In this document: positions 1-64,000 of the stretch, one piece after another
Numbering within the stretch: position 1 is the first letter of the stretch
Layout: every line of letters begins with the position of its first letter
Source: Burkholderiales bacterium
GTDB lineage: Bacteria; Pseudomonadota; Gammaproteobacteria; Burkholderiales; Burkholderiaceae_C
Direction: 5' to 3'
Length of the DNA: 64,000 nt
Assembly: GCA_003963115.1 (NCBI GenBank)
Contig: RXJQ01000020.1
Coordinates: 1 to 64,000, forward strand
Position numbers and translations under genes: made by a program
The notes under the pieces: model-generated
Told to the model about the DNA's origin: nothing
Database searches by the model: none
What the model saw: the letters and a program-made list of their open reading frames with translations, nothing else

Positions 1-1
1 C

Positions 2-3000
2 ATCAATCCGGTCAACGATCCACCCGTGATCGACGATCCAGGCAACCCCAATCTGGATCCCCACACCGGCCACTACAGCCTGACCACAGATGAAGACAAA
101 CCCGTCTCCGGTCAAGTCAAGGCCACCGACCCCGATGGCGACCCGCTGACCTATGCCAAGGGAACTGACCCGCAGCATGGCACCGTGGTCGTCAACGAAG
201 ATGGCACTTGGACCTACACGCCCAGCAAGGACTACAATGGTTCTGACACCTTCATCGTGACCGTGTCGGATGGCCATGGCGGCACCACCACGGCCACCGT
301 CGACATCGGCATCAACCCGGTCAACGATCCGCCTGTGATCGACGATCCGGGCAACCCCAATCTGGATCCCCATACCGGCCATTACAGCCTGACCACAGAT
401 GAAGACAAGCCTGTCTCCGGGCAAGTCAAGGCCACTGACCCCGATGGCGACCCGCTGACCTACGTCAAGGGTTCGGACCCGCAGCATGGCACCGTGGTCG
501 TCAATGAAGATGGCACCTGGACTTACACGCCCAGCAAGGACTACAACGGCTCGGACTCGTTCACCGTCACCGTGTCGGATGGCTACGGCGGCACCACCAC
601 GGCCACCGTCGACATCGGCATCAACCCGGTCAACGATCCGCCCAAGATCGATGACCCCAACAGCCCCAACTTCGACCCGGTCACTGGCCACTATGTCGTG
701 ACGACCGATGAGGACAAGCCCGTCTCCGGCCAAGTCAAGGCCACCGACCCCGATGGCGACCCGCTGACCTATGCCAAGGGCTCTGACCCACAGCATGGCA
801 CCGTGGTCGTCAACGAAGATGGCACCTGGACCTACACGCCCAGCAAGGACTACAACGGCGCAGACTCCTTCACCGTCACAGTCTCCGACGGTCATGGCGG
901 CACAACCACTGCCACCATCGACATCGGCATCAACCCAGTCAACGACCCGCCCGTGATCAGCGATCCAGGCAACCCCAATCTGGACCCCAACACCGGCCAC
1001 TATGCGATAACGACTGACGAAGACAAGCCTGTCTCCGGTCAAGTCAAAGCCACCGACCCAGATGGTGACCCGCTGACCTACGCCAAGGGCTCTGACCCAC
1101 AGCACGGCACAGTGACAGTCAATGAAGATGGCACCTGGACCTACACACCCAGCAAGGACTACAACGGCGCGGACTCCTTCACCGTCACAGTCTCTGACGG
1201 CCATGGCGGCACCACCACGGCCACCGTCGACATCGGCATCGCCCCTGTCAATGACGCGCCTGTGATCGGCGCCCAAAGCGCCCCCGCCATCGTCTCGGAA
1301 GAAGCCCTGGCAGGCGGCAACATCGACAACCCCAGCGCCCCTGGCTCGCGTGAAGCCTCCGGCCAGATCAGCGTCAGTGATGCCGATGGCGACCACGTCA
1401 GCCTCACGTTGTCCGGCCCGAGCGGGCTCACATCGGGCGGCGTGGCCATCACCTGGTCCGGCTCCGGCACGGCCGCCGACCCCTTGGTCGGCAAGGCCGG
1501 CAACACGCCCATCCTCACGGCCACCATCGACGACCAGGGCCACTACAAGGTCACCCTGCAAGGCCCGATCGACCACGCCGACCCCACCAGCGAAGACACC
1601 CGCAGCATCAACCTGCAGGTCAACGCCAACGATGGTCACAGCACCAGCACCGGCGCATTGACCGTCCAGGTCGTGGACGACAGCCCGCTGTCTGGCGCAC
1701 AGGTCATGCAAGTGCATGGCAGCACCGGCACGCAAAACACCAACCTCATGCTCGTCATCGACACGTCGAGCAGCATGAAGGACACGCTGGCCGACAAGAC
1801 CGTCAATGGCATCAAGGCTGCCATCAAGTCCCTGATCGATCGCTACGATGACCTGGGTGACGTCAAGATCCAGATCGTCACCTTCAGCGACTCGGGCCAA
1901 GGCCGCCCCGCCTGGCTCACCGTGGCCCAGGCCAAGACCTTTGTCGATGCCCTGAGCGCCAGCGGTGGCACCAACTACGACGCGGCACTGGCTGCAGCCA
2001 AGGCCTCCTTCGCCGTATCGGGCAAACTGGCCGATGGCGTCAACGTGTCCTACTTCATCACCGATGGTCAGCCCAACCACGGCAAGGAGATCGACACGGG
2101 CAAGGACGAGACCAACTGGGAGACCTTCCTCAAGGACAACCACATCGACTCCTACGCCGTGGGCACTGGCAGCCTGACGGCCCAGTACATCGCCAACATC
2201 GAGCCCATCGCCTACAACGGCATCACTGGCACGGAGCAAGCCGCCGTCACACTCAAGACCAACGCCCAGCTCAGCCAGTACCTGCAAGACAGCGTGCCCA
2301 CGCTCAAGTCTGGCAGCCTGGCCAGCCTGGCCGGCGCCGATGGCCTGCAGAAGGTAGAAGCCTTCTCGTCCAGCCATCAGGTCAGCTCGGTGATGGACCC
2401 GAGCACCAAGGTCCTGACCATCACCCTGGATTCAGGCACCGAGATCAAGCTCAACACCGTCACCGGCGACTTCACCATGAAGCAAGGCCACAATGGTGGC
2501 GACGAGACCTTCAGCTACACCATCGTCGACAAGGACGGCGACCGCGCAAGCGGCACCATCACCCTGGCCGGCGATACCACGGCGGCTGTCAACCACGCCC
2601 CCACGGTCTACGCCGACAACGATGGCCACAACATCCTGGGCCTGGTCGACCTCGCCCTGAACCCCTTGCTGAACCTCAGTAAGAGCCAGCACGTGGCCGT
2701 CGGCGATGTGGACAACAACCTGATCCGCGTTGACGTCAGCGTCGGGCAGTTCCTGTCACTGGGCACGCTGCTGGGTGACCACAGCAAGCTCAGCCTCTCG
2801 CTGGACGCCTCGCTCACGCAAGGCCTGCACATCAGTGGCAACGACTCGCGTCACCTGGTCATCGAGTCCGACACCGCTGGTCACACCATCGACATGGCCC
2901 AGGTCAACAAGCTGCTGGCCACGCTGAGCTACGACCCGGCCCACGTGCTGGGCGTCTCGGTGGACCTGTTCCCGCAACTGACCATCAAGGCCACCGATGC

Positions 3001-3562
3001 CGCAGGGGCCACGGCGAGCAAGACCGTCTCCAGCAGCCTGGTGGCGGTGGACGTTGACCTGACGCCGCAGGCACAACAGGATCATGTCGAACATGTCGTT
3101 TCGGGCAGCGGCCATCACCAGGGCTCGTGCGACACCGACGTGTTTGCCTGGACCCTGGCCGACAAGCCCGCCCACGGCGACACCCACCACGTTGACACGA
3201 TCACCGACTTCAACTGCGCGGCCCGCTCGGCCGGTGGCGACGTGCTGGACCTGCGTGACCTGCTGCATACCGACCACAACACCACATCGGCCAACAGCAA
3301 CAGCGTGGACAAGCTGCTGAACTTCCTGGACTTCGACACCCAGTCGCAACCGGGCAGCACCATCATCCACGTCAGCGCCAGCGGTGGCTTTCACGCCGAT
3401 GCCAGTGGCCACAGTGACACCAGCGGCTGCGCCGATCATCAGCAGATCGTGCTGGCCAATGTCGACATCCGAGCCTCCATGGGCCTGGACCAAAGCGCCA
3501 ACGACCACCAGGTCATTGCCGAGTTGATCAACCGCGGCAAGCTGCTGGTGGACCACAGCTGA
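2..3562 (+). CDS. Giant repeat adhesin, C-terminal part (LapA/BapA-like, type I secreted); 5' end outside window
   Basis: The frame is open from base 2, so the gene begins upstream and only about 1,187 codons are seen. In order: four nearly identical 103-residue Ig/cadherin-like repeats (26-1261, units of exactly 309 bp, with a conserved DEDKPVSGQVKATDPDGD core), a diverged linker repeat, and a von Willebrand A domain (about 1740-2290) whose MIDAS motif DTSSS starts at 1760. Further beta-rich modules follow, then a C-terminal type I secretion signal with a degenerate RTX-like segment and a GGDVLDLRDLL motif near 3234. Proteins of this build are exported by an ABC/MFP/TolC machine and anchored at the outer membrane for surface attachment. 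The adjacent LapD, LapG and TolC homologues fit this. The N-terminal retention module and LapG cleavage site are not visible. Family assignment is firm; the binding target is unknown. Confidence 0.9.
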   Translation: MNPVNDPPVIDDPGNPNLDPHTGHYSLTTDEDKPVSGQVKATDPDGDPLTYAKGTDPQHGTVVVNEDGTWTYTPSKDYNGSDTFIVTVSDGHGGTTTATVDIGINPVNDPPVIDDPGNPNLDPHTGHYSLTTDEDKPVSGQVKATDPDGDPLTYVKGSDPQHGTVVVNEDGTWTYTPSKDYNGSDSFTVTVSDGYGGTTTATVDIGINPVNDPPKIDDPNSPNFDPVTGHYVVTTDEDKPVSGQVKATDPDGDPLTYAKGSDPQHGTVVVNEDGTWTYTPSKDYNGADSFTVTVSDGHGGTTTATIDIGINPVNDPPVISDPGNPNLDPNTGHYAITTDEDKPVSGQVKATDPDGDPLTYAKGSDPQHGTVTVNEDGTWTYTPSKDYNGADSFTVTVSDGHGGTTTATVDIGIAPVNDAPVIGAQSAPAIVSEEALAGGNIDNPSAPGSREASGQISVSDADGDHVSLTLSGPSGLTSGGVAITWSGSGTAADPLVGKAGNTPILTATIDDQGHYKVTLQGPIDHADPTSEDTRSINLQVNANDGHSTSTGALTVQVVDDSPLSGAQVMQVHGSTGTQNTNLMLVIDTSSSMKDTLADKTVNGIKAAIKSLIDRYDDLGDVKIQIVTFSDSGQGRPAWLTVAQAKTFVDALSASGGTNYDAALAAAKASFAVSGKLADGVNVSYFITDGQPNHGKEIDTGKDETNWETFLKDNHIDSYAVGTGSLTAQYIANIEPIAYNGITGTEQAAVTLKTNAQLSQYLQDSVPTLKSGSLASLAGADGLQKVEAFSSSHQVSSVMDPSTKVLTITLDSGTEIKLNTVTGDFTMKQGHNGGDETFSYTIVDKDGDRASGTITLAGDTTAAVNHAPTVYADNDGHNILGLVDLALNPLLNLSKSQHVAVGDVDNNLIRVDVSVGQFLSLGTLLGDHSKLSLSLDASLTQGLHISGNDSRHLVIESDTAGHTIDMAQVNKLLATLSYDPAHVLGVSVDLFPQLTIKATDAAGATASKTVSSSLVAVDVDLTPQAQQDHVEHVVSGSGHHQGSCDTDVFAWTLADKPAHGDTHHVDTITDFNCAARSAGGDVLDLRDLLHTDHNTTSANSNSVDKLLNFLDFDTQSQPGSTIIHVSASGGFHADASGHSDTSGCADHQQIVLANVDIRASMGLDQSANDHQVIAELINRGKLLVDHS
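26..1261 (+). repeat. Four tandem 309-bp repeats encoding 103-aa adhesin modules
   Basis: Units begin at 26, 335, 644 and 953, each exactly 309 bp, with most differences at synonymous positions or in the short stretch after INPVNDPP. The array probably continues upstream, since bases 2-25 encode the end of another unit. Such high identity suggests recent duplication or gene conversion. Confidence 0.92.
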
Positions 3563-3594
3563 TCGACGACGCCGGGCCGGCGCCAGCCAAGGCG

Positions 3595-5508
3595 TCAGAG
3601 GCGCACAGCCGGCCCCGTCACCCCATCCACCCAGGCTTGACGCAGCGACAGGATGTCGGCCGACTCGCTCACGCCTTCCGCATAGACCTGCAAGCCTAGG
3701 CCATGCAGCATGCTCACCGTGGCCGACACATAGGCCGCACGCGAGGCATCCTGCGCCACGCCCTGCACCACCGAAGCATCAAGCTTGATGTAGTCCAGCC
3801 CGGCTTCGAACAGGAACTCGATGCGCGTCAGCTTCTCGCCGGCGTGCTCCAGCCCCACCTTCGCCTTCAATGGCCGCAACTGCTTGCACAGCTCGCGCAC
3901 GAGCTCGAAGCGCTCCACGGCGGCGTTCTCGGCCACTTCCAGCCACAGGTGCGCAGCGGCCTCAGGCGCCGCAGCCAAATGGGCGCACAGGCGCGGGATG
4001 AAGCCACTGTCAGCCAGCGAGGCGGGCGACAGGTTCACACCACGGTCCTGACGATCCTGCGCGATCTCTTCCAGCGCCAGCACCACGGCCAGTTCATCGA
4101 TCTGCGCAATCAGGCCAGAGCGCAGCGCCATGGGCAGCCAGGACGCCGCAGCCTGGTACTCGCCTTGGGGATCAAGCTGCAAGCGCAAAGGGCACTCGTA
4201 ATGGACCAGCATCAACTGCCGGTCGACCACCGGGAAGCGCATCAACTGCACGCGCCGTTCCACCAGGGCCGAACTCAAGCGACGGCGCCATTCGTCTTCG
4301 CCCATCACCGACTGAGCGGCATCGGGCTGCTGCGCCACCTCCACGGCAAAGGCGCCACGACTCTCGGCCTTGGCCAAAGCGGAGTCGGCAGCCGCCAGCA
4401 CCTGTTGCAGCGGCATGCCGCGCGTCCAGTGCACCGCGCCCACCACCACGCTGGCCGAGACAGCCTGCTCCAGGAAGGCGCGTCGCAAGGCATCGGCGTA
4501 GTACTCGGCTTCGGGCAGCGAGGCATTGGTGCTGGTCAGGCACACGGCAAAGTCACCACCGTTGAGCCGCCCCTGCGCCGCCCCATCGATGCCTGCCGAG
4601 ATGTCCTTCAAGGTGCGCGCCAGGCTTTGCAGCAAGGCATCGGTCGTGCGGTGCCCCAAGAGGCGGTTGATGCCCGACAAATCCACCAGGCGGATCAGGT
4701 AGAGCACACCGGAGCCGGAACCCTCATCGCTGCTGAGCGCCGCATTGAGCTGCGCCATGAAATGCCGACGGTGTGACAGCCCGGTCAAGGGGTCGCAATG
4801 CGCCTGCTGACGCAACTGCTCGACCTGTCCGGCCTGCTCCTCGAACAGGGCCTTCAAGCGCACCACCACGGCGTTCATGGCCTGACTCAGGCGAGCCAGC
4901 TCGGGCACGCGCGGCTCCTGCACGGTCACGAAGCGGCGCTCCATCAAGGCCTGCGCCTGGGCCACGGTGGCATCCAGCGGCGCGCGGATGCGGCGCACGC
5001 CAAACGCGGCAATCACACAGGACAAGGCGCCCAGGATCAGCAGCCAGCCGGCCGTCTTGGTACTGCCCTGCCAAAGTTGCGCGTGTGCAAAGCCAGCGTG
5101 GCTGATCACCTCGACCGAACCGAGCGCCCGCCAGCCATCCGACACCTGCGCCACCCCCGGCACCGATTCAACCGGCACCAGGTTCACGAACCAGGTCGGC
5201 GCGGCATCGCGTTGCGCCTTGCCGTCCGCCTGGTGATCGAACACCACACGCCCGCCCGCATCCTTGAAGGTGATGCGTTGGTAGAAACCGGTGTCGAACA
5301 TGGCCGACACTGTCAGGTCCATCGAAGGCATGTCGCCCTTTTGCTGCGACAGGTTCAGCGCCAGCGATTGCGCGTTGTCCGCGTTCTTGAGCCGCAGCTG
5401 CGTTTCCAGATAGCCACGCGCGGACCACATCCAGACGGCAAAGCTGCCGACAAACGCCATCAACAGCGTCATCAACAACAACAACCAGATCTGACGAATC
5501 AAGGACAT
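3595..5508 (-). CDS. lapD: LapD-like c-di-GMP receptor (degenerate GGDEF-EAL, inner membrane)
   Basis: 637 aa. An N-terminal membrane helix (about 6-28), a periplasmic domain (about 30-153) and a second helix (154-172) lead to a HAMP-like segment, a GGDEF domain and an EAL domain. Both catalytic signatures are degenerate: NGGDF at about 316-320 replaces GGDEF, and the EAL position near 437 reads ECP. A c-di-GMP sensor rather than an enzyme is therefore expected. In known LapD, c-di-GMP binding lets the periplasmic domain sequester the protease LapG and so protects the adhesin. A GW pair near residue 126 may match the tryptophan used to hold LapG. The start at 5508 has a GAGAAG ribosome site; an in-frame extension to 5619 would overlap lapG and lacks one. 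It lies 25 bp downstream of lapG. Confidence 0.88.
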   Translation of the reverse strand: MSLIRQIWLLLLMTLLMAFVGSFAVWMWSARGYLETQLRLKNADNAQSLALNLSQQKGDMPSMDLTVSAMFDTGFYQRITFKDAGGRVVFDHQADGKAQRDAAPTWFVNLVPVESVPGVAQVSDGWRALGSVEVISHAGFAHAQLWQGSTKTAGWLLILGALSCVIAAFGVRRIRAPLDATVAQAQALMERRFVTVQEPRVPELARLSQAMNAVVVRLKALFEEQAGQVEQLRQQAHCDPLTGLSHRRHFMAQLNAALSSDEGSGSGVLYLIRLVDLSGINRLLGHRTTDALLQSLARTLKDISAGIDGAAQGRLNGGDFAVCLTSTNASLPEAEYYADALRRAFLEQAVSASVVVGAVHWTRGMPLQQVLAAADSALAKAESRGAFAVEVAQQPDAAQSVMGEDEWRRRLSSALVERRVQLMRFPVVDRQLMLVHYECPLRLQLDPQGEYQAAASWLPMALRSGLIAQIDELAVVLALEEIAQDRQDRGVNLSPASLADSGFIPRLCAHLAAAPEAAAHLWLEVAENAAVERFELVRELCKQLRPLKAKVGLEHAGEKLTRIEFLFEAGLDYIKLDASVVQGVAQDASRAAYVSATVSMLHGLGLQVYAEGVSESADILSLRQAWVDGVTGPAVRL

Positions 5509-5533
5509 ATGGTCTTCTCTATTTTTTGTTGCC

Positions 5534-6196
5534 TCACCACCAGCCCTCGGCCTTGGCTTTCGCGAACACGTCACGCCAACGCGACAGACGAGCCGATGGA
5601 TCGCCGGCACTCGACCCACTCACACCTTGCCACAAACCCTCCGCGTTGAAGCTGAAAACAGGGACCAGATCCGGGCGCCTGGAGGCGGGCCGGATATCGG
5701 TCACCAGGTTATCGAGAATCAAAGGCTCGGCGTTGGGTTGCGGGTAATAGGCCAGAACCATGTGCGCCTGAATCACCCCACCCACCTGGGCACGGACATA
5801 CACCATGCGCATCTTCACACTGGGAATGCCTGCGGCAATCAGGGAAAAATACTTGCCAATGGCGTAATCCTCACAGTCGCCCTGACCTTTGCTGAGGGTT
5901 TCCAGCGGCGACGCCCAGTAATCCGCCACACCCCACGTTTCCCAATCATCGCGATACAGCACCCGGCGATTGAAAAACGTGTTGATGACCTGGAGCTTGG
6001 TTTCCTCGTCCTGCCCTGCCGTCTCGGCAATGTCCTGGAGCAAGGCCTGTGCCCTGGCCAAGGTCGCCGGTCCCATCTTCTGGGCGGCCTGCAACACCCT
6101 TGGGCCCTCGAAGGCCTGCGTGACCATCCAGCCACACAAGGCGGCCATTAACAAGACGCGCAGCCAGTTCACCGCCATGCCCTGCCAAACCGACAT
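5534..6196 (-). CDS. lapG: LapG-like periplasmic cysteine protease (transglutaminase-like, BTLCP family)
   Basis: About 220 aa from this start. The catalytic triad is Cys108 (in GDCEDYA), His145 (in QAHMV) and Asp162 (in ILDN); the 37 and 17 residue spacings match those of characterised LapG. A hydrophobic N-terminal segment (about 10-28) should carry it to the periplasm. When c-di-GMP is low, LapG cuts the N-terminal region of the adhesin and releases it from the surface. Its partners lapD (downstream) and the adhesin are adjacent. The start is uncertain: ATGs at 6208, 6196 and 6178 all keep the export signal and none has a strong ribosome site, although AGGG lies close to the 6178 ATG. Confidence 0.87.
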   Translation of the reverse strand: MSVWQGMAVNWLRVLLMAALCGWMVTQAFEGPRVLQAAQKMGPATLARAQALLQDIAETAGQDEETKLQVINTFFNRRVLYRDDWETWGVADYWASPLETLSKGQGDCEDYAIGKYFSLIAAGIPSVKMRMVYVRAQVGGVIQAHMVLAYYPQPNAEPLILDNLVTDIRPASRRPDLVPVFSFNAEGLWQGVSGSSAGDPSARLSRWRDVFAKAKAEGWW

Positions 6197-6488
6197 GCGG
6201 GACAACATGCCGGACCAGTGCGACCTGGTCAAAGCAGGCAAAGGAAGGGGTTTGGCAAGCACGTGGACCACGAAGTGAAATCGGCCAAAAGGGACAAAAC
6301 TTGACCGCAACAACAGGTGCCCGCCACCCATCTGCGCGCCCCCAGGACGCACAGCGTGAAACGCCCCCTCATTTGATGACAAAATGCGCCGATAACCGCC
6401 AAATGTGTCCAGTTGATACATGCCGCTGCTGGCGTGCGGTCAACGCGGCTCTTACAAATCTCGACCGAGGTGCAAGGTGACCCAACCC

Positions 6489-8330
6489 ATGAAGAAATCC
6501 CGTCTGACTGCCCTGGCGCTGGCCTGCATGACCCTTGTCATTGGTGCCCACGCCCAATCCTTCCCGGCCGGGTCCCTGGCCGACGCAGCGCAGAAGGCGA
6601 TCGCCACCAACCCCGAGGTCACCGCCCGGCTCAACGCCCTGCGCGCCGCCGCCAATGAAACCGACGTGGCCAGGGGCGGCTACTACCCTCGCGTCGACCT
6701 GAGCGCCGACGTGGGCCGCGACAGCAACCGCATCACCACCAACAACCCCGAGTCCACCAGCTTCAGCCGCAATGGCCTGGCCCTGAGCGCCACCCAGTTG
6801 CTGTGGGATGGCATGGCCACACGCAAAGAAGTCGAGCGCCTGGGGCATGCCCGCCTGACCCGCTACTTCGAGTTCGTCTCCGCCACGGAAGACACGGCGC
6901 TGGAAGCCGCCCGCGCCTACATCGATGTGCAGCGCTTTCGCAAGCTGGTCTCGCTGGCCGAGGACAACTATGTGCAACACAAGTACGCCTTCGACCAACT
7001 GCAGTCCAAGTCCAAGGCCGGCGTGGGCCGTGGCGTGGACACCGAGCAGGCCAATGCCCGCCTCGCCCTGGCCGACTCCAACCTGACCACCGAGGTCGCC
7101 AACCTGCATGACGTCAGCGCCCGATATCTGCGCGTCGTCGGTGAGGCGCCTGCCCGCCAGATGCCGGCCACAACGGGCCTGGACCGCGCCGTCTCCAGCA
7201 GCAACAGCGAAACGGTGAGCCAGGCGCTGGCACGCCACGCCAGCATCAGCGCCGCCGTCGAGAACCTGCGTGCCGCGCAGGCCCAGGCGTCCGGCAAGGA
7301 AGGCAGCTACCAGCCCACCGTGGAAGCCCGTGTGCGCGCCGGCGCCGGCAAGAACTTCGACGGCATCCAGAACCAGAAGCGTGACTCGTCTGCCGAGCTC
7401 GTGCTGAACTGGAACCTCTTCAACGGTGGCTCCGACCAGGCCCGCATCAACCAATACAAGGACCTGATCAACCAGGCCGCCGACCAGCGCGACAAGGCCT
7501 GCCGCGACGTGCGCCAGACCATCGCCATTGCCCAGAACGACATCAAGAAGCTCAAGGACCAGCTCACGGCCCTGGACCGCAATGTGCTGGCCATCGAGAA
7601 GGCCCGCGATGCCTACCGCCAGCAGTTCGACATCGGCCAGCGCAGCCTGCTGGACCTGCTGAACTCTGAAAACGAGCTCTACACGGCCAAGCGCTCCTAC
7701 GCCAACGCCGAGTACGACCTGCAACTGGCTTACGCCCGCGTGCAGGCCGGCCGCAACACCCTGGCCACAACCCTGGGCCTCGCCCGTGACGATGCCGGCA
7801 CGCAAGACCTGGTGCACGACTGGCAAGCCTCCAGCGATGCGGCCCAGCGCTGCCCCGCCACCGCGGTGGAAGCGGCCTCAGCCAGCCACGATGAGCTCGA
7901 CGCGCGCGCCCGCAAGCTGGGTGGCGTGGCCGTGCCTGCGCCCGTGGCCACCCCCGTGGTGCCCGCCAAGGCCGAAGCGCCCATGGCCGATGAAGCGGCC
8001 GCCGAAACCGTGGCGCAGCGCCTGCGCGACTGGGCCGAAGCCTGGATGGCCAAGGATGTGGACCGCTACTTCACCTTCTATGCGAAGGACTTCGCCCCCG
8101 CCAAGTCGACATCGGCCAAGTGGATCAGCGAACGCCGCCGCCTGGTGAGCAAGCCGGGCCCGATCGACGTCAAGGTGGGCGACATCAAGGCCGTGCCCAA
8201 GGGCGACAGCGTGATCACCAGCTTCTCGCAGACCTACACCTCGTCCAACTTCAAGGACAAGACACTCAAGGTGCTGACGTGGAAGATGATCGATGGCCAA
8301 TGGGTCATCGTCAAGGAAAGCAACCGCTGA
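6489..8330 (+). CDS. TolC-family outer-membrane exporter with C-terminal NTF2-like domain
   Basis: 613 aa, with an AAGGTGA ribosome site ending 8 bases before the ATG and a cleavable signal peptide ending at about AHAQS. Residues about 30-450 form two outer-membrane-efflux repeats of long helices, as in TolC/LapE channels of type I secretion. Unlike usual family members (about 430-480 aa), the protein continues through an Ala/Pro/Val-rich linker (about 470-504) into an NTF2/SnoaL-like domain (about 505-613, from ETVAQRLRDWAEAW to the C-terminus) resembling domains appended to some L,D-transpeptidases. Divergent from lapG and near the adhesin, it is the likely outer-membrane exit duct. No ABC or membrane-fusion partner is in the window. 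The role of the extra domain, presumably periplasmic, is unknown. Confidence 0.85.
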   Translation: MKKSRLTALALACMTLVIGAHAQSFPAGSLADAAQKAIATNPEVTARLNALRAAANETDVARGGYYPRVDLSADVGRDSNRITTNNPESTSFSRNGLALSATQLLWDGMATRKEVERLGHARLTRYFEFVSATEDTALEAARAYIDVQRFRKLVSLAEDNYVQHKYAFDQLQSKSKAGVGRGVDTEQANARLALADSNLTTEVANLHDVSARYLRVVGEAPARQMPATTGLDRAVSSSNSETVSQALARHASISAAVENLRAAQAQASGKEGSYQPTVEARVRAGAGKNFDGIQNQKRDSSAELVLNWNLFNGGSDQARINQYKDLINQAADQRDKACRDVRQTIAIAQNDIKKLKDQLTALDRNVLAIEKARDAYRQQFDIGQRSLLDLLNSENELYTAKRSYANAEYDLQLAYARVQAGRNTLATTLGLARDDAGTQDLVHDWQASSDAAQRCPATAVEAASASHDELDARARKLGGVAVPAPVATPVVPAKAEAPMADEAAAETVAQRLRDWAEAWMAKDVDRYFTFYAKDFAPAKSTSAKWISERRRLVSKPGPIDVKVGDIKAVPKGDSVITSFSQTYTSSNFKDKTLKVLTWKMIDGQWVIVKESNR

Positions 8331-8343
8331 TCGCCCAGCCCTG

Positions 8344-8382
8344 AAAAAAAGAAAGCCTGCCAGTCACGAAGGACCAGCAGGC
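8344..8382 (-). terminator. Rho-independent terminator between convergent genes
   Basis: Arms GCCTGC (8355-8360) and GCAGGC (8377-8382) form a hairpin; read on the minus strand it is followed by a T-rich run (complement of 8344-8354). It fits the end of the minus-strand gene that stops at 8569. A second stem, CCGGCT/AGCCGG (8415-8437), has no T-tract. The rest of 8331-8568 shows no gene. Confidence 0.6.
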
Positions 8383-8568
8383 GCAATGTGCATTGCTGTC
8401 ATCACAAGTGCACACCGGCTCAGGGAGGAAAAGCCGGGTCTCAGTTAAGAGACATGCTTATCCTACCCCCTTTGTCCGGGTTTCGCAATTTGCTACCGTG
8501 CAGAACAAAGCAAAGATGTGAAAACCTTCACTGAATCGGTCATGCGCCATCGCCTGACCGCTTTGCGT

Positions 8569-8853
8569 TCAATGCACCGGCCTCAATGGCCAGCCAAGAT
8601 TGAAGTGCCCGTTGCCCAAGGCATCGCAGGGACGTATGAGCCCCAGCAGCAGCATGTGCCGGACCTCTTCAGGCGAAACGGCTTCCATGCCCATGAGGGC
8701 CTGCAGATGCGCCATGGACGTGTAGCCGTTGAGCATCCCGAGCAAGCGGCGTTCCAGCTCACTCAAGGGCAACTGCGCATGCAGCACTTCGGATTGACCC
8801 ACCGGTGTACGCTCGTAGACGGCATCCACCTGCACAGCAGAAAACTCTGACAT
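8569..8853 (-). CDS. Small conserved-looking protein of unknown function, possibly helix-turn-helix-like
   Basis: 94 aa. The start has a perfect AAGGAG seven bases upstream, and the minus-strand terminator downstream supports a real transcription unit. I do not recognise the family. Residues about 27-75 (LSELERRLLGMLNGYTSM... to EVRHMLLLGLIRP) are predicted helical and resemble small winged-helix-like segments with a following linker, but no catalytic motif is visible. No signal peptide or membrane segment is seen. It is monocistronic, with short inverted repeats in front of it. DNA or protein binding is only a guess. Confidence 0.6.
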   Translation of the reverse strand: MSEFSAVQVDAVYERTPVGQSEVLHAQLPLSELERRLLGMLNGYTSMAHLQALMGMEAVSPEEVRHMLLLGLIRPCDALGNGHFNLGWPLRPVH

Positions 8854-8897
8854 CTCAGCACTCCTTCAACAGCCAGCGCGAAAACTTGTCGGACGCG

Positions 8898-8985
8898 TCA
8901 CCTAGGGTGATCTGATCTTGTGCTGCGGCGCAGCATATACGAGCTGCCCCGGTCATGCCGAATAACCCGCCAGACCGTGGGTTAT
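8898..8985. promoter_or_regulatory. Cluster of three short inverted repeats upstream of a small gene
   Basis: Within 90 bp lie TCACC-TAG-GGTGA (8898-8910), TGCTGC-GGC-GCAGCA (8921-8935) and ATAACCC-N10-GGGTTAT (8962-8985). The first could be an operator for the minus-strand gene starting at 8853. The last overlaps the stop codon of the next minus-strand gene and may act as a terminator, though it lacks a clear T-run. Confidence 0.4.
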
Positions 8986-9377
8986 GTCACAACCGTGCCC
9001 TGGTGGTAGAGGGCCTGCCAGCCGCCCTCTTGGCGGCGCCACACGGTCAGGCGCAAGGTGACACGCCCAGGTTGGTGCAATCGGTATGTCAATAGGTAGT
9101 GATCCCGGCCCGCCTCGCTCAGGTGGAACTGATCGGTCCGCCAGTTGGACTCGTCAGGGGGGTCCTGCTGCCTTTGCGCCAGCACGCTCAACGCAAAGGC
9201 CCGGCTGTAGCGGCGCCCCGATGCGCCCACCTCCCAGAAGTGGGGCGACACCAGCTGCTCGAACTGCGGGATGCTCGCATCTGCACAGGCCGCGTGAAAC
9301 AGCGGCTCCAGTTGCTGTAGTTCGGCCAGCACGGGCGCAAGCGCTTCAGGCGTGCTCAGGGCGGGTTCCATGTCCAT
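8982..9377 (-). CDS. DUF4440/NTF2-like small protein
   Basis: 131 aa. The pattern LEPLFHAACADASIPQFEQL, then SPHFWEVGASGRRYSR and later VTLRLTVWRRQEGGWQALYHQGT, is that of DUF4440-type NTF2 folds: a helix, a cone-shaped sheet and a C-terminal strand with conserved Trp and His. The function is unknown; many such proteins are small-ligand binders or isomerase-like. I chose the ATG at 9377, with AGGAAGGA about 11 bases upstream; a second ATG lies two codons in. The frame is open to 9452 without a better ribosome site. No export signal. Confidence 0.65.
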   Translation of the reverse strand: MDMEPALSTPEALAPVLAELQQLEPLFHAACADASIPQFEQLVSPHFWEVGASGRRYSRAFALSVLAQRQQDPPDESNWRTDQFHLSEAGRDHYLLTYRLHQPGRVTLRLTVWRRQEGGWQALYHQGTVVT

Positions 9378-9499
9378 ATCAGTTCTGATCCTTCCTGCCG
9401 AACGCATCCACGAGTTGTGCCATCTGCCGCTGGATGGCCCAGCCCTGCTCACTCACCGCGCGCAGAGCCTGCATCTGTCAAAGGGTCAGCCAGGTGGGA

Positions 9500-9892
9500 T
9501 CAAGCGACGGCATAGGGCTCCACCTTGTCATGCTCGGCCGGATCATTGCGGGCCACGATGGCGCGAGCGGCTTGCGTGTCGCTGAGGTTGATGGCCTCGT
9601 GCGGCACGCCAGGCGGCACGAACAGGAAGTCACCGGCCTCGCTGATCACCTCGTGCTCCAGTTGAGACCCCCATCTCGTGCACACCCGGCCTTCGAGCAC
9701 GTAGATGCCCGTCTCGTAGCCGATGTGCACATGTGGCTGCGCCCTGCCCGCTGGCGGGATGACGACGAGGTGCATCGACAGGCCCTGCGCCCCCACCGTT
9801 TGCCCGGAGATACCGACAAAGTACGGCAGACGCTGCTTGGTCATGACCGCCTCCTCGGGACGCAAACCCTGAACGCCTGCTTGTGTTGCCAT
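9500..9892 (-). CDS. Cupin-domain protein
   Basis: 130 aa. Both cupin motifs are present: HVH followed by E and G (PHVHIGYETGIYVLEG), and GDFLFVPPGVPH, giving a 2-His/Glu/His metal site inside a small beta-barrel. The ligand or reaction cannot be named; single-domain cupins include sugar-binding, dioxygenase and stress proteins. The start at 9892 is fixed by AGGAGG six bases upstream. It lies head to head with the chemoreceptor at 10102 across a 209-bp spacer with no other gene. Confidence 0.8.
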   Translation of the reverse strand: MATQAGVQGLRPEEAVMTKQRLPYFVGISGQTVGAQGLSMHLVVIPPAGRAQPHVHIGYETGIYVLEGRVCTRWGSQLEHEVISEAGDFLFVPPGVPHEAINLSDTQAARAIVARNDPAEHDKVEPYAVA

Positions 9893-10101
9893 GGCACGCC
9901 TCCTGATCAGGTGAGCTTGAATAGTTTGCACATCGTAAACACGCTTCCCTCGGATTGCGCTGCTGGTCGCCACCCCATATGGCTGAAAACCCAAACTTGG
10001 CTAAAGCGGACAAGAAAAAACGCCGATATGCGACAGACCGATCACAAAAAATCATTTGTGACCCCAAGTGCGTACGAATCCACACTGATCAAGGTCCACA
10101 C

Positions 10102-11769
10102 ATGTCCGTCTCAGCATCTCCCAACGCATCTTGCCTCCCCTCGTCTGCGCCTTCGGCCTCGTTTGGCGCCAGCTTTTTCGCCTACCACGGGTTCTGGGCA
10201 CCTGGCGTGCGGCTGTTTCGCGCCATCACTTTCGCGAACAAGGCCATGCTGATCTCCCTCGTTCTGTTCTTACCCTTCGTGGTACTCATGGGCTGGCAGA
10301 TGAAAAGCCAGTACGAACAGGCCCTCGATGAGCGCGAAGACGCCATCCGGCAGCACGTGGAGGTGGCCTCCAGCATGCTGTCGTGGGCCTACGAGCAGGA
10401 AAAATCTGGCCACCTGAGCCGGCAGCAGGCCCAAGACCTCGCGATCCAGACGGTGGCCAGGCTGCGCTACGACAAGAACCAGTATTTCTGGCTCAACGAC
10501 ATGCAACCGCGCATGATCATGCACCCCATCAAACCGGAACTCAATGGCAAGGACCTCAGCGAGCTGCGCGACCCCGCCGGCTTCCCGCTGTTCAAAGAAA
10601 TGGTGTCGACGGTTTCTCAGCATGGTCGTGGCTTCGTGCGCTACCAGTGGCCCAGGCCGGGCAGCGAGCAGGCAGTACCGAAGATATCGTTCGTGCAAGG
10701 TTTCGAGCCATGGGGCTGGATCATCGGCACGGGCGCCTACATCGATGACCTGGATCAGGCGTTCAAGCATCAGCTGATCCTGGTGGGCAGCATCATCGCG
10801 ATGGGCGTGCTGGTGGCCGGCTACCTCTTCATCTGCTTCTACAAGGTGATGGACGGCGGACTGAAGGAAACCCGCCGCCACCTGCGTGCGATCACCACCG
10901 GCGACCTGACGACCTCGCCCAAGCCATGGGGCAAGGATGAAGCCGCCGACCTCATGCTGGAGTTACGCACCATGCAGGATTCGCTGCGTCACATGGTGCT
11001 GCAGGTGCGGCAATCCAGCAGCCAGATCGTGCGCTCCAGCAGTGAGATCGCCGGTGGGGCCATGGACCTGTCCAGCCGCACGGAGCAAGCCGCCGCCAAC
11101 CTCGAAGAAACCGCAGCCTCCATGGAGCAGATCACCTCCACGGTGCAGAACTCGGCCGACAACACCAACGAAGCCTCTCAGGTGGCACAGCGCAATGCCA
11201 GCAAGGCCTCGGATGGCGGCAAGGCCATGGAGGCCGTGGTGCAGCGCATGGAGGCCATCCGCACCTCATCGGCCAAGATCAGCGAGATCATCTCCACCAT
11301 CGACGGCATCGCCTTCCAGACCAACATCCTGGCGCTCAATGCCGCCGTCGAAGCAGCCCGAGCTGGCGAACAGGGTCGAGGCTTTGCCGTGGTGGCCAGC
11401 GAAGTGCGCATGCTGGCTCAGCGCAGCGCCAATGCCGCCAAGGAGATCAAGACCATCCTCGTCAAGAGCGTAGAGGAAGTGGAAGCAGGTACCACGGTGG
11501 TCAAGGAGGCAGGTGCCGCGATTGAGGAAATCGTCGAGACTTCTCAGCGGGTCAACCAGTTGCTGGCGGAAGTGGCCAGCGGTGCCCGGGAACAGAACAA
11601 CGGCATCGAGCAGATCGGCATGGCCGTGCATGACCTCGATCGCATGACGCAGCAAAACGCCGCCCTGGTGGAACAGACGGCCGCCGCAGCATCCACCATG
11701 CAGAATCAGGCTCATGCACTCTCAGAAGAGGTGGCCCGCTTCAAGATACCCAGCAGCTACACGCTTTGA
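10102..11769 (+). CDS. Methyl-accepting chemotaxis protein with periplasmic single Cache domain
   Basis: 555 aa. A first membrane helix (about 47-68) precedes a periplasmic sCache_2-type domain (about 72-215, with the NQYFWLND and [12 protein letters not shown] signatures), then a second helix (about 222-245), a HAMP domain and a cytoplasmic signalling domain. The conserved hairpin tip ([20 protein letters not shown]) binds CheA/CheW. Cache domains of this type often sense small organic acids, but the ligand is unknown. AAGGTCC precedes the ATG by about five bases. An in-frame extension to 9955 has no ribosome site. The last 13 bp overlap the 3' end of convergent fahA. Confidence 0.9.
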
Positions 11770-13082
11770 TCTGCTGGCATCGCGCGGGCAGGCAACACGG
11801 TGCCGCTGAGCGAACCAAAACCGATGCGGGCGGCGCCCGGCCGCTCGCACCAGGCCTTGAAGACCACGGTGTCGCCATCTTCCAGAAAGCCGCGCTGCTC
11901 GCCACTGTGCAGCAACAGCGGCTTGCGCCCACCCTCGGTCAACTCCAGCAGGCAGCCCGCTTCGCTCAACTCGGGACCGGACTGCGTGCCACTGCCCAGC
12001 AGGTCGCCCGCTTGCAGATTGCAGCCATTGACGGTGTGGTGCGTCACCATCTGCGCGATGCTCCAGTAGCTGTGCCTGAAGCTGCTGCTTGACAGTCGCT
12101 GAGGTCCGCGCCCTTGCTGGCGCATGGCCGCTGTCTGCAAGGCCGCTTCGAGCTGGATGTCCAGGCTGCCTTGCGCACGGTTCGTTTGGCTGTCCAGATA
12201 GGCCAGCGGTTGCGGGTCAGCCGGGTCTCGGGTCCAGGGCAGGCGATAGGGCTCCAGCGCCTCCATGGTGACGATCCACGGCGAGATGCTGGTAGCGAAG
12301 TTCTTGGCCAGGAAGGGGCCCAGCGGCTGGTACTCCCAGCCCTGGATTTCGCGTGCGGACCAGTCGTTGAGCAAACACAGGCCAAAGACGTGGGCTTGGG
12401 CCTTATCCAGCGAAATGGGCTGACCCAAGGCATTGCCCGTGCCGATGAAGATGCCAAGCTCCAGTTCGTAGTCCAGCCTGGCCGTGGGCGACAACACGGG
12501 CTGCTCGCTGCCCGGTGGCATGCGCTGGCCAAGGGGCCGCTGGATGGAACGGCCTGAGACGAGGATGGACGACGCGCGCCCGTGATAGGCGATCGGCAGC
12601 CATTTGTAGTTGGGCAGCAGGGGCTGATCAGGGCGGAACAAACGCCCTACCCTCGTGGCATGGTGGATGGAGGCGTAGAAGTCCGTGTAGTCGCCAATGT
12701 GCGCCGGCAAGGCGTACTCGGCTTCGTCTTGCGGGATCAAGCACGAGCGCAGGCTTTCGTCACCGCCGTGCCGCAAGGCGCGTGACAAGGCCAGGCGCAG
12801 GGCATGCCAGTGGCGCGGCCCCATGGCCATGAAGGTGTTGAGCGTGGTGGCGCTGCAAGCTGCGGCGGCCTCATCCGCCTCTGCGCTGAACAGGCCACGT
12901 GCATGGACTTGAGCCAGATCCACGATGGCATCGCCAATGGCCACGCCGGCGCGCCAAGCCTCCTCACGGCCTGCACAGCGAAAGATGGCAAAGGGCAGGT
13001 TCTGGATGGGGAAGTCGCCGCCAGGCTCGTTGGCGCTGTCCAGCCAGCTTGTCAAGACCGGGTCGTGGGTTTCGTTCATCAT
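11757..13082 (-). CDS. fahA: Fumarylacetoacetase
   Basis: 441 aa, close to the usual length. It hydrolyses 4-fumarylacetoacetate to fumarate and acetoacetate, the last step of tyrosine/homogentisate breakdown. Recognisable segments are the N-terminal SH3-like FAA domain, the catalytic region [16 protein letters not shown], the metal-binding [11 protein letters not shown] and [15 protein letters not shown], and [13 protein letters not shown]. It is the last gene of hpd-hmgA-fahA, 18 bp after hmgA. Start choice lies between adjacent ATGs at 13082 and 13079 and a GTG at 13088; none has a good ribosome site, so coupling to hmgA is likely. Confidence 0.95.
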
Positions 13083-13100
13083 GGGCACGTCATGAGCACG

Positions 13101-14414
13101 TCATGGGCAATCGGGGTCGAAGTGCTTCTTCAGGCCCCGCCAGCACTGCGCGTAGTCGCCCTGGAGCAAGGGTGTCTGAAGCGCGAAGGCTGTGGGCCGC
13201 AGCACGCAGCGGGTCTCGAACATGAAGGCCATGGTGTCGGTGATGAGCTGAGGCTGCGTGGTGTCAGCATGGCTGGCCTTCTGGAAGGTATCGGCATCAG
13301 GCCCATGGCCGCTCATGCAGTTGTGCAGGCTGGCGCCACCGGGCACAAAGCCTGCGGCCTTGGCATCGTACTGGCCATGGATCAGGCCCATGAACTCGCT
13401 GGCCACATTGCGGTGGAACCATGGCGGCCTGAAGGTGTCGCGCATGGCCAGGATGCGCGGTGGGAAGATCACGAAGTCCAGCGCGTCCACGCCTGGCGTG
13501 TCGCTCACCGATTGCAGCACCGTGAAGATGGACGGATCGGGGTGGTCGAAGCTGATGGAACCGATGGTGTTGAAGCGCCGCAGGTCATAGCGCATGGGTA
13601 CGTGGTTGCCATGCCAGGCCACCACATCCAATGGCGAGTGGTCGATGCGGGCCTGCCACAGACGCCCCATGAACTTGGCGACAAGTTGAAAGTCGCCTTC
13701 CAAGTCTTCATAAGCGGCATGGGGTGCGAAAAAATCGCGCGGCTGGGCCAGGCCGTTGGCCCCGATTGGGCCCAGGTCCGGCAGGCGCAAGGGGGAGCCG
13801 AAGTTCTCGCACACATAGCCTCGTGCCGCGCCATCTGGCAGCTCGATGCGGCAACGCACGCCACGCGGGATCAGCGCGATCTCCTGCGGGCCGATCTCCA
13901 GCAGGCCAAACTCGGTATGCAGGCGCAATCGCCCTTGCTGCGGCACCAGCAGCAACTCACCATCGGCGTCATAGAAGTAGCGGGCAATCATCGAGCGGTT
14001 GGCCGCATAGAGATGGATGGCACAGCCGCTTTGGGCATCCGCGCTGCCGTTGCCCGCCATGGTGACGAGCCCGTCGACGAAATCAGTGGGCTGCTCGTCC
14101 GCAGGCAATGGCAAAGGGCCCCATCGCAGTTGATTGGGCGATGCAGGCACGGACGTGAAATCGCTGACCAGACCGGTGTGGCTCAAAGGTTCGAAAGGCC
14201 CGTGCATGGCGGCCGGCCGGATGCGGTAGAGCCATGAGCGGCGGTTGTCGGCGCGCGGTGCCGTGAAGGCCGTGCCCGAGATCTGCTCTGCATACAGGCC
14301 ATAGGGGCAACGCTGCGGTGAGTTGCGCCCCGTGGGCAAGGCGCCTGGCAGTGCTTCGCTGCTGAGCTGGTTGCCGAAGCCGCAGAGCGTGGTCTGGTCG
14401 TCCATGGATGTCAT
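13101..14414 (-). CDS. hmgA: Homogentisate 1,2-dioxygenase
   Basis: 437 aa, full length. It opens the ring of homogentisate with O2 to give 4-maleylacetoacetate. The non-haem iron ligands lie in [18 protein letters not shown] (His and Glu) and in [14 protein letters not shown] (His). The N-terminus ([16 protein letters not shown]) is typical. GAGG four bases before the ATG fixes the start, and only 6 bp separate it from hpd. Product release requires maleylacetoacetate isomerase, which is not encoded in this window. Confidence 0.97.
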
Positions 14415-14420
14415 CGCGCC

Positions 14421-15518
14421 TCACCCCTGCGTGGCCAGCACCCCGCGGCGCATCTGGTCCAGCTCGATCGATTCGAACAAGGCCTTGAAGTTGCCCTCGC
14501 CAAAGCCCTCATTGCCCATGCGCTGGATGAACTCGAAGAAGATGGGGCCGAGCTGGTTCTCGGTGAAGATCTGCAGCAGCAAGGCCTCTTTCGTGCCGTC
14601 GATGAGGATCTTGCGCCGCTTGAGTTCCGGCACGGACTGCCCATGGCCGGGAATGCGCTTGTCGATCAGCTCGTAGTAGGTATCGACCGTGTCCAGCATG
14701 CGCACGCCGCTGGTGCGCATGGCATCCACGGTGCGGCCAAGGTCCGAGCTGCTGAGCGCAATGTGCTGGATGCCCTCACCTTGGTAGGCATCCAGGTATT
14801 CCTGGATCTGCCCCGGCTTCTCGTTGCCCTCCTCGTTGATGGGAATGCGGATGAGGCCGCAAGGTGAGGTCATGGCCTTGGACTTCACGCCGGTCACCTG
14901 CCCTTCGATGTCGAAGTAGCGGATCTCGCGGAAGTTGAAGAAGCGCTGGTAGAACGCCGCCCATTCGGCCATGCGACCGCGGTGGACGTTATGCGTCAGG
15001 TGGTCGATGGCGACCAGGCCATGCCCAAGCGGGTTGGGGTGGGCACCCGGCAGAGGCTCGAAGTCCACGTCGTAGATGCCGATGTTGCCGATGGCACCGG
15101 GTGCCGCACCGTCCTTGCCTCGCCAGCGGTCCACCAAGTAGATCAGTGAATCGCCCACGCCCTTGATGGCGGGAATGTTGAGCTCCATCTGGCCGCTTTG
15201 CCGGTCCACGCCCCATGCCCCCAGGTCCAGGGCACGCTTGTAGGCCAGGGCCGCATCCTGCACGCGAAAGGCAATGGCACATACCGACGGCCCATGCAGC
15301 CGCGCAAAGCGTTGTCCAAAGGAATCGGGCTCGGCGTTGATGACGAAGTTGATCTGGCCCTGGCGGTAGAGCGTGACCTTCTTGTGCCGATGTCGAGCAA
15401 TGGGCACGAAGCCCATGTGCTCGAAAGTCAGGCCCATGGCCTGAGGATCAGGTGCGGCGAATTCGACGAACTCGAAGCCCGCCGTGCCCATCGGGTTGTC
15501 CCAGGTGTCGATTGCCAT
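14421..15518 (-). CDS. hpd: 4-hydroxyphenylpyruvate dioxygenase
   Basis: 365 aa with two vicinal-oxygen-chelate domains. It converts 4-hydroxyphenylpyruvate to homogentisate. The C-terminal Fe(II) ligands are seen in IDHLTHNV (His), GIQHIALSS (His) and FFEFIQR (Glu), and the C-terminal helix has the expected GFGEGNFKALFESIE signature. First gene of the hpd-hmgA-fahA unit. GAGGAG lies six bases before the ATG at 15518; it abuts an earlier in-frame ATG at 15524, so 15518 is preferred. Confidence 0.96.
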   Translation of the reverse strand: MAIDTWDNPMGTAGFEFVEFAAPDPQAMGLTFEHMGFVPIARHRHKKVTLYRQGQINFVINAEPDSFGQRFARLHGPSVCAIAFRVQDAALAYKRALDLGAWGVDRQSGQMELNIPAIKGVGDSLIYLVDRWRGKDGAAPGAIGNIGIYDVDFEPLPGAHPNPLGHGLVAIDHLTHNVHRGRMAEWAAFYQRFFNFREIRYFDIEGQVTGVKSKAMTSPCGLIRIPINEEGNEKPGQIQEYLDAYQGEGIQHIALSSSDLGRTVDAMRTSGVRMLDTVDTYYELIDKRIPGHGQSVPELKRRKILIDGTKEALLLQIFTENQLGPIFFEFIQRMGNEGFGEGNFKALFESIELDQMRRGVLATQG

Positions 15519-15720
15519 GTGCATCTCCTCGAACCACCAAGCGGTGCTGTAGCCAGTGTAGCCATCCGGCGGATGGTCCGGGGCCTCTGATTGCGGTCAT
15601 TCCTGACACCTGATTCAGCAATGGGCATCGGCATCCGGCTGATTGGGGGCTAACCCGCATCAATGCGTCGTGCCCAACAGGTCCGCTTTCAGGCTTTCGT
15701 CGATCATGACTGTGCCCCTT
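15519..15720 (-). promoter_or_regulatory. Probable promoter region of the hpd-hmgA-fahA operon
   Basis: This 202-bp spacer holds no gene. It contains the inverted repeat CCATCC-GGC-GGATGG (15562-15576), about 45 bp before the hpd start, a candidate operator or leader hairpin. No confident -10/-35 pair was found by eye. Confidence 0.35.
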
Positions 15721-16815
15721 TCAAAACAACTTGACGATACGCACCTGCTGGAAGGTGCCGTGCTTGGCATATTGAGAGTCGACCGTGCGCATGTTTTGCA
15801 GCGTCATCACCGCGTCCAGACCAGGGATGCGGGTCGTGAAAAACACACCTGCGTTGGTTGATGCATAGCGCATGGCCCCATAGCTGTTCCCGGAATCGTC
15901 CTGCACCTGACGCACCACCACGCTGTGCAGACCGATTGGCCCCAGTGGCGTCATGTAGGCCAGAGCCGCTTCAAGGCCGACCCAATTGCCGCTGCGCAAC
16001 TGGTTGTCTTCGTTGCGGCTGTTGATGCCCACGGTGAGCTTGGTCGCCAGGGACAGATCGGGGCGCGGTAGCCAGGCTACCTGCACGGCTGGCCGGAAAG
16101 TGTAGAAGTTGCCATAGCCAATGTCGGGCCCCGCCTTGGACTGATAGCGCCCTGTTGGCAACACGACCGATGCACCCACCAAGAGCCGCAACTGCTCGGT
16201 CGTCATCAACCAGCCGCCTTGCAGCTCAACGTCGCCCAGCCCGTCCACCTTGTCTGACTCGGCATCTGCGGAGCCATGGACCTGGCTCATGTAGTTCGCA
16301 TCGAACTGCTGCGTCACGGCGGTCTTTGCTGCCTGGGAGGGCAAGGTCGAGCTGGGCCAGTTCAGGGCCGGTGGCGTTGCGCTGGCGCTGAAGCGCTGAT
16401 CCTTCACGCCGTAGGGCACGTTGAGCAGCCACGCCAAGCGCCCACCACCAAAGCGTTCAGTCGTCACGTAGCCAATGCCCAGGTTGTACAGATCGAAAAG
16501 GCCTGTTGCGTTGACTTGTACATTGTTGGCGCCATAGCTTGGGTTGGCTGCGGACGGCAAGCCAGGCACATTGACCGTGCCCCCTGGTGTGGTCGTTTGC
16601 AAGGCATTGCCGTCACCGCCCGTCACCTTGGAAATCCTGACGTGGGTAGCCGCGATGCCGACAGCCAGGCCAGCCTGATCGGGTGGAACAAACATCTCAC
16701 CCCCCAAGGAGCCAGAGATGTTGTAGCGCACCTGAAAGCCTTCTGCCGCCAGGGCTGAATTCATCATGCATGCCGAGCCGATGAACAAGGCGCAGGCAAA
16801 GGGAAGCCGTTTCAT
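15721..16815 (-). CDS. MetA-pathway phenol degradation-type outer-membrane protein
   Basis: 364 aa. A signal peptide (ending near ALAAEG) precedes a beta-strand-rich protein with alternating aromatic residues and a terminal Phe (RIVKLF), typical of outer-membrane barrels. The pattern GLGDVELQGGWLM, ...VVLPTGRYQ... and late strand FTTRIPGLDAVMTLQNMRTVDSQ-like segments match the Phenol_MetA_deg family, often found beside aromatic catabolic genes and thought to help uptake of hydrophobic substrates. It lies downstream of and on the same strand as the amidohydrolase at 16935, so may be co-transcribed. The ATG at 16815 has AGGAG eight bases upstream; 16819-16821 is an alternative ATG too close to that site. 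Confidence 0.8.
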   Translation of the reverse strand: MKRLPFACALFIGSACMMNSALAAEGFQVRYNISGSLGGEMFVPPDQAGLAVGIAATHVRISKVTGGDGNALQTTTPGGTVNVPGLPSAANPSYGANNVQVNATGLFDLYNLGIGYVTTERFGGGRLAWLLNVPYGVKDQRFSASATPPALNWPSSTLPSQAAKTAVTQQFDANYMSQVHGSADAESDKVDGLGDVELQGGWLMTTEQLRLLVGASVVLPTGRYQSKAGPDIGYGNFYTFRPAVQVAWLPRPDLSLATKLTVGINSRNEDNQLRSGNWVGLEAALAYMTPLGPIGLHSVVVRQVQDDSGNSYGAMRYASTNAGVFFTTRIPGLDAVMTLQNMRTVDSQYAKHGTFQQVRIVKLF

Positions 16816-16934
16816 GGACATGTCTCCTGTCTAGGTCTGAACAATGGGCGTCGAACGGGCATGGGCAGGCCCAGCCTCGGGCCGCATCGACGCGGCCGTG
16901 GCGATGTTCGAGATGAGTGAAGTGCGGGAAGCGC

Positions 16935-18011
16935 TTAGCGGTTACGCGCCTGATCTGCGAGCGCGATCACCGATCGGATGGCCGCATGTTTGATGCGGTC
17001 GCGCAGGCTGGGTGCTTGGGGCTTGGCAATGCTGGCCACATACTCTTGGTCCAGTGCAAGCCGTGGGAACAAGGCCAGAGCGTTGTCTCGGTTGATGGCG
17101 GCCTGCTCTTGTGCGGTGAACACTTTTAACTCGGCAAGTTGCTTGGTCTGCAAGCCGGTCACAGGCTCAGGCGCAAATGGAAAGTCACTGCCAAACAGAA
17201 TCTTGGACGGCCCGACCAGTTCATTGAGCGCGGCCATGGCAAATGGTGATGGCGACAAGGCCGTGTCAAACCAGAAGCGCTTCAGATAGTTCAGCACGCC
17301 CTGTGGCGCCTTGTCCGCATACTGCGGCAGCATGTTCGCCAGTGACAGCCGCCACGCAACGTAGGGCGTGAATCCGCCGGCATGGGCCAGTATCCAGCGT
17401 ATGCGCGGGTAGCGCTCCATCGTGCCCGACAAGATGAGATTGGTAGCGGCACGCGTGGTGTCGCACAGGAACTCGACCAGGAAGCCTGGCGTGTTCAACC
17501 TCAACGTGGTGCTGGTGGCGTGCAGATTGGGATGCACAAAGACCGTGGCATCCCGCTTGTCCAGCTCGGCCATCAGCTCATTGAAGCGTGCATCGCCAAG
17601 GAAATAGCCGTCTGAGCTACCCAACAGCACGATCCCGTCGGCCTTCAGCTGGTCCAGCGCACGGATCGCTTCAGCACAAGCGGCTTCCGTGAAGGGCATG
17701 GGCAAAAGGGCAAAGAAGCCGAAGCGATCTGGGTGACGTCGTGCTACATCCACGCAGAAGTCATTGCAGGCCTGAGCCAGGGACACGGCCCGGCTGGCAT
17801 TGCCAAAGTAGACGCCCGGCGCGGACAAGGACAACAAGGCGGTTTGAATGCCCTGCAGATCCATGACGTCCAGCGAGCGCCTGGGCGACCATTCCGGCAA
17901 CGGCGCCCCCGCCACGAGCGACTGCCCCTGGTCCTTCATCGCCCGGGCAAACGCTGGTGGCACGACGTGGTGGTGAACATCAATGCGGAAAGGTGAAGTA
18001 GGCGATTTCAT
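16935..18011 (-). CDS. ACMSD-like amidohydrolase/decarboxylase
   Basis: 358 aa TIM-barrel metal-dependent hydrolase. The N-terminal HHH motif (IDVHHHVVPP) replaces the usual HxH metal pair; ATVFVHPN (His), WILAHAGGFTPY (His) and ILFGSDFPFAP (Asp) supply the other metal and catalytic residues. Family members decarboxylate aromatic acids or ring-cleavage products (ACMSD, gamma-resorcylate or 5-carboxyvanillate decarboxylases) or hydrate or hydrolyse them. The exact substrate cannot be read. It is a paralogue of the gene at 26920 but cytoplasmic (no signal peptide). Divergent from the AraC-type regulator across 105 bp. The start at 18011 has no strong ribosome site. Confidence 0.82.
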   Translation of the reverse strand: MKSPTSPFRIDVHHHVVPPAFARAMKDQGQSLVAGAPLPEWSPRRSLDVMDLQGIQTALLSLSAPGVYFGNASRAVSLAQACNDFCVDVARRHPDRFGFFALLPMPFTEAACAEAIRALDQLKADGIVLLGSSDGYFLGDARFNELMAELDKRDATVFVHPNLHATSTTLRLNTPGFLVEFLCDTTRAATNLILSGTMERYPRIRWILAHAGGFTPYVAWRLSLANMLPQYADKAPQGVLNYLKRFWFDTALSPSPFAMAALNELVGPSKILFGSDFPFAPEPVTGLQTKQLAELKVFTAQEQAAINRDNALALFPRLALDQEYVASIAKPQAPSLRDRIKHAAIRSVIALADQARNR

Positions 18012-18116
18012 GGTCAAGCAATTCAAGTGGCTGATGCACATTGTCAAAATCGGGCGCATGATCTGCATGTCATTTCAGGTCACCGATGCGGATTCCCGCA
18101 CTGTTCAGGGCGAGCC

Positions 18117-19151
18117 ATGATTTCCTATCCCGATTCAGTCCCCGGGTTTCACCTGAATGGCCTCGTCACTTGCCTGCGCGCCGAGGGCGTGCCGTGTGAC
18201 CAGATCCTGGAGGCGCATCGCGTATCGCCACAAGCACTGGCGTTGCCCGGGGCACGCGTGCCCCGCGCGGTCATGGCCGCGGTGCTATTGAGCCTGCGTG
18301 CGTACACAGGCCGAGACGATCTGGGCTTTGAGATGGGCATGCAGACCGATCTGACAAAGGCACCCCTGCTGGGCCAACTCTTCCTGAGCTCGCGCACCTT
18401 GGGTGACAGCCTCCAGCGCGTGGCACCCTATATGCCGCTGCTGACACCGTCATTCAAGATGACGTGCGCCTACCGCGATGACCAGCAGCTCATCGTGAGC
18501 ATGAAGCCTGTTCGGCCCATACCTTATGACATCGCCAAGCTGGCGCTGGAGACCTTCGTGGTGGGTGCCTGCCGGACGATGCAACGGTTGCTGCCTCATC
18601 ACGCGATTGCGCTGCAAGCGCTGGTCAGTTGGCCCCGGCCTACCCATCACCATCGCTACGCGGCCCTGCCACATACCCAGATCACCTATCAAGCCGATCT
18701 GAACGAGATGAGTGCCTGTCTGGTGCTGGCCAAGGACGTAGCGGCCACTGCACTGCCGCAGGCCAATGAGGCGCTCAGCGCTGAACTGCGAGATGCCTGT
18801 GCCCGCCAACTGCAGTTGCTCGAGGGGCTGCACCCCTGGGCCGAGTGGATCTCGCACATCCTCGATGTGGTGGAGGACCACCTGCCCAGTCTGGCCGAGC
18901 TGGCTGGCCTGATGGGCATTTCCGTTCGCACCCTCACCAGGCACCTGGAAACCGAAGGCGTCAGTTTCCGGGCATTGGCCATGGACATCCGCCACCGGCG
19001 TGCCTGTGCCTTGCTGAGCGGCACGGACATGAGCATCTCGGAGATCGCCCGCATCCTGGGCTACACCGACAGCGCCAACTTTTCCAGAGCGTTCAAGCGT
19101 TCGGCCGGCTTGTCACCGCAGCATTTCCGGGAGCGAATGGGAACTGGCTGA
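18117..19151 (+). CDS. AraC-family transcriptional regulator (Arabinose_bd-type N-terminus)
   Basis: 344 aa. The N-terminal about 200 residues resemble the effector domain of OruR-like AraC regulators, with the LRAYTGRDDLGFEMGMQ region. The C-terminal about 85 residues hold two helix-turn-helix units (LAELAGLMGISVRTLTRHLE and ISEIARILGYTDSANFSRAF). Placed between the divergent amidohydrolase and the meta-cleavage operon, it is the obvious candidate activator of either or both; the effector is unknown. CAGGGCGAG precedes the ATG. An in-frame upstream extension to 18027 would use up most of the promoter spacer. Confidence 0.88.
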   Translation: MISYPDSVPGFHLNGLVTCLRAEGVPCDQILEAHRVSPQALALPGARVPRAVMAAVLLSLRAYTGRDDLGFEMGMQTDLTKAPLLGQLFLSSRTLGDSLQRVAPYMPLLTPSFKMTCAYRDDQQLIVSMKPVRPIPYDIAKLALETFVVGACRTMQRLLPHHAIALQALVSWPRPTHHHRYAALPHTQITYQADLNEMSACLVLAKDVAATALPQANEALSAELRDACARQLQLLEGLHPWAEWISHILDVVEDHLPSLAELAGLMGISVRTLTRHLETEGVSFRALAMDIRHRRACALLSGTDMSISEIARILGYTDSANFSRAFKRSAGLSPQHFRERMGTG

Positions 19152-19192
19152 ACACGCCGTGACATTGTTCTCATCAGCGCAAGGGAGCTTGG

Positions 19193-19221
19193 TTGACCAA
19201 TTTGAACACATGTGTTCAAAT
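19193..19221 (+). promoter_or_regulatory. Promoter with 22-bp palindromic operator before the meta-cleavage operon
   Basis: Perfect palindrome at 19200-19221 with arms ATTTGAACA and TGTTCAAAT around CATG. It lies between and overlaps a candidate -35 TTGACC (19193-19198) and a -10 TCAAAT (19216-19221) with a 17-bp spacer. This placement suggests that a dimeric repressor blocks RNA polymerase. The same motif recurs at 26850-26871. Confidence 0.7.
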
Positions 19222-19249
19222 AAAGTCATACAGATGCATTTTCGACTCA

Positions 19250-20044
19250 ATGAGCTCACCCAAACCACCCCATACTGTGTTGGCCGCCGCCGAAGCCATA
19301 CGCAAAGCTCGTTCGAGCATGGCACCCATCGCCCCGATCTCCGAGACCTTCGGCATCACAGGGCTGGAGGAGGCCTATGAGGTGGCTCGCGTCAACACCT
19401 TGGCCGCGCTGGACAGCGGTCGGGTGATCGCTGGCAAGAAGATCGGTCTGACGTCCAAGGCTGTTCAGCAGCAACTGGGCGTGGATCGCCCCGACTACGG
19501 CGTGTTGTTCACGGACATGGAATGCCGCGACGGCGACGAACTGCCCATGGCCAGACTCATGCAGCCCAAGGCCGAGGGCGAGGTGGCATTCGTGGTGGGC
19601 AAAGACCTGAGCGATGCAGACTTGACGTGGTCCCGCTTCCTGCTGGGCATCGAGTACGCGCTGCCCGCGTTAGAAGTGGTCGACAGCGCCATCGCGAACT
19701 GGAAGATCACGCTGGCCGACACCGTGGCCGACAACGCCTCTTGCGGCCTGTATGTATTGGGCACGGAGCCACGTCGCATCACGGACTTCTCGCTGCAGAC
19801 ACTGGGCATGGATGCTCGTCGCAACGGCGAAGTGGTTTCCGTTGGGTCAGGCGTGGCCTGCCTAGGGCACCCCTTGAAAGCGGCATTCTGGCTCGCCCAG
19901 ACCATGGCTGGCCTGGGGCAGCCCTTGCGTGCCGGCGATCTGATTTTGTCCGGGGCACTGGGCCCCATGTTCACCTTCAACTCAGGCGATGAGCTGGCCC
20001 TGGATCTTGGCCCGCTTGGTCGCTTGAAGTGCCGAGCCATCTAA
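19250..20044 (+). CDS. 2-oxopent-4-enoate hydratase / 4-oxalocrotonate decarboxylase family enzyme (MhpD-like)
   Basis: 264 aa. The family signature KIGLTS, then PKAEGEVAFVVGKDL (metal-binding Glu), GIEYALPALEVVDS and SGALGPMF identifies the fumarylacetoacetate-hydrolase-fold hydratases and decarboxylases of meta-cleavage pathways. With an aldolase and acetaldehyde dehydrogenase next in line, hydration of 2-hydroxypenta-2,4-dienoate to 4-hydroxy-2-oxovalerate is the most likely reaction; decarboxylation of 4-oxalocrotonate cannot be ruled out. First gene of the operon. The ATG at 19250 lacks a clear Shine-Dalgarno; an upstream in-frame start (19193) would overlap the promoter. Confidence 0.87.
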   Translation: MSSPKPPHTVLAAAEAIRKARSSMAPIAPISETFGITGLEEAYEVARVNTLAALDSGRVIAGKKIGLTSKAVQQQLGVDRPDYGVLFTDMECRDGDELPMARLMQPKAEGEVAFVVGKDLSDADLTWSRFLLGIEYALPALEVVDSAIANWKITLADTVADNASCGLYVLGTEPRRITDFSLQTLGMDARRNGEVVSVGSGVACLGHPLKAAFWLAQTMAGLGQPLRAGDLILSGALGPMFTFNSGDELALDLGPLGRLKCRAI

Positions 20045-20139
20045 GACCGCAGCAAAGCGCCTTCCCTGCCTTGCAAGCCGGATGGCCCCTCCAGGCCAGC
20101 CCCTGGCGTGCCCGAATCACCGATTGAAAGAGGACCACC

Positions 20140-21093
20140 GTGACCCACAAGCTCAAAGCTGCCATCGTCGGCAGCGGCAACATCGGCACCGACCTGATGA
20201 TCAAGATCCTGCGCCATGGACGCCATATCGAAGTGGCCGCCATGGTGGGCATTGATCCTGAATCGGATGGCCTGGCCCGCGCAGCGCGCCTGGGCGTGGC
20301 CACCACGCATGAAGGCATCGTGGGTCTGGGCCGACTGCCCGTCTTCAAGGACATCGACATCGTCTTCGACGCCACCTCGGCCGGCGCCCACGTCAAGAAC
20401 GACGCCTTCGTGCGGATGCTCAAGCCGAGCATCCGCTGCATCGACCTGACGCCTGCTGCCATCGGCCCTTACTGCATCCCCGTGGTCAATGGGCAAGATC
20501 ATCTTGACGCACTCAACGTCAACATGGTCACTTGCGGCGGGCAGGCCACCATCCCGATGGTGGCGGCCGTCAACCGCGTGGCCAAGGTGCATTACGGCGA
20601 GATCATCGCCTCCATTTCCAGCAAGAGCGCCGGCCCCGGCACCCGCGCCAACATCGACGAGTTCACCGAAACCACGTCCAAGGCCATCGAGGCAGTAGGT
20701 GGCGCCACCAAGGGCAAGGCCATCATCGTCCTCAACCCGGCCGAGCCGCCATTGATCATGCGCGACACGGTCTACACCTTGAGCGAGGTGGCCGATGAAG
20801 ACGCGATTGCCGCCTCGGTGGACACCATGGTGGCTGCGGTCAAGCAGTACGTGCCTGGTTACCAGCTCAAGCAACGCGTGCAGTTCGACCGCATCGAAGC
20901 GAACGCGCCCTTGAACATTCCTGGCGTGGGCCCCCGCATGAGCGGCCTGAAGACCTCGATCTTCCTGGAAGTCGAAGGCGCGGCCCACTACCTGCCCGCC
21001 TATGCCGGCAACCTCGACATCATGACCAGCGCCGCCCTGGCCACGGCCGAGAAGATGGCCGAGCGCATCTTGGCTCGCCTGACCACCGCCTGA
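20140..21093 (+). CDS. mhpF: Acetaldehyde dehydrogenase (acylating)
   Basis: 317 aa, the usual length for MhpF/DmpF/BphJ. It oxidises acetaldehyde with CoA and NAD+ to acetyl-CoA. The Rossmann motif [12 protein letters not shown] opens the protein; the catalytic Cys lies in [11 protein letters not shown], and [15 protein letters not shown] is also typical. It forms a channelling complex with the aldolase encoded 24 bp downstream. The start is a GTG at 20140, preceded by AGAGGA. Confidence 0.96.
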
Positions 21094-21117
21094 CCCCGCC
21101 TCACGCAAGGAGCCCCC

Positions 21118-22179
21118 ATGCAAACATCCAAGAAGCTCTATATCTCCGACGTGACGCTGCGCGACGGCAGCCACGCCATCCGACACCAGTATTCGGTCGA
21201 ACAGGCCAGGCAGATCGCCAAGGCCCTGGACGAGGCCAGGGTCGACTCCATCGAGGTCGCCCACGGAGACGGCCTCAACGGCTCCAGCTTCAACTATGGC
21301 TTTGGTGCACACACCGATCTGGAATGGATCGAAGCCGTGGCCAGCGTGGTCAAGCATGCCAAGATCGCCACGCTGCTGCTGCCCGGCATCGGCACCGTGC
21401 ACGACCTCAAGGCCGCATACGAGGCTGGCGCGCGCATCGTGCGCGTGGCCACGCACTGCACCGAAGCCGATGTCTCGCGCCAACACATCGAGTACGCGCG
21501 CCACCTGGGCATGGAAGCCGTGGGCTTTCTGATGATGAGCCACATGCAGACCCCGCAGGGCCTGGCGCAGCAAGCCAAGCTGATGGAAAGCTATGGCGCT
21601 ACCTGCTGCTATGTGGTGGACTCAGGCGGCGCACTGAGCATGAATGACGTGCGTGACCGCTTCAAGGCCTTCAAGGACACACTCCAGCCCGAAACCGAGA
21701 CCGGCATCCATGCGCACCACAACCTGAGCCTGGGCGTGGCCAACTCCATCGTGGCCGTGGAAGAAGGCTGTGACCGCATCGATGCCAGCCTGGCCGGCAT
21801 GGGCGCGGGTGCGGGCAATGCCCCGCTGGAGGTGTTCATCGCGGCCGCAAGCAGGCTGGGCTGGAACCACGGCACCGACCTGTACAAGCTGATGGATGCC
21901 GCCGACGACATCGTGCGCCCCTTGCAGGACCGCCCTGTGCGCGTGGACCGCGAGACGCTGGCGCTGGGCTATGCCGGCGTGTACTCCAGCTTCCTGCGTC
22001 ACTCGGAGGTGGCAGCCAGGAAATATGGTCTGAAGGCCGTGGACATCCTGGTGGAACTGGGGTGCCGGCGCATGGTGGGCGGCCAGGAAGACATGATCGT
22101 CGACGTTGCGCTGGACCTGCTCAAACAGGCAGAGCATGAGCGTACACACGCCACACCCAACATGAGCGAGGCTGGCTGA
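21118..22179 (+). CDS. mhpE: 4-hydroxy-2-oxovalerate aldolase
   Basis: 353 aa. It cleaves 4-hydroxy-2-oxovalerate to pyruvate and acetaldehyde and passes the aldehyde to MhpF. The N-terminal [10 protein letters not shown] motif holds the catalytic Arg and metal-binding Asp; the metal-binding His pair lies in [15 protein letters not shown]. The C-terminal communication domain (about 270-345) is complete. AAGGAG six bases before the ATG supports the start. Five bases separate it from the following SDR. Confidence 0.97.
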
Positions 22180-22184
22180 GCACC

Positions 22185-22985
22185 ATGGCCACGCCACTGC
22201 GTCAGACCATCCTGATCACCGGTGCCAGCTCGGGTCTGGGTGAAGGCATGGCCAAGGTCTTCGCCGCGCGCGGCCGCGATCTGGTGCTTTGCGCCAGAAG
22301 ACTGGACAGGCTGGAAAACCTCGCCAGCACATTGCGCCGGGCCTACCCCCGGCAGCGGTTCCTTGTCCGGGCACTGGATGTCAATGATGCACAAGCTGTC
22401 TGGCAGGTCTTCCTGGACGCCCACCAGACCTTGGGCCGCGTCGACCGCATCGTCGTCAACGCCGGTCGCGGTGGCGCATCCAGGCTGGGCGAAGGCCAGG
22501 TCGGCGACGCCATGGATGTGGCCCGCACCAACTTCCTGGGTGCGCTGGCCCAGTGCGATGCGGCCATGCGGCTCTTCCGCCAGCAAGGCTTTGGTCATCT
22601 GGTCACCCTGTCGTCTGTCAGCGCCGTGCGCGGCATGCCTGGCGCCATGGCCACCTACTCCGCCTCCAAGGCCGCCGTGGCGGTGCTGTCCGAGGCCCTG
22701 CGCAATGAAATGAAAGCGGCCAACTCCCCCATTCGCATCACCACGCTGATGCCGGGCTTCATCCACACGGACCTCAACGCCCATCAGGCCCACAAGCCCT
22801 TCGCGGTCGATGTCGAGACGGGCAGCAGGGCACTGGTGAGGGCCATCGAGCAGGAGCCCGGCGTCGCCTACGTGCCCGGCTGGCCCTGGGCCTTGCTGGC
22901 GCGCCTCCTCAAGTGGCTGCCCGCCAGCCAGCTGCCTGGCGCACAAGCGTCGATCACCACCGCCGCGCCTTCTTCCACAAATTGA
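22185..22985 (+). CDS. Short-chain dehydrogenase/reductase of unknown substrate
   Basis: 266 aa classical SDR. The cofactor motif TGASSGLGEGMA (TGxxxGxG) is near residue 13, NAG follows at about 92, and the catalytic Ser-Tyr-Lys is seen in LSSVSA and YSASK. CARRLDR after beta-2 suggests NADP(H) preference. Embedded between the aldolase (5 bp) and the C-C hydrolase in the same operon. Standard meta-cleavage pathways do not need an SDR here; it could act on a side chain or a hydroxylated precursor. No membrane anchor is apparent, although the C-terminal 35 residues are moderately hydrophobic. Confidence 0.9.
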   Translation: MATPLRQTILITGASSGLGEGMAKVFAARGRDLVLCARRLDRLENLASTLRRAYPRQRFLVRALDVNDAQAVWQVFLDAHQTLGRVDRIVVNAGRGGASRLGEGQVGDAMDVARTNFLGALAQCDAAMRLFRQQGFGHLVTLSSVSAVRGMPGAMATYSASKAAVAVLSEALRNEMKAANSPIRITTLMPGFIHTDLNAHQAHKPFAVDVETGSRALVRAIEQEPGVAYVPGWPWALLARLLKWLPASQLPGAQASITTAAPSSTN

Positions 22986-23001
22986 TGTCGAGCAGACAAA
23001 C

Positions 23002-23889
23002 ATGAGCACATCCCATCTTCTGAGCACCATGCAGACCCGGTATGTCCAGGTCGGGTCACGCAAGATCTTCCTGGCCGAATTGGGCGCGGGCCCCGTGGTG
23101 CTGATGCTGCATGGCGGCGGCCCAGGCGCTTCCGGTGTGTCCAACTACAGCCGCAACATCGAAGCACTGGCCCAGCACTTCCACGTGATCGTGCCCGACA
23201 TGCCCGGCTATGGGCGCTCCACCAAGGGCGTCAACCGCAACGACCCCTTTGGCGATCTGGCCACCAGCGTGATCGCCATGCTCGACACCCTGGGCATCCG
23301 GCGCGTTCACGTGATCGGCAACTCGCTGGGCGGTGCCTGCGGCCTGCGCATGGCGATCGAGCGCCCGGACCTCATTGGCCGGCTCGTGTTGATGGGGCCC
23401 GGCGGCGTGGACACCACCCGAGGCCTGCCCACGCCCGGCCTCAAGCGGCTGCTCACCTACTACAAGGGCGAGGGCCCCACGCTGGAGAAGATCACGGCCT
23501 TCATCCGCGGGGACCTGGTCTATGACGGCAGCCAGATTCCAGAGTCGGTCATCCGCGAACGCTTCGAATCCAGCAAGGACCCCGAGGTGGTGGCCGCCCC
23601 ACCGCTTCTGGGGCCAGCCGGTATCCCCAACTTCAAGAACCTGGACTTCACCCGCGACCCTCGCCTGAGCCAGGTCACCAACCCCACGCTCGTGCTGTGG
23701 GGCACCGAAGACAAGGTCAACCGCCCCAGCGGCGCCCACTCCTTGCAACGACGCATGCCCAACTGCGACGTCTACATGTTCAGCAAGACCGGTCACTGGG
23801 TCCAGTGGGAGCGCGCGGAGGAATTCAACGCCGCAGTCAAGAGCTTCTTGGAACAGGACCAGGTGTATCTGGCCAAGCAGGCAGCTTGA
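23002..23889 (+). CDS. Meta-cleavage product C-C bond hydrolase (MhpC/BphD/TesD-like)
   Basis: 295 aa alpha/beta hydrolase. The catalytic triad is Ser108 (GNSLGG), Asp237 (GTEDKVN) and His265 (TGHWVQWE). The oxyanion motif HGGGPGASG and the family block GNSLGGACGLRMAIE are characteristic of 2-hydroxy-6-oxo-dienoate hydrolases that split ring-fission products into 2-hydroxypentadienoate and a carboxylic acid. This joins the extradiol dioxygenase (next gene) to the hydratase. The acyl part of the substrate, hence the parent aromatic, is not determined. No strong ribosome site; an internal ATG at codon 10 is an alternative. Confidence 0.9.
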   Translation: MSTSHLLSTMQTRYVQVGSRKIFLAELGAGPVVLMLHGGGPGASGVSNYSRNIEALAQHFHVIVPDMPGYGRSTKGVNRNDPFGDLATSVIAMLDTLGIRRVHVIGNSLGGACGLRMAIERPDLIGRLVLMGPGGVDTTRGLPTPGLKRLLTYYKGEGPTLEKITAFIRGDLVYDGSQIPESVIRERFESSKDPEVVAAPPLLGPAGIPNFKNLDFTRDPRLSQVTNPTLVLWGTEDKVNRPSGAHSLQRRMPNCDVYMFSKTGHWVQWERAEEFNAAVKSFLEQDQVYLAKQAA

Positions 23890-23913
23890 ACACCGCAAAG
23901 AGGAGACAAAAAG

Positions 23914-24909
23914 ATGAACAAGGTCAGCACACCTGATCTGTTTGGCAAGGTGCGCATGGGCTACCTCGTGGCCGAGTCAAACAAGCTGGATGAATGGAAG
24001 ACATTCGCCCAGGAAGGACTGGGCCTGCATGTGGAGCAGCCCAGCGCGGACTTGCTGGTGTTCCGTGTCGATGACCATCAGCGCCGCATCATGATCCGCA
24101 AGGGCCCGGCCGAGGACGTCGTCGCCATGGGCTGGGAACTCGACGACCAGGCCGCACTGGACACGGCCCTGTCACGCCTGAAGCTGCGAGGCGCGGACAT
24201 CGCCCTCGCCCAGGCGAACGACGCAGCCCAGCATGGCGTGACCTCGCTGTGGCGTGTGCTGGGCCCCAAGAAGCTGACCATCGAGCTCTACACCACGCCG
24301 CTGCTGACGCAAGCCCCCCTGCAGATGAAGGCATCGGGCTTCGTCACGGGGGCGGCCGGTCTGGGCCACGTGGCCATCACCACGCGCGAGCCCGAAGCCA
24401 TGCTGGCGTTCTGGCAAGAGGTGTTCGACGCACGACTGTCCGATGAGATCGAGGACCGCATCGATGGTGTCAACCTGGACTTCTCCTTCCTGCGCCTCAA
24501 CGAGCGCCATCACTCGATCGCCACGGCCTCGACCCGTGGCGTGCGCCTCAACCCCTTGCGCACCACCATTCACCACATGAACCTGCAGGCCGCCAGCCTG
24601 GAGGATGTCACGCAAGGCTATCTGCGTTGCAAGGCCATGGGCTACGAGATCGCCAACAGCATCGGCCAGCACCCCAACGACAAGGAGTTGTCCTTCTACG
24701 TGGTCACGCCGTCCGGGTTCGAGGTGGAACTGGGCTGGAACCCCATCTCCGTGAAGGAGGAAGGCTGGCAGCCCCAACGCTACAGAGGCATCAGCCTGTG
24801 GGGTCATCGCCCGGAGAACCTGACCATGGCCAACCGCCTGGGCCGATTCAAGAACGGCCTGTCCTCTCTCGCCCGCAGCGAATACACCGTTCAAGGATCC
24901 CGCACATGA
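23914..24909 (+). CDS. Type I (VOC) extradiol ring-cleavage dioxygenase
   Basis: 331 aa, two vicinal-oxygen-chelate halves as in BphC and other two-domain catechol extradiol enzymes. Probable Fe(II) ligands are His152 (GLGHVAITT), His220 or His221 (TIHHMNLQ) and Glu272 (FEVELGW); His253 in GQHPNDKELSFYVVTPSGFE matches the active-site acid/base His. It should open a catechol next to its two hydroxyls. The classical MhpB of hydroxyphenylpropionate pathways is an unrelated LigB-type enzyme, so this set is a different assembly. AGAGGAG eight bases upstream supports the start. Its TGA overlaps the hydroxylase ATG (ATGA). Confidence 0.92.
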   Translation: MNKVSTPDLFGKVRMGYLVAESNKLDEWKTFAQEGLGLHVEQPSADLLVFRVDDHQRRIMIRKGPAEDVVAMGWELDDQAALDTALSRLKLRGADIALAQANDAAQHGVTSLWRVLGPKKLTIELYTTPLLTQAPLQMKASGFVTGAAGLGHVAITTREPEAMLAFWQEVFDARLSDEIEDRIDGVNLDFSFLRLNERHHSIATASTRGVRLNPLRTTIHHMNLQAASLEDVTQGYLRCKAMGYEIANSIGQHPNDKELSFYVVTPSGFEVELGWNPISVKEEGWQPQRYRGISLWGHRPENLTMANRLGRFKNGLSSLARSEYTVQGSRT

Positions 24910-26681
24910 ACGCCATCCCCAGCGCATTCAGGACACCCCGCATGTCGGAGCCAGGCCAGGTGGACGTGGCCATCGTGGGCCTGGGCCCGACCGGCCTGGT
25001 CCTCGCCCACATGCTGGGCATCCGTGGCCACAAGGTGGTCGTGCTCGAGAAGGAGCCTGTCTTCTACGGCAATGCCCGCGCGGTCTATACCGATGACGAA
25101 TGCATGCGCATCTTCCAGTCCATCGGCGTGGCCGAGGAACTGCAAGCCAAGATGATCGTGGAGACGCCCGTCCAGTTCGTCCGCCCGGATGGCAAGGTCA
25201 TGGCCCAGTACAGGCCGATGAAGCGACCCTTTGGCTGGCCCGTGGTCAACTTCTTCTACCAGCCGTATCTGGAGACCACGCTGTCGGAGACCCTCTCCCG
25301 CTATCCCAATGTGGAGGTCTGGCGAGGTCGCGAGCTGGTCGACTTCTCGCAGGATGGTCAGGGTGTGAAGCTCGTCCATCAAGCCACGCAGGAGGCCCGC
25401 TTCACGGAACATGGCGACGCGCGCCAGGCTACCGGCAGCGGCGACCTGGACGTGCGCACGCTGCAGGCCAAGTACATGGTCGGATGCGATGGCGGCCGCA
25501 GCATCGTGCGCACACGGCTGGGCATCGACATGACGGGCAAGAACTTTCCCGAGCCCTGGCTGGTGGTGGACCTGGAGCGCAAGCCCGGCCAGGACGGCCT
25601 GCGCCACCTGCCCTATTTCAACTTCGTGGTCGACCCCAAGCTGCCCGTGGTCAGTTGTACCCAGCCCGATCGCTTCCATCGCTTCGAGTTCATGCTGATG
25701 CCAGGCGAGACCAAGGAGAACATGGAAAAGCCCGAAACCGTTCGGCACTACCTCTCCAAGTACATCAACCCGGATCAGTTCGAGGTCAAGCGTCGCCTCG
25801 TCTATACCTTCAACGCCCTGATGGCCAATGCATGGCGCCGCGATCGCATCCTGCTGGCCGGTGACGCGGCCCACATGACGCCGCAGTTCATGGGCCAGGG
25901 CGCCAGCTCCGGCATCCGCGACGCCTACAACCTGGGTTGGAAGCTCGACCTGGTTCTGCGCGGCATCTCTGGCGAGCGGATCCTCGACAGCTACGAGCAG
26001 GAACGCCGCGGCCACGCACAGTCGATGATCGACGTCTCGGTCTTGCTCAAGGACGTCGTCTCCATGACCAACCCACTGGGCACCCTCCTGCGCGATGGCG
26101 TGATCAAGCTCATGCAGCTCATCCCACCGTTGAGGCGTTGGACGCAGGAAGGCGGCTTCAAGCCCATGCCCATCTGCAAGCGCGGCAGCTATCTGGGCCT
26201 GCCTCGCAAGGGATTGAGGGGACCGGAAGGCGCTCTGGCACCTCAGCCCGAGATACGCCGCTTCGATGGACACCGTCAATTGCTGGACGACCTGCTGGGG
26301 CAGGGCTTCTCGCTGGTAGGCCTGGGCTTAGACCCCTCGGCGCACCTTGACGCGACATCCCGCCAGACACTGGACACGCTGGGCACGCGCATGGTCACGC
26401 TCTACCCATACTGCGGCCGTCCACAAGGTTTGAACGGCATCGAGCGCAACGTCCGGTCCGGGGTGGTGGAAGTGGAGGATATCCACGACCTGATGGTGGC
26501 CTGGTTCCGCAAGGCCGGCCTGGCCGAGCAAGGGGTCGCCGTGTTGCGTCCCGACCGCTTCGCGTTCGCCGTCGTCAGCCCTGCGGAGCTGAACAAGGCG
26601 GTATCCGAACTGGCCCGCCAGATGGCTTTGGGCAAACAAGGCAAAGGCACCGTCGTGCCCTTGACCCAGAAAGCGGCGTGA
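24906..26681 (+). CDS. FAD-dependent aromatic hydroxylase (MhpA-like)
   Basis: 591 aa group A flavoprotein monooxygenase. The dinucleotide fold VAIVGLGPTGLVLAHML (GxGxxG) and Glu of VVVLEKE bind FAD; VGCDGGRSIVR is the DG motif; ILLAGDAAHMTPQFMGQGASSGIRDAYNL is the GD motif. The thioredoxin-like C-terminal region is present. Such enzymes use NAD(P)H and O2 to hydroxylate a phenol to a catechol or quinol, which would feed the dioxygenase encoded just upstream, to which it is translationally coupled by a 4-bp overlap. About 35 residues longer than MhpA, partly at the N-terminus; an ATG 36 bp in (24942) is an alternative start. Last gene of the operon. Confidence 0.92.
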   Translation: MNAIPSAFRTPRMSEPGQVDVAIVGLGPTGLVLAHMLGIRGHKVVVLEKEPVFYGNARAVYTDDECMRIFQSIGVAEELQAKMIVETPVQFVRPDGKVMAQYRPMKRPFGWPVVNFFYQPYLETTLSETLSRYPNVEVWRGRELVDFSQDGQGVKLVHQATQEARFTEHGDARQATGSGDLDVRTLQAKYMVGCDGGRSIVRTRLGIDMTGKNFPEPWLVVDLERKPGQDGLRHLPYFNFVVDPKLPVVSCTQPDRFHRFEFMLMPGETKENMEKPETVRHYLSKYINPDQFEVKRRLVYTFNALMANAWRRDRILLAGDAAHMTPQFMGQGASSGIRDAYNLGWKLDLVLRGISGERILDSYEQERRGHAQSMIDVSVLLKDVVSMTNPLGTLLRDGVIKLMQLIPPLRRWTQEGGFKPMPICKRGSYLGLPRKGLRGPEGALAPQPEIRRFDGHRQLLDDLLGQGFSLVGLGLDPSAHLDATSRQTLDTLGTRMVTLYPYCGRPQGLNGIERNVRSGVVEVEDIHDLMVAWFRKAGLAEQGVAVLRPDRFAFAVVSPAELNKAVSELARQMALGKQGKGTVVPLTQKAA

Positions 26682-26841
26682 ACCTCAGGCCAGCGCTTGA
26701 TGGGGTAGCTTGTTGTGGCGGGTGCCGCGTCGTGGATACCTTTCTGGGCCGGTGTCGGAGCGGCCACGCCGTCCCCTGAGGCGGTGAGATGGGACATGTG
26801 TTCACTCAGATTGAATTCACCCCCATCAAGGGTAAACATAA

Positions 26842-26871
26842 TTGATCTCAATTGAACATAATTGTTCAATT
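26842..26871 (+). promoter_or_regulatory. Promoter with second copy of the 22-bp operator
   Basis: Inverted repeat at 26850-26871 with arms AATTGAACA and TGTTCAATT around TAAT, sharing the core TTGAACA-N4-TGTTCAA with the site at 19200-19221. A candidate -35 TTGATC (26842-26847) and -10 TTCAAT (26865-26870), 17 bp apart, bracket it in nearly the same register. A direct repeat AACATAATTG (26835-26844 and 26855-26864) is superimposed, 20 bp apart. The remainder of 26682-26919 holds no gene. Confidence 0.65.
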
Positions 26872-26919
26872 CATCTCACCAAAAACAGTTGCGGATCAAG
26901 CAAGCGAAAGGACCTCAAC

Positions 26920-28041
26920 ATGCGTCAACGAGATGATCTGATCGGCCACGCGACGGCAAGACGCCAACTCCTCAAGCAGGCCTTCAGCGTCGGCGCGGCA
27001 TCGGCCGGCGCGGTGGCCAGCGGCCTGCCTTCTTTGAGCCAGGCGGCCACCTCGCCGAGTGGCAACTTCCGCATTGACGTGCACTGCCACCACATCCCGG
27101 AGTTCTACCGCCACTCACTGTGGGCCCACGGCATCTTCACCGCTGGCGGCATCCCTCTGCCCTCGTGGTCGCCCAGTGCTGCCGTGGACTTCATGGACCG
27201 CTACGGCATCCAGGTGCAGGTGGTATCGATCTCCGAACCGGGCGTGACTTACTTGCCCACGCCCGCTGAACGGCTGAGCATGGCCCGTCAACTCAATGAC
27301 TACACGCGCGATACCCTGGTCCAGACATCAGACGCCACACTCGCCAATCGCTTTGGCGGCTTTGCCGTGATGCCACTGGGTGATCCCAAGAACCCGGTTG
27401 ACATCTTCAATGCCTCGGCAGAAGCCGAGCGCGCGCTCACCAGCCTGCAACTGGACGGCATCGGCCTGTTCAGCAGCTACGGCGGCATCTACCTGGGCGA
27501 CCCTTGCTTCGAGCCACTGATGGCCACGCTCAACACGCTGGGTGCCATGGTCTTCATCCACCCGGTCACACCCAAGGCTCCACCGGACCTGGGCTTGCCA
27601 TCCTTCCTGTTCGAGTTCCCCTTCGACACCACGCGCGCAGCCGTCAACCTGCTCTACAAGGGCGTGTTCAGCCGCTATCCACGGATACGCTGGCTGCTGG
27701 CCCACGCAGGTGGGACCGTGCCCTACCTCTCTTACCGCTCGGCACTGCTCAAACTGCATTTCGACCCGACCACCAGTGTCTACAAGGATCTGTACTACGA
27801 CACCGCGCTGTCCTCTGCACCGCCATCCATGGCGGCCGTTCGGCAAATCACTGACGTCAGCCACGTGATGTTCGCAACCGACTGGCCCTTCTCCAGCCTG
27901 GTCTACCTGACCAAGCCAGCGGGCGACCCCGCCACAGAGTTGAACCTGAGCTTCAACACCGGCGAGCGCCTGATGGTGGATCGCCGCAATGCCCTGGCTC
28001 AATTCCCCACGCTGGCCGCGCGTTTGGGTGTCACAGTCTGA
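26920..28041 (+). CDS. ACMSD-like amidohydrolase with twin-arginine-type N-terminus
   Basis: 373 aa, paralogous to the gene at 16935. The barrel carries IDVHCHHIPE (HxH-type metal pair), VFIHPVTP (His), WLLAHAGGTVPY (His) and VMFATDWPFSS (Asp). Unlike the paralogue, it has an about 45-residue N-terminal extension with ARRQLLKQAF followed by an Ala/Gly-rich hydrophobic stretch ending at SLSQAATSP, which looks like a Tat signal and suggests a periplasmic enzyme. Decarboxylation or hydrolysis of an aromatic acid or derivative is likely; the substrate is unknown. AAAGGA seven bases before the ATG fixes the start. It has its own operator-bearing promoter. Confidence 0.83.
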   Translation: MRQRDDLIGHATARRQLLKQAFSVGAASAGAVASGLPSLSQAATSPSGNFRIDVHCHHIPEFYRHSLWAHGIFTAGGIPLPSWSPSAAVDFMDRYGIQVQVVSISEPGVTYLPTPAERLSMARQLNDYTRDTLVQTSDATLANRFGGFAVMPLGDPKNPVDIFNASAEAERALTSLQLDGIGLFSSYGGIYLGDPCFEPLMATLNTLGAMVFIHPVTPKAPPDLGLPSFLFEFPFDTTRAAVNLLYKGVFSRYPRIRWLLAHAGGTVPYLSYRSALLKLHFDPTTSVYKDLYYDTALSSAPPSMAAVRQITDVSHVMFATDWPFSSLVYLTKPAGDPATELNLSFNTGERLMVDRRNALAQFPTLAARLGVTV

Positions 28042-28113
28042 GTCATCGCATGAGACAGGCACGGCCTTTACCTGTGGGCAACCTCCTCATAAGGTAGTTC
28101 CGCTTGCCCAGGT

Positions 28114-29652
28114 TCACAGCTTGAACACCGCCACCGTTTCCGCCAGTGCGGCGGCCTGGTGCTTGAGGCTCTCGGCCGCCGCGGCAGACTCTTCGACCAG
28201 GGCCGCGTTCTGCTGTGTCACCTGATCGAGCTGGTTCACCGCGTCACCGATCTGGCCGATGCCCCGGCTCTGCTCGTCACTGGCACTGGTGATCTCGCCG
28301 ATCAAGCCGGCCACCTTCTGCACCTGGGCCACCACGTCTTCCATGGTCTTGCCTGCCGCATCGACCAAACGGGCACCGCCTTCGACCTTGTCGACGCTCT
28401 CGCCGATCAGTGACTTGATCTCCTTGGCGGCCTGCGCACTGCGCTGCGCAAGCGAACGCACCTCGCCGGCCACCACGGCAAAGCCGCGGCCCTGCTCACC
28501 TGCCCGGGCCGCTTCAACGGCGGCATTGAGCGCCAGGATATTGGTCTGGAAGGCAATGCCGTCGATCACACCGATGATGTCGGCCACCTTGCGAGAACTG
28601 GACGTGATGCCTTCCATCGTGGCCACCACCTGGCCCACGACCGAGCCGCCGTCCACGGCCACGACCGAGGCATTGCGTGCCAGTTCCGTGGCCTCGCGGG
28701 CCGTGTCGGCGTTGTGCTTGACGGTGGAGGTCAACTGCTCCATGGACGCGGCCGTCTGCTGCAGATTGCTGGCCTGCTCTTCAGTACGTTGCGACAGGTC
28801 GGCATTGCCCATGGCGATCTGCGCCGAACCTGTCGCGATGGAATCCGAACTGGCGCGCACCGAATGCACGATGCCGCGCAGCGAGCACACCATCTTGTCC
28901 ATCGCCGCCATCAGCAGGCCGATCTCGTCACGCGAGTCGACCACGATCTGCGTGCGCAAATCACCGTTGGCGATCGACTCCGCAGCCTGCTGCGCGCGTC
29001 GAACCGGTGCAACGATGGAGCGCGTCAAAGCCCAAGCCAGACCCACACCAAAGACCAATGCCAGCACCGTTCCCACCGCCAGTGCCATGATGCCCTGCAC
29101 CGCTGCCGCATCGGCCTCGGCCCGGCGACTTTCCATGTGCTTGCGCTGGTACTCGGCCAGGCGCTCAACAGCCGCCAAGTACTGCTGCGCTACAGGGAAC
29201 ACGTCGGCCAACACCGCTGCGCCCACGTTCTCGCCCGCTTCCTTGCGCTTGAGCAGGGCATTGCGCCTGGCCTGGTAGGCATCGCGCTGCTTGGAGATGT
29301 CCTGGATCAGCTGCTTTTGCTCTTCAGACACCGCCAGCTCGTTCATGCGCTTGATGCGCCCCGTGTTCGCGCTGATCGTGGTCTGCATCTCTGCCTTGAC
29401 GCGGCTGAGCACGGTCGGGTCGGACGCAAAGAACATCACCCAGGTTCTGGCCGTATTCGATTCGATGGAACGCGACCAGCGCTGGGTCAAGACAAGCAAC
29501 TCGGCATCATCCGAGCCCAGCTTGTCCGTGATGGCCTTCACCGCATGGATACGCTCGATGCCCACGGCCGCGGCAATCAGACTCAGCAATATCAAGGCCG
29601 CAAAGCCCATCCCCAGCCGGGACCCCAGTTTCATGTCCTTGAAGACGCTCAT
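28114..29652 (-). CDS. Methyl-accepting chemotaxis protein (four-helix-bundle sensor)
   Basis: 512 aa. TM1 (about 12-32), a helical periplasmic 4HB_MCP-type sensor (about 35-190), TM2 (about 193-213), HAMP, then a signalling domain with the [20 protein letters not shown] hairpin. It ends at FKL without the CheR-tethering pentapeptide. The ligand is unknown; its position after the aromatic catabolic cluster makes aromatic chemotaxis a speculation only. The ATG at 29652 has GGAG ten bases upstream; an in-frame ATG at 29706 has no ribosome site. Confidence 0.9.
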
Positions 29653-29879
29653 GACCACACGCTCCGCAAAGTGATGCTGGATGGCGCCGACGCCCTGTTG
29701 TGACATGGTTTGCGGCGCAGATTATTCGGGCGTTCACCACACCCTGACGCCATTTCGACCAAGGAAACTCAAACTTGAAACCGAAGTGGTTTGGCCCGCC
29801 GGATGCATGTTCTCAACAACGGCATACCGAGAATTGAATGGCCCGAGCCATCACCAGTAGTGCGTAGCGCGAATTTATG

Positions 29880-30203
29880 TCAAGGCGCGACGATCACCCT
29901 GCGCTTGGGCTTGATGGTGACCACCACGCTGGCCCTTTGCTCGGCGGTGGGCTGACGTGTCACAGGCACCGGTTTGATGGCTGGCCGAGCCGAGCGCAGC
30001 AGCGCCTGAATCCGGCTCGTGTTGAGCACCTGGCGCATGTCGCCATTGACTTGCAGAAATTGCCCGTCCGCGTCCTTGGCCAAGGCCCCGACTTCAATGC
30101 CTCGACGGATCACGCCCAGGTACTCAAGGTCTGGGCGATCAAACGCAAACTGGCGCCAGCCATCACCCAAGGTGATCTGCGCCTTACTGGACTGCTGCTT
30201 CAT
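29880..30203 (-). CDS. Small basic protein of unknown function
   Basis: 107 aa, unrecognised. The sequence is plausible as protein (GWRQFAFDRPDLEYLGVIRRG, then DADGQFLQVNGDMRQVLNTSRIQALL) with a basic, proline-containing C-terminal tail (PKRRVIVAP). No signal peptide or membrane segment. A CAGGG lies four bases before the ATG at 30203; another in-frame ATG is at 30212. It stands alone between a chemoreceptor and a tRNA, and codon use resembles its neighbours. The 227-bp spacer 29653-29879 shows nothing else. Confidence 0.5.
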   Translation of the reverse strand: MKQQSSKAQITLGDGWRQFAFDRPDLEYLGVIRRGIEVGALAKDADGQFLQVNGDMRQVLNTSRIQALLRSARPAIKPVPVTRQPTAEQRASVVVTIKPKRRVIVAP

Positions 30204-30326
30204 ACCCTGCATTGTCGGACAGGTCGCCGTCGTGTGTCCCCGCCGAACCGAGGACTTTGGTAAAGAACTTCAAGCCTCTGTTTGACAGAGGTGCAAAAAA
30301 GACGCGTTCCTGTATGGCCACAAACC

Positions 30327-30359
30327 AAAAAACCCAAGCGAAATCAATCACTTGGGTTT
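30327..30359 (-). terminator. Rho-independent terminator of tRNA-Ser
   Basis: Arms AAACCCAAG (30330-30338) and CTTGGGTTT (30351-30359); on the minus strand the stem is followed by a run of six T, just downstream of the tRNA gene. Confidence 0.8.
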
Positions 30360-30364
30360 GCATA

Positions 30365-30456
<92 letters not shown>

Positions 30457-30500
30457 GAAGCCCGCCATTGTAGCAAGGTTTTCCGGGCCTCTCGGGGAAT

Positions 30501-31649
30501 TCAGTTCAGCGGGACCTTCTTGCCTTCCTTGTAGCTGTAGAGCGTCATCGCCGGGTTCTTGAGTTCGCCGTTGGGCTCGAACGCCACCTTGGCGGTCACG
30601 CCCTGGTAGTTGGCTTCCACCAGCTTGGGGCCATAGACCTTGGGGTCGGTCGAGTTGGCACGCTTCATGGCATCCACCAGCACCATGGTCGCGTCGTAGG
30701 TGTAGGGCGAGTAGACCTGGAACTGGTTGGGGAACTTGGCGTCATAGCGGGTGCGCCAAGCCTTGCCTGCCGGCAGCTTGTCCAGCGAGGCGCCACCCAC
30801 GGCACACACCACGTTGGACAGCGTCTTGGCGCCACTGGAGAGTTCCATCAGCTTGTCGGTGCAGATGCCGTCGCCGCCGAACAGGTAGGCCTTGCTGAGG
30901 CCCAGTTGCTGCATCTGGCGCAGCATGGGGCCGGCCTGCGGGTCCATGCCGCCAAAGAAGATGCCGTCGGGCTTCTTGGCCTTGATGGCCGTCAGGATGG
31001 CGCTGAAGTCCACGGCCTTGTCGTTGGTGTACTGCTGGCTCACGACCTCCAGGCCGCGCTCCTTGGCCACTTTGGCGAACACCTCGGCCACACCTTTGCC
31101 GTAGGCGGTGCGGTCGTCGATGATGGCCACCTTCTTGAGCTTGAGCGTGTCGGTGGCGTAGTTGGCCAGGCCGGCTCCCAGGTGGTTGTCGTTGGCCAGC
31201 AGGCGGAATACGTTCTTGTAGCCCAGCTGGGTCAGCTCGGGGTTGGTGGCCGATGGCGTCACCATGGGCAGGCCGCACTGGTTGTAGACCTTGGCCGCGG
31301 GGATGGTTGTGCCCGAGTTCAAATGGCCGACCACGCCGTTGACCTTGGCGTCACACAGCTTCTGTGCTGCGGCCGTGCCTTGCTTGGGGTCGGCGGCATC
31401 GTCTTCGGCCACCAGCTCGAACGTGACCTTCTTGCCACCGATGCTAACGCCCTGGGCATTGAGTTCGTCCACGGCCATGCGGGCGCCGTTTTCGTTGTCG
31501 CGGCCATAGTGAGCCTGCGGGCCAGACACCGGGCCAACGTGGCCGATCTTCACGACCACCTGTGCGTGGGCCATCGGCGCAGCCAGCGCAGCAGAGACAG
31601 CGGCGGCCAGGGCCAGACGCGCTTGAGCAGACAGTAGAGATCCAGACAT
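30501..31649 (-). CDS. Branched-chain amino acid-type ABC transporter substrate-binding protein
   Basis: 382 aa periplasmic binding protein of the LivJ/LivK family (Peripla_BP_6). The signal peptide ends at AHAQ. Mature protein begins VVVKIGHVGPVSGPQAHYGRDNENGARMAV, and VGHLNSGTTIPAAKVY and PSATNPELTQLGYKNVFRL form the ligand cleft. Ligand could be a branched-chain amino acid or another small amide or acid. No permease or ATPase genes are adjacent, so it is an orphan here. An ATG at 31649 with GAGGTGG seven bases upstream is preferred over an in-frame GTG at 31658. Confidence 0.93.
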   Translation of the reverse strand: MSGSLLSAQARLALAAAVSAALAAPMAHAQVVVKIGHVGPVSGPQAHYGRDNENGARMAVDELNAQGVSIGGKKVTFELVAEDDAADPKQGTAAAQKLCDAKVNGVVGHLNSGTTIPAAKVYNQCGLPMVTPSATNPELTQLGYKNVFRLLANDNHLGAGLANYATDTLKLKKVAIIDDRTAYGKGVAEVFAKVAKERGLEVVSQQYTNDKAVDFSAILTAIKAKKPDGIFFGGMDPQAGPMLRQMQQLGLSKAYLFGGDGICTDKLMELSSGAKTLSNVVCAVGGASLDKLPAGKAWRTRYDAKFPNQFQVYSPYTYDATMVLVDAMKRANSTDPKVYGPKLVEANYQGVTAKVAFEPNGELKNPAMTLYSYKEGKKVPLN

Positions 31650-31718
31650 CGGGTCCACCTCGTTAGTGAATGATTGATTGGGAATGACGGGTTGGCAAAA
31701 AATCGCGGCCCCGGCTGC

Positions 31719-32336
31719 TCATCGCTGACGCAGCTTGGCCATTTCCTGGGTCACGGACCTGGCAACCACATCGCGCATGGTGCGGGTGAGTTCTTCTCGC
31801 AGCTCCCGGACCAGGGCCTCGCTGTGCCGAGCCAGAATCGGGCCAATGGCCTCCTTCAAGCGGAAGTCCAGCATGCCGTCGATCTGGCGCTGCACATCGG
31901 CGAGCACGCGCTGTGCCAGTTGGGCTTCGGAGATCTCAGGCAAGACTGGCTCATGCGGCCTGGCCTCCGCCACGGCCGCTCGCGCGGTCAAGGGTGCAGA
32001 TGAGGAAACCGGCGATGCAACCGGCGTCACCACAGCAGGTTCAGGTACCACCGCGTCCAGTACGGGCAGGTCAGCCAGCGCCATGACCGCAGGATGAACC
32101 ACATTGTCCAGCGTGGGGACCACCACCGTGGTCATGGGCGCCCAGACTTCTTGCGGCTGGCCCGTGGGCAGGCCTGGCGTCACGATGGGGGTGGCGGCGG
32201 CCGTCCCCTGTTGAGGCGCAGCGGGACGAGGCAGGTCGTTGAGGCCGGTCTCGCGCACAGGCGTGGGTGACAGCAGCTCGATCACCTCGGTCAAGGTCGG
32301 CACCTGCGCCGGATTGGGTTGCACGCCCTGGCTCAT
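31719..32336 (-). CDS. Low-complexity protein downstream of holC (possibly DUF2486-like)
   Basis: 205 aa. A short N-terminal motif VPTLTEVIELL is followed by a Pro/Ala/Val-rich, probably disordered middle (about 30-135) and a C-terminal helical, charged segment (about 140-205) likely to form a coiled coil. Its ATG overlaps the holC stop (ATGA), so it is translated with the polymerase subunit. Burkholderiales often carry such a gene after holC, which I recall as DUF2486; this is from memory. Function unknown. Confidence 0.75.
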   Translation of the reverse strand: MSQGVQPNPAQVPTLTEVIELLSPTPVRETGLNDLPRPAAPQQGTAAATPIVTPGLPTGQPQEVWAPMTTVVVPTLDNVVHPAVMALADLPVLDAVVPEPAVVTPVASPVSSSAPLTARAAVAEARPHEPVLPEISEAQLAQRVLADVQRQIDGMLDFRLKEAIGPILARHSEALVRELREELTRTMRDVVARSVTQEMAKLRQR

Positions 32337-32767
32337 TCCTTGACCTCGTGCGGTTGCACCTGCCAGCCCATGGCGGCATAGGCCTTCCAACGTTGGCGGC
32401 CGCTCTGGCGGTCATCAGGCTCGCTGCTGACGATGTCGAACAGGCGCTCGAAGCGGTCCATGCCCGGCGGCATGTCCTGCCCCACGTTGATGAGGATGCC
32501 TCGCTCGCCCGGTGCCGAAGCAGGGTCGACAGACAGCCAGATCGGCGTGTCGTGCAATCGGCTGGGCAAGGGCTGGCTGGGTAAGGCCATCACGTGTGGC
32601 AGGAACTCCTGCTCGTCGAACACCCACAACTGCTTGTCCAGCGTGCGCAATGTGGCCGCGTCCCCCGTCACCACCACCCGCGCACCAGCCTTGTAGGCTT
32701 TGCGCAGCAGGCGACAGGCGTACGACAGCTTGTCGCCCATGCCGTGATGAAACTCCACCTTGCCCAT
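32333..32767 (-). CDS. holC: DNA polymerase III chi subunit
   Basis: 144 aa, full length. Chi links the clamp-loader complex (through psi) to single-strand-binding protein. The N-terminal pattern KVEFHHGMGDKLSYACRLLRKAYKAGARVVV, WVFDEQEFLPH and RFERLFDIV match the family. It lies 9 bp downstream of pepA and overlaps the next gene by 4 bp; the pepA-holC pairing is widely conserved in proteobacteria. Confidence 0.95.
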   Translation of the reverse strand: MGKVEFHHGMGDKLSYACRLLRKAYKAGARVVVTGDAATLRTLDKQLWVFDEQEFLPHVMALPSQPLPSRLHDTPIWLSVDPASAPGERGILINVGQDMPPGMDRFERLFDIVSSEPDDRQSGRQRWKAYAAMGWQVQPHEVKE

Positions 32768-32776
32768 GGGTCTGCG

Positions 32777-34375
32777 TCAGGCCTTGGCCGCCTTCGCGGC
32801 GGCCTTCTTGGCTGCCGGGCGACGCGCGGTCTTGCCCGCCACGGCCTTGCCTTCAGCCTTGTCAGCCTTCTTGGGCAAGGGCGCGATCGCGTCCTTGCCC
32901 GCAGCGGCCTGGTTGAGGATGAACTGGGTCAGCAGGCCCACGGGGCGCCCTGTGCCGCCCTTGGCTCCGCCCGACTTCCAGGCCGAGCCGGCGATGTCCA
33001 GGTGCGCCCAGCGGTAGGCCTTGGTGAACTTGCTCAAAAAGACGGCCGCCGTGATGGCACCGCCTTCACGGCCGCCCACATTGCCCAGATCGGCAAAGTT
33101 GCTCTTGAGGGCCTCGCCGTATTCGTCGTCAATCGGCATGCGCCAAGCCGTGTCCTGCGCTTGCAGGCCCGCAGCCAGCAGGGCATCGGCCAGTTGGTCA
33201 TCTGCTGAGAACAGGCCACTGTGGATGTTGCCCAGCGCGATCACGCAGGCGCCTGTGAGCGTGGCGATGTCGATCACCGCCGCAGGCTTGAAGCGCTCGG
33301 CATAGGTCAGCGCATCGCACAAAATCAGGCGGCCTTCGGCATCGGTGTTGAGCACCTCGATGGTCTGCCCCGACATGCTGGTGACCACATCGCCCGGCTT
33401 GGTGGCCGTGCCGCTGGGCATGTTCTCGCAAGTGGGAATCAGGCCAATGACGTTGAGCTTGGGCTTGAGCTCGGCCAGCGCGCGGAAGGTGCCCAGCACG
33501 CTGGCGGCGCCACCCATGTCGAACTTCATCTCGTCCATGCCGGCACCGGGCTTGAGGGAGATGCCGCCCGTATCGAAGGTGATGCCCTTGCCCACCAGCA
33601 CCACCGGTGCTTGCGAGGCGGCCGCACCGTCATAACGCAGGATGATGAAGCGTGGCGGCTGGGCCGAGCCATTGGTCACCGACAGGAAGGAGCCCATGCC
33701 GAGCTTTTCGATGGCGCGGCGGTCCAGCACCTCGGCCTTGACGTGCTTGAAGGTGCGCGACAGGCGCTTGGCCTCGTCGCCCAGGTGAGTCGGTGTGCAG
33801 TAGTTGCCCGGCAGATTGCCCAGCTCACGCGCCAGGGCCACGCCTTCGGCCACGGCCTGACCTTGTTGCAGACCGGCTTTCACGGCAGCCGCGTCGGCCT
33901 GGCTGGACACCACGGTGACCTTCTTGAGCGCGCCAGGCTTGGGTGCGCTGGGCTTGGTGTGGCGGTACACATAGGTGGCATCAAGCACGCCCAGCACCAG
34001 GGCCTTGGCGTGATCGGCGCTCAACGTGAGGCCCTTGGCGGCCGCCACGGCCACATGCGCAGCACCCAGATCTTTGACTTGCGCCAGGCCCTTGGCCACG
34101 GCCGATTTGTAGGACTTGGCCTTGGGATCGGCCGCACCAAGCAGCACCAGCCGCGCCGCCTTCACGCCAGCGGGGCGGTGAATGTAAAGCGCCTTGCCTG
34201 CCTTGAGGGCGAAGTCCTCGGCGGAGATGGCGTCCTTGACGAGTTTGTCCAGCACAGCATCGCCCGTGGCGGCGAGATCAGGCGTCAGAACCAGCAGCAG
34301 CGCGTCGGCGTTGACCTGAGACAGGGCGGGCCCTTCGGCCACGGTGGAGCGGTAGTCCATGCAGTGCAAGTCCAT
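32777..34375 (-). CDS. pepA: Leucyl aminopeptidase with basic C-terminal tail
   Basis: 532 aa, M17 family. The two-metal site is seen in GKGITFDTGGISLK and NTDAEGRL, and the N-terminal macro-like domain spans about 10-165. It removes N-terminal amino acids; in E. coli PepA also binds DNA in Xer recombination and regulation. The last about 30 residues (from KKADKAEGKAV on) are an Ala/Lys-rich tail like histone H1 or AlgP repeats, absent from the standard enzyme. Divergent from lptF with only 27 bp between starts, the usual arrangement. No clear ribosome site; an ATG at 34360 is an alternative. Confidence 0.95.
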   Translation of the reverse strand: MDLHCMDYRSTVAEGPALSQVNADALLLVLTPDLAATGDAVLDKLVKDAISAEDFALKAGKALYIHRPAGVKAARLVLLGAADPKAKSYKSAVAKGLAQVKDLGAAHVAVAAAKGLTLSADHAKALVLGVLDATYVYRHTKPSAPKPGALKKVTVVSSQADAAAVKAGLQQGQAVAEGVALARELGNLPGNYCTPTHLGDEAKRLSRTFKHVKAEVLDRRAIEKLGMGSFLSVTNGSAQPPRFIILRYDGAAASQAPVVLVGKGITFDTGGISLKPGAGMDEMKFDMGGAASVLGTFRALAELKPKLNVIGLIPTCENMPSGTATKPGDVVTSMSGQTIEVLNTDAEGRLILCDALTYAERFKPAAVIDIATLTGACVIALGNIHSGLFSADDQLADALLAAGLQAQDTAWRMPIDDEYGEALKSNFADLGNVGGREGGAITAAVFLSKFTKAYRWAHLDIAGSAWKSGGAKGGTGRPVGLLTQFILNQAAAGKDAIAPLPKKADKAEGKAVAGKTARRPAAKKAAAKAAKA

Positions 34376-34402
34376 AATGGACGGATTGATTTGATCTAAC
34401 CA

Positions 34403-35530
34403 ATGTTATTCGATTCCTCTGTGCGCCGTGAACTCTGGCGCAGCTTTATCGGCACGCTGGTGGTGCTGCTGACCGTGGTCCTGACCATGGTGCTGATCCG
34501 CATCCTGGGCCAGGCCACCAAGGGCGCCTTCGCCCCGGCCGACGTCAGCCTGGTGCTCAGCTACACCGTGATCGGCCAATTGCCCATCCTGATCGCCCTG
34601 GCTTTGTTCGTGGCGGTGGTGTCGGTGCTCAGCCGTCTGTGGCGTGACAGCGAGATGGTGGTCTGGCAGGCCAGTGGCGCGCGACAGTTCAATTTCGTGC
34701 CCACGCTGTTGCGCATGGCCTGGCCCGTTCTGGCCGTGGTGGCGTTTTCGTCGCTGGTGGCGCGGCCCTGGGCGCAAAGCCAGACCCAGGTGCTCAAGTA
34801 CCGCTTCGAGCGGCGTTCGGACATGGCCCGCGTATCGCCCGGGCAGTTTCAGACATCGGCTGACGGCAAGCGCGTGTTCTTCATCGACAGCCACAGCGAT
34901 GGCCAGCAGACCGGCAAGAACGTCTTCATGGTGCTGACCGACAAGGGCCAGGAATCGGTGATCACGGCGCGCGAAGGCCAGCTGCAGCTCGACAAGGACC
35001 TGCGCTACCTGGTGCTCAGCCAGGGTGAGCGCACGCAGACCGATCTGGCCACATCCGAAAAAACCTTGTCGCGCTTCGAAACGGCCCGCATCCTCGTTGG
35101 CGAGGTGGCCGACCCGCAGAAGCTCGCGCCAGAGGTGCGTTCACTGCCGACGCACGCGTTGCTGCGCTTGAAGACCAGAGAGGCTGGTGGCGAGCTGAAC
35201 TGGCGCTTTGGCCTGGTCTGGGCCACGATGAACATGGTGCTCGCCGGCCTGAGCCTGGCCGCCGGCAATGCGCGCCGCAACAGCAACTGGAACCTGGTCT
35301 ATGCCCTGCTGCTGTTCGTCGTCTACTTCAACCTGCTGAGCCTGAGCCAGAACTGGGTGACGCAGGGCAAGCTGGGCTGGCTGACGGGCTTGCTGCTGGT
35401 GCATGGTGGCCTGACACTGGGCGCACTGGCCGTGATCTGGTGGCGCGATGGCGCCTTGATGCCTGGCCAGACCGTGGCACGCCGTGTCGGCCCCCAAGGC
35501 AGATTGAGGGGCGGGGTGAAACAGGCATGA
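34403..35530 (+). CDS. lptF: LPS export ABC transporter permease LptF
   Basis: 375 aa. N-terminal hydrophobic helices (about 15-35, 55-80, 100-120) flank a large periplasmic beta-jellyroll (about 130-260), and further helices (about 275-345) end the protein, as in YjgP/YjgQ permeases. With LptG and LptB it extracts lipopolysaccharide from the inner membrane. Its stop overlaps the lptG start by 4 bp. The ATG lacks an evident Shine-Dalgarno. Confidence 0.96.
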   Translation: MLFDSSVRRELWRSFIGTLVVLLTVVLTMVLIRILGQATKGAFAPADVSLVLSYTVIGQLPILIALALFVAVVSVLSRLWRDSEMVVWQASGARQFNFVPTLLRMAWPVLAVVAFSSLVARPWAQSQTQVLKYRFERRSDMARVSPGQFQTSADGKRVFFIDSHSDGQQTGKNVFMVLTDKGQESVITAREGQLQLDKDLRYLVLSQGERTQTDLATSEKTLSRFETARILVGEVADPQKLAPEVRSLPTHALLRLKTREAGGELNWRFGLVWATMNMVLAGLSLAAGNARRNSNWNLVYALLLFVVYFNLLSLSQNWVTQGKLGWLTGLLLVHGGLTLGALAVIWWRDGALMPGQTVARRVGPQGRLRGGVKQA

Positions 35531-36693
35531 ACACCGTACGCCGACTCATCTTCAGCAGCGTCATCACCCACGTGGGTTTCGTGATGCTGGCCTTCTCCGC
35601 TCTCTTTTTCTTCATCGATTTCGTCGACGAGCTGCAAGACCTGGGGCAGCGCAGCTACACGCTGGGCGATGCCATCTGGGCCTGCATCTTCCTGCAAGGC
35701 GCGCATTTCTATGATCTGTTTCCCATCGCCTTGCTGATCGGGGGCATCCTGGCCCTGGCCCGCATGGCGCAGACCTCGGAGTTCACGATCCTGCGCACGG
35801 GCGGCCTGGGCCCGGGGCGTGCGCTTGGCCTGCTGGGCGTGCTGGGCATCCTGGCGGCGCTGTTGATGGTGCTGGTGGGCAACTGGTATGTGCCCTGGTC
35901 CGAAGAGCATCTGGCCTTGCACCGCGCCAAGTTCAGCAGCCGACAGGGGCTCAACCTGGGGCATGGCGGCACATGGCTGCGCGAACGGCGCGAGGTACCT
36001 GGCAAGGGCTTTCACAACATCACGGTGAACGTGGGTTCGGCCAACAGCCAGGGCGAATTCGGGCTGGTGCGTATCTTCGAGTTCGACGCGCAAGGCAGGC
36101 TGGTGCGGCGCATCGCGGCCAAACGCGCCGAAGTGGAAGCGCTTGGCGATGCGACCACGGCACACGGCTCCGTCTGGCATCTGGAGGATGTGCTGGATGC
36201 CCGCTGGACATCTCATGACATGGTGGGCGAGCAGGCCGTGCTCGATGGCAGCAAGATCATCGCGGAACAGCACCTCGATCGCATGGACTGGGAAAGCAGC
36301 CTGACGCCGCTGGTGGTGTCGGCCTCGGTATTGCCACCTGAGACCATGTCCACCGCCGCCTTGTGGCGCTACACCCAGCACCTGGCCACCAACGCCCAGG
36401 CGGCCCAGCGCTACGAGATCGAGTTCTGGAAAAAGACCTTCTACCCGCTGGTCTGCATGGTGATGGTGGCCCTGGCCCTGCCCTTTGCCTATCTGCATGC
36501 GCGCAGTGGGGGCATGAGCCTGAAGATCTTCGGCGGCATCATGCTGGGCATCAGCTTCGTGCTGATCAACCACATCTCCAGTCACCTGGGCCTGCTGCAC
36601 CAGTGGCAACCCTGGCTGGCCGCCGCCGCGCCCAGCATCGTCTACCTGCTGTTGTCGCTGAGCGCCTTTGTCTGGCTGGTGCGATACCGTTGA
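35527..36693 (+). CDS. lptG: LPS export ABC transporter permease LptG
   Basis: 388 aa, paralogous to LptF. It starts MNTVRRLIFSSVITHVGFVML with a first helix, has a periplasmic jellyroll domain (about 130-270) and three late helices (about 300-385) including FWKKTFYPLVCMVMVALALPFAY. Partner of LptF in the LptB2FG complex; translational coupling through ATGA ensures equal amounts. An upstream in-frame start at 35440 lies within lptF and is not needed. Confidence 0.96.
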   Translation: MNTVRRLIFSSVITHVGFVMLAFSALFFFIDFVDELQDLGQRSYTLGDAIWACIFLQGAHFYDLFPIALLIGGILALARMAQTSEFTILRTGGLGPGRALGLLGVLGILAALLMVLVGNWYVPWSEEHLALHRAKFSSRQGLNLGHGGTWLRERREVPGKGFHNITVNVGSANSQGEFGLVRIFEFDAQGRLVRRIAAKRAEVEALGDATTAHGSVWHLEDVLDARWTSHDMVGEQAVLDGSKIIAEQHLDRMDWESSLTPLVVSASVLPPETMSTAALWRYTQHLATNAQAAQRYEIEFWKKTFYPLVCMVMVALALPFAYLHARSGGMSLKIFGGIMLGISFVLINHISSHLGLLHQWQPWLAAAAPSIVYLLLSLSAFVWLVRYR

Positions 36694-36721
36694 CGTCAAC
36701 CTTGACATCGAGATTGAACGC

Positions 36722-37108
36722 ATGAACCGATCCGGCATCCTGTTGTTTGCGCACGGCGCGCGCGACCCGGCCTGGGCCCGCCCTTTTGAAACGGTCGCCG
36801 ACCGTTTGCGTGAGCGTGCATCGGCCAGTGGCGATGAAGTCACCCTCGCCTACCTGGAGTTCATGTCGCCCACCATTGCCGGCGCTGCGGCTGACCTCGT
36901 GCGCAAGGGCTGCACGCGCATCACGGTGGTCCCCCTCTTCCTGGGCGCGGGCGGGCATGTGCGCAAGGATCTGCCCCAACTGCTCGAAGACATGGGCCGC
37001 CAGCACCCCGATGTTCAATGGATACTGAGCCCCGCCGTGGGCGAGACCGATGTGCTGATCCAAGGCCTGGTCGATGCAGCCTGGCAACTGTCCCAGCCCG
37101 AAGACTGA
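36722..37108 (+). CDS. Sirohydrochlorin chelatase / CbiX-SirB-like protein
   Basis: 128 aa, a single-domain class II chelatase. LLFAHGARDPAW (catalytic His) and VPLFLGAGGHVRKDLP (second His) are the metal-insertion signature, and YLEFMSPTIAGAA is conserved. It probably inserts Fe(II) into sirohydrochlorin for sirohaem, or cobalt for B12. Position 15 bp before the cysB-like regulator of sulfur assimilation favours sirohaem for sulfite reductase. The ATG at 36722 follows GAGATTGAACGC. Confidence 0.88.
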   Translation: MNRSGILLFAHGARDPAWARPFETVADRLRERASASGDEVTLAYLEFMSPTIAGAAADLVRKGCTRITVVPLFLGAGGHVRKDLPQLLEDMGRQHPDVQWILSPAVGETDVLIQGLVDAAWQLSQPED

Positions 37109-37123
37109 GGGGAAGACCTCGCC

Positions 37124-38095
37124 ATGAACCTGCACCAGTTCCGCTTTGTCTACGAAGCCGCGCGGCGCAACCTCAACCTCACCGAGACAGCCAAGGCCCT
37201 GCACACCTCGCAGCCGGGCATCTCCAAGGCCATCATGGAGCTGGAAGAGGAACTGGGGGTGGACATTTTCGTGCGCCATGGCAAGCGTCTCAAGCGCGTG
37301 ACGGAGCCAGGCCAGCACGTGCTGCAGTCCATCGACATCATCCTGCGGGAGCTGGGCAACCTGCGCCGCATCGGCGATGAATACGCGATGCAGGACGCCG
37401 GTACCTTGTCGATCGCGACCACGCACACGCAAGCCCGCTACGTGCTGCCCGAGCCCGTGGCCGCCTTGCGCAAAAAGTATCCGAAGGTCTCTGTGAGCCT
37501 GCATCAAGGCACGCCGGAACAAGTGGCACAGATGGTGCTGGATGAAACCGCCGACATCGGCCTGGCCACCGAATCGCTCAGCGATTTCTCGGAGCTGGTC
37601 ACCCTGCCCTGCTACGAATGGCAGCACGTAGTGGTGATGCCTGCCTCGCACCCGCTCACGCAGGTCTCTCGTCTGACGCTGGAGCAGTTGGCCGCCGAGC
37701 CGCTGATCTCCTACCACCCGTCGTTCACGGGCCGCAAGCGCATCGACCAGGCTTTTGCCCAACGCGGCTTGAGCCCCAACGTGGTGCTCGAAGCCATTGA
37801 CGCCGATGTGATCAAGACCTACACACGGCTGGGCCTGGGCATCGGCCTGGTGGCCGAGATGGCCGTGAAGGACGACCCGAGCATGGGAACGCCCGGCAGC
37901 GAACTGGTGTGGCGCCCCGTGGGCCATCTGTTCGGCCCGAACATGGCCAGGCTGGCCTTCAAGCGCGGCGCCTATCTGCGGCAGTTCGTGCTGGCCTTTG
38001 CCGAGCTGATCTCTGATCGACTGAGCAAGGCCTTGATCATGCAGGCCATGCAGTCGCCCGCCAATGGCCAGGTGGAAGGCGACTACGGCTTGTGA
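37124..38095 (+). CDS. cysB: CysB-like LysR-type regulator of sulfur assimilation
   Basis: 323 aa. The N-terminal winged helix-turn-helix begins MNLHQFRFVYEAARRNLNLTETAKALHTSQPGISKAI, the CysB/Cbl signature; the effector domain (about 90-300) contains TTHTQARYVLP, which in CysB binds sulfate and O-/N-acetylserine. It should activate sulfate uptake and reduction genes. GAGGGGAAG precedes the ATG. The stop directly abuts the stop of the convergent fimV-like gene. Confidence 0.93.
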   Translation: MNLHQFRFVYEAARRNLNLTETAKALHTSQPGISKAIMELEEELGVDIFVRHGKRLKRVTEPGQHVLQSIDIILRELGNLRRIGDEYAMQDAGTLSIATTHTQARYVLPEPVAALRKKYPKVSVSLHQGTPEQVAQMVLDETADIGLATESLSDFSELVTLPCYEWQHVVVMPASHPLTQVSRLTLEQLAAEPLISYHPSFTGRKRIDQAFAQRGLSPNVVLEAIDADVIKTYTRLGLGIGLVAEMAVKDDPSMGTPGSELVWRPVGHLFGPNMARLAFKRGAYLRQFVLAFAELISDRLSKALIMQAMQSPANGQVEGDYGL

Positions 38096-40183
38096 TCAGT
38101 GGGGCGGATCAGCAGGCGGCAGGTCGTCGTCAAGCTGCAGATCCAGCTTGATGCTGGGGCTGACCCCGGGCTGCGCCTTGATGGGGCGGGTGGCCATCAG
38201 CGGCTCGATGACAGGCGCGCTTGGGTGGTGCACCGAGGTGCTGGGCTCCGCGCCTGAGATGTCGATGACCGGCAGCAGCAGGTCGACACTGTGGCGGTCG
38301 CTCACCTCGCGCTCAGACAGATCTCGGGCCACAGCGTAGAGGAACAACAACTCGCGGTAGGCCGGCAGCTCGAAGGTGTCCTCGCCGCTTTCTGGGCGGG
38401 TCAGAGATTTCTCCAGCACCACCATGGCCTCCGCAGGCGTCGGCCATAAGCTTTGCAGGCGCTCGACCACACCGGGGTAGTCAGCGAGGCTGTGCCCCTG
38501 CTGGAGGTCAGCATCCCAGGCCGGCGCGTAGGCATTGAAGCGTTGGTTGAAGCCGGCCTGGACACGCTCGTACTCGGCACGCTTGCCCACGCGCCGGTAG
38601 ATCTCCAGCAGCTTGAGGAATGGCAAGGGGCTGGCCCCGGTGGTGTGCAGCACATGGCTTTCCAGCAGGTCGATGGCGGCATCGTCCTGCCCCAGCACCA
38701 CGAAGAATTCGGCCTGTTGCTCCAGGTCGATCAGCTCTTCGACGGACACCTCGCGCAAGGACTCCGTCTGGGTCTGTTGAGGACGAGCCGACGGCAAGGG
38801 AAACGGCGCAGGCGCATCCGGCACCATCTGATGCAAGGATGCGGATGCCAGCGGGCGATGAGGCTCCGAAGCCAGAGGCGCAGCTGGTATCGACGAAAAC
38901 GCCGCCGCGCTGCGCGATGTCGCAGCCGGATAGGCGCCCGGCTGCGAGTCAGGCACATGCACGAATTCCGTGGAGGTGTGCCCTTCCGGCTCAAGCTCGG
39001 GTTCCTGCTCGTTCAGCGAGGAATGCTCGGAAGCCTGCCACCAATTGCCGCCACTCACGCGCCGCAAGCGCATATAGAGGTAGGCCGCAGTGACCGAAGC
39101 CGCAACGGCCAGCAAGGCCAGAAGGTAGGTCCAGCGGCCAGCACGTTGCGATTCGGCCGCCTGGACACGCGCCTGCAAGGCCTGCACGCTTTGCTTGGCC
39201 TGATCGCCCTCCTTCCGGAGTTGCGACAGACGCTGCTCAAGCTCCTGCAGGCGATCGCGATCGCGCGCCATCTGCTCAGGCGAGGCATTGAGCGCCAGCC
39301 ACAGGGCGGCTGCCGCGTCACGACGCGCCTTCACTTCCGGCGCGTTCTCGTCGGCAGCGGCCATGGCACCCAGCGTGGGCGTCATGCGCAAGTCGGGGAT
39401 GACCATGGCGTCGGCATCGACCGGGTCCAGCAAGAGGCGCCCACCATCACCCTGGTTCAAGGCCTTGGCCTGGGCTGCGGTGCCCCGTTTGTGTGTCTCG
39501 GCGTGTGCCGATTTGGACTTGGATGTGCCCTTGCCGCCAGACTGAGCGCCAGACCCGACCACATCGGCCATCACCATGCTGGGCATGGCCCCTGTGCTGC
39601 CTGAGGAGCGACCATGTACCGAGCCTGCGTGCGCTTTGGCGGTAGCAGACGTGCGACCAGCCTTGCGAGACGGGCTCGCCGGTGCAGCCACTGGAGGCAA
39701 AGCGCCCGGTGGGCTGACGTTGGACGCAACAGGCAGCGACGCTGACTCGATCTTGTCAGCGACATCCACAGGCATGGTCGTTGGCGAGGCAACCAGCGTT
39801 GGGGGATCTGGAAAGAGGACGATCTTGCGCGTGACGCGAGACTGGCAACCCGCTGCCAGGTAAATCGTGACGACCGGCTCACTGATCGCGATGCTGCTGC
39901 TGATCACCACGGAGCGATCACCACCACCCTCACCGGGCAGCAGATCGATCAGGATGACCTTCGGAGCCACCTTGTCTTCGCCGAGGTACACATCGGCGGC
40001 CAGACACTCGCGGGTCACTTCTTCGCCGGCTTCCAGACGGAGCGGCACCGTCACCCGCAAGGTGTCTCCCAAAATGGCACGGCTGCTGGCGTGACCGAAG
40101 CCCATGCCGTGGGCCACGCCCGACGCACTCATCAGCGCCATACCAGCTAGAACCGCGGCCGATATCCGCTTCAAGTTATTCAT
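38096..40183 (-). CDS. FimV/HubP-like membrane protein
   Basis: 695 aa. A signal peptide (cleaved near AHGMG) is followed by a FimV N-terminal module (about 27-125: SSRAILGDTLRVTVPLRLEAGEE), a Pro/Ser/Ala-rich linker, a coiled coil (about 295-345), one membrane helix (about 350-368) and an acidic cytoplasmic region with a VSVEELIDLEQQAEFFVVLGQDDAAIDLLESHV-like TPR segment (about 475-540). FimV/HubP proteins organise the cell pole and support type IV pilus assembly. No LysM motif was obvious and no pilus genes are nearby. Preceded by a single promoter-bearing spacer shared with the divergent enoyl-CoA hydratase. Confidence 0.8.
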   Translation of the reverse strand: MNNLKRISAAVLAGMALMSASGVAHGMGFGHASSRAILGDTLRVTVPLRLEAGEEVTRECLAADVYLGEDKVAPKVILIDLLPGEGGGDRSVVISSSIAISEPVVTIYLAAGCQSRVTRKIVLFPDPPTLVASPTTMPVDVADKIESASLPVASNVSPPGALPPVAAPASPSRKAGRTSATAKAHAGSVHGRSSGSTGAMPSMVMADVVGSGAQSGGKGTSKSKSAHAETHKRGTAAQAKALNQGDGGRLLLDPVDADAMVIPDLRMTPTLGAMAAADENAPEVKARRDAAAALWLALNASPEQMARDRDRLQELEQRLSQLRKEGDQAKQSVQALQARVQAAESQRAGRWTYLLALLAVAASVTAAYLYMRLRRVSGGNWWQASEHSSLNEQEPELEPEGHTSTEFVHVPDSQPGAYPAATSRSAAAFSSIPAAPLASEPHRPLASASLHQMVPDAPAPFPLPSARPQQTQTESLREVSVEELIDLEQQAEFFVVLGQDDAAIDLLESHVLHTTGASPLPFLKLLEIYRRVGKRAEYERVQAGFNQRFNAYAPAWDADLQQGHSLADYPGVVERLQSLWPTPAEAMVVLEKSLTRPESGEDTFELPAYRELLFLYAVARDLSEREVSDRHSVDLLLPVIDISGAEPSTSVHHPSAPVIEPLMATRPIKAQPGVSPSIKLDLQLDDDLPPADPPH

Positions 40184-40306
40184 ATCGGTGCATCATCAGG
40201 CCCAAGTTTTGACTCTAGCATGAAGGGCTTTGCTCCCATCTGGTGGGAAGCCCCAGAGAATTCGTCCTTCTACAACACATATTGCGACTTGCGGACAACA
40301 ACCAGC

Positions 40307-41077
40307 ATGACGACCGAACTTCAGACCGAACGTCAGGGCCAAACCCTGGTGATGACCCTTTCCGGGCCCGCCAACCGTAACGCCCTGTCGCCCCAGGTGT
40401 ATGCCGCGGGCATCGAGACGCTGAACATGGCCGAGTCCAACCCGGACGTGCGCGCCGTGGTGCTGACCGGTTCGGGCGATCATTTCTGCGCGGGAGGCGA
40501 TCTGCAGCGGCTGGCGCACAACCGCCAACACGACTTGCAAGCCCAAGGCGGCAATCTGGATGCCTTTCACCAGTGGATCGAAGCCCTGCGCAGCTTCCCC
40601 AAGCCGGTGATCGCTGCCGTGGAAGGCGTGGCGGCCGGTGGCGGGGTGTCGCTGGCGCTGGCCTGCGACCTGATCGTGGCATCTGAGAGCGCACGCTTCG
40701 TGATGGCCTACGGCAAGGTCGCGCTCTCGCCGGATGGCGGCGCTTCGTGGCACCTGAACAAGCTGCTGGGGCGCAGCCGGGCGCTGGCCTGCCTGTGGCT
40801 CGGCGAGCAGCAATCCGCCCAGCAATGGCAGAGCTTGGGTCTGGTGCACAAGCTGGTTCAGGCCGGCTCGGCGCTCACCCAGGCCTGCGCACTGGCGGAT
40901 CAGCTTGCGCAGGTGGCCCCACAGGTGCTGGCCAGCGTGAAGGAGCTGGTCAATGAAGCCGACCAGCCCTTGCGCGCGCACCTGGACGCAGAAAAGCGAC
41001 ATTTCCTGGTGAACCTGAGCCACCCGGATGCGGGTCACGCCATCGACGGCTTCTTGCAAGGCAAAAGCCGGCCCTAA
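40307..41077 (+). CDS. Enoyl-CoA hydratase/isomerase family protein
   Basis: 256 aa crotonase fold. The oxyanion-hole segments are GDHFCAGGDLQRL and GVAAGGGVSLALACDLIVAS. In the second catalytic position the sequence reads ALSPDGGASW, with Asp rather than the Glu of canonical hydratases, as in many isomerase or dehydratase subgroups, so the exact reaction is uncertain. Sorting to a specific pathway is not possible: it is flanked by unrelated genes. The ATG at 40307 lacks a clear ribosome site; upstream in-frame codons reach 40220. Confidence 0.87.
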   Translation: MTTELQTERQGQTLVMTLSGPANRNALSPQVYAAGIETLNMAESNPDVRAVVLTGSGDHFCAGGDLQRLAHNRQHDLQAQGGNLDAFHQWIEALRSFPKPVIAAVEGVAAGGGVSLALACDLIVASESARFVMAYGKVALSPDGGASWHLNKLLGRSRALACLWLGEQQSAQQWQSLGLVHKLVQAGSALTQACALADQLAQVAPQVLASVKELVNEADQPLRAHLDAEKRHFLVNLSHPDAGHAIDGFLQGKSRP

Positions 41078-41101
41078 GCGGCGCGGACACCTGAACCGGG
41101 A

Positions 41102-41764
41102 CTACCGCATCTCGGACGCCACCAGGCGCATGCGGTCAGCCAGGTGCGCAAAGAGCTTGCCCACCATTTGCAGCTGGGCGGACTCGATGGGCTGGCCGGG
41201 CATGCGCATGGTCAACATGCCCCGGTTGAGCGTGAGCACCAGCAGCAAGCCGTCGGCCCACCAGTTGGACGCGGCGCTTTCCAGTTCGCGAACCGTGTCG
41301 GGGTTCAGGCAGTTCTGCGCCACCGCCTCTGCATTGCAAAACAGCACAAAGCGCTTGGCCAGCAGCGGCGATACGCTCAAGGACACCTTGGGATGCATCG
41401 CCAGCCAGCGCATCTCGTCAGGCAGGGTGTTGTCGATCTGCGTCTGCATCGCGTTGGTGAAGCGGCTGAAGACATCGGATTCGAGCGTTTGCGCCACCAC
41501 CTTGCTGACCATGATCATCTGCACGTCGCCGGGCAAGCCCGTATCGCAGCGAAAACGCAACTCCTTGCCGGCGATGTAGGGACGCTGCGACGCGCCCCAC
41601 TCGACCCGCCAGCCCTTGTCCGTCTCGACCACATAGCCGCCGCCGGACTTGTCCTTGACGCGCTTGAACACAAGGCTTTGCGACTTGGCCCAGGTGGCCA
41701 ACGCCAGTCCCTCGTCTTGCTTGGCAGGCGAGGAACCAATCAGTCGCTTGATGGAGTCGAACAT
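41102..41764 (-). CDS. Conserved hypothetical protein
   Basis: 220 aa, family not recognised by me. Likely soluble: MFDSIKRLIGSS start, a beta-rich middle (GGGYVVETDKGWRVEWG, ELRFRCDTGLPGDVQMIMVSK) and helical C-terminus (VGKLFAHLADRMRLVASEMR). AGGGAGC nine bases upstream supports the start. It stands alone between the convergent enoyl-CoA hydratase and tRNA-Arg. No catalytic motif or export signal is visible. Confidence 0.7.
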   Translation of the reverse strand: MFDSIKRLIGSSPAKQDEGLALATWAKSQSLVFKRVKDKSGGGYVVETDKGWRVEWGASQRPYIAGKELRFRCDTGLPGDVQMIMVSKVVAQTLESDVFSRFTNAMQTQIDNTLPDEMRWLAMHPKVSLSVSPLLAKRFVLFCNAEAVAQNCLNPDTVRELESAASNWWADGLLLVLTLNRGMLTMRMPGQPIESAQLQMVGKLFAHLADRMRLVASEMR

Positions 41765-41880
41765 GCGGGGACAGCTCCCTGAGGAACAGACGGTCTACTC
41801 AGGCCAGTCTACCCGAGGTGTTCCGCTCAGGTGACCAAGAAACACATGGCGAAATCCCTGAACCGTGTGCAGCACCTGTT

Positions 41881-41957
41881 TGGCCTGCCCGGAGGGACTC
41901 GAACCCCCGACCTACTGCTTAGAAGGCAGTTGCTCTATCCAGTTGAGCTACGGGCAG
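41881..41957 (-). tRNA. tRNA-Arg (TCT anticodon)
   Basis: 77 nt with encoded CCA. Acceptor arms CTGCCCG/CGGGCAG with discriminator G, D-arm GCTCAACTGGATAGAGC, T-arm GTTCGAGTC and anticodon loop CTTCTAA (anticodon TCT, reads AGA). Confidence 0.95.
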
Positions 41958-41970
41958 ACAGGCGCCCAGT

Positions 41971-44304
41971 TTACGCGATGCGCGCTGGCCGCCAGCGGGA
42001 CAGCCACAGGGCGTTGGTGACCACGCTCACGCTGCTGAGCGCCATCGCCGCCCCGGCCAACATCGGGTTGAGCCCACCAAAGGCCGCCAATGGGATGCCG
42101 ATCACGTTGTAGCCAAATGCCCACGCCAGGTTCTGCCAGATCTTGGCCGAGGTGCGCCGTGAGATCTCCAGTGCGGCAGGCACCAGCATGGGGTCGCCAC
42201 GCATCAGGGTGATGCCTGCCGCCTCCAGGGCCACGTCGGTGCCTCCGTCTGGGTTCGCCATGGCCATGCCGACATCGGCCGCCGCCAGGGCTGGCGCATC
42301 GTTCAGGCCATCGCCCACCATGGCCACCGTCAGCTTCTGCCCGCCTTCGCCATGTTGCAGGCGCTGGATGTGGTCAGCTTTGTCTCCGGGCAGCACCTCG
42401 GCCACCACCTCCTGGATGCCCAGCTTGCTCGCCATGGCTTGGGCCGCGCCACGGTTGTCGCCAGAGATCATCACGGTTCGCACATGCAGCGCATGCAATC
42501 GCGCCACGGCCTGCGCCGCCTGCGGCTTGAGTTCATCGCCAAACGCCATGATGGCCATGGCCTCCCACGCGCCATCGGCCTGCCCCGAAGAGGGACGTTG
42601 ACGCATCAACCAGGACACCGTGGCACCCTCGCTCGACCAGGACTCGGCTTGCACGCGCAAGGGGCCGACCAGATCACCGCCAATCAACTCGCAAGCCCAG
42701 TGGCGACTACCCAGCGCCCACATGCCTTCAAGCGGACGAGCCGCTTCATCTGCGGCTTCTGACAGCAGGCGCCCCTTGACACCCATGCCGGCAACGGCCT
42801 GGATGTCCCGTGCCGGCAGGCCCGGGCGCCCTTCGGCTGCCGTCAACACCGCGCGCGCCAAGGGATGCTCACTGCCTGCCTGCAGCGAGGCCGCCACACA
42901 CAGGGCCTGCTGTTTGCTCCAAGCTGGCAGCGTGCTCTCCGCGCACACGGCCCAGTCGGTCAAGCGAGGATGGCCTTGCGTGAGCGTGCCGGTCTTGTCG
43001 AACGCCACCACCTGCACGCGGTGCGCGGCCTCCAGCGCCACAGGGTCCTTGATCAGGATGCCTTGGCGCGCCGCAGCACCGGTGCCCGCCATGATGGCCG
43101 CCGGCGTGGCCAAGCCCAAGGCGCAGGGGCAGGCAATGACCAGCACCGCCACGGCCCGTATCAAAGCCGGTTCGGCCCCCAGGCCATGCCACCACCAGCC
43201 CAGACCCGTCAGCAGCGCAACCAGCAAAACGACAGGCACGAACACGGCCGACACGCGGTCCACCACCCGCTGGATGGGGGCCTTGGTCGCCTGAGCCTCC
43301 ACCACGCGCCGGATGATCCGGGCCAGCATGGTCTGCCCACCAACCGCCGTGACCTGCATGATCAGGCGCCCTTCCGCGTTGACCGCGCCTCCTGTGAGAC
43401 GGTCGCCCAACCCCTTGGCCACGGGCAGCGGCTCGCCCGTCAGCATGGCTTCGTCGACATGGCTGCTGCCCTCGGTCACCAGCCCATCGGCCGGCACGCG
43501 CTCGCCCGGCCGCACGACGAGGGTGTCACCCACCATCACCTGGGACAGCGGCACAACCACCTCGCCTTGCGGCCCCAAGCGACACACCGTATCGGGTCGC
43601 AAGGCCTGCAAGGCGCGGATAGCTGCGGAGGTCTGGCGCTTGGCACGCGCCTCCAGGGCCTTGCCCAGCAGCACCAGGGTGATCACCACGGCGGACGATT
43701 CGAAATACAGATCGGGCGGGTGATGCACACCATGCCCGGCCTGCACATGCGACCACCATAGCCAGCACGACAGCCCCCAGGCCGCGCTGGTACCCAAAGC
43801 GACAAGCTGGTCCATGTTGCCGCTGCCGTCCTTGAGTGCCGCCCAACCGGCCTTGTAAAAGCGCGCGCCCAGCACGAACTGCACGGGCGTGGCCAGCAGG
43901 AACTGCACCCAGGCCGGCCAGAAGTGGTGAACACCCAAAAACATGGGCAGCACCAGCGGGACGCTGGCCAGAGCGCCGAGCAGCACGGCACCCCAGACGT
44001 CCCACCAGGGCATAGGCTCTTCCAAGAGAGAGGCGTCGGGCAGCTGAATCATGGCGTGGTAGCCCGCATCCTCCACGGCGGACACGAGCAAAGCCGGATC
44101 CAGCCTGGCGACCAGGGCCTGAGGCTGGACACTCGCCGTCTCGGTCGCGAAATTGACTTGCGCCTGCTCGACCCCAGGCACCTTGCTCAAGGCACGCTCG
44201 ACCCGCCGCACGCAGGCTGCGCAGGTCATGCCACGGATGGCAAGCTGGACGGTCTCGGCAGGCGCCTCGGGCGAAGACATCAGGGCAATGGATTCGGTGG
44301 ACAT
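41971..44304 (-). CDS. copA: Copper-exporting P-type ATPase
   Basis: 777 aa P1B-type ATPase. An N-terminal metal-binding domain has GMTCAAC (Cys28/Cys31); membrane helices follow, with the transport motif [10 protein letters not shown], the phosphorylation motif DKTGTLTQG, an HP-containing nucleotide domain (SEHPLA) and [13 protein letters not shown] predicts Cu(I)/Ag(I) export from the cytoplasm. It faces copZ-cueR across 145 bp carrying a CueR-type promoter (44318-44342). That promoter would place the transcription start within a few bases of the ATG at 44304, so the mRNA may be nearly leaderless, unless the in-frame ATG at 44280 is used. Confidence 0.95.
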
Positions 44305-44311
44305 GGTTCAG

Positions 44312-44342
44312 ACTTTCAACCCTGACATCATGGCAAGGTCAA
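44312..44342 (-). promoter_or_regulatory. CueR-type promoter/operator of copA
   Basis: On the minus strand TTGACC (44342-44337) and a weak -10 GAAAGT (44317-44312) are 19 bp apart, the lengthened spacer of MerR-family promoters. The dyad ACCTTG...CAGGGT spans the spacer. It is 23/25 identical to the divergent copy at 44391-44415. Confidence 0.78.
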
Positions 44343-44390
44343 GTACCCCAGCGCCACACCCTGATTTGCATCAGCTCAAGCACACCACGC

Positions 44391-44421
44391 TTGACCTTGA
44401 CATGATGTGAGGGTTCAGACT
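44391..44421 (+). promoter_or_regulatory. CueR-type promoter/operator of copZ-cueR
   Basis: TTGACC (44391-44396), a 19-bp spacer with dyad ACCTTG...GAGGGT, and a weak -10 CAGACT (44416-44421). Nearly identical to the copA copy on the other strand, 48 bp away. Confidence 0.78.
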
Positions 44422-44449
44422 GAATTCATCACCACAAGGATCTGCTTTC

Positions 44450-44659
44450 ATGAGCCTCGCCACCACCCACCAACTGCAAGTCAAGGGCATGAGCTGCCAG
44501 CACTGCGTGAAAGCGGTCACCAAAGCCATCGTGGCGCTGGACGCCGACGCCGTCGTATCGGTGGAACTGCCGCAAGGCGCCGTCAAGGTGCAGACCAAGC
44601 TCAGCCGCGAAGAAACGGCCCAGGCCATCATCGAGGAAGGCTATGAAGTCCAGCCCTGA
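44450..44659 (+). CDS. copZ: CopZ-like copper chaperone
   Basis: 69 aa, a single heavy-metal-associated domain with the Cu(I) site GMSCQHCV and typical beta-alpha-beta-beta-alpha-beta pattern ending EEGYEVQP. It carries Cu(I) to CopA or to the regulator. AAGGA precedes the ATG. The last 17 bp overlap the start of cueR. Confidence 0.93.
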   Translation: MSLATTHQLQVKGMSCQHCVKAVTKAIVALDADAVVSVELPQGAVKVQTKLSREETAQAIIEEGYEVQP

Positions 44660-45101
44660 TTTCCTGCCGGTCAACATCGGCGAGGCCTCCAAGCTGACCG
44701 GCGTGTCGGCCAAGATGATCCGCCACTACGAAGGCCTGGGCCTGCTGCCTGCGCCACCCCGCACCGAGTCGGGCTACCGGCGCTATGACGCGGACGCCAT
44801 CAACACCCTGCACTTCATCCGCCGTGCCCGGGACCTGGGCTTCAGCATGGCCGACATCGGGCAGCTGCTCGACCTGTGGCGCAACCGGCGCCGCTCCAGC
44901 GCCACGGTCAAGAAGCTGGCGATGCAGCACGTGGCGGCGCTGGAGGAGCGCATCCAGGTGCTGGAGACCATGAAGCGCACACTGGAAGATCTGGCCAGCC
45001 AATGCCAGGGTGACGAGCGCGCCTGCTGCCCGATTCTGGACGACCTGGCCGGCTCCGCCACACCGCTGGCTTCGCCGGCATGTCATTCCACGCCACGCTG
45101 A
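44643..45101 (+). CDS. cueR: CueR-like copper-responsive MerR regulator
   Basis: 152 aa. The N-terminal winged helix (NIGEASKLTGVSAKMIRHYEGLGLLPAPPRTESGYRRY) and dimerisation helix are followed by a metal-binding loop CQGDERACCPIL, close to the C-x7-C loop of CueR. It binds monovalent copper or silver and untwists 19-bp-spacer promoters, two of which lie just upstream. A short tail with an extra Cys and His (PACHSTPR) may add metal ligands. Translationally coupled to copZ. Confidence 0.92.
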   Translation: MKSSPDFLPVNIGEASKLTGVSAKMIRHYEGLGLLPAPPRTESGYRRYDADAINTLHFIRRARDLGFSMADIGQLLDLWRNRRRSSATVKKLAMQHVAALEERIQVLETMKRTLEDLASQCQGDERACCPILDDLAGSATPLASPACHSTPR

Positions 45102-45197
45102 GCCGTTTGATCGCATGGGCACTGGCAGATGACCGCCTTTGCGGGCATGATCTGAGCGCCTCGGGCATCAGACCCGCCACGACAAGGAGACACAGCC

Positions 45198-46094
45198 ATG
45201 CCATCCCCCTCTCAAGACGAATGGCCCCTGCAGGAGTCCGCGCTGAGCGCCTGCGGGATCCGCACGAAGGTGCTGCAAGGCGGCCCGGATCTCAAGGCCA
45301 CCGAGGCCGTGGTCTTCGTGCATGGCAACCCGGGCTCCAGCGAAGATTGGCGCGCCCTGATGCAAGCCACCGCTCCCATGGGCCGCGTGATCGCCGTCGA
45401 CATGCCAGGCTTTGGCCAGGCCGACAAGCCTGCCGAGTACCCTTACTCGGTCGAAGGGGGCACGGCCTTCCTGACCGAGGCGCTCAAACAGCTGGGCGTG
45501 CTGCGTGCCCATCTGGTCCTGCATGATTTCGGTGGGCCGTGGGGCCTGATGTGGGCGGCCATGAACCCGCTGGCATTGGGCAGCCTCACGCTCATCAACA
45601 CGGGGGTGCTCAAAGGCTACCGCTGGCACTACATGGCGCGCATCTGGCGCACGCCCCTGATCGGTGAGCTGCAACAGCTCATCACCAACCGCAGCGGCTT
45701 CAAGTGGGCCATCTCGGTGGGCTGCCCCAAAGGCTTGCCGCTGGACTTCGTCAACCGCATGTACAAGGACCTGGACTGGGGTACCAAGCGCGCCATCTTG
45801 AAGCTCTACCGCGCCACAGGCGATCTGGACAACCGCAGCCAGGCCCTGGCCAAGATGCTCGAGCCGCTCAACCCGCCCACGCTGGTGGTGTGGGGTGCCG
45901 CCGACCCGTATCTGCCGGCACGCTATGCCGAGCAGCAGAAGGAAACCTTCCACAAGGCGCAGGTGGTGTTGCTGCCTGAGAGCGGGCATTTCCCTTTCGC
46001 AGATGATCCGCAGGCCGTGGCGCAAGCCTTCCTGCCCTTCATACGGCAGCAGCTCTCAAACCAGACGGCAGGCGTCAGGTCAAGCGCCTACTGA
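45198..46094 (+). CDS. Alpha/beta hydrolase (haloalkane dehalogenase / epoxide hydrolase-like)
   Basis: 298 aa. The nucleophile position is Asp110 in LHDFGGPWG, with Asp236 (WGAADPYLP) and His264 (ESGHFPF) completing the triad, and HGNPGSSEDW forming the oxyanion loop. Aspartate nucleophiles occur in haloalkane dehalogenases, epoxide hydrolases and fluoroacetate dehalogenases. The residue after the nucleophile is Phe rather than the halide-binding Trp of DhlA or LinB, so dehalogenation is not assured. AAGGAG nine bases before the ATG fixes the start. It follows cueR by 96 bp and is not obviously part of the copper unit. Confidence 0.83.
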   Translation: MPSPSQDEWPLQESALSACGIRTKVLQGGPDLKATEAVVFVHGNPGSSEDWRALMQATAPMGRVIAVDMPGFGQADKPAEYPYSVEGGTAFLTEALKQLGVLRAHLVLHDFGGPWGLMWAAMNPLALGSLTLINTGVLKGYRWHYMARIWRTPLIGELQQLITNRSGFKWAISVGCPKGLPLDFVNRMYKDLDWGTKRAILKLYRATGDLDNRSQALAKMLEPLNPPTLVVWGAADPYLPARYAEQQKETFHKAQVVLLPESGHFPFADDPQAVAQAFLPFIRQQLSNQTAGVRSSAY

Positions 46095-46115
46095 TTGATC
46101 GCCGACAGGCCAGGG

Positions 46116-46610
46116 TCAGCAGCCCGATGTCTCGGCGCTGATGACGGGCATGCCACCGTCGGCCCGGGGCGAGGCATAGCTGACCGCACAGGCTTCGACC
46201 TTCGGTGCGCCCTCTTTCTGGAACACGGTTTTGTCGCCGGTGTGGACCACATTGAAGCCTGACAGTTGCAGCGTGTTCTGGATGCCAGCCGGATCACCGC
46301 CTTGCGGGTAGCCGCGTGACATGGCCACCGTGGTGCCGCTGACACTCAAGGCCGAGGCACCTTCATTGAGATTGCATGCGGGCTGGGTCGCGCACTTCAC
46401 ATGCAGCAAGCTGCTGGCCGACTCGGTCGCGCCACGCAGGCTTTGCACCACCGAACGACGGGCCTCGCCGGGCAGGTCCACGATCTGGGGCACAGCCACG
46501 GCCGACACGCTGCCCATGATGGTCAGCGCGCAGACGGTTTCCAGCAGGGACACGCCCGACATGCCCAGACGGGCCTTGCGTGCAGAAGGGGAAAAGCAGG
46601 GTCTGGTCAT
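46116..46610 (-). CDS. Type IV pilin-like / pseudopilin protein
   Basis: 164 aa. The N-terminus has a prepilin signal: a short basic leader (SARKARLGMSG) then VSLLE with the conserved Glu at +5 and a hydrophobic helix (TVCALTIMGSVSAVAVPQI). This is the GspH/FimT-like class III signal cut and methylated by a prepilin peptidase. The C-terminal domain has Cys pairs (CATQPAC, and later Cys including the last residue). GGGAGG ten bases upstream supports 46610; the in-frame ATG at 46661 lies in a palindrome and would extend the leader by 17 residues. No pilus or type II secretion genes are near. Confidence 0.8.
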   Translation of the reverse strand: MTRPCFSPSARKARLGMSGVSLLETVCALTIMGSVSAVAVPQIVDLPGEARRSVVQSLRGATESASSLLHVKCATQPACNLNEGASALSVSGTTVAMSRGYPQGGDPAGIQNTLQLSGFNVVHTGDKTVFQKEGAPKVEACAVSYASPRADGGMPVISAETSGC

Positions 46611-46654
46611 AGAAAACAGGCCTCCCAGCCAGACTGTCACATCGTGAAACGGGT

Positions 46655-46668
46655 GCGACATATGTCGC
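46655..46668. promoter_or_regulatory. 14-bp perfect palindrome in divergent promoter region
   Basis: GCGACATATGTCGC lies in the 164-bp spacer between the minus-strand pseudopilin and the plus-strand PEP-CTERM gene, a plausible operator for either. No regulator is known to me for this motif. Confidence 0.4.
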
Positions 46669-46774
46669 GAATGGTGCTGATTCTAGATAGCGGCTAAACG
46701 ATCGGCCAGCCTTCAGATGAGCGGTCTCCGCGTATGGAATGGCGATGCACAATGCGCTCAATCAAGGAGGAGAC

Positions 46775-47944
46775 ATGAACATTCGCATCGCGCTGCGCAT
46801 GGTGAGAACCTTGCCGCTGTTTGTTTTTGCAGCCACGGCCATTCAGGCTCAGGCTCAGACCTACAACCTCACGCTGCTAGATGGCAGTGATGCTGGCGTC
46901 AACATCAACAATTCAGGACAGGTTGTTGTTACCAGTGGCTTTATCAATGCAGGCATCTGGTCCAACGGGCAAACCACGCCTCTAGACACCATGGGGGTCA
47001 GATTTCAGCTTCCGTACGAGATCAACAATGGGGGTGAGGTAATTGGAGACGCCATGAGGGTGCTCGGCCGAGGAACGGGTGCCTTATGGAATGCGAATGG
47101 CCAAGGCCAATTGCTGACCATGCCGTCTTACGACTACACCACGGCCCAGGGTATCAATGATGCACACGTGGTGGTGGGCTCCGCCACGGACGTGCTCCGC
47201 ATGCGCGCAGTGGTCTGGCAAAATGGAACCGGCAGCCTACTTGCCGGCTTGCCAATGACACTCATCACATCGTCAAGCGCAACTGACATCAACAATGATG
47301 GCCAAGTCGTGGGATACACCTTTTCAGGTGGCTTTGCTCATGCTGTCATCTGGCATGACATCCATTCGGATGCAGCCTTGCTGCCCGCCCTCGCCGGCAC
47401 CAACCAATCGCAAGCGACATTCATCAACGATGCGGGACAAGCCATCGGGACCAGCCAACTGGTGACAGTCACCAACGGGGCGAACACCCCCGGCAAGCGC
47501 ATCGCGACGCTGTGGTCAGGAGGCACCGCCATCGAGTTGCACAACTTGGCGGATGCGACAGGCGACACCGATGTCGCTGGCATCAATATCCAGGGCATGG
47601 CAGTTGGTACATCCTGGATCGCGTCAGCATCAAGCAACCAACATGGCATCGCGACGCTCTGGTCGCCAGATGGGCAATCAGCCGTGGACCTCAATACCTT
47701 GCTGGATCCGAAGGATGCCAAATCAGGGTGGGTGCTTCAAGCAGCCTATGACATCAACGACCAAGGCATGATCGTTGGCCAGGCATTCAACAGCATCACC
47801 AGCGAGACCACGGGATTCCTGCTCACGCCCGTGCCAGAGCCCACGACGGCCATCTATTTCGCCCTTGGCTTGCTTGGCACTGCTTGTGCCGTGCGTCGTC
47901 GCTACAAGCGACATCACAAAGATCAAACAGACCGTCGCGCCTGA
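46775..47944 (+). CDS. PEP-CTERM sorting-domain protein with HAF-type repeats
   Basis: 389 aa. A signal peptide (ending at AQAQT) precedes repeated motifs of the form (G/D)IN(N/D)xGxVVG...A..W (for example DINNDGQVVGYTFSGGFAHAVIWH and DINDQGMIVGQAF), the extracellular HAF repeats that probably fold as a beta-propeller. The C-terminus is PVPEPTTAIYFALGLLGTACAVRRRYKR: the VPEP motif, a membrane helix and a basic end, the signal cut by exosortase. Expected to be surface-exposed or secreted with extracellular polysaccharide. AAGGAGG five bases before the ATG. Function unknown. Confidence 0.9.
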   Translation: MNIRIALRMVRTLPLFVFAATAIQAQAQTYNLTLLDGSDAGVNINNSGQVVVTSGFINAGIWSNGQTTPLDTMGVRFQLPYEINNGGEVIGDAMRVLGRGTGALWNANGQGQLLTMPSYDYTTAQGINDAHVVVGSATDVLRMRAVVWQNGTGSLLAGLPMTLITSSSATDINNDGQVVGYTFSGGFAHAVIWHDIHSDAALLPALAGTNQSQATFINDAGQAIGTSQLVTVTNGANTPGKRIATLWSGGTAIELHNLADATGDTDVAGINIQGMAVGTSWIASASSNQHGIATLWSPDGQSAVDLNTLLDPKDAKSGWVLQAAYDINDQGMIVGQAFNSITSETTGFLLTPVPEPTTAIYFALGLLGTACAVRRRYKRHHKDQTDRRA

Positions 47945-47950
47945 AAACAA

Positions 47951-47984
47951 AACGAGCCGGGGCCTTTTCAGGCACCAGCTCGTT
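47951..47984 (-). terminator. Rho-independent terminator of tRNA-Pro
   Basis: Arms AACGAGC (47951-47957) and GCTCGTT (47978-47984), with an inner partial stem; on the minus strand they are followed by a T-rich tract (TTTTGTTTTC). It lies 10 bp downstream of the tRNA. Confidence 0.75.
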
Positions 47985-47993
47985 GACATGACT

Positions 47994-48070
47994 TGGTCGG
48001 GGCGGTGGGATTCGAACTCACGACCCTCTGCTCCCAAAGCAGATGCGCTACCAGACTGCGCTACGCCCCG
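47994..48070 (-). tRNA. tRNA-Pro (TGG anticodon)
   Basis: 77 nt with CCA. Acceptor arms CGGGGCG/CGCCCCG with discriminator A, D-arm with GTCTGGTAGCGC, T-arm GAGTTCGAATC and anticodon loop TTTGGGA (anticodon TGG). Confidence 0.95.
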
Positions 48071-48163
48071 ACGAAGCCAATATTCTACCCCGTAATTTAG
48101 CCCGATTGAGGGATTGGGGATCTCGGTGCGCATGTGTCACCGCGCCGCAACCAGAAGCGGGCG

Positions 48164-51100
48164 TCAAGCCGTCATCTGCGCCCAGACCTTCTCCAGCCGC
48201 TTGATGCTGACCGGCTGCGGCGTGCGCAACTCCTGCGCGAACAGGCTGATGCGCAGCTCTTCCAGCAGCCAGCGGAATTCGTCCAGGCGTGCGTCGTGCG
48301 TTCCTTTGAGTTCGCTCAGGCGGCGGGTGTAGCGCTGGTCCAGCGGGCGCAGCTCGGTCAGGCGCTGGGCGTCGCGCGCCGGGTCGCCCTTGAGCTTGTC
48401 CAGGCGCAGGGTGATGCCCTTGAGGTAGCGCGGGAAGTGCTGCAACTGCGTGTACGGTGTCTGCGCGATGAAGCGTTTGGGCATCAGGCGCTGCAGTTGG
48501 GCTGCGATGTCGTCGGCCACGTCCTTGGGTGGCTTGCTGTCCTTGAGCTTGTGAGCCGCTGCCGCGTATTCCGTCAGCACGGTGCCCGCCAGACGCGCCA
48601 CTTCCTGCGCGATCAGGTTCAGGCGTGTGCGGCCCTCTTCCACGCGGGCCTTGAAGCTGGCCGAGTCCGCAGGCAGAGGGTCGTGCAAGTAGGCACGGTC
48701 CAGGGCCACGTCGATGATCTGGTCGCGCAGCTCGTCGGCCGTGCCCAGGCTCATGTAGGCCATGGCCATCTTCTGCAGGTCCGGAATATTCTTTTCCAGG
48801 TACTTGAGCGGCTCCTTGATCTGCAGGGCGACGAGCCGTCGCAGGCCGGCGCGGTGTTTGCTGGCCGCCACGTCGGGTTCGTCAAAGACCTCGATCTCGA
48901 CGTGCTGGCCCTTGTCGATCAATGCGGGAAAGCCGATCAGCATGTGGCCGCCGCGCTGGATTTCCATCAGCTCGGGCAGCTCGCCGAAGGTCCAGTCGGT
49001 CAGGGGCTGGGTGGGAGTCGGCTTGTTGGCAGATGCCGCTGAAGGCGATGGCGACGCTGGGCCAGATTTGCCGCCCTGCACACGCTGCATCTGCGGCTTG
49101 TTGCCCATCGCGGCGCCCTGCCCTGCCATGGCCTTGCCACCACCCGTCTGTGGCGACGATGCACCAGCATCTTCCAGAGCAGGCTCGCCCCCCTGCACCA
49201 CCTCCCTGGCCTTGAGCGCCGCCAAGGCCTGGAAGGCCCCACGCGCCAATGAGCCGAGTTCGGCCTTGAGCGCCGCCAGGTTGCGCCCCATGCCGAGCTG
49301 ACGGCCGTGCTCGTCCACCACGCGGTAGTTCATGAATAGGTGCGGAGAGAGCATGTCCAGCTTGAAGTCGGCACGCTTGATGTCGAGCTGGGTCTTGTCG
49401 CGCACAGCCTTGAGCAACGCATCCATCAAGCCGCCCTGGCCAAACTCGACCGCTTCCACGAAAGACTCGGCGTAGTCCGGCAAAGGCACCAGGCGCGCTC
49501 GCGGCTTTTGATGCAGGCTCTTGACCAGGGCCAGCACCTTGTCCTTGAGCATGCCGGGCACCAGCCATTCCCCATGCTCTTCGTTGACCTGGTTGAGCGC
49601 GTAGATGGGCACGGTCACGGTCACGCCATCGCGGGCATCGCCGGGTTCGTGCAGGTAGGTGGCGGCGCAATCGACACCGCCCATGCGCACGTACTTCGGG
49701 AAGGCCGCGCTGGTGATGCCGGCGGCCTCGTGCCGCATCAGCTCTTCGCGGCTCAAGTAGAGCAGCTTGGGGTTCTCGCGACTGGCCGCTTTGTACCAAC
49801 GCTCGAAGCTGTGGCCGCTCATCACCTCGGGCGGGATCTGGGCGTCGTAGAAGGCATAGATCAGTTCGTCATCGACCAGCACGTCCTGCCGGCGCGACTT
49901 GTGCTCGAGTTGCTCGACCTGGCCGACGAGCTTGCGGTTGGCCGCGAGGAAGGGCAAGCGCGTCTCCCACTCGTCGTTGACCAAAGCCTCGCGGATGAAG
50001 ATCTCGCGCGCAGCCTTGGCGTCCACCAGGCCGAAGTTGACGCGCTTGTTGTTGTAGACCACCAGGCCGTACAGCGTGGCCCGCTCCAGCGCGACGACCT
50101 CGGCGGCCTTCTTCTCCCAATGCGGCTCCAGCAATTGCTTCTTGAGCAGGTGGCCGCCCATCTGCACCAGCCAGGGCTGTTCGATGTTGGCGATGCCACG
50201 TCCGAACAGGCGCGTGGTCTCGACCAGTTCGGCCGCCAGGATCCAGCGGCCCGGCTTCTTGCTCAGGTTGGCGCCGGGGTGCTTGTAGAACTTGATGCCG
50301 CGCGCGCCGAGGTACCAGTCCTCATCGTCGCTCTTGCAGCCGATGTTGCCCAGCAAGCCCGACAGCAGCGACAGGTGCACCTGCTCGTAGGTGGCCACGC
50401 TGCCATTGAGACGCCAGTTGTGCTCGGCCACCACGGTGTGCAATTGCGTGTAGACGTCCTTCCACTCGCGCACGCGGCGGGGGTTGATGAAGTTGTCGCG
50501 CAGCAGTTGCTCGTACTTGCGGTGGCTGAGCTTGTGCGTTTCGTTTTGGTGGGGTGGCTCACCAGGCGCTTGATGCCCATGCCCCCCACGCGAGTTGTCC
50601 AGCCACTTCCACAGCTTCAAGGTCCCCATGAACTCGGACTTCTCGTCGTCGAACTGCTTGTGCTTTTGATCGGCCTGCTGTTGCTGCTCGATGGGCCGGT
50701 CGCGCACGTCCTGCACGCTCAAGCTCGCGGCAATCACGAGCACTTCGGCTAGGGCCTGGCGGTCCTTGGCTTCGAGGATCATGCGGCCCACGCGCGGGTC
50801 CAGCGGCAGCTTGGCCAGGCTCATGCCCAGCGGCGTGATCTCGTTGGCATCGTCGACCGCGCCCAGTTCGTTGAGCAACTGGTAGCCGTCGGCAATGGCC
50901 TTGCGCAAGGGGGGCTCGATGAAGGGGAAGTCGTCGACCAGACCCAGGTGCAGGGACTTCATCCGCAGGATCACGCCGGCCAGCGAGGACCGCAGGATCT
51001 CTGGGTCGGTGAAGCGTGGCCTTGAATTGAAATCCTTCTCGTCATACAGGCGGATGCAGATGCCGTTGGCCACACGGCCGCAACGGCCCGCGCGCTGGTT

Positions 51101-52207
51101 GGCCGCGGCCTGGCTGATGGGCTCGATCTGCAGTTGCTCGACCTTGTTGCGAAAGCTGTAGCGCTTGACGCGCGCCTGGCCACTGTCGATCACATAGCGG
51201 ATGCCCGGCACCGTCAGCGAGGTCTCGGCCACATTGGTGGCCAGCACGATGCGCCGCCCGTTGCCCGTCTGGAAGACGCGGTCTTGCTCCTGCTGGCTCA
51301 GCCGCGCGAACAGCGGCAGGATGTCTGCGGTGACACGGTGATGCGCAAAGTGCTTGCGCAGGTGGTCGGACGCTTCGCGGATCTCGCGCTCGCCGGGCAG
51401 GAAGACGAGGATGTCGCCACCGCCCTCGCGCCAGAGTTCATCGGCCGCATCGGTGATGGCCTCGTTCAGGCCATATTCGCGGCTTTCTTCAAACGGGCGG
51501 TAGCGCTGCTCGACCGGGAACAGCCGCCCCGACACCATGATCACCGGTGCCGGCCCCTTGCTTGAGCCGAAATGCTGCGCGAAGCGCTCGGCATCGATGG
51601 TGGCCGAGGTCACGATGATCTTGAGGTCCGGCCGGCGGGGCAGCAACTGGCGCAAATAGCCCAGCAGGAAGTCGATGTTGAGGCTGCGCTCATGCGCCTC
51701 GTCGATGATGATGGTGTCGTAGGCCTTGAGATCCGGATCGCCCTGGGTTTCGGCCAGCAGGATGCCGTCGGTCATCAGCTTGACCGATGCGCCCGGTTGC
51801 AGCCTGTCCTGAAAACGCACTTTGTAGCCCACCACCTCGCCCAGCGGCGAATTGAGCTCCTCGGCAATGCGCTTGGCCACGCTGGATGCGGCAATGCGGC
51901 GTGGCTGCGTGTGCCCGATCAGCTTGGGCCGCTTGCCATGCTCGCGCACCTGCCCCCAACCGCCTCGGCCCATGGCCAGCGCGATCTTCGGCAGCTGCGT
52001 GGTCTTGCCCGAGCCCGTCTCGCCGCAGACGATGATGACCTGGTGCACGCGCAGGGCGGCCTCGATCTCGTCGCGTTTACCGCTGACCGGCAGAGACTCG
52101 GGAAACGTGATGGCGGAGCTGGTAGCTGGGCTTGAAGTGGGGCGATTGGGCAACACGGGAAGATACGGAGAGGGGCAGGCGGCCACAAACAGACCAAAGT
52201 CCGCCAT
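48164..52207 (-). CDS. hrpA: ATP-dependent RNA helicase HrpA
   Basis: 1347 aa, in the usual range. DEAH-box helicase: Walker A GETGSGKTTQLPK, DEAH in IIIDEAHERSLN, SATIDAERFAQ and QRAGRCGR, then the winged-helix/ratchet region (HA2, OB) and a long C-terminal DUF3418 part. A Gly/Pro/Ala/Ser-rich insertion (about residues 1000-1065) looks disordered and family-atypical. HrpA unwinds RNA and rescues stalled ribosomes in E. coli. Divergent from the amidase with only 11 bp between the two ATGs, so its promoter must lie inside the amidase gene. Confidence 0.95.
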   Translation of the reverse strand: MADFGLFVAACPSPYLPVLPNRPTSSPATSSAITFPESLPVSGKRDEIEAALRVHQVIIVCGETGSGKTTQLPKIALAMGRGGWGQVREHGKRPKLIGHTQPRRIAASSVAKRIAEELNSPLGEVVGYKVRFQDRLQPGASVKLMTDGILLAETQGDPDLKAYDTIIIDEAHERSLNIDFLLGYLRQLLPRRPDLKIIVTSATIDAERFAQHFGSSKGPAPVIMVSGRLFPVEQRYRPFEESREYGLNEAITDAADELWREGGGDILVFLPGEREIREASDHLRKHFAHHRVTADILPLFARLSQQEQDRVFQTGNGRRIVLATNVAETSLTVPGIRYVIDSGQARVKRYSFRNKVEQLQIEPISQAAANQRAGRCGRVANGICIRLYDEKDFNSRPRFTDPEILRSSLAGVILRMKSLHLGLVDDFPFIEPPLRKAIADGYQLLNELGAVDDANEITPLGMSLAKLPLDPRVGRMILEAKDRQALAEVLVIAASLSVQDVRDRPIEQQQQADQKHKQFDDEKSEFMGTLKLWKWLDNSRGGHGHQAPGEPPHQNETHKLSHRKYEQLLRDNFINPRRVREWKDVYTQLHTVVAEHNWRLNGSVATYEQVHLSLLSGLLGNIGCKSDDEDWYLGARGIKFYKHPGANLSKKPGRWILAAELVETTRLFGRGIANIEQPWLVQMGGHLLKKQLLEPHWEKKAAEVVALERATLYGLVVYNNKRVNFGLVDAKAAREIFIREALVNDEWETRLPFLAANRKLVGQVEQLEHKSRRQDVLVDDELIYAFYDAQIPPEVMSGHSFERWYKAASRENPKLLYLSREELMRHEAAGITSAAFPKYVRMGGVDCAATYLHEPGDARDGVTVTVPIYALNQVNEEHGEWLVPGMLKDKVLALVKSLHQKPRARLVPLPDYAESFVEAVEFGQGGLMDALLKAVRDKTQLDIKRADFKLDMLSPHLFMNYRVVDEHGRQLGMGRNLAALKAELGSLARGAFQALAALKAREVVQGGEPALEDAGASSPQTGGGKAMAGQGAAMGNKPQMQRVQGGKSGPASPSPSAASANKPTPTQPLTDWTFGELPELMEIQRGGHMLIGFPALIDKGQHVEIEVFDEPDVAASKHRAGLRRLVALQIKEPLKYLEKNIPDLQKMAMAYMSLGTADELRDQIIDVALDRAYLHDPLPADSASFKARVEEGRTRLNLIAQEVARLAGTVLTEYAAAAHKLKDSKPPKDVADDIAAQLQRLMPKRFIAQTPYTQLQHFPRYLKGITLRLDKLKGDPARDAQRLTELRPLDQRYTRRLSELKGTHDARLDEFRWLLEELRISLFAQELRTPQPVSIKRLEKVWAQMTA

Positions 52208-52218
52208 TATCCAAGCCC

Positions 52219-53703
52219 ATGCAGTTTCATGAATACACCCGATACGATGCCCTCGGCCTGGCCGACCTGGTCAGGCGCGGTGAGGTCTCCCCGGCCGAGC
52301 TGCTGGAAGCCGCCACAGCCCGAGCTGACGCCACCCATGGCCAGCTCAATGCCGTCGTCCGCCGATACGACGACCGGGCCACGCAGCGGGTGCAGCAGCC
52401 TTTCGGGGCGTCGCAACCCTTCGCGGGCGTGCCCTTCCTGATCAAGGACCTGTTCCAGGAATGGCAGGGCGCGCCTTGCAGCTGGGGCAACCGGGCGCAT
52501 GCCCGCACGAAAGCCCTCGCCAGCAGTGATGTGGTACGCCGCTGGGAAGAAGCCGGCCTGGTGATCTTTGGGGCCACCAACTCGCCGGAGTTCGGTGCCA
52601 AGAACATGACCGAGCCGCTGGCTTTCGGCCCGACCCGCAACCCCTGGGACACCTCGCGCACGCCGGGCGGCTCCTCGGGTGGCTCGGGCGCGGCCGTGGC
52701 GGCCGGCATCGTGCCCGTGGCGGGCGCCAGCGACGGCGGTGGCTCCATCCGCATCCCGGCGGCCTGCAACGGCCTTTTCGGCCTGAAACCCGGGCGCGGG
52801 CGCATCTCCATGGGCCCCTTGGCGGCCGAAGGCCTGTTCGGTGCGGCCGTGCAAGGCGTCATCAGCCGCAGCGTGCGCGACAGCGCCGCCATGCTGGACC
52901 TGCTCCAGGGCCCCGAGCCTCACGCCCCTTACTGGATGCCGCAGCCAGAGCAGTCCTATCTGCAAGCCATTGCCCGCCCGCCCCGGCCCCTGCGCATCGG
53001 CTGGACCACGACCTCGCCCACCGGCACGGCGGTTGACCCGCAGGCGGTGGCCGCCACGGAAGATGCTGCCCAGGTGCTGGCTACGCTGGGGCACCACGTC
53101 GAGGAGGTCCCCTTGCCCTTTGACGGCAAGCAGCTGTCGTCCGACTTCCTGCTGGCCTGGTTCTGTGCCCAGGCCATGCTGATCGACGAGCTGGGGCGGC
53201 AAGAGGGCCTGAAGATGACCGACTTCGAGCCTGACACCCAGGTCATGGCCGCCATGGGCCGCACGGTGTCGGCTCCGGAGCTGCTGGGCTGTCTGGAGCG
53301 CTGGCACCGCCACACCCTGGATCTGACCCGGTTCCATGCCAAGTTCGACCTGTGGCTCTCGCCCACGCTGGCCGCGCCGCCCTTGACCGTGGGCGCCTTG
53401 ACCACGCCGCCAGCGCTGCACATGGTCAACAAGCTCCTGTCCAAGCTGGGCCTCTTCGGCCTGATCCGCAAGACCAGCTTCTTCCAGGACATCATCCTGC
53501 AGAACCTGGGCTGGACGCCCTACACGCAGTTGGCCAACCTCACCGGCCGTCCGGCCATGTCCGTGCCGCTGTACTGGACGCCTCAGGGCGTGCCGCTGGG
53601 CGTGCAGTTCGTCGGCCCGGTCAATTCCGAGGGCCTGCTGCTGCAATTGGCAGCGCAGCTTGAGCGGGTCCGCCCATGGTTCGACAAACGGCCAAATCTG
53701 TGA
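52219..53703 (+). CDS. Amidase signature family hydrolase
   Basis: 494 aa. The Ser-cisSer-Lys triad is visible: Lys in VPFLIKDLF, and the serines in TPGGSSGGSGAAVAAG and DGGGSIRIPA. The C-terminal part (LANLTGRPAMSVPLYWTPQGVPLGVQFVG) is typical. These enzymes hydrolyse amides; the nearest groups include 6-aminohexanoate cyclic dimer hydrolase-like and broad amidases. A GatA role is unlikely without GatB/GatC nearby. No Shine-Dalgarno is visible at 52219; the upstream in-frame ATG at 52132 would overlap the start of divergent hrpA. Confidence 0.9.
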   Translation: MQFHEYTRYDALGLADLVRRGEVSPAELLEAATARADATHGQLNAVVRRYDDRATQRVQQPFGASQPFAGVPFLIKDLFQEWQGAPCSWGNRAHARTKALASSDVVRRWEEAGLVIFGATNSPEFGAKNMTEPLAFGPTRNPWDTSRTPGGSSGGSGAAVAAGIVPVAGASDGGGSIRIPAACNGLFGLKPGRGRISMGPLAAEGLFGAAVQGVISRSVRDSAAMLDLLQGPEPHAPYWMPQPEQSYLQAIARPPRPLRIGWTTTSPTGTAVDPQAVAATEDAAQVLATLGHHVEEVPLPFDGKQLSSDFLLAWFCAQAMLIDELGRQEGLKMTDFEPDTQVMAAMGRTVSAPELLGCLERWHRHTLDLTRFHAKFDLWLSPTLAAPPLTVGALTTPPALHMVNKLLSKLGLFGLIRKTSFFQDIILQNLGWTPYTQLANLTGRPAMSVPLYWTPQGVPLGVQFVGPVNSEGLLLQLAAQLERVRPWFDKRPNL

Positions 53704-53836
53704 CCGACGGGGCAGCGCGTGGTGCGCCATGCGTGTGGGGACAGCGCATTGCCCGTAACATTACGGCTTGACGCACCCTTTTGCCTCATTTCCTGCCTCT
53801 TTTCCTGCCCCCTGCCCCTTTTCCACATCCTGATTG
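53704..53836 (+). promoter_or_regulatory. Pyrimidine-rich leader before argA
   Basis: The 133-bp spacer contains an about 50-base polypyrimidine tract (about 53776-53825) made of repeated TTTCCTGCC-like units. There is no purine-rich ribosome site before the argA ATG. No gene is seen. Confidence 0.4.
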
Positions 53837-55219
53837 ATGGACCTGGTCTTCCCCCACACCTTCGTGCCCTGGTTTCGCTCCGTGGCACCCCACATCCACG
53901 CGCACCGGGGCAAGACTTTCGTCGTCGGCCTGTCTGGCGAGCTGATCGCGGCCGGCAAACTCGAGAGCTTCGTGCAGGACCTGGCCCTGATGCAGGCCAT
54001 GGGGATCAAGATCGTGCTGGCCCACGGTTTTCGCCCGCAGCTGGAAGAGCAGTTGCGCGCCAAGGGGCAGGAGTCCAAATTCAGCCACGGCATGCGCATC
54101 ACCGACCCGGTGGCGCTGGACTGCGCCCAGGAAGCGGCCGGGCAATTGCGTTATGAAATCGAAGCGGCCTTCTCGCTGGGGCTCCCCAACACACCCATGG
54201 CCGGCGCATCCGTCAGCGTGATCTCGGGCAACTTCGTCACCGCGCGGCCAGTGGGCATCGTCGATGGCGTGGACTTCATGCACACCGGCCTGGTTCGCAA
54301 GATCGACGCCATGGCCGTGCGCCGTGCCATCGACACCGGTGCCCTGGTCATGCTCTCGCCATTTGGTTTCTCGCACACCGGCGAGGCCTTCAACCTCAGC
54401 ATGGAAGACGTGGCCACCAGCGCCGCCATCGCCTTGCAGGCCGACAAGCTGATCTTCGTGACCGAGGTGCGTGGCATCTTGCAAAGCATCGTGGCCGAGC
54501 CCGCCAAGGCCGCCGAGCTGGAAGCCAAGCAGCACGACCCCGACGTCGAGATCGACCAGGAGCTCGCGCTGGCCGACGCCAAGCGCCTGCTGGGTGCCCT
54601 GCCCAACCCCTTGCAGCCGACCGACACGGCCTACTACCTTCAGCATGCCGTCAAGGCCAGCGAAGGGGGCGTGGAGCGCGTGCACATCATCCCCTTCAAG
54701 GTCGATGGCGCCCTGCTGATGGAGGTGTTCACGCATGATGGCGTGGGCACCATGATCGTCGACGAAAAACTCGAAAGCCTGCGCGAAGCCACCCCAGACG
54801 ACGTGGGTGGCATCCTGCAACTGATCGAACCCTTCGAGCAAGACGGCACCCTGGTCAAGCGCAGCCGCACCGAGATCGAACGCGACGCGGCCCAGTACAC
54901 CGTGATCGAGCACGACGGCGTGATCTTCGGCTGTGCGGCGCTCTACCCCTTCCCCGAAGCCGGCACCGGCGAAATGGCCGCGCTCACGATCTCGCCGAGC
55001 GTCCAGGGCCAGGGCGACGGCGAACGCATCCTCAAGCGAATCGAGCAACGCGCTCGGGCAATGGGCCTGTCCACGCTGTTTGTATTGACCACGCGTACCA
55101 TGCACTGGTTCATCAAGCGCGGCTTCGCGCCGGTCGATCCCGCCTGGTTGCCCGAGGCCCGCAAGCGCAGCTACAAGTGGGACCGGCGCTCGCAGGTGCT
55201 GGTCAAGCCACTCAAGTAA
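53837..55219 (+). CDS. argA: N-acetylglutamate synthase (amino-acid kinase + GNAT)
   Basis: 460 aa. The N-terminal amino-acid-kinase fold (about 25-290; [25 protein letters not shown]) binds the regulator arginine, and the C-terminal GNAT domain (about 310-455; [23 protein letters not shown]) transfers acetyl from acetyl-CoA to glutamate, the first step of arginine synthesis. Length and order match classical ArgA. The start is the ATG at 53837, immediately preceded by an in-frame TTG; no Shine-Dalgarno. The yggX gene follows after 26 bp. Confidence 0.96.
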
Positions 55220-55245
55220 TCGATTTTTCTTTCTGGACCGACAAC

Positions 55246-55518
55246 ATGGCACGCACGATTTTCTGCAAGCACCTCAACAAGGAAGGCGAAGGCCTGGACT
55301 TTGCACCCTACCCCGGTGAACTCGGCAAGCGCATCTACAACGAGATCAGCAAGGAAGCCTGGCAGATGTGGATGAAGCACCAGACCATGCTGGTCAACGA
55401 AAACCGCCTGAACCTGGCCGACGCCCGTGCCCGCCAATACCTGGCGCGCCAGATGGAGCAGTTCTTCTTCGGCGCCGGTGCCGAGCAGGTACAAGGTTAT
55501 GTGCCGCCGTCTCAGTGA
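55246..55518 (+). CDS. yggX: Probable Fe(2+)-trafficking / oxidative damage protection protein YggX
   Basis: 90 aa, full length. [27 protein letters not shown] (with the conserved Cys), then [26 protein letters not shown] and FFFG are the family signature. YggX protects Fe-S clusters and helps iron handling. It lies 26 bp after argA with a strong terminator behind, so is probably co-transcribed with it. Confidence 0.96.
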
Positions 55519-55543
55519 GCACCGCCAGGCGTCAGGCCAACAG

Positions 55544-55574
55544 AAAAAGCCGGGATCGATGCCCGGCTTTTTTT
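55544..55574 (+). terminator. Strong Rho-independent terminator after yggX
   Basis: Arms AAAAAGCCGGG (55544-55554) and CCCGGCTTTTT (55562-55572) followed by more T. The A-tract at the other side allows bidirectional use by the convergent PEP-CTERM gene. Confidence 0.92.
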
Positions 55575-55591
55575 CGTTCGGGACAGGTGAA

Positions 55592-56257
55592 TCACTCAGC
55601 CGACACGGAGATGCGGCGGCGCCCGATCAGGCCCACCACACACAGCGCAGCCAGTGCAATGGCGCCCGTGCTCGGCTCCGGAACCGGCGCGATGTTCAGG
55701 TTGCCGCCATAGCTGCCACCGAAGCCGCCGGCGATCGTGCCGCGGAACTCCAGCGCATAGCGGGCACCGGCCTGCAGATCCACGTTCTGGAACAGCACCG
55801 TGGTGCCCGTCACGCCGGGAGCCAGCAAGGTGGTGGACGTCCATGCCTGAATAGGCGTGCCGCTGCTGGGCAGACCCGTGGTCAGCGAAGCCACGCCCGC
55901 GTCCAGCTTGTACAGGCGAGCCGAGAAGTTCTGCAGGCTCAGGAAGCTGCCCATGTCGATGGTCACCGCAGCCGCATCAAAGTTGGCCTGCGGCGAGGTC
56001 GGCAGGCTGAACAGGAAATCATCATAGAAGTAGGACTTGCCACCAATTGTCGCGAACACCACGGGCGTACCATCTTGCGAGGTGAAGCCGTTGGCTTGTG
56101 ACCCCGAGAAGGTGTTGCCAATGCTGTGCGTGAAAGGCAGCACGATGCTGCCATAGTCGGCGACGAGGTGGTTGGCCGGGTCGGCGAAGGCGGGCGTGGC
56201 GCTGAGGGCAGACAGGAGGCCCAAAACGGCCACCGTCGCGGTACGGATCTGGAACAT
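55592..56257 (-). CDS. PEP-CTERM sorting-domain protein
   Basis: 221 aa. A signal peptide (ending near AFADP) precedes a beta-sandwich-like domain of about 165 residues and a C-terminal exosortase signal, APVPEPSTGAIALAALCVVGLIGRRRI. The mature protein is probably released to the exterior with exopolysaccharide. The function is unknown; the pattern GSQANGFTSQDGTP and FQNVDLQAGARYALEFRG suggests a FxDxA-type PEP-CTERM family. The start at 56257 has AAGGAG six bases upstream, so the open frame upstream to 56467 is non-coding. Confidence 0.9.
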   Translation of the reverse strand: MFQIRTATVAVLGLLSALSATPAFADPANHLVADYGSIVLPFTHSIGNTFSGSQANGFTSQDGTPVVFATIGGKSYFYDDFLFSLPTSPQANFDAAAVTIDMGSFLSLQNFSARLYKLDAGVASLTTGLPSSGTPIQAWTSTTLLAPGVTGTTVLFQNVDLQAGARYALEFRGTIAGGFGGSYGGNLNIAPVPEPSTGAIALAALCVVGLIGRRRISVSAE

Positions 56258-56565
56258 TGAGCACTCCTTGAACATACGGTCTGGACTGTGTTCAAGGATA
56301 GAAATGGCCCGTGTCAGGCGTTCGATTGCATCACGCAGGATACGCAGGTTGAACAGGCCCTGCCAGAAGTAAGAACGTTGACAGCATGAGCCGCCACATG
56401 AGCCGATCGACACCTGCCGATTGACGCAAACCCGGATTGCGTCACGCGTGAATGCGGGAGCAGACAAACCCTGAGCCGGCGCGAAATAGCAAGAAACGGT
56501 TATCGCTCTAACGCATGCTCTTGAGGATGATTAACCGACAAGCGCTTCAGGGCGACTCCCTCAAC
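56258..56565. promoter_or_regulatory. 308-bp divergent spacer with short repeats
   Basis: No gene is seen. It holds an imperfect direct repeat GATTGC(A/G)TCACGC at 56324-56336 and 56435-56447, and a palindrome TCACGCGTGA at 56442-56451. These may be regulatory sites for the divergent PEP-CTERM and SGNH genes. No sigma-54 promoter was evident. Confidence 0.35.
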
Positions 56566-57738
56566 ATGAAGAAAAAAACCAGGCTTCGCCGCCTCTTCGC
56601 GGCGTCCATTCTGGCTGCCAGCGGCCTGTCTCCCGCTCAAGCCCAACTGCAACTCCCTCCGCTGCTGCTGGCCGCCACGGGCCAGGTCAGCGGTGTGGTC
56701 CTCACGCCAGCTTTGATGGCCACCATCGGCGCCAGCCCCACGCTGTGGAACGGCCTGATCAACGTGGCCACGCCCTATATGGCGCCCTACTCCGAAGAGC
56801 TGCGCCAGCTGGCGATCAAGAAGGCGCCTCGCCTCAAGCCCGTGGCAGCAGCGCCCACACCAGCGGCGCAGGTCTTTGCCAACAGCTACAGCCAGATCTT
56901 CTCGTTTGGCGACAGCATGAGCGACACCGGCAATCTGTACGCGCAGATGCGGGCCAATGGCGGCGGTGGCCTGCCCACCTCGCCCAACTACGCCGGCCGC
57001 TTCTCGAATGGCCCGGTGGTGCTGGAAGCCATGGCCAATGCACTGAACGTGCCACTGGTGAACTATGCCTTCGCGGGTGCGCGCTCCGGTACAGGCAATC
57101 TGGTGCCGGTCTATGGCATGCAAAAGGGCATGCTCAACCAGATCCAGGACTTGCTGGACAACCAGCCTACCAGCGTATCGAAGCTCGATGCCAATGCCCT
57201 GTATGTGCTGTGGACCGGCCCTGATGACTACTACTCGGACGGCAATGTCTTCAACCCCGCCATCACGGCCAGCATCATCAGTGACATCCAGCAAGGCATG
57301 ATCAGGCTGTACCAGCGTGGCGCCCGGCACTTCTTCGTGCCGCAGATGCCCGACCTCAGCATCACGCCGTCAGCCCACAACCACAATAACGGCCTGGGCA
57401 ACTATCTGGTCAACGCCAAGGCCCGCAGCGCTGAAATGGCCACCGCCTTGAACGCCATGCTCCAGAACTTCGCACGCAGCTACCCTCAGTCCACGGTGCG
57501 TACCTTCGAGACCTACACGTATTCGCAGACACGGCTGACGCAGGCCGCAGCCGAGGGCTTCAATGTGACCGAGGCCTGCTACAACCCGAAGTTTCTGGGC
57601 ATCCCCGGCCCGGTGTGCGACAAGCCCGACCTGCACCTGTTCTGGGACGGCAACCACCCCACCAAGGCCGGCTCAATCGTGATCGGCACCGACTTCGCCA
57701 AGGCACTGGTCGGCAACGCGCCCTTCCCCTCGCGCTGA
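56566..57738 (+). CDS. SGNH/GDSL esterase, exported
   Basis: 390 aa. A signal peptide (ending at AQAQL) and an about 75-residue Ala/Pro-containing N-terminal segment precede an SGNH hydrolase: block I FSFGDSMSDTGN with Ser117, GRFSNGPV, the oxyanion Gly in YAFAGA, and the Asp/His in LFWDGNHPT. Block III, normally GxND, reads GPDD. Similar proteins are plant-like GDSL lipases or esterases secreted or anchored on the surface. Divergent from the PEP-CTERM gene. The ATG at 56566 is preferred as it opens the signal peptide; the ribosome site is weak. Confidence 0.85.
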   Translation: MKKKTRLRRLFAASILAASGLSPAQAQLQLPPLLLAATGQVSGVVLTPALMATIGASPTLWNGLINVATPYMAPYSEELRQLAIKKAPRLKPVAAAPTPAAQVFANSYSQIFSFGDSMSDTGNLYAQMRANGGGGLPTSPNYAGRFSNGPVVLEAMANALNVPLVNYAFAGARSGTGNLVPVYGMQKGMLNQIQDLLDNQPTSVSKLDANALYVLWTGPDDYYSDGNVFNPAITASIISDIQQGMIRLYQRGARHFFVPQMPDLSITPSAHNHNNGLGNYLVNAKARSAEMATALNAMLQNFARSYPQSTVRTFETYTYSQTRLTQAAAEGFNVTEACYNPKFLGIPGPVCDKPDLHLFWDGNHPTKAGSIVIGTDFAKALVGNAPFPSR

Positions 57739-57752
57739 GGAGGTCTGCCTCC

Positions 57753-58817
57753 TCAGACCGTCGTGGGCATCAGGAAGTCTCGGCTGATGCCATAGCCCAG
57801 GTCGCCCACGCGGTCGAGGAACTGCGTGAGGTAGGCGTGCAGGCCGGTCGCGACGATCTCGTCGATGCGGCTGAACTGAAGATCCGCGCGCAGACGGCCG
57901 GCGCGGCGCAGGGTCTCGTGGCTGTGGTCATTGGCCACGGCGCGCAGGTTGCTCACGACCTCGTCCATGCAGAACACCAATGAGCGCGGCATCTCGGCGC
58001 GCAGGATCAGCAACTCGGCCACCTTCTCGGGGCGGATGACGTTGCGGTAGACCTTGCGGTAAACCTCGAAGGCCGAGACGCTGCGCAGCACGGCGGACCA
58101 ATGGTAGAAGTCCACTTCCTTGCTTTCGTTGCCGACACCCGAACCGAAGAACTCGGTGTTGCGGGCATGGAACTTCACGTCCAGCAAGCGTGCGGTGTTG
58201 TCGGCGCGTTCGAGGAAGGTGCCGATGCGCTGGAAGTGGAAGGACTCGTCCTGCAGCATGGTGCCCAGGGTCACGCCGCGCGAAAGGTGCGAGCGGAACT
58301 TGACCCACTCGAACAACTCGGCAGGGTCCTTGGCCAGGGCATTGGATTTGACCAGGCGGTTGTACTCCAGCCAGGTCTGGTTCATGGTCTCCCAGACCTC
58401 GGTGGTCAGCGCGCCTCGCACGGCACGGGCGTTCTCACGCGCGGCCCGCAGGCAATTGAGGATGCTCGATGGGTTGGAGGCATCCGTCACCATGAAATCC
58501 ATCACGTCGCGGGCGTTGATGGTCTCGAATTTGGAGAGGTACTCCTGGGTCAGCTCACTGATGCCCAACAGGCCACGCCAGCCTGCTTGCGCTGCCTCGC
58601 TGGACTGCGGCAGCAGCGAGGTCTGGTAGTTGACGTCGAGCAGACGCGCGGTGTTTTCTGCACGCTCCATGTAGCGTGCCATCCAGAAGAGGTGGTCAGC
58701 GGTACGCGACAGCATGGGCTTGGTCTCCAGGTGCGAGGCATTGCTGACGCGCAAGGCCCCGGTGGCGGTCTCGATCAAATGCGATGGGAGGTGATTCTCG
58801 ATGCGCTCGTTGAGCAT
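57753..58817 (-). CDS. Alpha-E domain protein (DUF403)
   Basis: 354 aa. From residue 35 the sequence MLSRTADHLFWMARYMERAENTARLLDVNYQ is the alpha-E signature, an all-helical domain with many conserved Arg/Glu, seen again around RIGTFLERADNTARLLDVKFHAR. Alpha-E proteins always neighbour circularly permuted ATP-grasp proteins and transglutaminase-like proteases, and are thought to support peptide ligation; the biochemical role is unproved. A GGAGG seven bases before 58817 supports the longer start; a second start at 58715 (GGAG nine bases upstream) would match the canonical family N-terminus. Last gene of the cluster, 37 bp after the ATP-grasp gene. Confidence 0.88.
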   Translation of the reverse strand: MLNERIENHLPSHLIETATGALRVSNASHLETKPMLSRTADHLFWMARYMERAENTARLLDVNYQTSLLPQSSEAAQAGWRGLLGISELTQEYLSKFETINARDVMDFMVTDASNPSSILNCLRAARENARAVRGALTTEVWETMNQTWLEYNRLVKSNALAKDPAELFEWVKFRSHLSRGVTLGTMLQDESFHFQRIGTFLERADNTARLLDVKFHARNTEFFGSGVGNESKEVDFYHWSAVLRSVSAFEVYRKVYRNVIRPEKVAELLILRAEMPRSLVFCMDEVVSNLRAVANDHSHETLRRAGRLRADLQFSRIDEIVATGLHAYLTQFLDRVGDLGYGISRDFLMPTTV

Positions 58818-58853
58818 GGTGTGTCCTCCGTTCCAAATTTGGCAGTGGCAGGT

Positions 58854-60287
58854 TCAGGTCTCCAACACCCAGGTGTCCTTGGTACCGCCGCCTTGCGAGC
58901 TGTTGACCACCAGCGAGCCTTCCTTCAAGGCCACGCGGGTCAGGCCGCCGGGCACCATCTGCACCGTCTTGCCTGACAGTACGAAGGGCCGCAGGTCGAT
59001 GTGGCGTGGCGCGATGCCGGACTCGACGAAGGTCGGGCAGGTCGACAGCGACAGCGTGGGCTGCGCGATGTAGTTGGTGGGGTTGGTCATGAGCACCTCG
59101 CGGAACGCCTCGACCTCGGCCTTGGTCGCTGCAGGCCCCACCAGCATGCCGTAGCCCCCGGCCCCATGGACCTCTTTGACGACGAGGTCGGCGAGGTTGT
59201 CCAGCGTGTACTTGAGGTCGTCCTTCTCACGGCAGATGTAGGTCGGCACGTTCTGCAGGATGGGCTTTTCGCCCAGATAGAACTCGATCATCTTGGGCAC
59301 ATAGGGGTAGATGGACTTGTCGTCCGCGATCCCGGTGCCAAAGGCATTGGCGAGGGTCACGTTGCCGGCACGGTAGGCGCGCAGCATGCCGGGCACGCCC
59401 AGACTCGAGTCCTTGCGGAAGACCTCGGGGTCCATGAAGTCGTCGTCCAGCCGGCGGTAGATCACGTCCACGCGCTGCGGGCCACGGGTGGTTCGCATGT
59501 AGACGAAATCGTCCTTGACGAAGAGGTCCTTGCCTTCCACCAGCTCGATGCCCATCTGCTGCGCCAGGAAGGCGTGCTCGAAGTAGGCCGAGTTGTACAT
59601 GCCCGGCGTGAGCACCACGGCCGTGGGCTCGTTGACCGAAGCCGGCGCCATGGCACGCAGGGTGTCGAGCAGCAGGTCGGGGTAATGCGCAACCGGCGCA
59701 ATGCGGTGTTCGGCGAACAGGTCCGGGAACAGGCGCATCATCATCTTGCGGTTTTCGAGCATGTAGCTCACGCCGCTGGGCACGCGCAGATTGTCTTCGA
59801 GCACATAGTAGGTGCCCGAGCCATCGGGGTTGCAGGCCCGCACGATGTCAATGCCAGCGATGATCGAGTAGATGCCACCGGGCACCTTGAGGTCGACCAT
59901 CTCCTTGCGGAACTGGGCGTTGTTGAGCACGGGTTCCGACGGGATGACGCCGGCCTTGAGGATCTCCTGGCCGTGGTAGACGTCTTCCAGGAAGCGGTTG
60001 AGCGCTGTGACGCGCTGCCTGAGGCCTTTTTCCATCTCGCGCCACTCGGAAGCCGGGATGATGCGCGGGATCAGGTCGAAGGGGATGAGGCGTTCGGTGC
60101 CGGCACCGTCTTCGTCCTTGTCGCCATACACCGCGAAGGTGATGCCGACTCGTCTGAAGATCATTTCCGCCTCTTCTCGCCGCGAGGCCATCAACTCGCG
60201 GGGCTGGCGACCAAGCCAGCGGTCGTAAGTTTTGTAGTGATCGCGCACCTGGGCGCTGCTCACATGCATCTCGTCGAAGAATCGCAT
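58854..60287 (-). CDS. Circularly permuted type 2 ATP-grasp protein (DUF404/407)
   Basis: 477 aa. Conserved blocks include RRVGITFAVYGDKDEDGAGTERLIPFDLIPRII, NPDGSGTYYVLEDNLRVPSGVSYMLENR (DN motif), YRRLDDDFMDPEVFRKDSSLGVPG, NAFGTGIADDKSIYPYVPKMI and LVVKEVHGAGGYGMLVGP, which supply the permuted ATP-grasp ATP and metal sites. Such enzymes are predicted to join amino acids or peptides by ATP-dependent ligation. AGGG seven bases before the ATG supports 60287. Followed by its alpha-E partner and preceded by the transglutaminase (139-bp gap). Confidence 0.92.
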   Translation of the reverse strand: MRFFDEMHVSSAQVRDHYKTYDRWLGRQPRELMASRREEAEMIFRRVGITFAVYGDKDEDGAGTERLIPFDLIPRIIPASEWREMEKGLRQRVTALNRFLEDVYHGQEILKAGVIPSEPVLNNAQFRKEMVDLKVPGGIYSIIAGIDIVRACNPDGSGTYYVLEDNLRVPSGVSYMLENRKMMMRLFPDLFAEHRIAPVAHYPDLLLDTLRAMAPASVNEPTAVVLTPGMYNSAYFEHAFLAQQMGIELVEGKDLFVKDDFVYMRTTRGPQRVDVIYRRLDDDFMDPEVFRKDSSLGVPGMLRAYRAGNVTLANAFGTGIADDKSIYPYVPKMIEFYLGEKPILQNVPTYICREKDDLKYTLDNLADLVVKEVHGAGGYGMLVGPAATKAEVEAFREVLMTNPTNYIAQPTLSLSTCPTFVESGIAPRHIDLRPFVLSGKTVQMVPGGLTRVALKEGSLVVNSSQGGGTKDTWVLET

Positions 60288-60426
60288 CGGTTGGCCCTGC
60301 GAAGGGTTATGTGAAGCTGCGGTCAACTCCATCATGCACAGAGTGTGCCAGGGGCCGAGCCCCAAGCCATGCGGTGGCACAGGTTTCGGGCGCGCGCACC
60401 ATCATGCACCGCCTCACAGGGCAAAT

Positions 60427-61374
60427 CTAGGCCACATTGGTGCAAGCTGGGCTCTTCCGGACAGGCTCGTCCAGCAAGCGGGTGCTCACCCGCACCAACA
60501 AGGTGTGTTCACCGCCACCGCGGATGACCCCGCGCAAGGGCGTGACGTCCCCAAAATCGCGCCCATGCGCCACCCTGACGTGGTGAATGTCAGGCACACA
60601 GTCGTTGGTTGGGTCGAGATCCAGCCATTCCTGGGCACCGGTCAGGCCCAGTCCGGGGATCCAGACGCTCACCCAGGCGTGCGAGGCATCGGCACCAAGC
60701 AGTGGCGCCTGGCCTGGCGGCGGCCGGGTCAGCAGATAGCCGCTCACGTAACGCCCCGCCAGGCCGCAGGCCCGCAGGCAGCCGAGCATGAGATGGGCGA
60801 AGTCCTGGCACACGCCCTTGCGTTGCAGGAAGACGTCCAGGACAGGGGTGGAGATGTCGGTGGAGGCCGGCGCGTAATCGAAGTCCTCATGGATGCGGTT
60901 CATGAGTTCGATCGCGGCCTCGGCCAATGGCCGGTCATCGTGCAGCGATACCTGGGCATACTCGCGCAAGGCTGTCAGACAGGGTACGTAGGGCGAGGCG
61001 TAGACGAACTCGGCGGCGGGCTGGAATGGCGCATGTGCGCGGTAGGACAGCATGGTCCGCACCTCGCCACAGGTCGGGCCTTGATCGGGTTCCAAACCCG
61101 CGTAGCGCGAGGCGACAGTCACCTGGCTGCGCGCCATCACACGCAACTGGTTGTGGGCGAAATGCAGCGCGAAGTAGGCGCGGCTGTTGCCATGGTTGTC
61201 ACGGCGGGTGCTGTGCTGCGAGGGCGTGGGGCTGACCGACATGTCGAACACCTCCAGCCGCTGGCCCTCATCGCTCAAAGGCCTCAGGCAGGCAATGTGC
61301 TGCGCCTGCTCCACCGGGTTGCTGTAATCGTAAACCGTCTCGTGCTCGACGGACAGACGCGCGACATCGCTCAT
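60427..61374 (-). CDS. Transglutaminase-like cysteine protease
   Basis: 315 aa. An N-terminal beta domain (Bact_transglu_N; VEHETVYDYSNPVEQAQHIACLRP) precedes the papain-like core with the triad Cys (KGVCQDFAHLML), His (ASHAWVSVW) and Asp (LDPTND). No signal peptide, so cytoplasmic. In this gene neighbourhood it is predicted to hydrolyse or transfer peptide bonds made by the ATP-grasp enzymes. Its ATG overlaps the preceding stop (ATGA), proving operon structure with the large fusion gene. Confidence 0.93.
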   Translation of the reverse strand: MSDVARLSVEHETVYDYSNPVEQAQHIACLRPLSDEGQRLEVFDMSVSPTPSQHSTRRDNHGNSRAYFALHFAHNQLRVMARSQVTVASRYAGLEPDQGPTCGEVRTMLSYRAHAPFQPAAEFVYASPYVPCLTALREYAQVSLHDDRPLAEAAIELMNRIHEDFDYAPASTDISTPVLDVFLQRKGVCQDFAHLMLGCLRACGLAGRYVSGYLLTRPPPGQAPLLGADASHAWVSVWIPGLGLTGAQEWLDLDPTNDCVPDIHHVRVAHGRDFGDVTPLRGVIRGGGEHTLLVRVSTRLLDEPVRKSPACTNVA

Positions 61375-64000
61375 GCGCTCACCATCGAATCCGTCGTCTC
61401 TGCATGGGCAAAGTAGCGGCGCCCCACCTCGTCGGAGAGGCGCCACCCCACATCGATCAGGCGATTGAGCAGGTTGAGCACGGCTTCGCTGCCCGTTTCG
61501 GGGTCGCACAGCTCGGTGAGCGTGGCACCGACGCCTTCGTGTGGCAGCAGGGCCAGCAAGTCGTCATGAGAACTCCCGCGCACGGGCAGCTTGACCAGCT
61601 CGTTGCGCAGCCGGCGAAGCACGCAGGCCAGGGCACGCGGGTTGGTTTCGTCCATCACCAGCAAGGCGATCAAGGCGGGCACTTCCAGGCGGCGCTGGAA
61701 ACGGGCGCGGAAGGTGATGGTGCTGTCGAACAGATCAAGCACCAGATCGAAGCCCTGTGGATGTTGCAAGGCATCGTTTTCCCAGAAGGCCTTGAGCAGA
61801 CCCGCATAACCTGTGAGGCGCTCGATGAGCCGGCCCACGGTCAGCAGGCGCCAGCCTGGGTCACGGGTCATGCGGTCGGTCTGCGCGCCGGTAACGGCGG
61901 CCAGTTGCATGCCCAGGTGCTCGAACGCATCGTGGGCCAGCGTGAGGCTGTGTGGCTTGCTGGCCAGATGTGCCTTTGAAGGCAGCTCATCTTCGCTGCC
62001 CTCTTCTTCGTCAGCCTCGACAGCGGCCGGCTGGATGGCCTTGGAGATGCGCTGCTGGAAGTCACTGCCCAAGGCCCGCAGCAAACGGGCGTGTTCGGGC
62101 GACAGGCGTTCGCGCAAGCTCTGCGCGGAATGGGCCAGGCAGCTCAGGTTGTAGCCCAGGCTGTAGGCGCCGTGCTTGGCCGAGGTGTCGACCAGGGCAT
62201 CCATGGCAGCGCGCTCGAACACGCGCGGTGACTGGCTCAGGCTGGGTGTGCCCGGCGGCACGAGGCCGTTGGCCAGCGCCAGGTCGGACAGCAAACGCGA
62301 GACCGCATCGTGCAGGTCGTCGTCGCTGGACTGCAGGCTCACCAGGGTCTGCATCAGGCGCAACTGCTGCTCGGTGCGCTCGGTGTAGCGGCCCATCCAG
62401 AAGAGGTTCTCGCCAGTGCGGCTGGCCACGGGGCGCTGGCGCTGCATGAGCTCTTCAGGCTTGATGGACGACGGCAGCATCGAGAAGGTGTCCACCGACT
62501 CGTCGGTCAGGACCCAGGTGTCCAGGCTGCTGCCACCCAGCTGCATGGACACCGGCCCGGCATCGCGTGTGGCGATGCGCGTCATGCCACCGGGCAGGAC
62601 CTGCCATCCACCACGGCCATCGGCCAGGGCGTAGACGCGCAAGGAGGCACCCCGCATGCTCAGCGAGCCGCCGGACCACACCGGTGCCTGCGGATAGGGC
62701 ACGAAGCGCTGCACGGTGTAGGCAGCAGGGTCATGGTCGATGCGCTCACGCCAGCTCTTGAGCGCCGACGGCGTGAGTGAACGCCCGATCACGGCGTCGA
62801 AGTTCTGCCGCAAGGCGGGCGAACCGAAACCGGGCGTGCCGATGTGCGGATAGCTGGGCCGGATGACGCGGCCATTGAGGTCGTCGCGCACGTCTTGCCA
62901 GGCAGCCTGCTCGCCACACCACCAGGTCGGCAGAGACGGCAAATCCAGCTCCTCTCCCAGCAGCTTTCTCGACAGGGCCGGCAGGAAGCCGTGCACTGCA
63001 GGCGACTCCAGGAAGCCCGTACCCAGCGCGTTGGACAGCACCACCTTGCCCGCGCGCACGGCCTGCATCAGGCCAGGCACGCCCAGGTGCGAGTCCGAGC
63101 GCAACTCCAGCGGGTCGCAGAAGTCGTCGTCCAGACGGCGCAGCAAGCCGTGGATGGGCTCCAGACCCTGCACGGTCTTGAGGAACAGGCCTTCATCGCG
63201 CACGACCAGGTCACCGCCTTCCACCAGCGGCAGGCCCAGGTAACGCGCCAGGTAGGCGTGCTCGAAATAGGTCTCGTTGTAGGGCCCAGGCGTCAGCAGC
63301 GCCAGGCGAGGCGCCTGGCCGCCGGCACAGGTCGTGGCCAGCTCGGTCATGGTGTCGAGCAATCGCCGATAGCCCTTGGCCAGATGCTGCACACTCATCG
63401 CCCGGTAGGCCTCGGGGAACAGGCGCGAGACGATCAGCCGGTTCTGCATCACATAGCCCAGCCCAGACGGGGCCTGCGTGCGCTGCGACACGACCCACCA
63501 GGCACCATCCGGCCCCCGAACCAGATCGAAAGCCACCATGTGCAGGTAGATGCCGCCGATGGGCTCGACGCCCTGCAGGCCGCGCAGATAGCTCGGATGC
63601 CCCAGCACCAGCGCGGAAGGCAGCAAGGCGTCCTTGAGCACGCTTTGCTCTCCATAGACGTCTTGCAGCACGCGGTTGAGCAGGCAGGCACGCTGGGCCA
63701 CGCCCTGCTCCAGCGCCTGCCAGTCTTCAGTGGAAATGATGAGGGGCAGCGGCTCCAGCGACCAGGGCCGGCTCGGGCCGCCCTGCGCGTTGTAGACGTT
63801 GTAGGTGATGCCGTCTTCCTGAATCTGGTGCGCCAGCAGACCCTGACGGCGCGTGAGGTCGTCCAGGGGTGCGCCCAGATGGTCGGCAAAGGCCTGCCAG
63901 ACCGGCCTCAGGCTGCCATCGTCGGCCCGCAGCTCATCGTAATGCCCAGCCTCTGCGGGGCGGGCCAGACGCAGCATGTCCTGTGCAACCGAGGGCGGTG
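61371..64000 (-). CDS. Circularly permuted ATP-grasp / alpha-E fusion protein; 5' end probably outside window
   Basis: At least 868 aa. The first about 480 residues are a permuted ATP-grasp domain (QEDGITYNVYNAQG, TPGPYNETYFEHAYLARYLGLPLVEGGDLVVRD, RRLDDDFCDPLELRSDSHLGVPG, NALGTGFLESPAV). Residues about 510-860 are an alpha-E domain (RTGENLFWMGRYTERTEQQLRLM). The permuted ATP-grasp half ends in GGSSLDTWVLTD, as in the free-standing protein encoded at 58854. The first visible ATG is at 63977, but the frame continues open to the edge of the window (PPSVAQD), so the true start may lie beyond it. A charged insertion (EADEEEGSEDELPSK) interrupts the alpha-E part. Confidence 0.9.
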   Translation of the reverse strand, partial: PPSVAQDMLRLARPAEAGHYDELRADDGSLRPVWQAFADHLGAPLDDLTRRQGLLAHQIQEDGITYNVYNAQGGPSRPWSLEPLPLIISTEDWQALEQGVAQRACLLNRVLQDVYGEQSVLKDALLPSALVLGHPSYLRGLQGVEPIGGIYLHMVAFDLVRGPDGAWWVVSQRTQAPSGLGYVMQNRLIVSRLFPEAYRAMSVQHLAKGYRRLLDTMTELATTCAGGQAPRLALLTPGPYNETYFEHAYLARYLGLPLVEGGDLVVRDEGLFLKTVQGLEPIHGLLRRLDDDFCDPLELRSDSHLGVPGLMQAVRAGKVVLSNALGTGFLESPAVHGFLPALSRKLLGEELDLPSLPTWWCGEQAAWQDVRDDLNGRVIRPSYPHIGTPGFGSPALRQNFDAVIGRSLTPSALKSWRERIDHDPAAYTVQRFVPYPQAPVWSGGSLSMRGASLRVYALADGRGGWQVLPGGMTRIATRDAGPVSMQLGGSSLDTWVLTDESVDTFSMLPSSIKPEELMQRQRPVASRTGENLFWMGRYTERTEQQLRLMQTLVSLQSSDDDLHDAVSRLLSDLALANGLVPPGTPSLSQSPRVFERAAMDALVDTSAKHGAYSLGYNLSCLAHSAQSLRERLSPEHARLLRALGSDFQQRISKAIQPAAVEADEEEGSEDELPSKAHLASKPHSLTLAHDAFEHLGMQLAAVTGAQTDRMTRDPGWRLLTVGRLIERLTGYAGLLKAFWENDALQHPQGFDLVLDLFDSTITFRARFQRRLEVPALIALLVMDETNPRALACVLRRLRNELVKLPVRGSSHDDLLALLPHEGVGATLTELCDPETGSEAVLNLLNRLIDVGWRLSDEVGRRYFAHAETTDSMVSA

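What the first reader, a model, noticed from the sequence alone, without database searches (positions are those of the whole stretch)
19193..26871. Twin 22-bp operators frame the meta-cleavage operon
The inverted repeats at 19200-19221 and 26850-26871 share the core TTGAACA-N4-TGTTCAA, are both 22 bp long and each sits between candidate -35 and -10 elements 17 bp apart. One controls the operon 19250-26681, the other the amidohydrolase at 26920. Such placement implies one dimeric repressor controlling both units. The local AraC-type protein usually binds direct repeats, so the repressor may be encoded elsewhere. A half-site CATGTGTTCA lies at about 26795-26804.
Basis: partly seen in the sequence, partly recalled or inferred. 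Interest (0 to 1): 0.72.

Follow-up and report, generated by a model that had tools for sequence, protein, structure and literature searches.

The report
RolR-like TetR repressor's scattered operators
Two matching DNA control sites around an aromatic-ring-breaking operon belong to a set of about four, and sequence evidence points to one TetR-type repressor encoded elsewhere, a relative of the resorcinol sensor RolR, as the protein that binds them.

Summary
TTGAACA-N4-TGTTCAA is exact at window 19202 and 26852 and at one other place in the 5.38-Mb genome, with no further 1-mismatch site (about 0.002 exact sites expected). The third site (contig C21) lies between a flavin-reductase gene and a divergent TetR gene; a fourth, 2-mismatch site precedes an HsaA-like monooxygenase/extradiol dioxygenase pair there. 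That TetR is the likely repressor. Of 78 relatives, 49 have the palindrome with at most 1 mismatch upstream (reversed pattern 0 of 78). Of 20 loci pairing a relative with a homologous operon, 18 have it before the operon. In 299 family genomes, 4 have the operon's hydrolase and those 4 have the TetR. Closest known protein: RolR, by sequence and fold. Binding, inducer and substrate are untested. It is a new member of a known kind, with a predicted operator for a widespread RolR-like subfamily.

The parts
19200..19221 (.). Operator 1: perfect 22-bp palindrome, exact core TTGAACACATGTGTTCAA at 19202-19219, before the meta-cleavage operon
   Evidence: matrix score 37.7 bits
19193..19221 (+). Candidate promoter of the operon: TTGACC 19193-19198, 17-bp spacer, TCAAAT 19216-19221; the operator fills the spacer and covers the -10 box
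   Evidence: 9 of 12 consensus matches; same geometry at relatives' TetR promoters
19250..26681 (+). Seven same-strand genes: 2-oxopentenoate hydratase-like 19250-20044, acetaldehyde dehydrogenase 20140-21093, 4-hydroxy-2-oxovalerate aldolase 21118-22179, SDR 22185-22985, C-C hydrolase-like 23002-23889, extradiol dioxygenase-like 23914-24909, MhpA-like FAD hydroxylase 24906-26681
   Evidence: co-transcription inferred from order and spacing
26850..26871 (.). Operator 2: 9-bp inverted arms, exact core TTGAACATAATTGTTCAA at 26852-26869, before the amidohydrolase gene
   Evidence: matrix score 37.4 bits
26842..26870 (+). Candidate promoter of the amidohydrolase gene: TTGATC 26842-26847, 17-bp spacer, TTCAAT 26865-26870 (alternative TAAACA-18-CATAAT, 26833-26862)
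   Evidence: 8 of 12; alternative (9 of 12)
26920..28041 (+). Amidohydrolase-2 family protein, 373 residues; nearest solved chains include ring-acid decarboxylases
18111..19151 (+). AraC-type regulator gene upstream of the operon; considered and not favoured as the binder of the palindromes
   Evidence: absent from all 78 TetR loci at E up to 1e-15

Best explanation
The two palindromes are operators of a TetR-family, RolR-like repressor encoded on another contig of the same genome (C21, L004:14269-14889 minus strand, 206 residues from a GTG start). A dimer is expected to bind TTGAACA-N4-TGTTCAA, whose half-site centres lie 11 bp apart, and to block the promoter, because the operator fills the -35/-10 spacer and covers the -10 box. 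Its regulon here is about four sites: the meta-cleavage operon, the amidohydrolase, the flavin reductase beside the repressor gene, and the HsaA-like monooxygenase with a second extradiol dioxygenase. A phenolic compound of the pathway, perhaps of resorcinol type, would release it. Shown: the sites, their rarity, and their association with this TetR lineage and with homologous operons. Inferred: binding, repression, inducer, and co-transcription of the operon.
For: Three exact sites in the genome and none at 1 mismatch; the third lies between the TetR gene and a flavin-reductase gene. A fourth site (2 mismatches, 31.1 bits) lies 52 bp before the HsaA-like gene; the ten other 2-mismatch sites score 20.2 bits or less. 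Of 78 loci with TetR relatives, 49 have a site with at most 1 mismatch and 57 with at most 2 within -500 to +100 of the match start; reversed pattern 0 of 78 at 2 or fewer; 1,560 shuffles 4 at two, none at one or fewer. Of 20 loci with a relative and a homologous operon, 18 have a site with at most 1 mismatch before the hydrolase gene. Family genomes: motif in 7 of 299, TetR orthologue in 9 of 299, both in 6 (Fisher P 6e-10); hydrolase orthologue in 4 of 299, and those 4 hold the TetR (P 4e-7). Promoter geometry at 55 TetR-proximal sites. Closest solved protein RolR by sequence and by fold.
Against: No binding or expression data. 21 of 78 relatives lack a site with at most 2 mismatches upstream, with no clear change in the recognition helix. 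G201 has an exact motif but no TetR orthologue. In G283 the one exact site lies 7 kb from the TetR gene and no site with up to 3 mismatches lies near its hydrolase gene. The loci are not independent (for instance G084 and L066 are the same sequence). Three more TetR paralogues (E below 1e-20) exist in the genome. The 18 operon-side sites do not show the promoter geometry as a group.
Confidence: 0.87

Rival explanations
1. One of the paralogous TetR proteins of the genome (C21:29457, C21:33486 or C78:64341), not the one beside site 3, binds these sites.
For: The C21:29457 gene lies on the far side of site 4 from the HsaA-like gene.
Against: Of 11 lesser TetR loci (29-35% identity; three from this genome, one from G283 and seven from other family genomes) none has a site with at most 2 mismatches except the one next to site 4; 5 of the 9 orthologue loci of similar length do. 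The motif follows the orthologue across genomes.
Confidence: 0.06
2. The local AraC-type protein (18111-19151) binds the palindromes.
For: It is adjacent to the operon and on the same strand.
Against: No relative of it (E up to 1e-15) in any of the 78 loci with TetR relatives. It may still act as an additional activator at another site.
Confidence: 0.04
3. The palindromes are chance or structural repeats without a regulator.
For: At 3 mismatches, 2 hits in the window are within shuffle expectation, and promoter-like hexamers are no commoner than in shuffles.
Against: Exact-match rarity in the genome and the cross-genome association with one TetR lineage.
Confidence: 0.01

Closest known systems
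RolR of Corynebacterium glutamicum (TetR-type resorcinol repressor; PDB 3aqs, 3aqt)
   Same: Best solved match by sequence (E 1.4e-22 single, 3.7e-29 profile) and the top four chains by fold. Represses aromatic catabolism. The key inducer contact Asp149 is kept (Asp in 66 of 78 rows). The RolR operator as quoted in PMC9210681 (passages) has the same TGAAC/GTTCA half-site.
   Different: About 30% identity. Asp94, Arg145 and Arg148 are not kept. The quoted RolR operator is 29 bp, TGAAC-N4-GTTCA plus a second repeat, read by a pair of dimers, lies at +66 to +94 and works as a roadblock; here the spacing is N6 between the same half-sites and the operator lies in the promoter. Neighbours encode extradiol, not resorcinol-type, enzymes.
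mhp 3-(3-hydroxyphenyl)propionate pathway
   Same: MhpA-like hydroxylase, extradiol dioxygenase, hydrolase, hydratase, acetaldehyde dehydrogenase and aldolase.
   Different: MhpA-like protein 474.9 bits against a cut-off of 546 for the best equivalog model. E. coli MhpA is about 37% identical. The IclR-type regulator MhpR is known from memory; not tested here.
Steroid hsaABCD enzymes
   Same: HsaA-, HsaB-, HsaC- and HsaD-like proteins in the predicted regulon.
   Different: Every one is below its equivalog cut-off: HsaA 380 of 450, HsaB 143 of 230, HsaC 163 and 233 of 450, HsaD 230 of 400.
hcdABC of Pseudomonas mandelii 7HK4 (PMC6222606, passages seen)
   Same: Flavin hydroxylase, extradiol dioxygenase and hydrolase, there acting on a substituted resorcinol, 3-(2,4-dihydroxyphenyl)propionate.
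   Different: The passages that I saw name no regulator; sequences were not compared.

Membership tests
TetR family of repressors | TetR_N helix-turn-helix domain | tested here: met
   PF00440 43.1 bits, cut-off 24
TetR family of repressors | All-helical TetR fold | tested here: met
   model pLDDT 91.2; 148 PDB matches at E up to 0.001; the 50 rows shown are, by their titles, nearly all TetR-type regulators
TetR family of repressors | Binds a palindromic operator and is released by a ligand | not testable with these tools
   only association of motif and gene
RolR (same regulator) | Four-residue resorcinol motif Asp94-Arg145-Arg148-Asp149 | tested here: not met
   only Asp149 kept; the others are Thr, Gln and Ile in this protein and vary in relatives (motif from PMC3086911 passages)
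RolR (same regulator) | Operator TGAAC-N4-GTTCA | tested here: not met
   half-site same, spacing here N6
mhp pathway operon | MhpA equivalog score | tested here: not met
   474.9 against 546; the subfamily model PRK06183.1-3 is met, 439 against 390
hsa steroid pathway | HsaA, HsaB, HsaC and HsaD equivalog scores | tested here: not met
   380 against 450, 143 against 230, 163 and 233 against 450, 230 against 400

The most novel reading that the evidence does not exclude
This TetR lineage is an undescribed, RolR-related subfamily with a conserved operator (TTGAACA-N4-TGTTCAA, set in the promoter spacer) across alpha-, beta- and gammaproteobacteria and myxobacteria. It governs two different kinds of aromatic cluster (a C-C-hydrolase type and a fumarylacetoacetate-hydrolase/CoA-ligase type). 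In the window organism its regulon is dispersed and couples a one-component and a two-component hydroxylase to one unknown, possibly resorcinol-type, signal.
Probability: 0.5. Interest if true: 0.55.

Novelty: new member of a known kind. Interest (0 to 1): 0.5.

Why it matters
It joins a regulator, an operator and about four target units in one testable scheme, and gives a search motif for a widespread TetR lineage of aromatic catabolism on which my paper searches found nothing. Finding its inducer would point to the substrate of a pathway whose ring-attacking enzymes fall below the specific enzyme models tried, and could give a biosensor.

Tried and rejected
The local AraC protein and paralogous TetRs were considered and ranked low. 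The ten other 2-mismatch genome sites score 20.2 bits or less and were set aside. A weak 3-mismatch place 45 bp before the TetR start (L004:14934) might be a decayed autoregulatory site but is not among the top matrix scores of its locus. The EdcR operator (PMC8700777, passages) and the G/CAAAC-N2-4-GTTTG/C motif (PMC10304680, passages) do not match. Comparing recognition helices of TetRs with and without sites showed no clear difference. The promoter and terminator consensus scan was uninformative. Plasmid annotation gave no named pathway. PMC9662819 (passages) added nothing on the operator. Paper searches showed no paper on this operator or TetR lineage in the listings, which were capped at 10-20 rows; most subscription papers are not held, so this is weak evidence of absence.

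Full report
Observation. Site 1 is a perfect 22-bp palindrome; site 2 has 9-bp arms around four unsymmetric bases. The core TTGAACA-N4-TGTTCAA is exact in both, and no other place in the window comes within three mismatches. In the whole genome (5.38 Mb, 108 contigs, 99.6% complete) the core is exact at three places and nothing else is within one mismatch; the reversed pattern gives none. At two mismatches there are 14 places in all against 3 for the reversed pattern. From window composition 0.002 exact sites would be expected.

The third and fourth sites. The third exact site is on contig C21. It ends 9 or 24 bases before the two possible ATG starts of a flavin-reductase gene (HsaB-like, 143 bits, below the equivalog cut-off of 230), and a TetR-family gene points the other way. 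The conserved part of the TetR protein and a GGGAG sequence before a GTG codon suggest a start at L004:14889, giving 206 residues (my reading). A fourth site, TTAAACACAAGTGTTCAT, lies 52 bp before an HsaA-like monooxygenase gene (380 bits, cut-off 450) that is followed by an extradiol dioxygenase-like gene. Scored with a matrix from relatives' sites, the four sites reach 37.9 (site 3), 37.7, 37.4 and 31.1 bits; the ten other 2-mismatch sites of the genome reach 20.2 at most.

Association with the TetR lineage. In 299 genomes of the family the exact motif is in 7, the TetR orthologue (E below 1e-55; the next match is 3e-24) in 9, and both in 6 (Fisher P 6e-10). The three with TetR but no exact motif have a 1-mismatch site just upstream (G166, G107) or a 2-mismatch site 4.6 kb away (G054); G201 has the motif without the TetR. 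A scan of named genomes found 135 relatives and kept 80, giving 78 distinct loci. From -500 to +100 of the match start the best site has 0 mismatches in 32, 1 in 17, 2 in 8, 3 in 8 and 4 or more in 13 of 78. The reversed pattern never has 2 or fewer; 1,560 shuffles have 4 with two and none with fewer. These loci are not independent: several Pseudomonas are close kin, and L066 is the same sequence as G084.

Association with the operon. I gave 81 loci (the 78 named ones, one Cupriavidus plasmid and two family genomes) to a search for homologues of the window's hydrolase, dioxygenase and hydroxylase. Twenty hold all three together with a TetR relative, hydrolase matches under 55% identity being left out: 17 of the 78, plus the other three. 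Eighteen have a site with at most one mismatch before the hydrolase gene, 19 with at most two; L116 has none. In three Acinetobacter loci (L095, L126, L129) the operon start and its site lie some 5-8 kb from the TetR gene. In the family 4 of 299 genomes hold the hydrolase orthologue (E below 1e-95), and those 4 hold the TetR (P 4e-7). In the other three the two genes lie within 1 kb, but in one of them, G283, no site with up to three mismatches lies near the hydrolase gene; its exact site is 7 kb away. So in the window organism regulator and operon have come apart: they lie on different contigs, at unknown distance. Within the genus the hydroxylase (E below 1e-150) is in 1 of 42 genomes, so the operon is a patchy possession. 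Two genus members (G327, G328) are the same sequences as named loci L054 and L055, titled Aquabacterium sp., so the window organism is probably an Aquabacterium (inference). In Crenobacter (L127) one locus holds homologues of the flavin reductase, the HsaA-like and the second dioxygenase genes, sites with 1 and 0 mismatches beside them, and a TetR relative with a 2-mismatch site, which supports reading sites 3 and 4 as one regulon.

How it works. At sites 1, 2 and 4 a -35-like hexamer starts 9-10 bases before the core, with a 17-bp spacer and a -10-like hexamer made by the right arm; site 3 does not show this. In 55 TetR-proximal sites of relatives exactly this placement averages 3.9 of 6 and 3.8 of 6 matches, 7.7 of 12, against 5.7 for the next best placement. 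This is stronger than the single-site matches, which a consensus scan does not separate from chance. The 18 operon-side sites do not show it as a group (5.2 at that placement, 5.7 at best). I infer promoter occlusion and, in most relatives, autoregulation. Half-site centres 11 bp apart suit the 34.9 A helix separation reported for DNA-free RolR (passage).

Closest known. RolR is the best PDB match by sequence and by fold of a confident model (pLDDT 91.2). Of the four RolR residues that hold resorcinol only Asp149 is kept (Asp in 66 of 78 rows; one relative with a short reading was left out of that alignment). RolR's operator shares the TGAAC/GTTCA half-site but with N4 as quoted in PMC9210681, here N6. 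So it is RolR-like, not RolR. A resorcinol-type inducer is a guess from that aspartate, from the decarboxylase-like amidohydrolase and from the remark in PMC3086911 that RolR homologues may sense resorcinol-like compounds (passage).

What remains open. Binding, transcription starts, inducer, substrate, co-transcription, and whether the AraC protein is a second regulator. Relatives without a site (21 of 78 at two mismatches) show that the pairing is not universal.

Noticed in passing
L004:14269-19082 and L005:239-8108 (own contig C21): A second aromatic island: HsaA/HsaB-like monooxygenase, extradiol dioxygenase, FMN oxidoreductase, AMP-binding ligase, FAA-hydrolase, glyoxalase-fold dioxygenase-like protein, second MhpA-like FAD hydroxylase and two more TetR genes. 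Similar ligase/hydrolase/hydroxylase sets sit beside TetR relatives in many of the 78 loci.
   Followed up: partly
window 28114-29706 (-): Methyl-accepting chemotaxis protein gene convergent with the amidohydrolase; chemotaxis genes also lie near TetR relatives in L066, L127 and L132. Possible chemotaxis link; such genes are common.
   Followed up: no
window 26-8330: Large repeat protein ORF followed by a LapD-like GGDEF/EAL protein, a LapG-like peptidase C93 protein and, by recall, a TolC-like ORF: looks like a Lap-type adhesin system.
   Followed up: no
window 11757-15524 (-): Homogentisate pathway genes: fumarylacetoacetase, homogentisate dioxygenase and 4-hydroxyphenylpyruvate dioxygenase, each above its model cut-off.
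   Followed up: no
window 15721-18068 (-): Second amidohydrolase gene and an outer-membrane MetA-pathway protein gene divergent from the AraC gene, with no operator within 3 mismatches; perhaps under AraC control.
   Followed up: no
G323:C193:40397 and 40431 (genus member): Two 1-mismatch sites 34 bp apart (TTGAACA-N4-TATTCAA and TTGAACA-N4-TATTCAA type) in a genome of the same genus; not explained.
   Followed up: no
L051:9968 (G201): Exact motif in a family genome without the TetR orthologue, between predicted ORFs; not explained.
   Followed up: no
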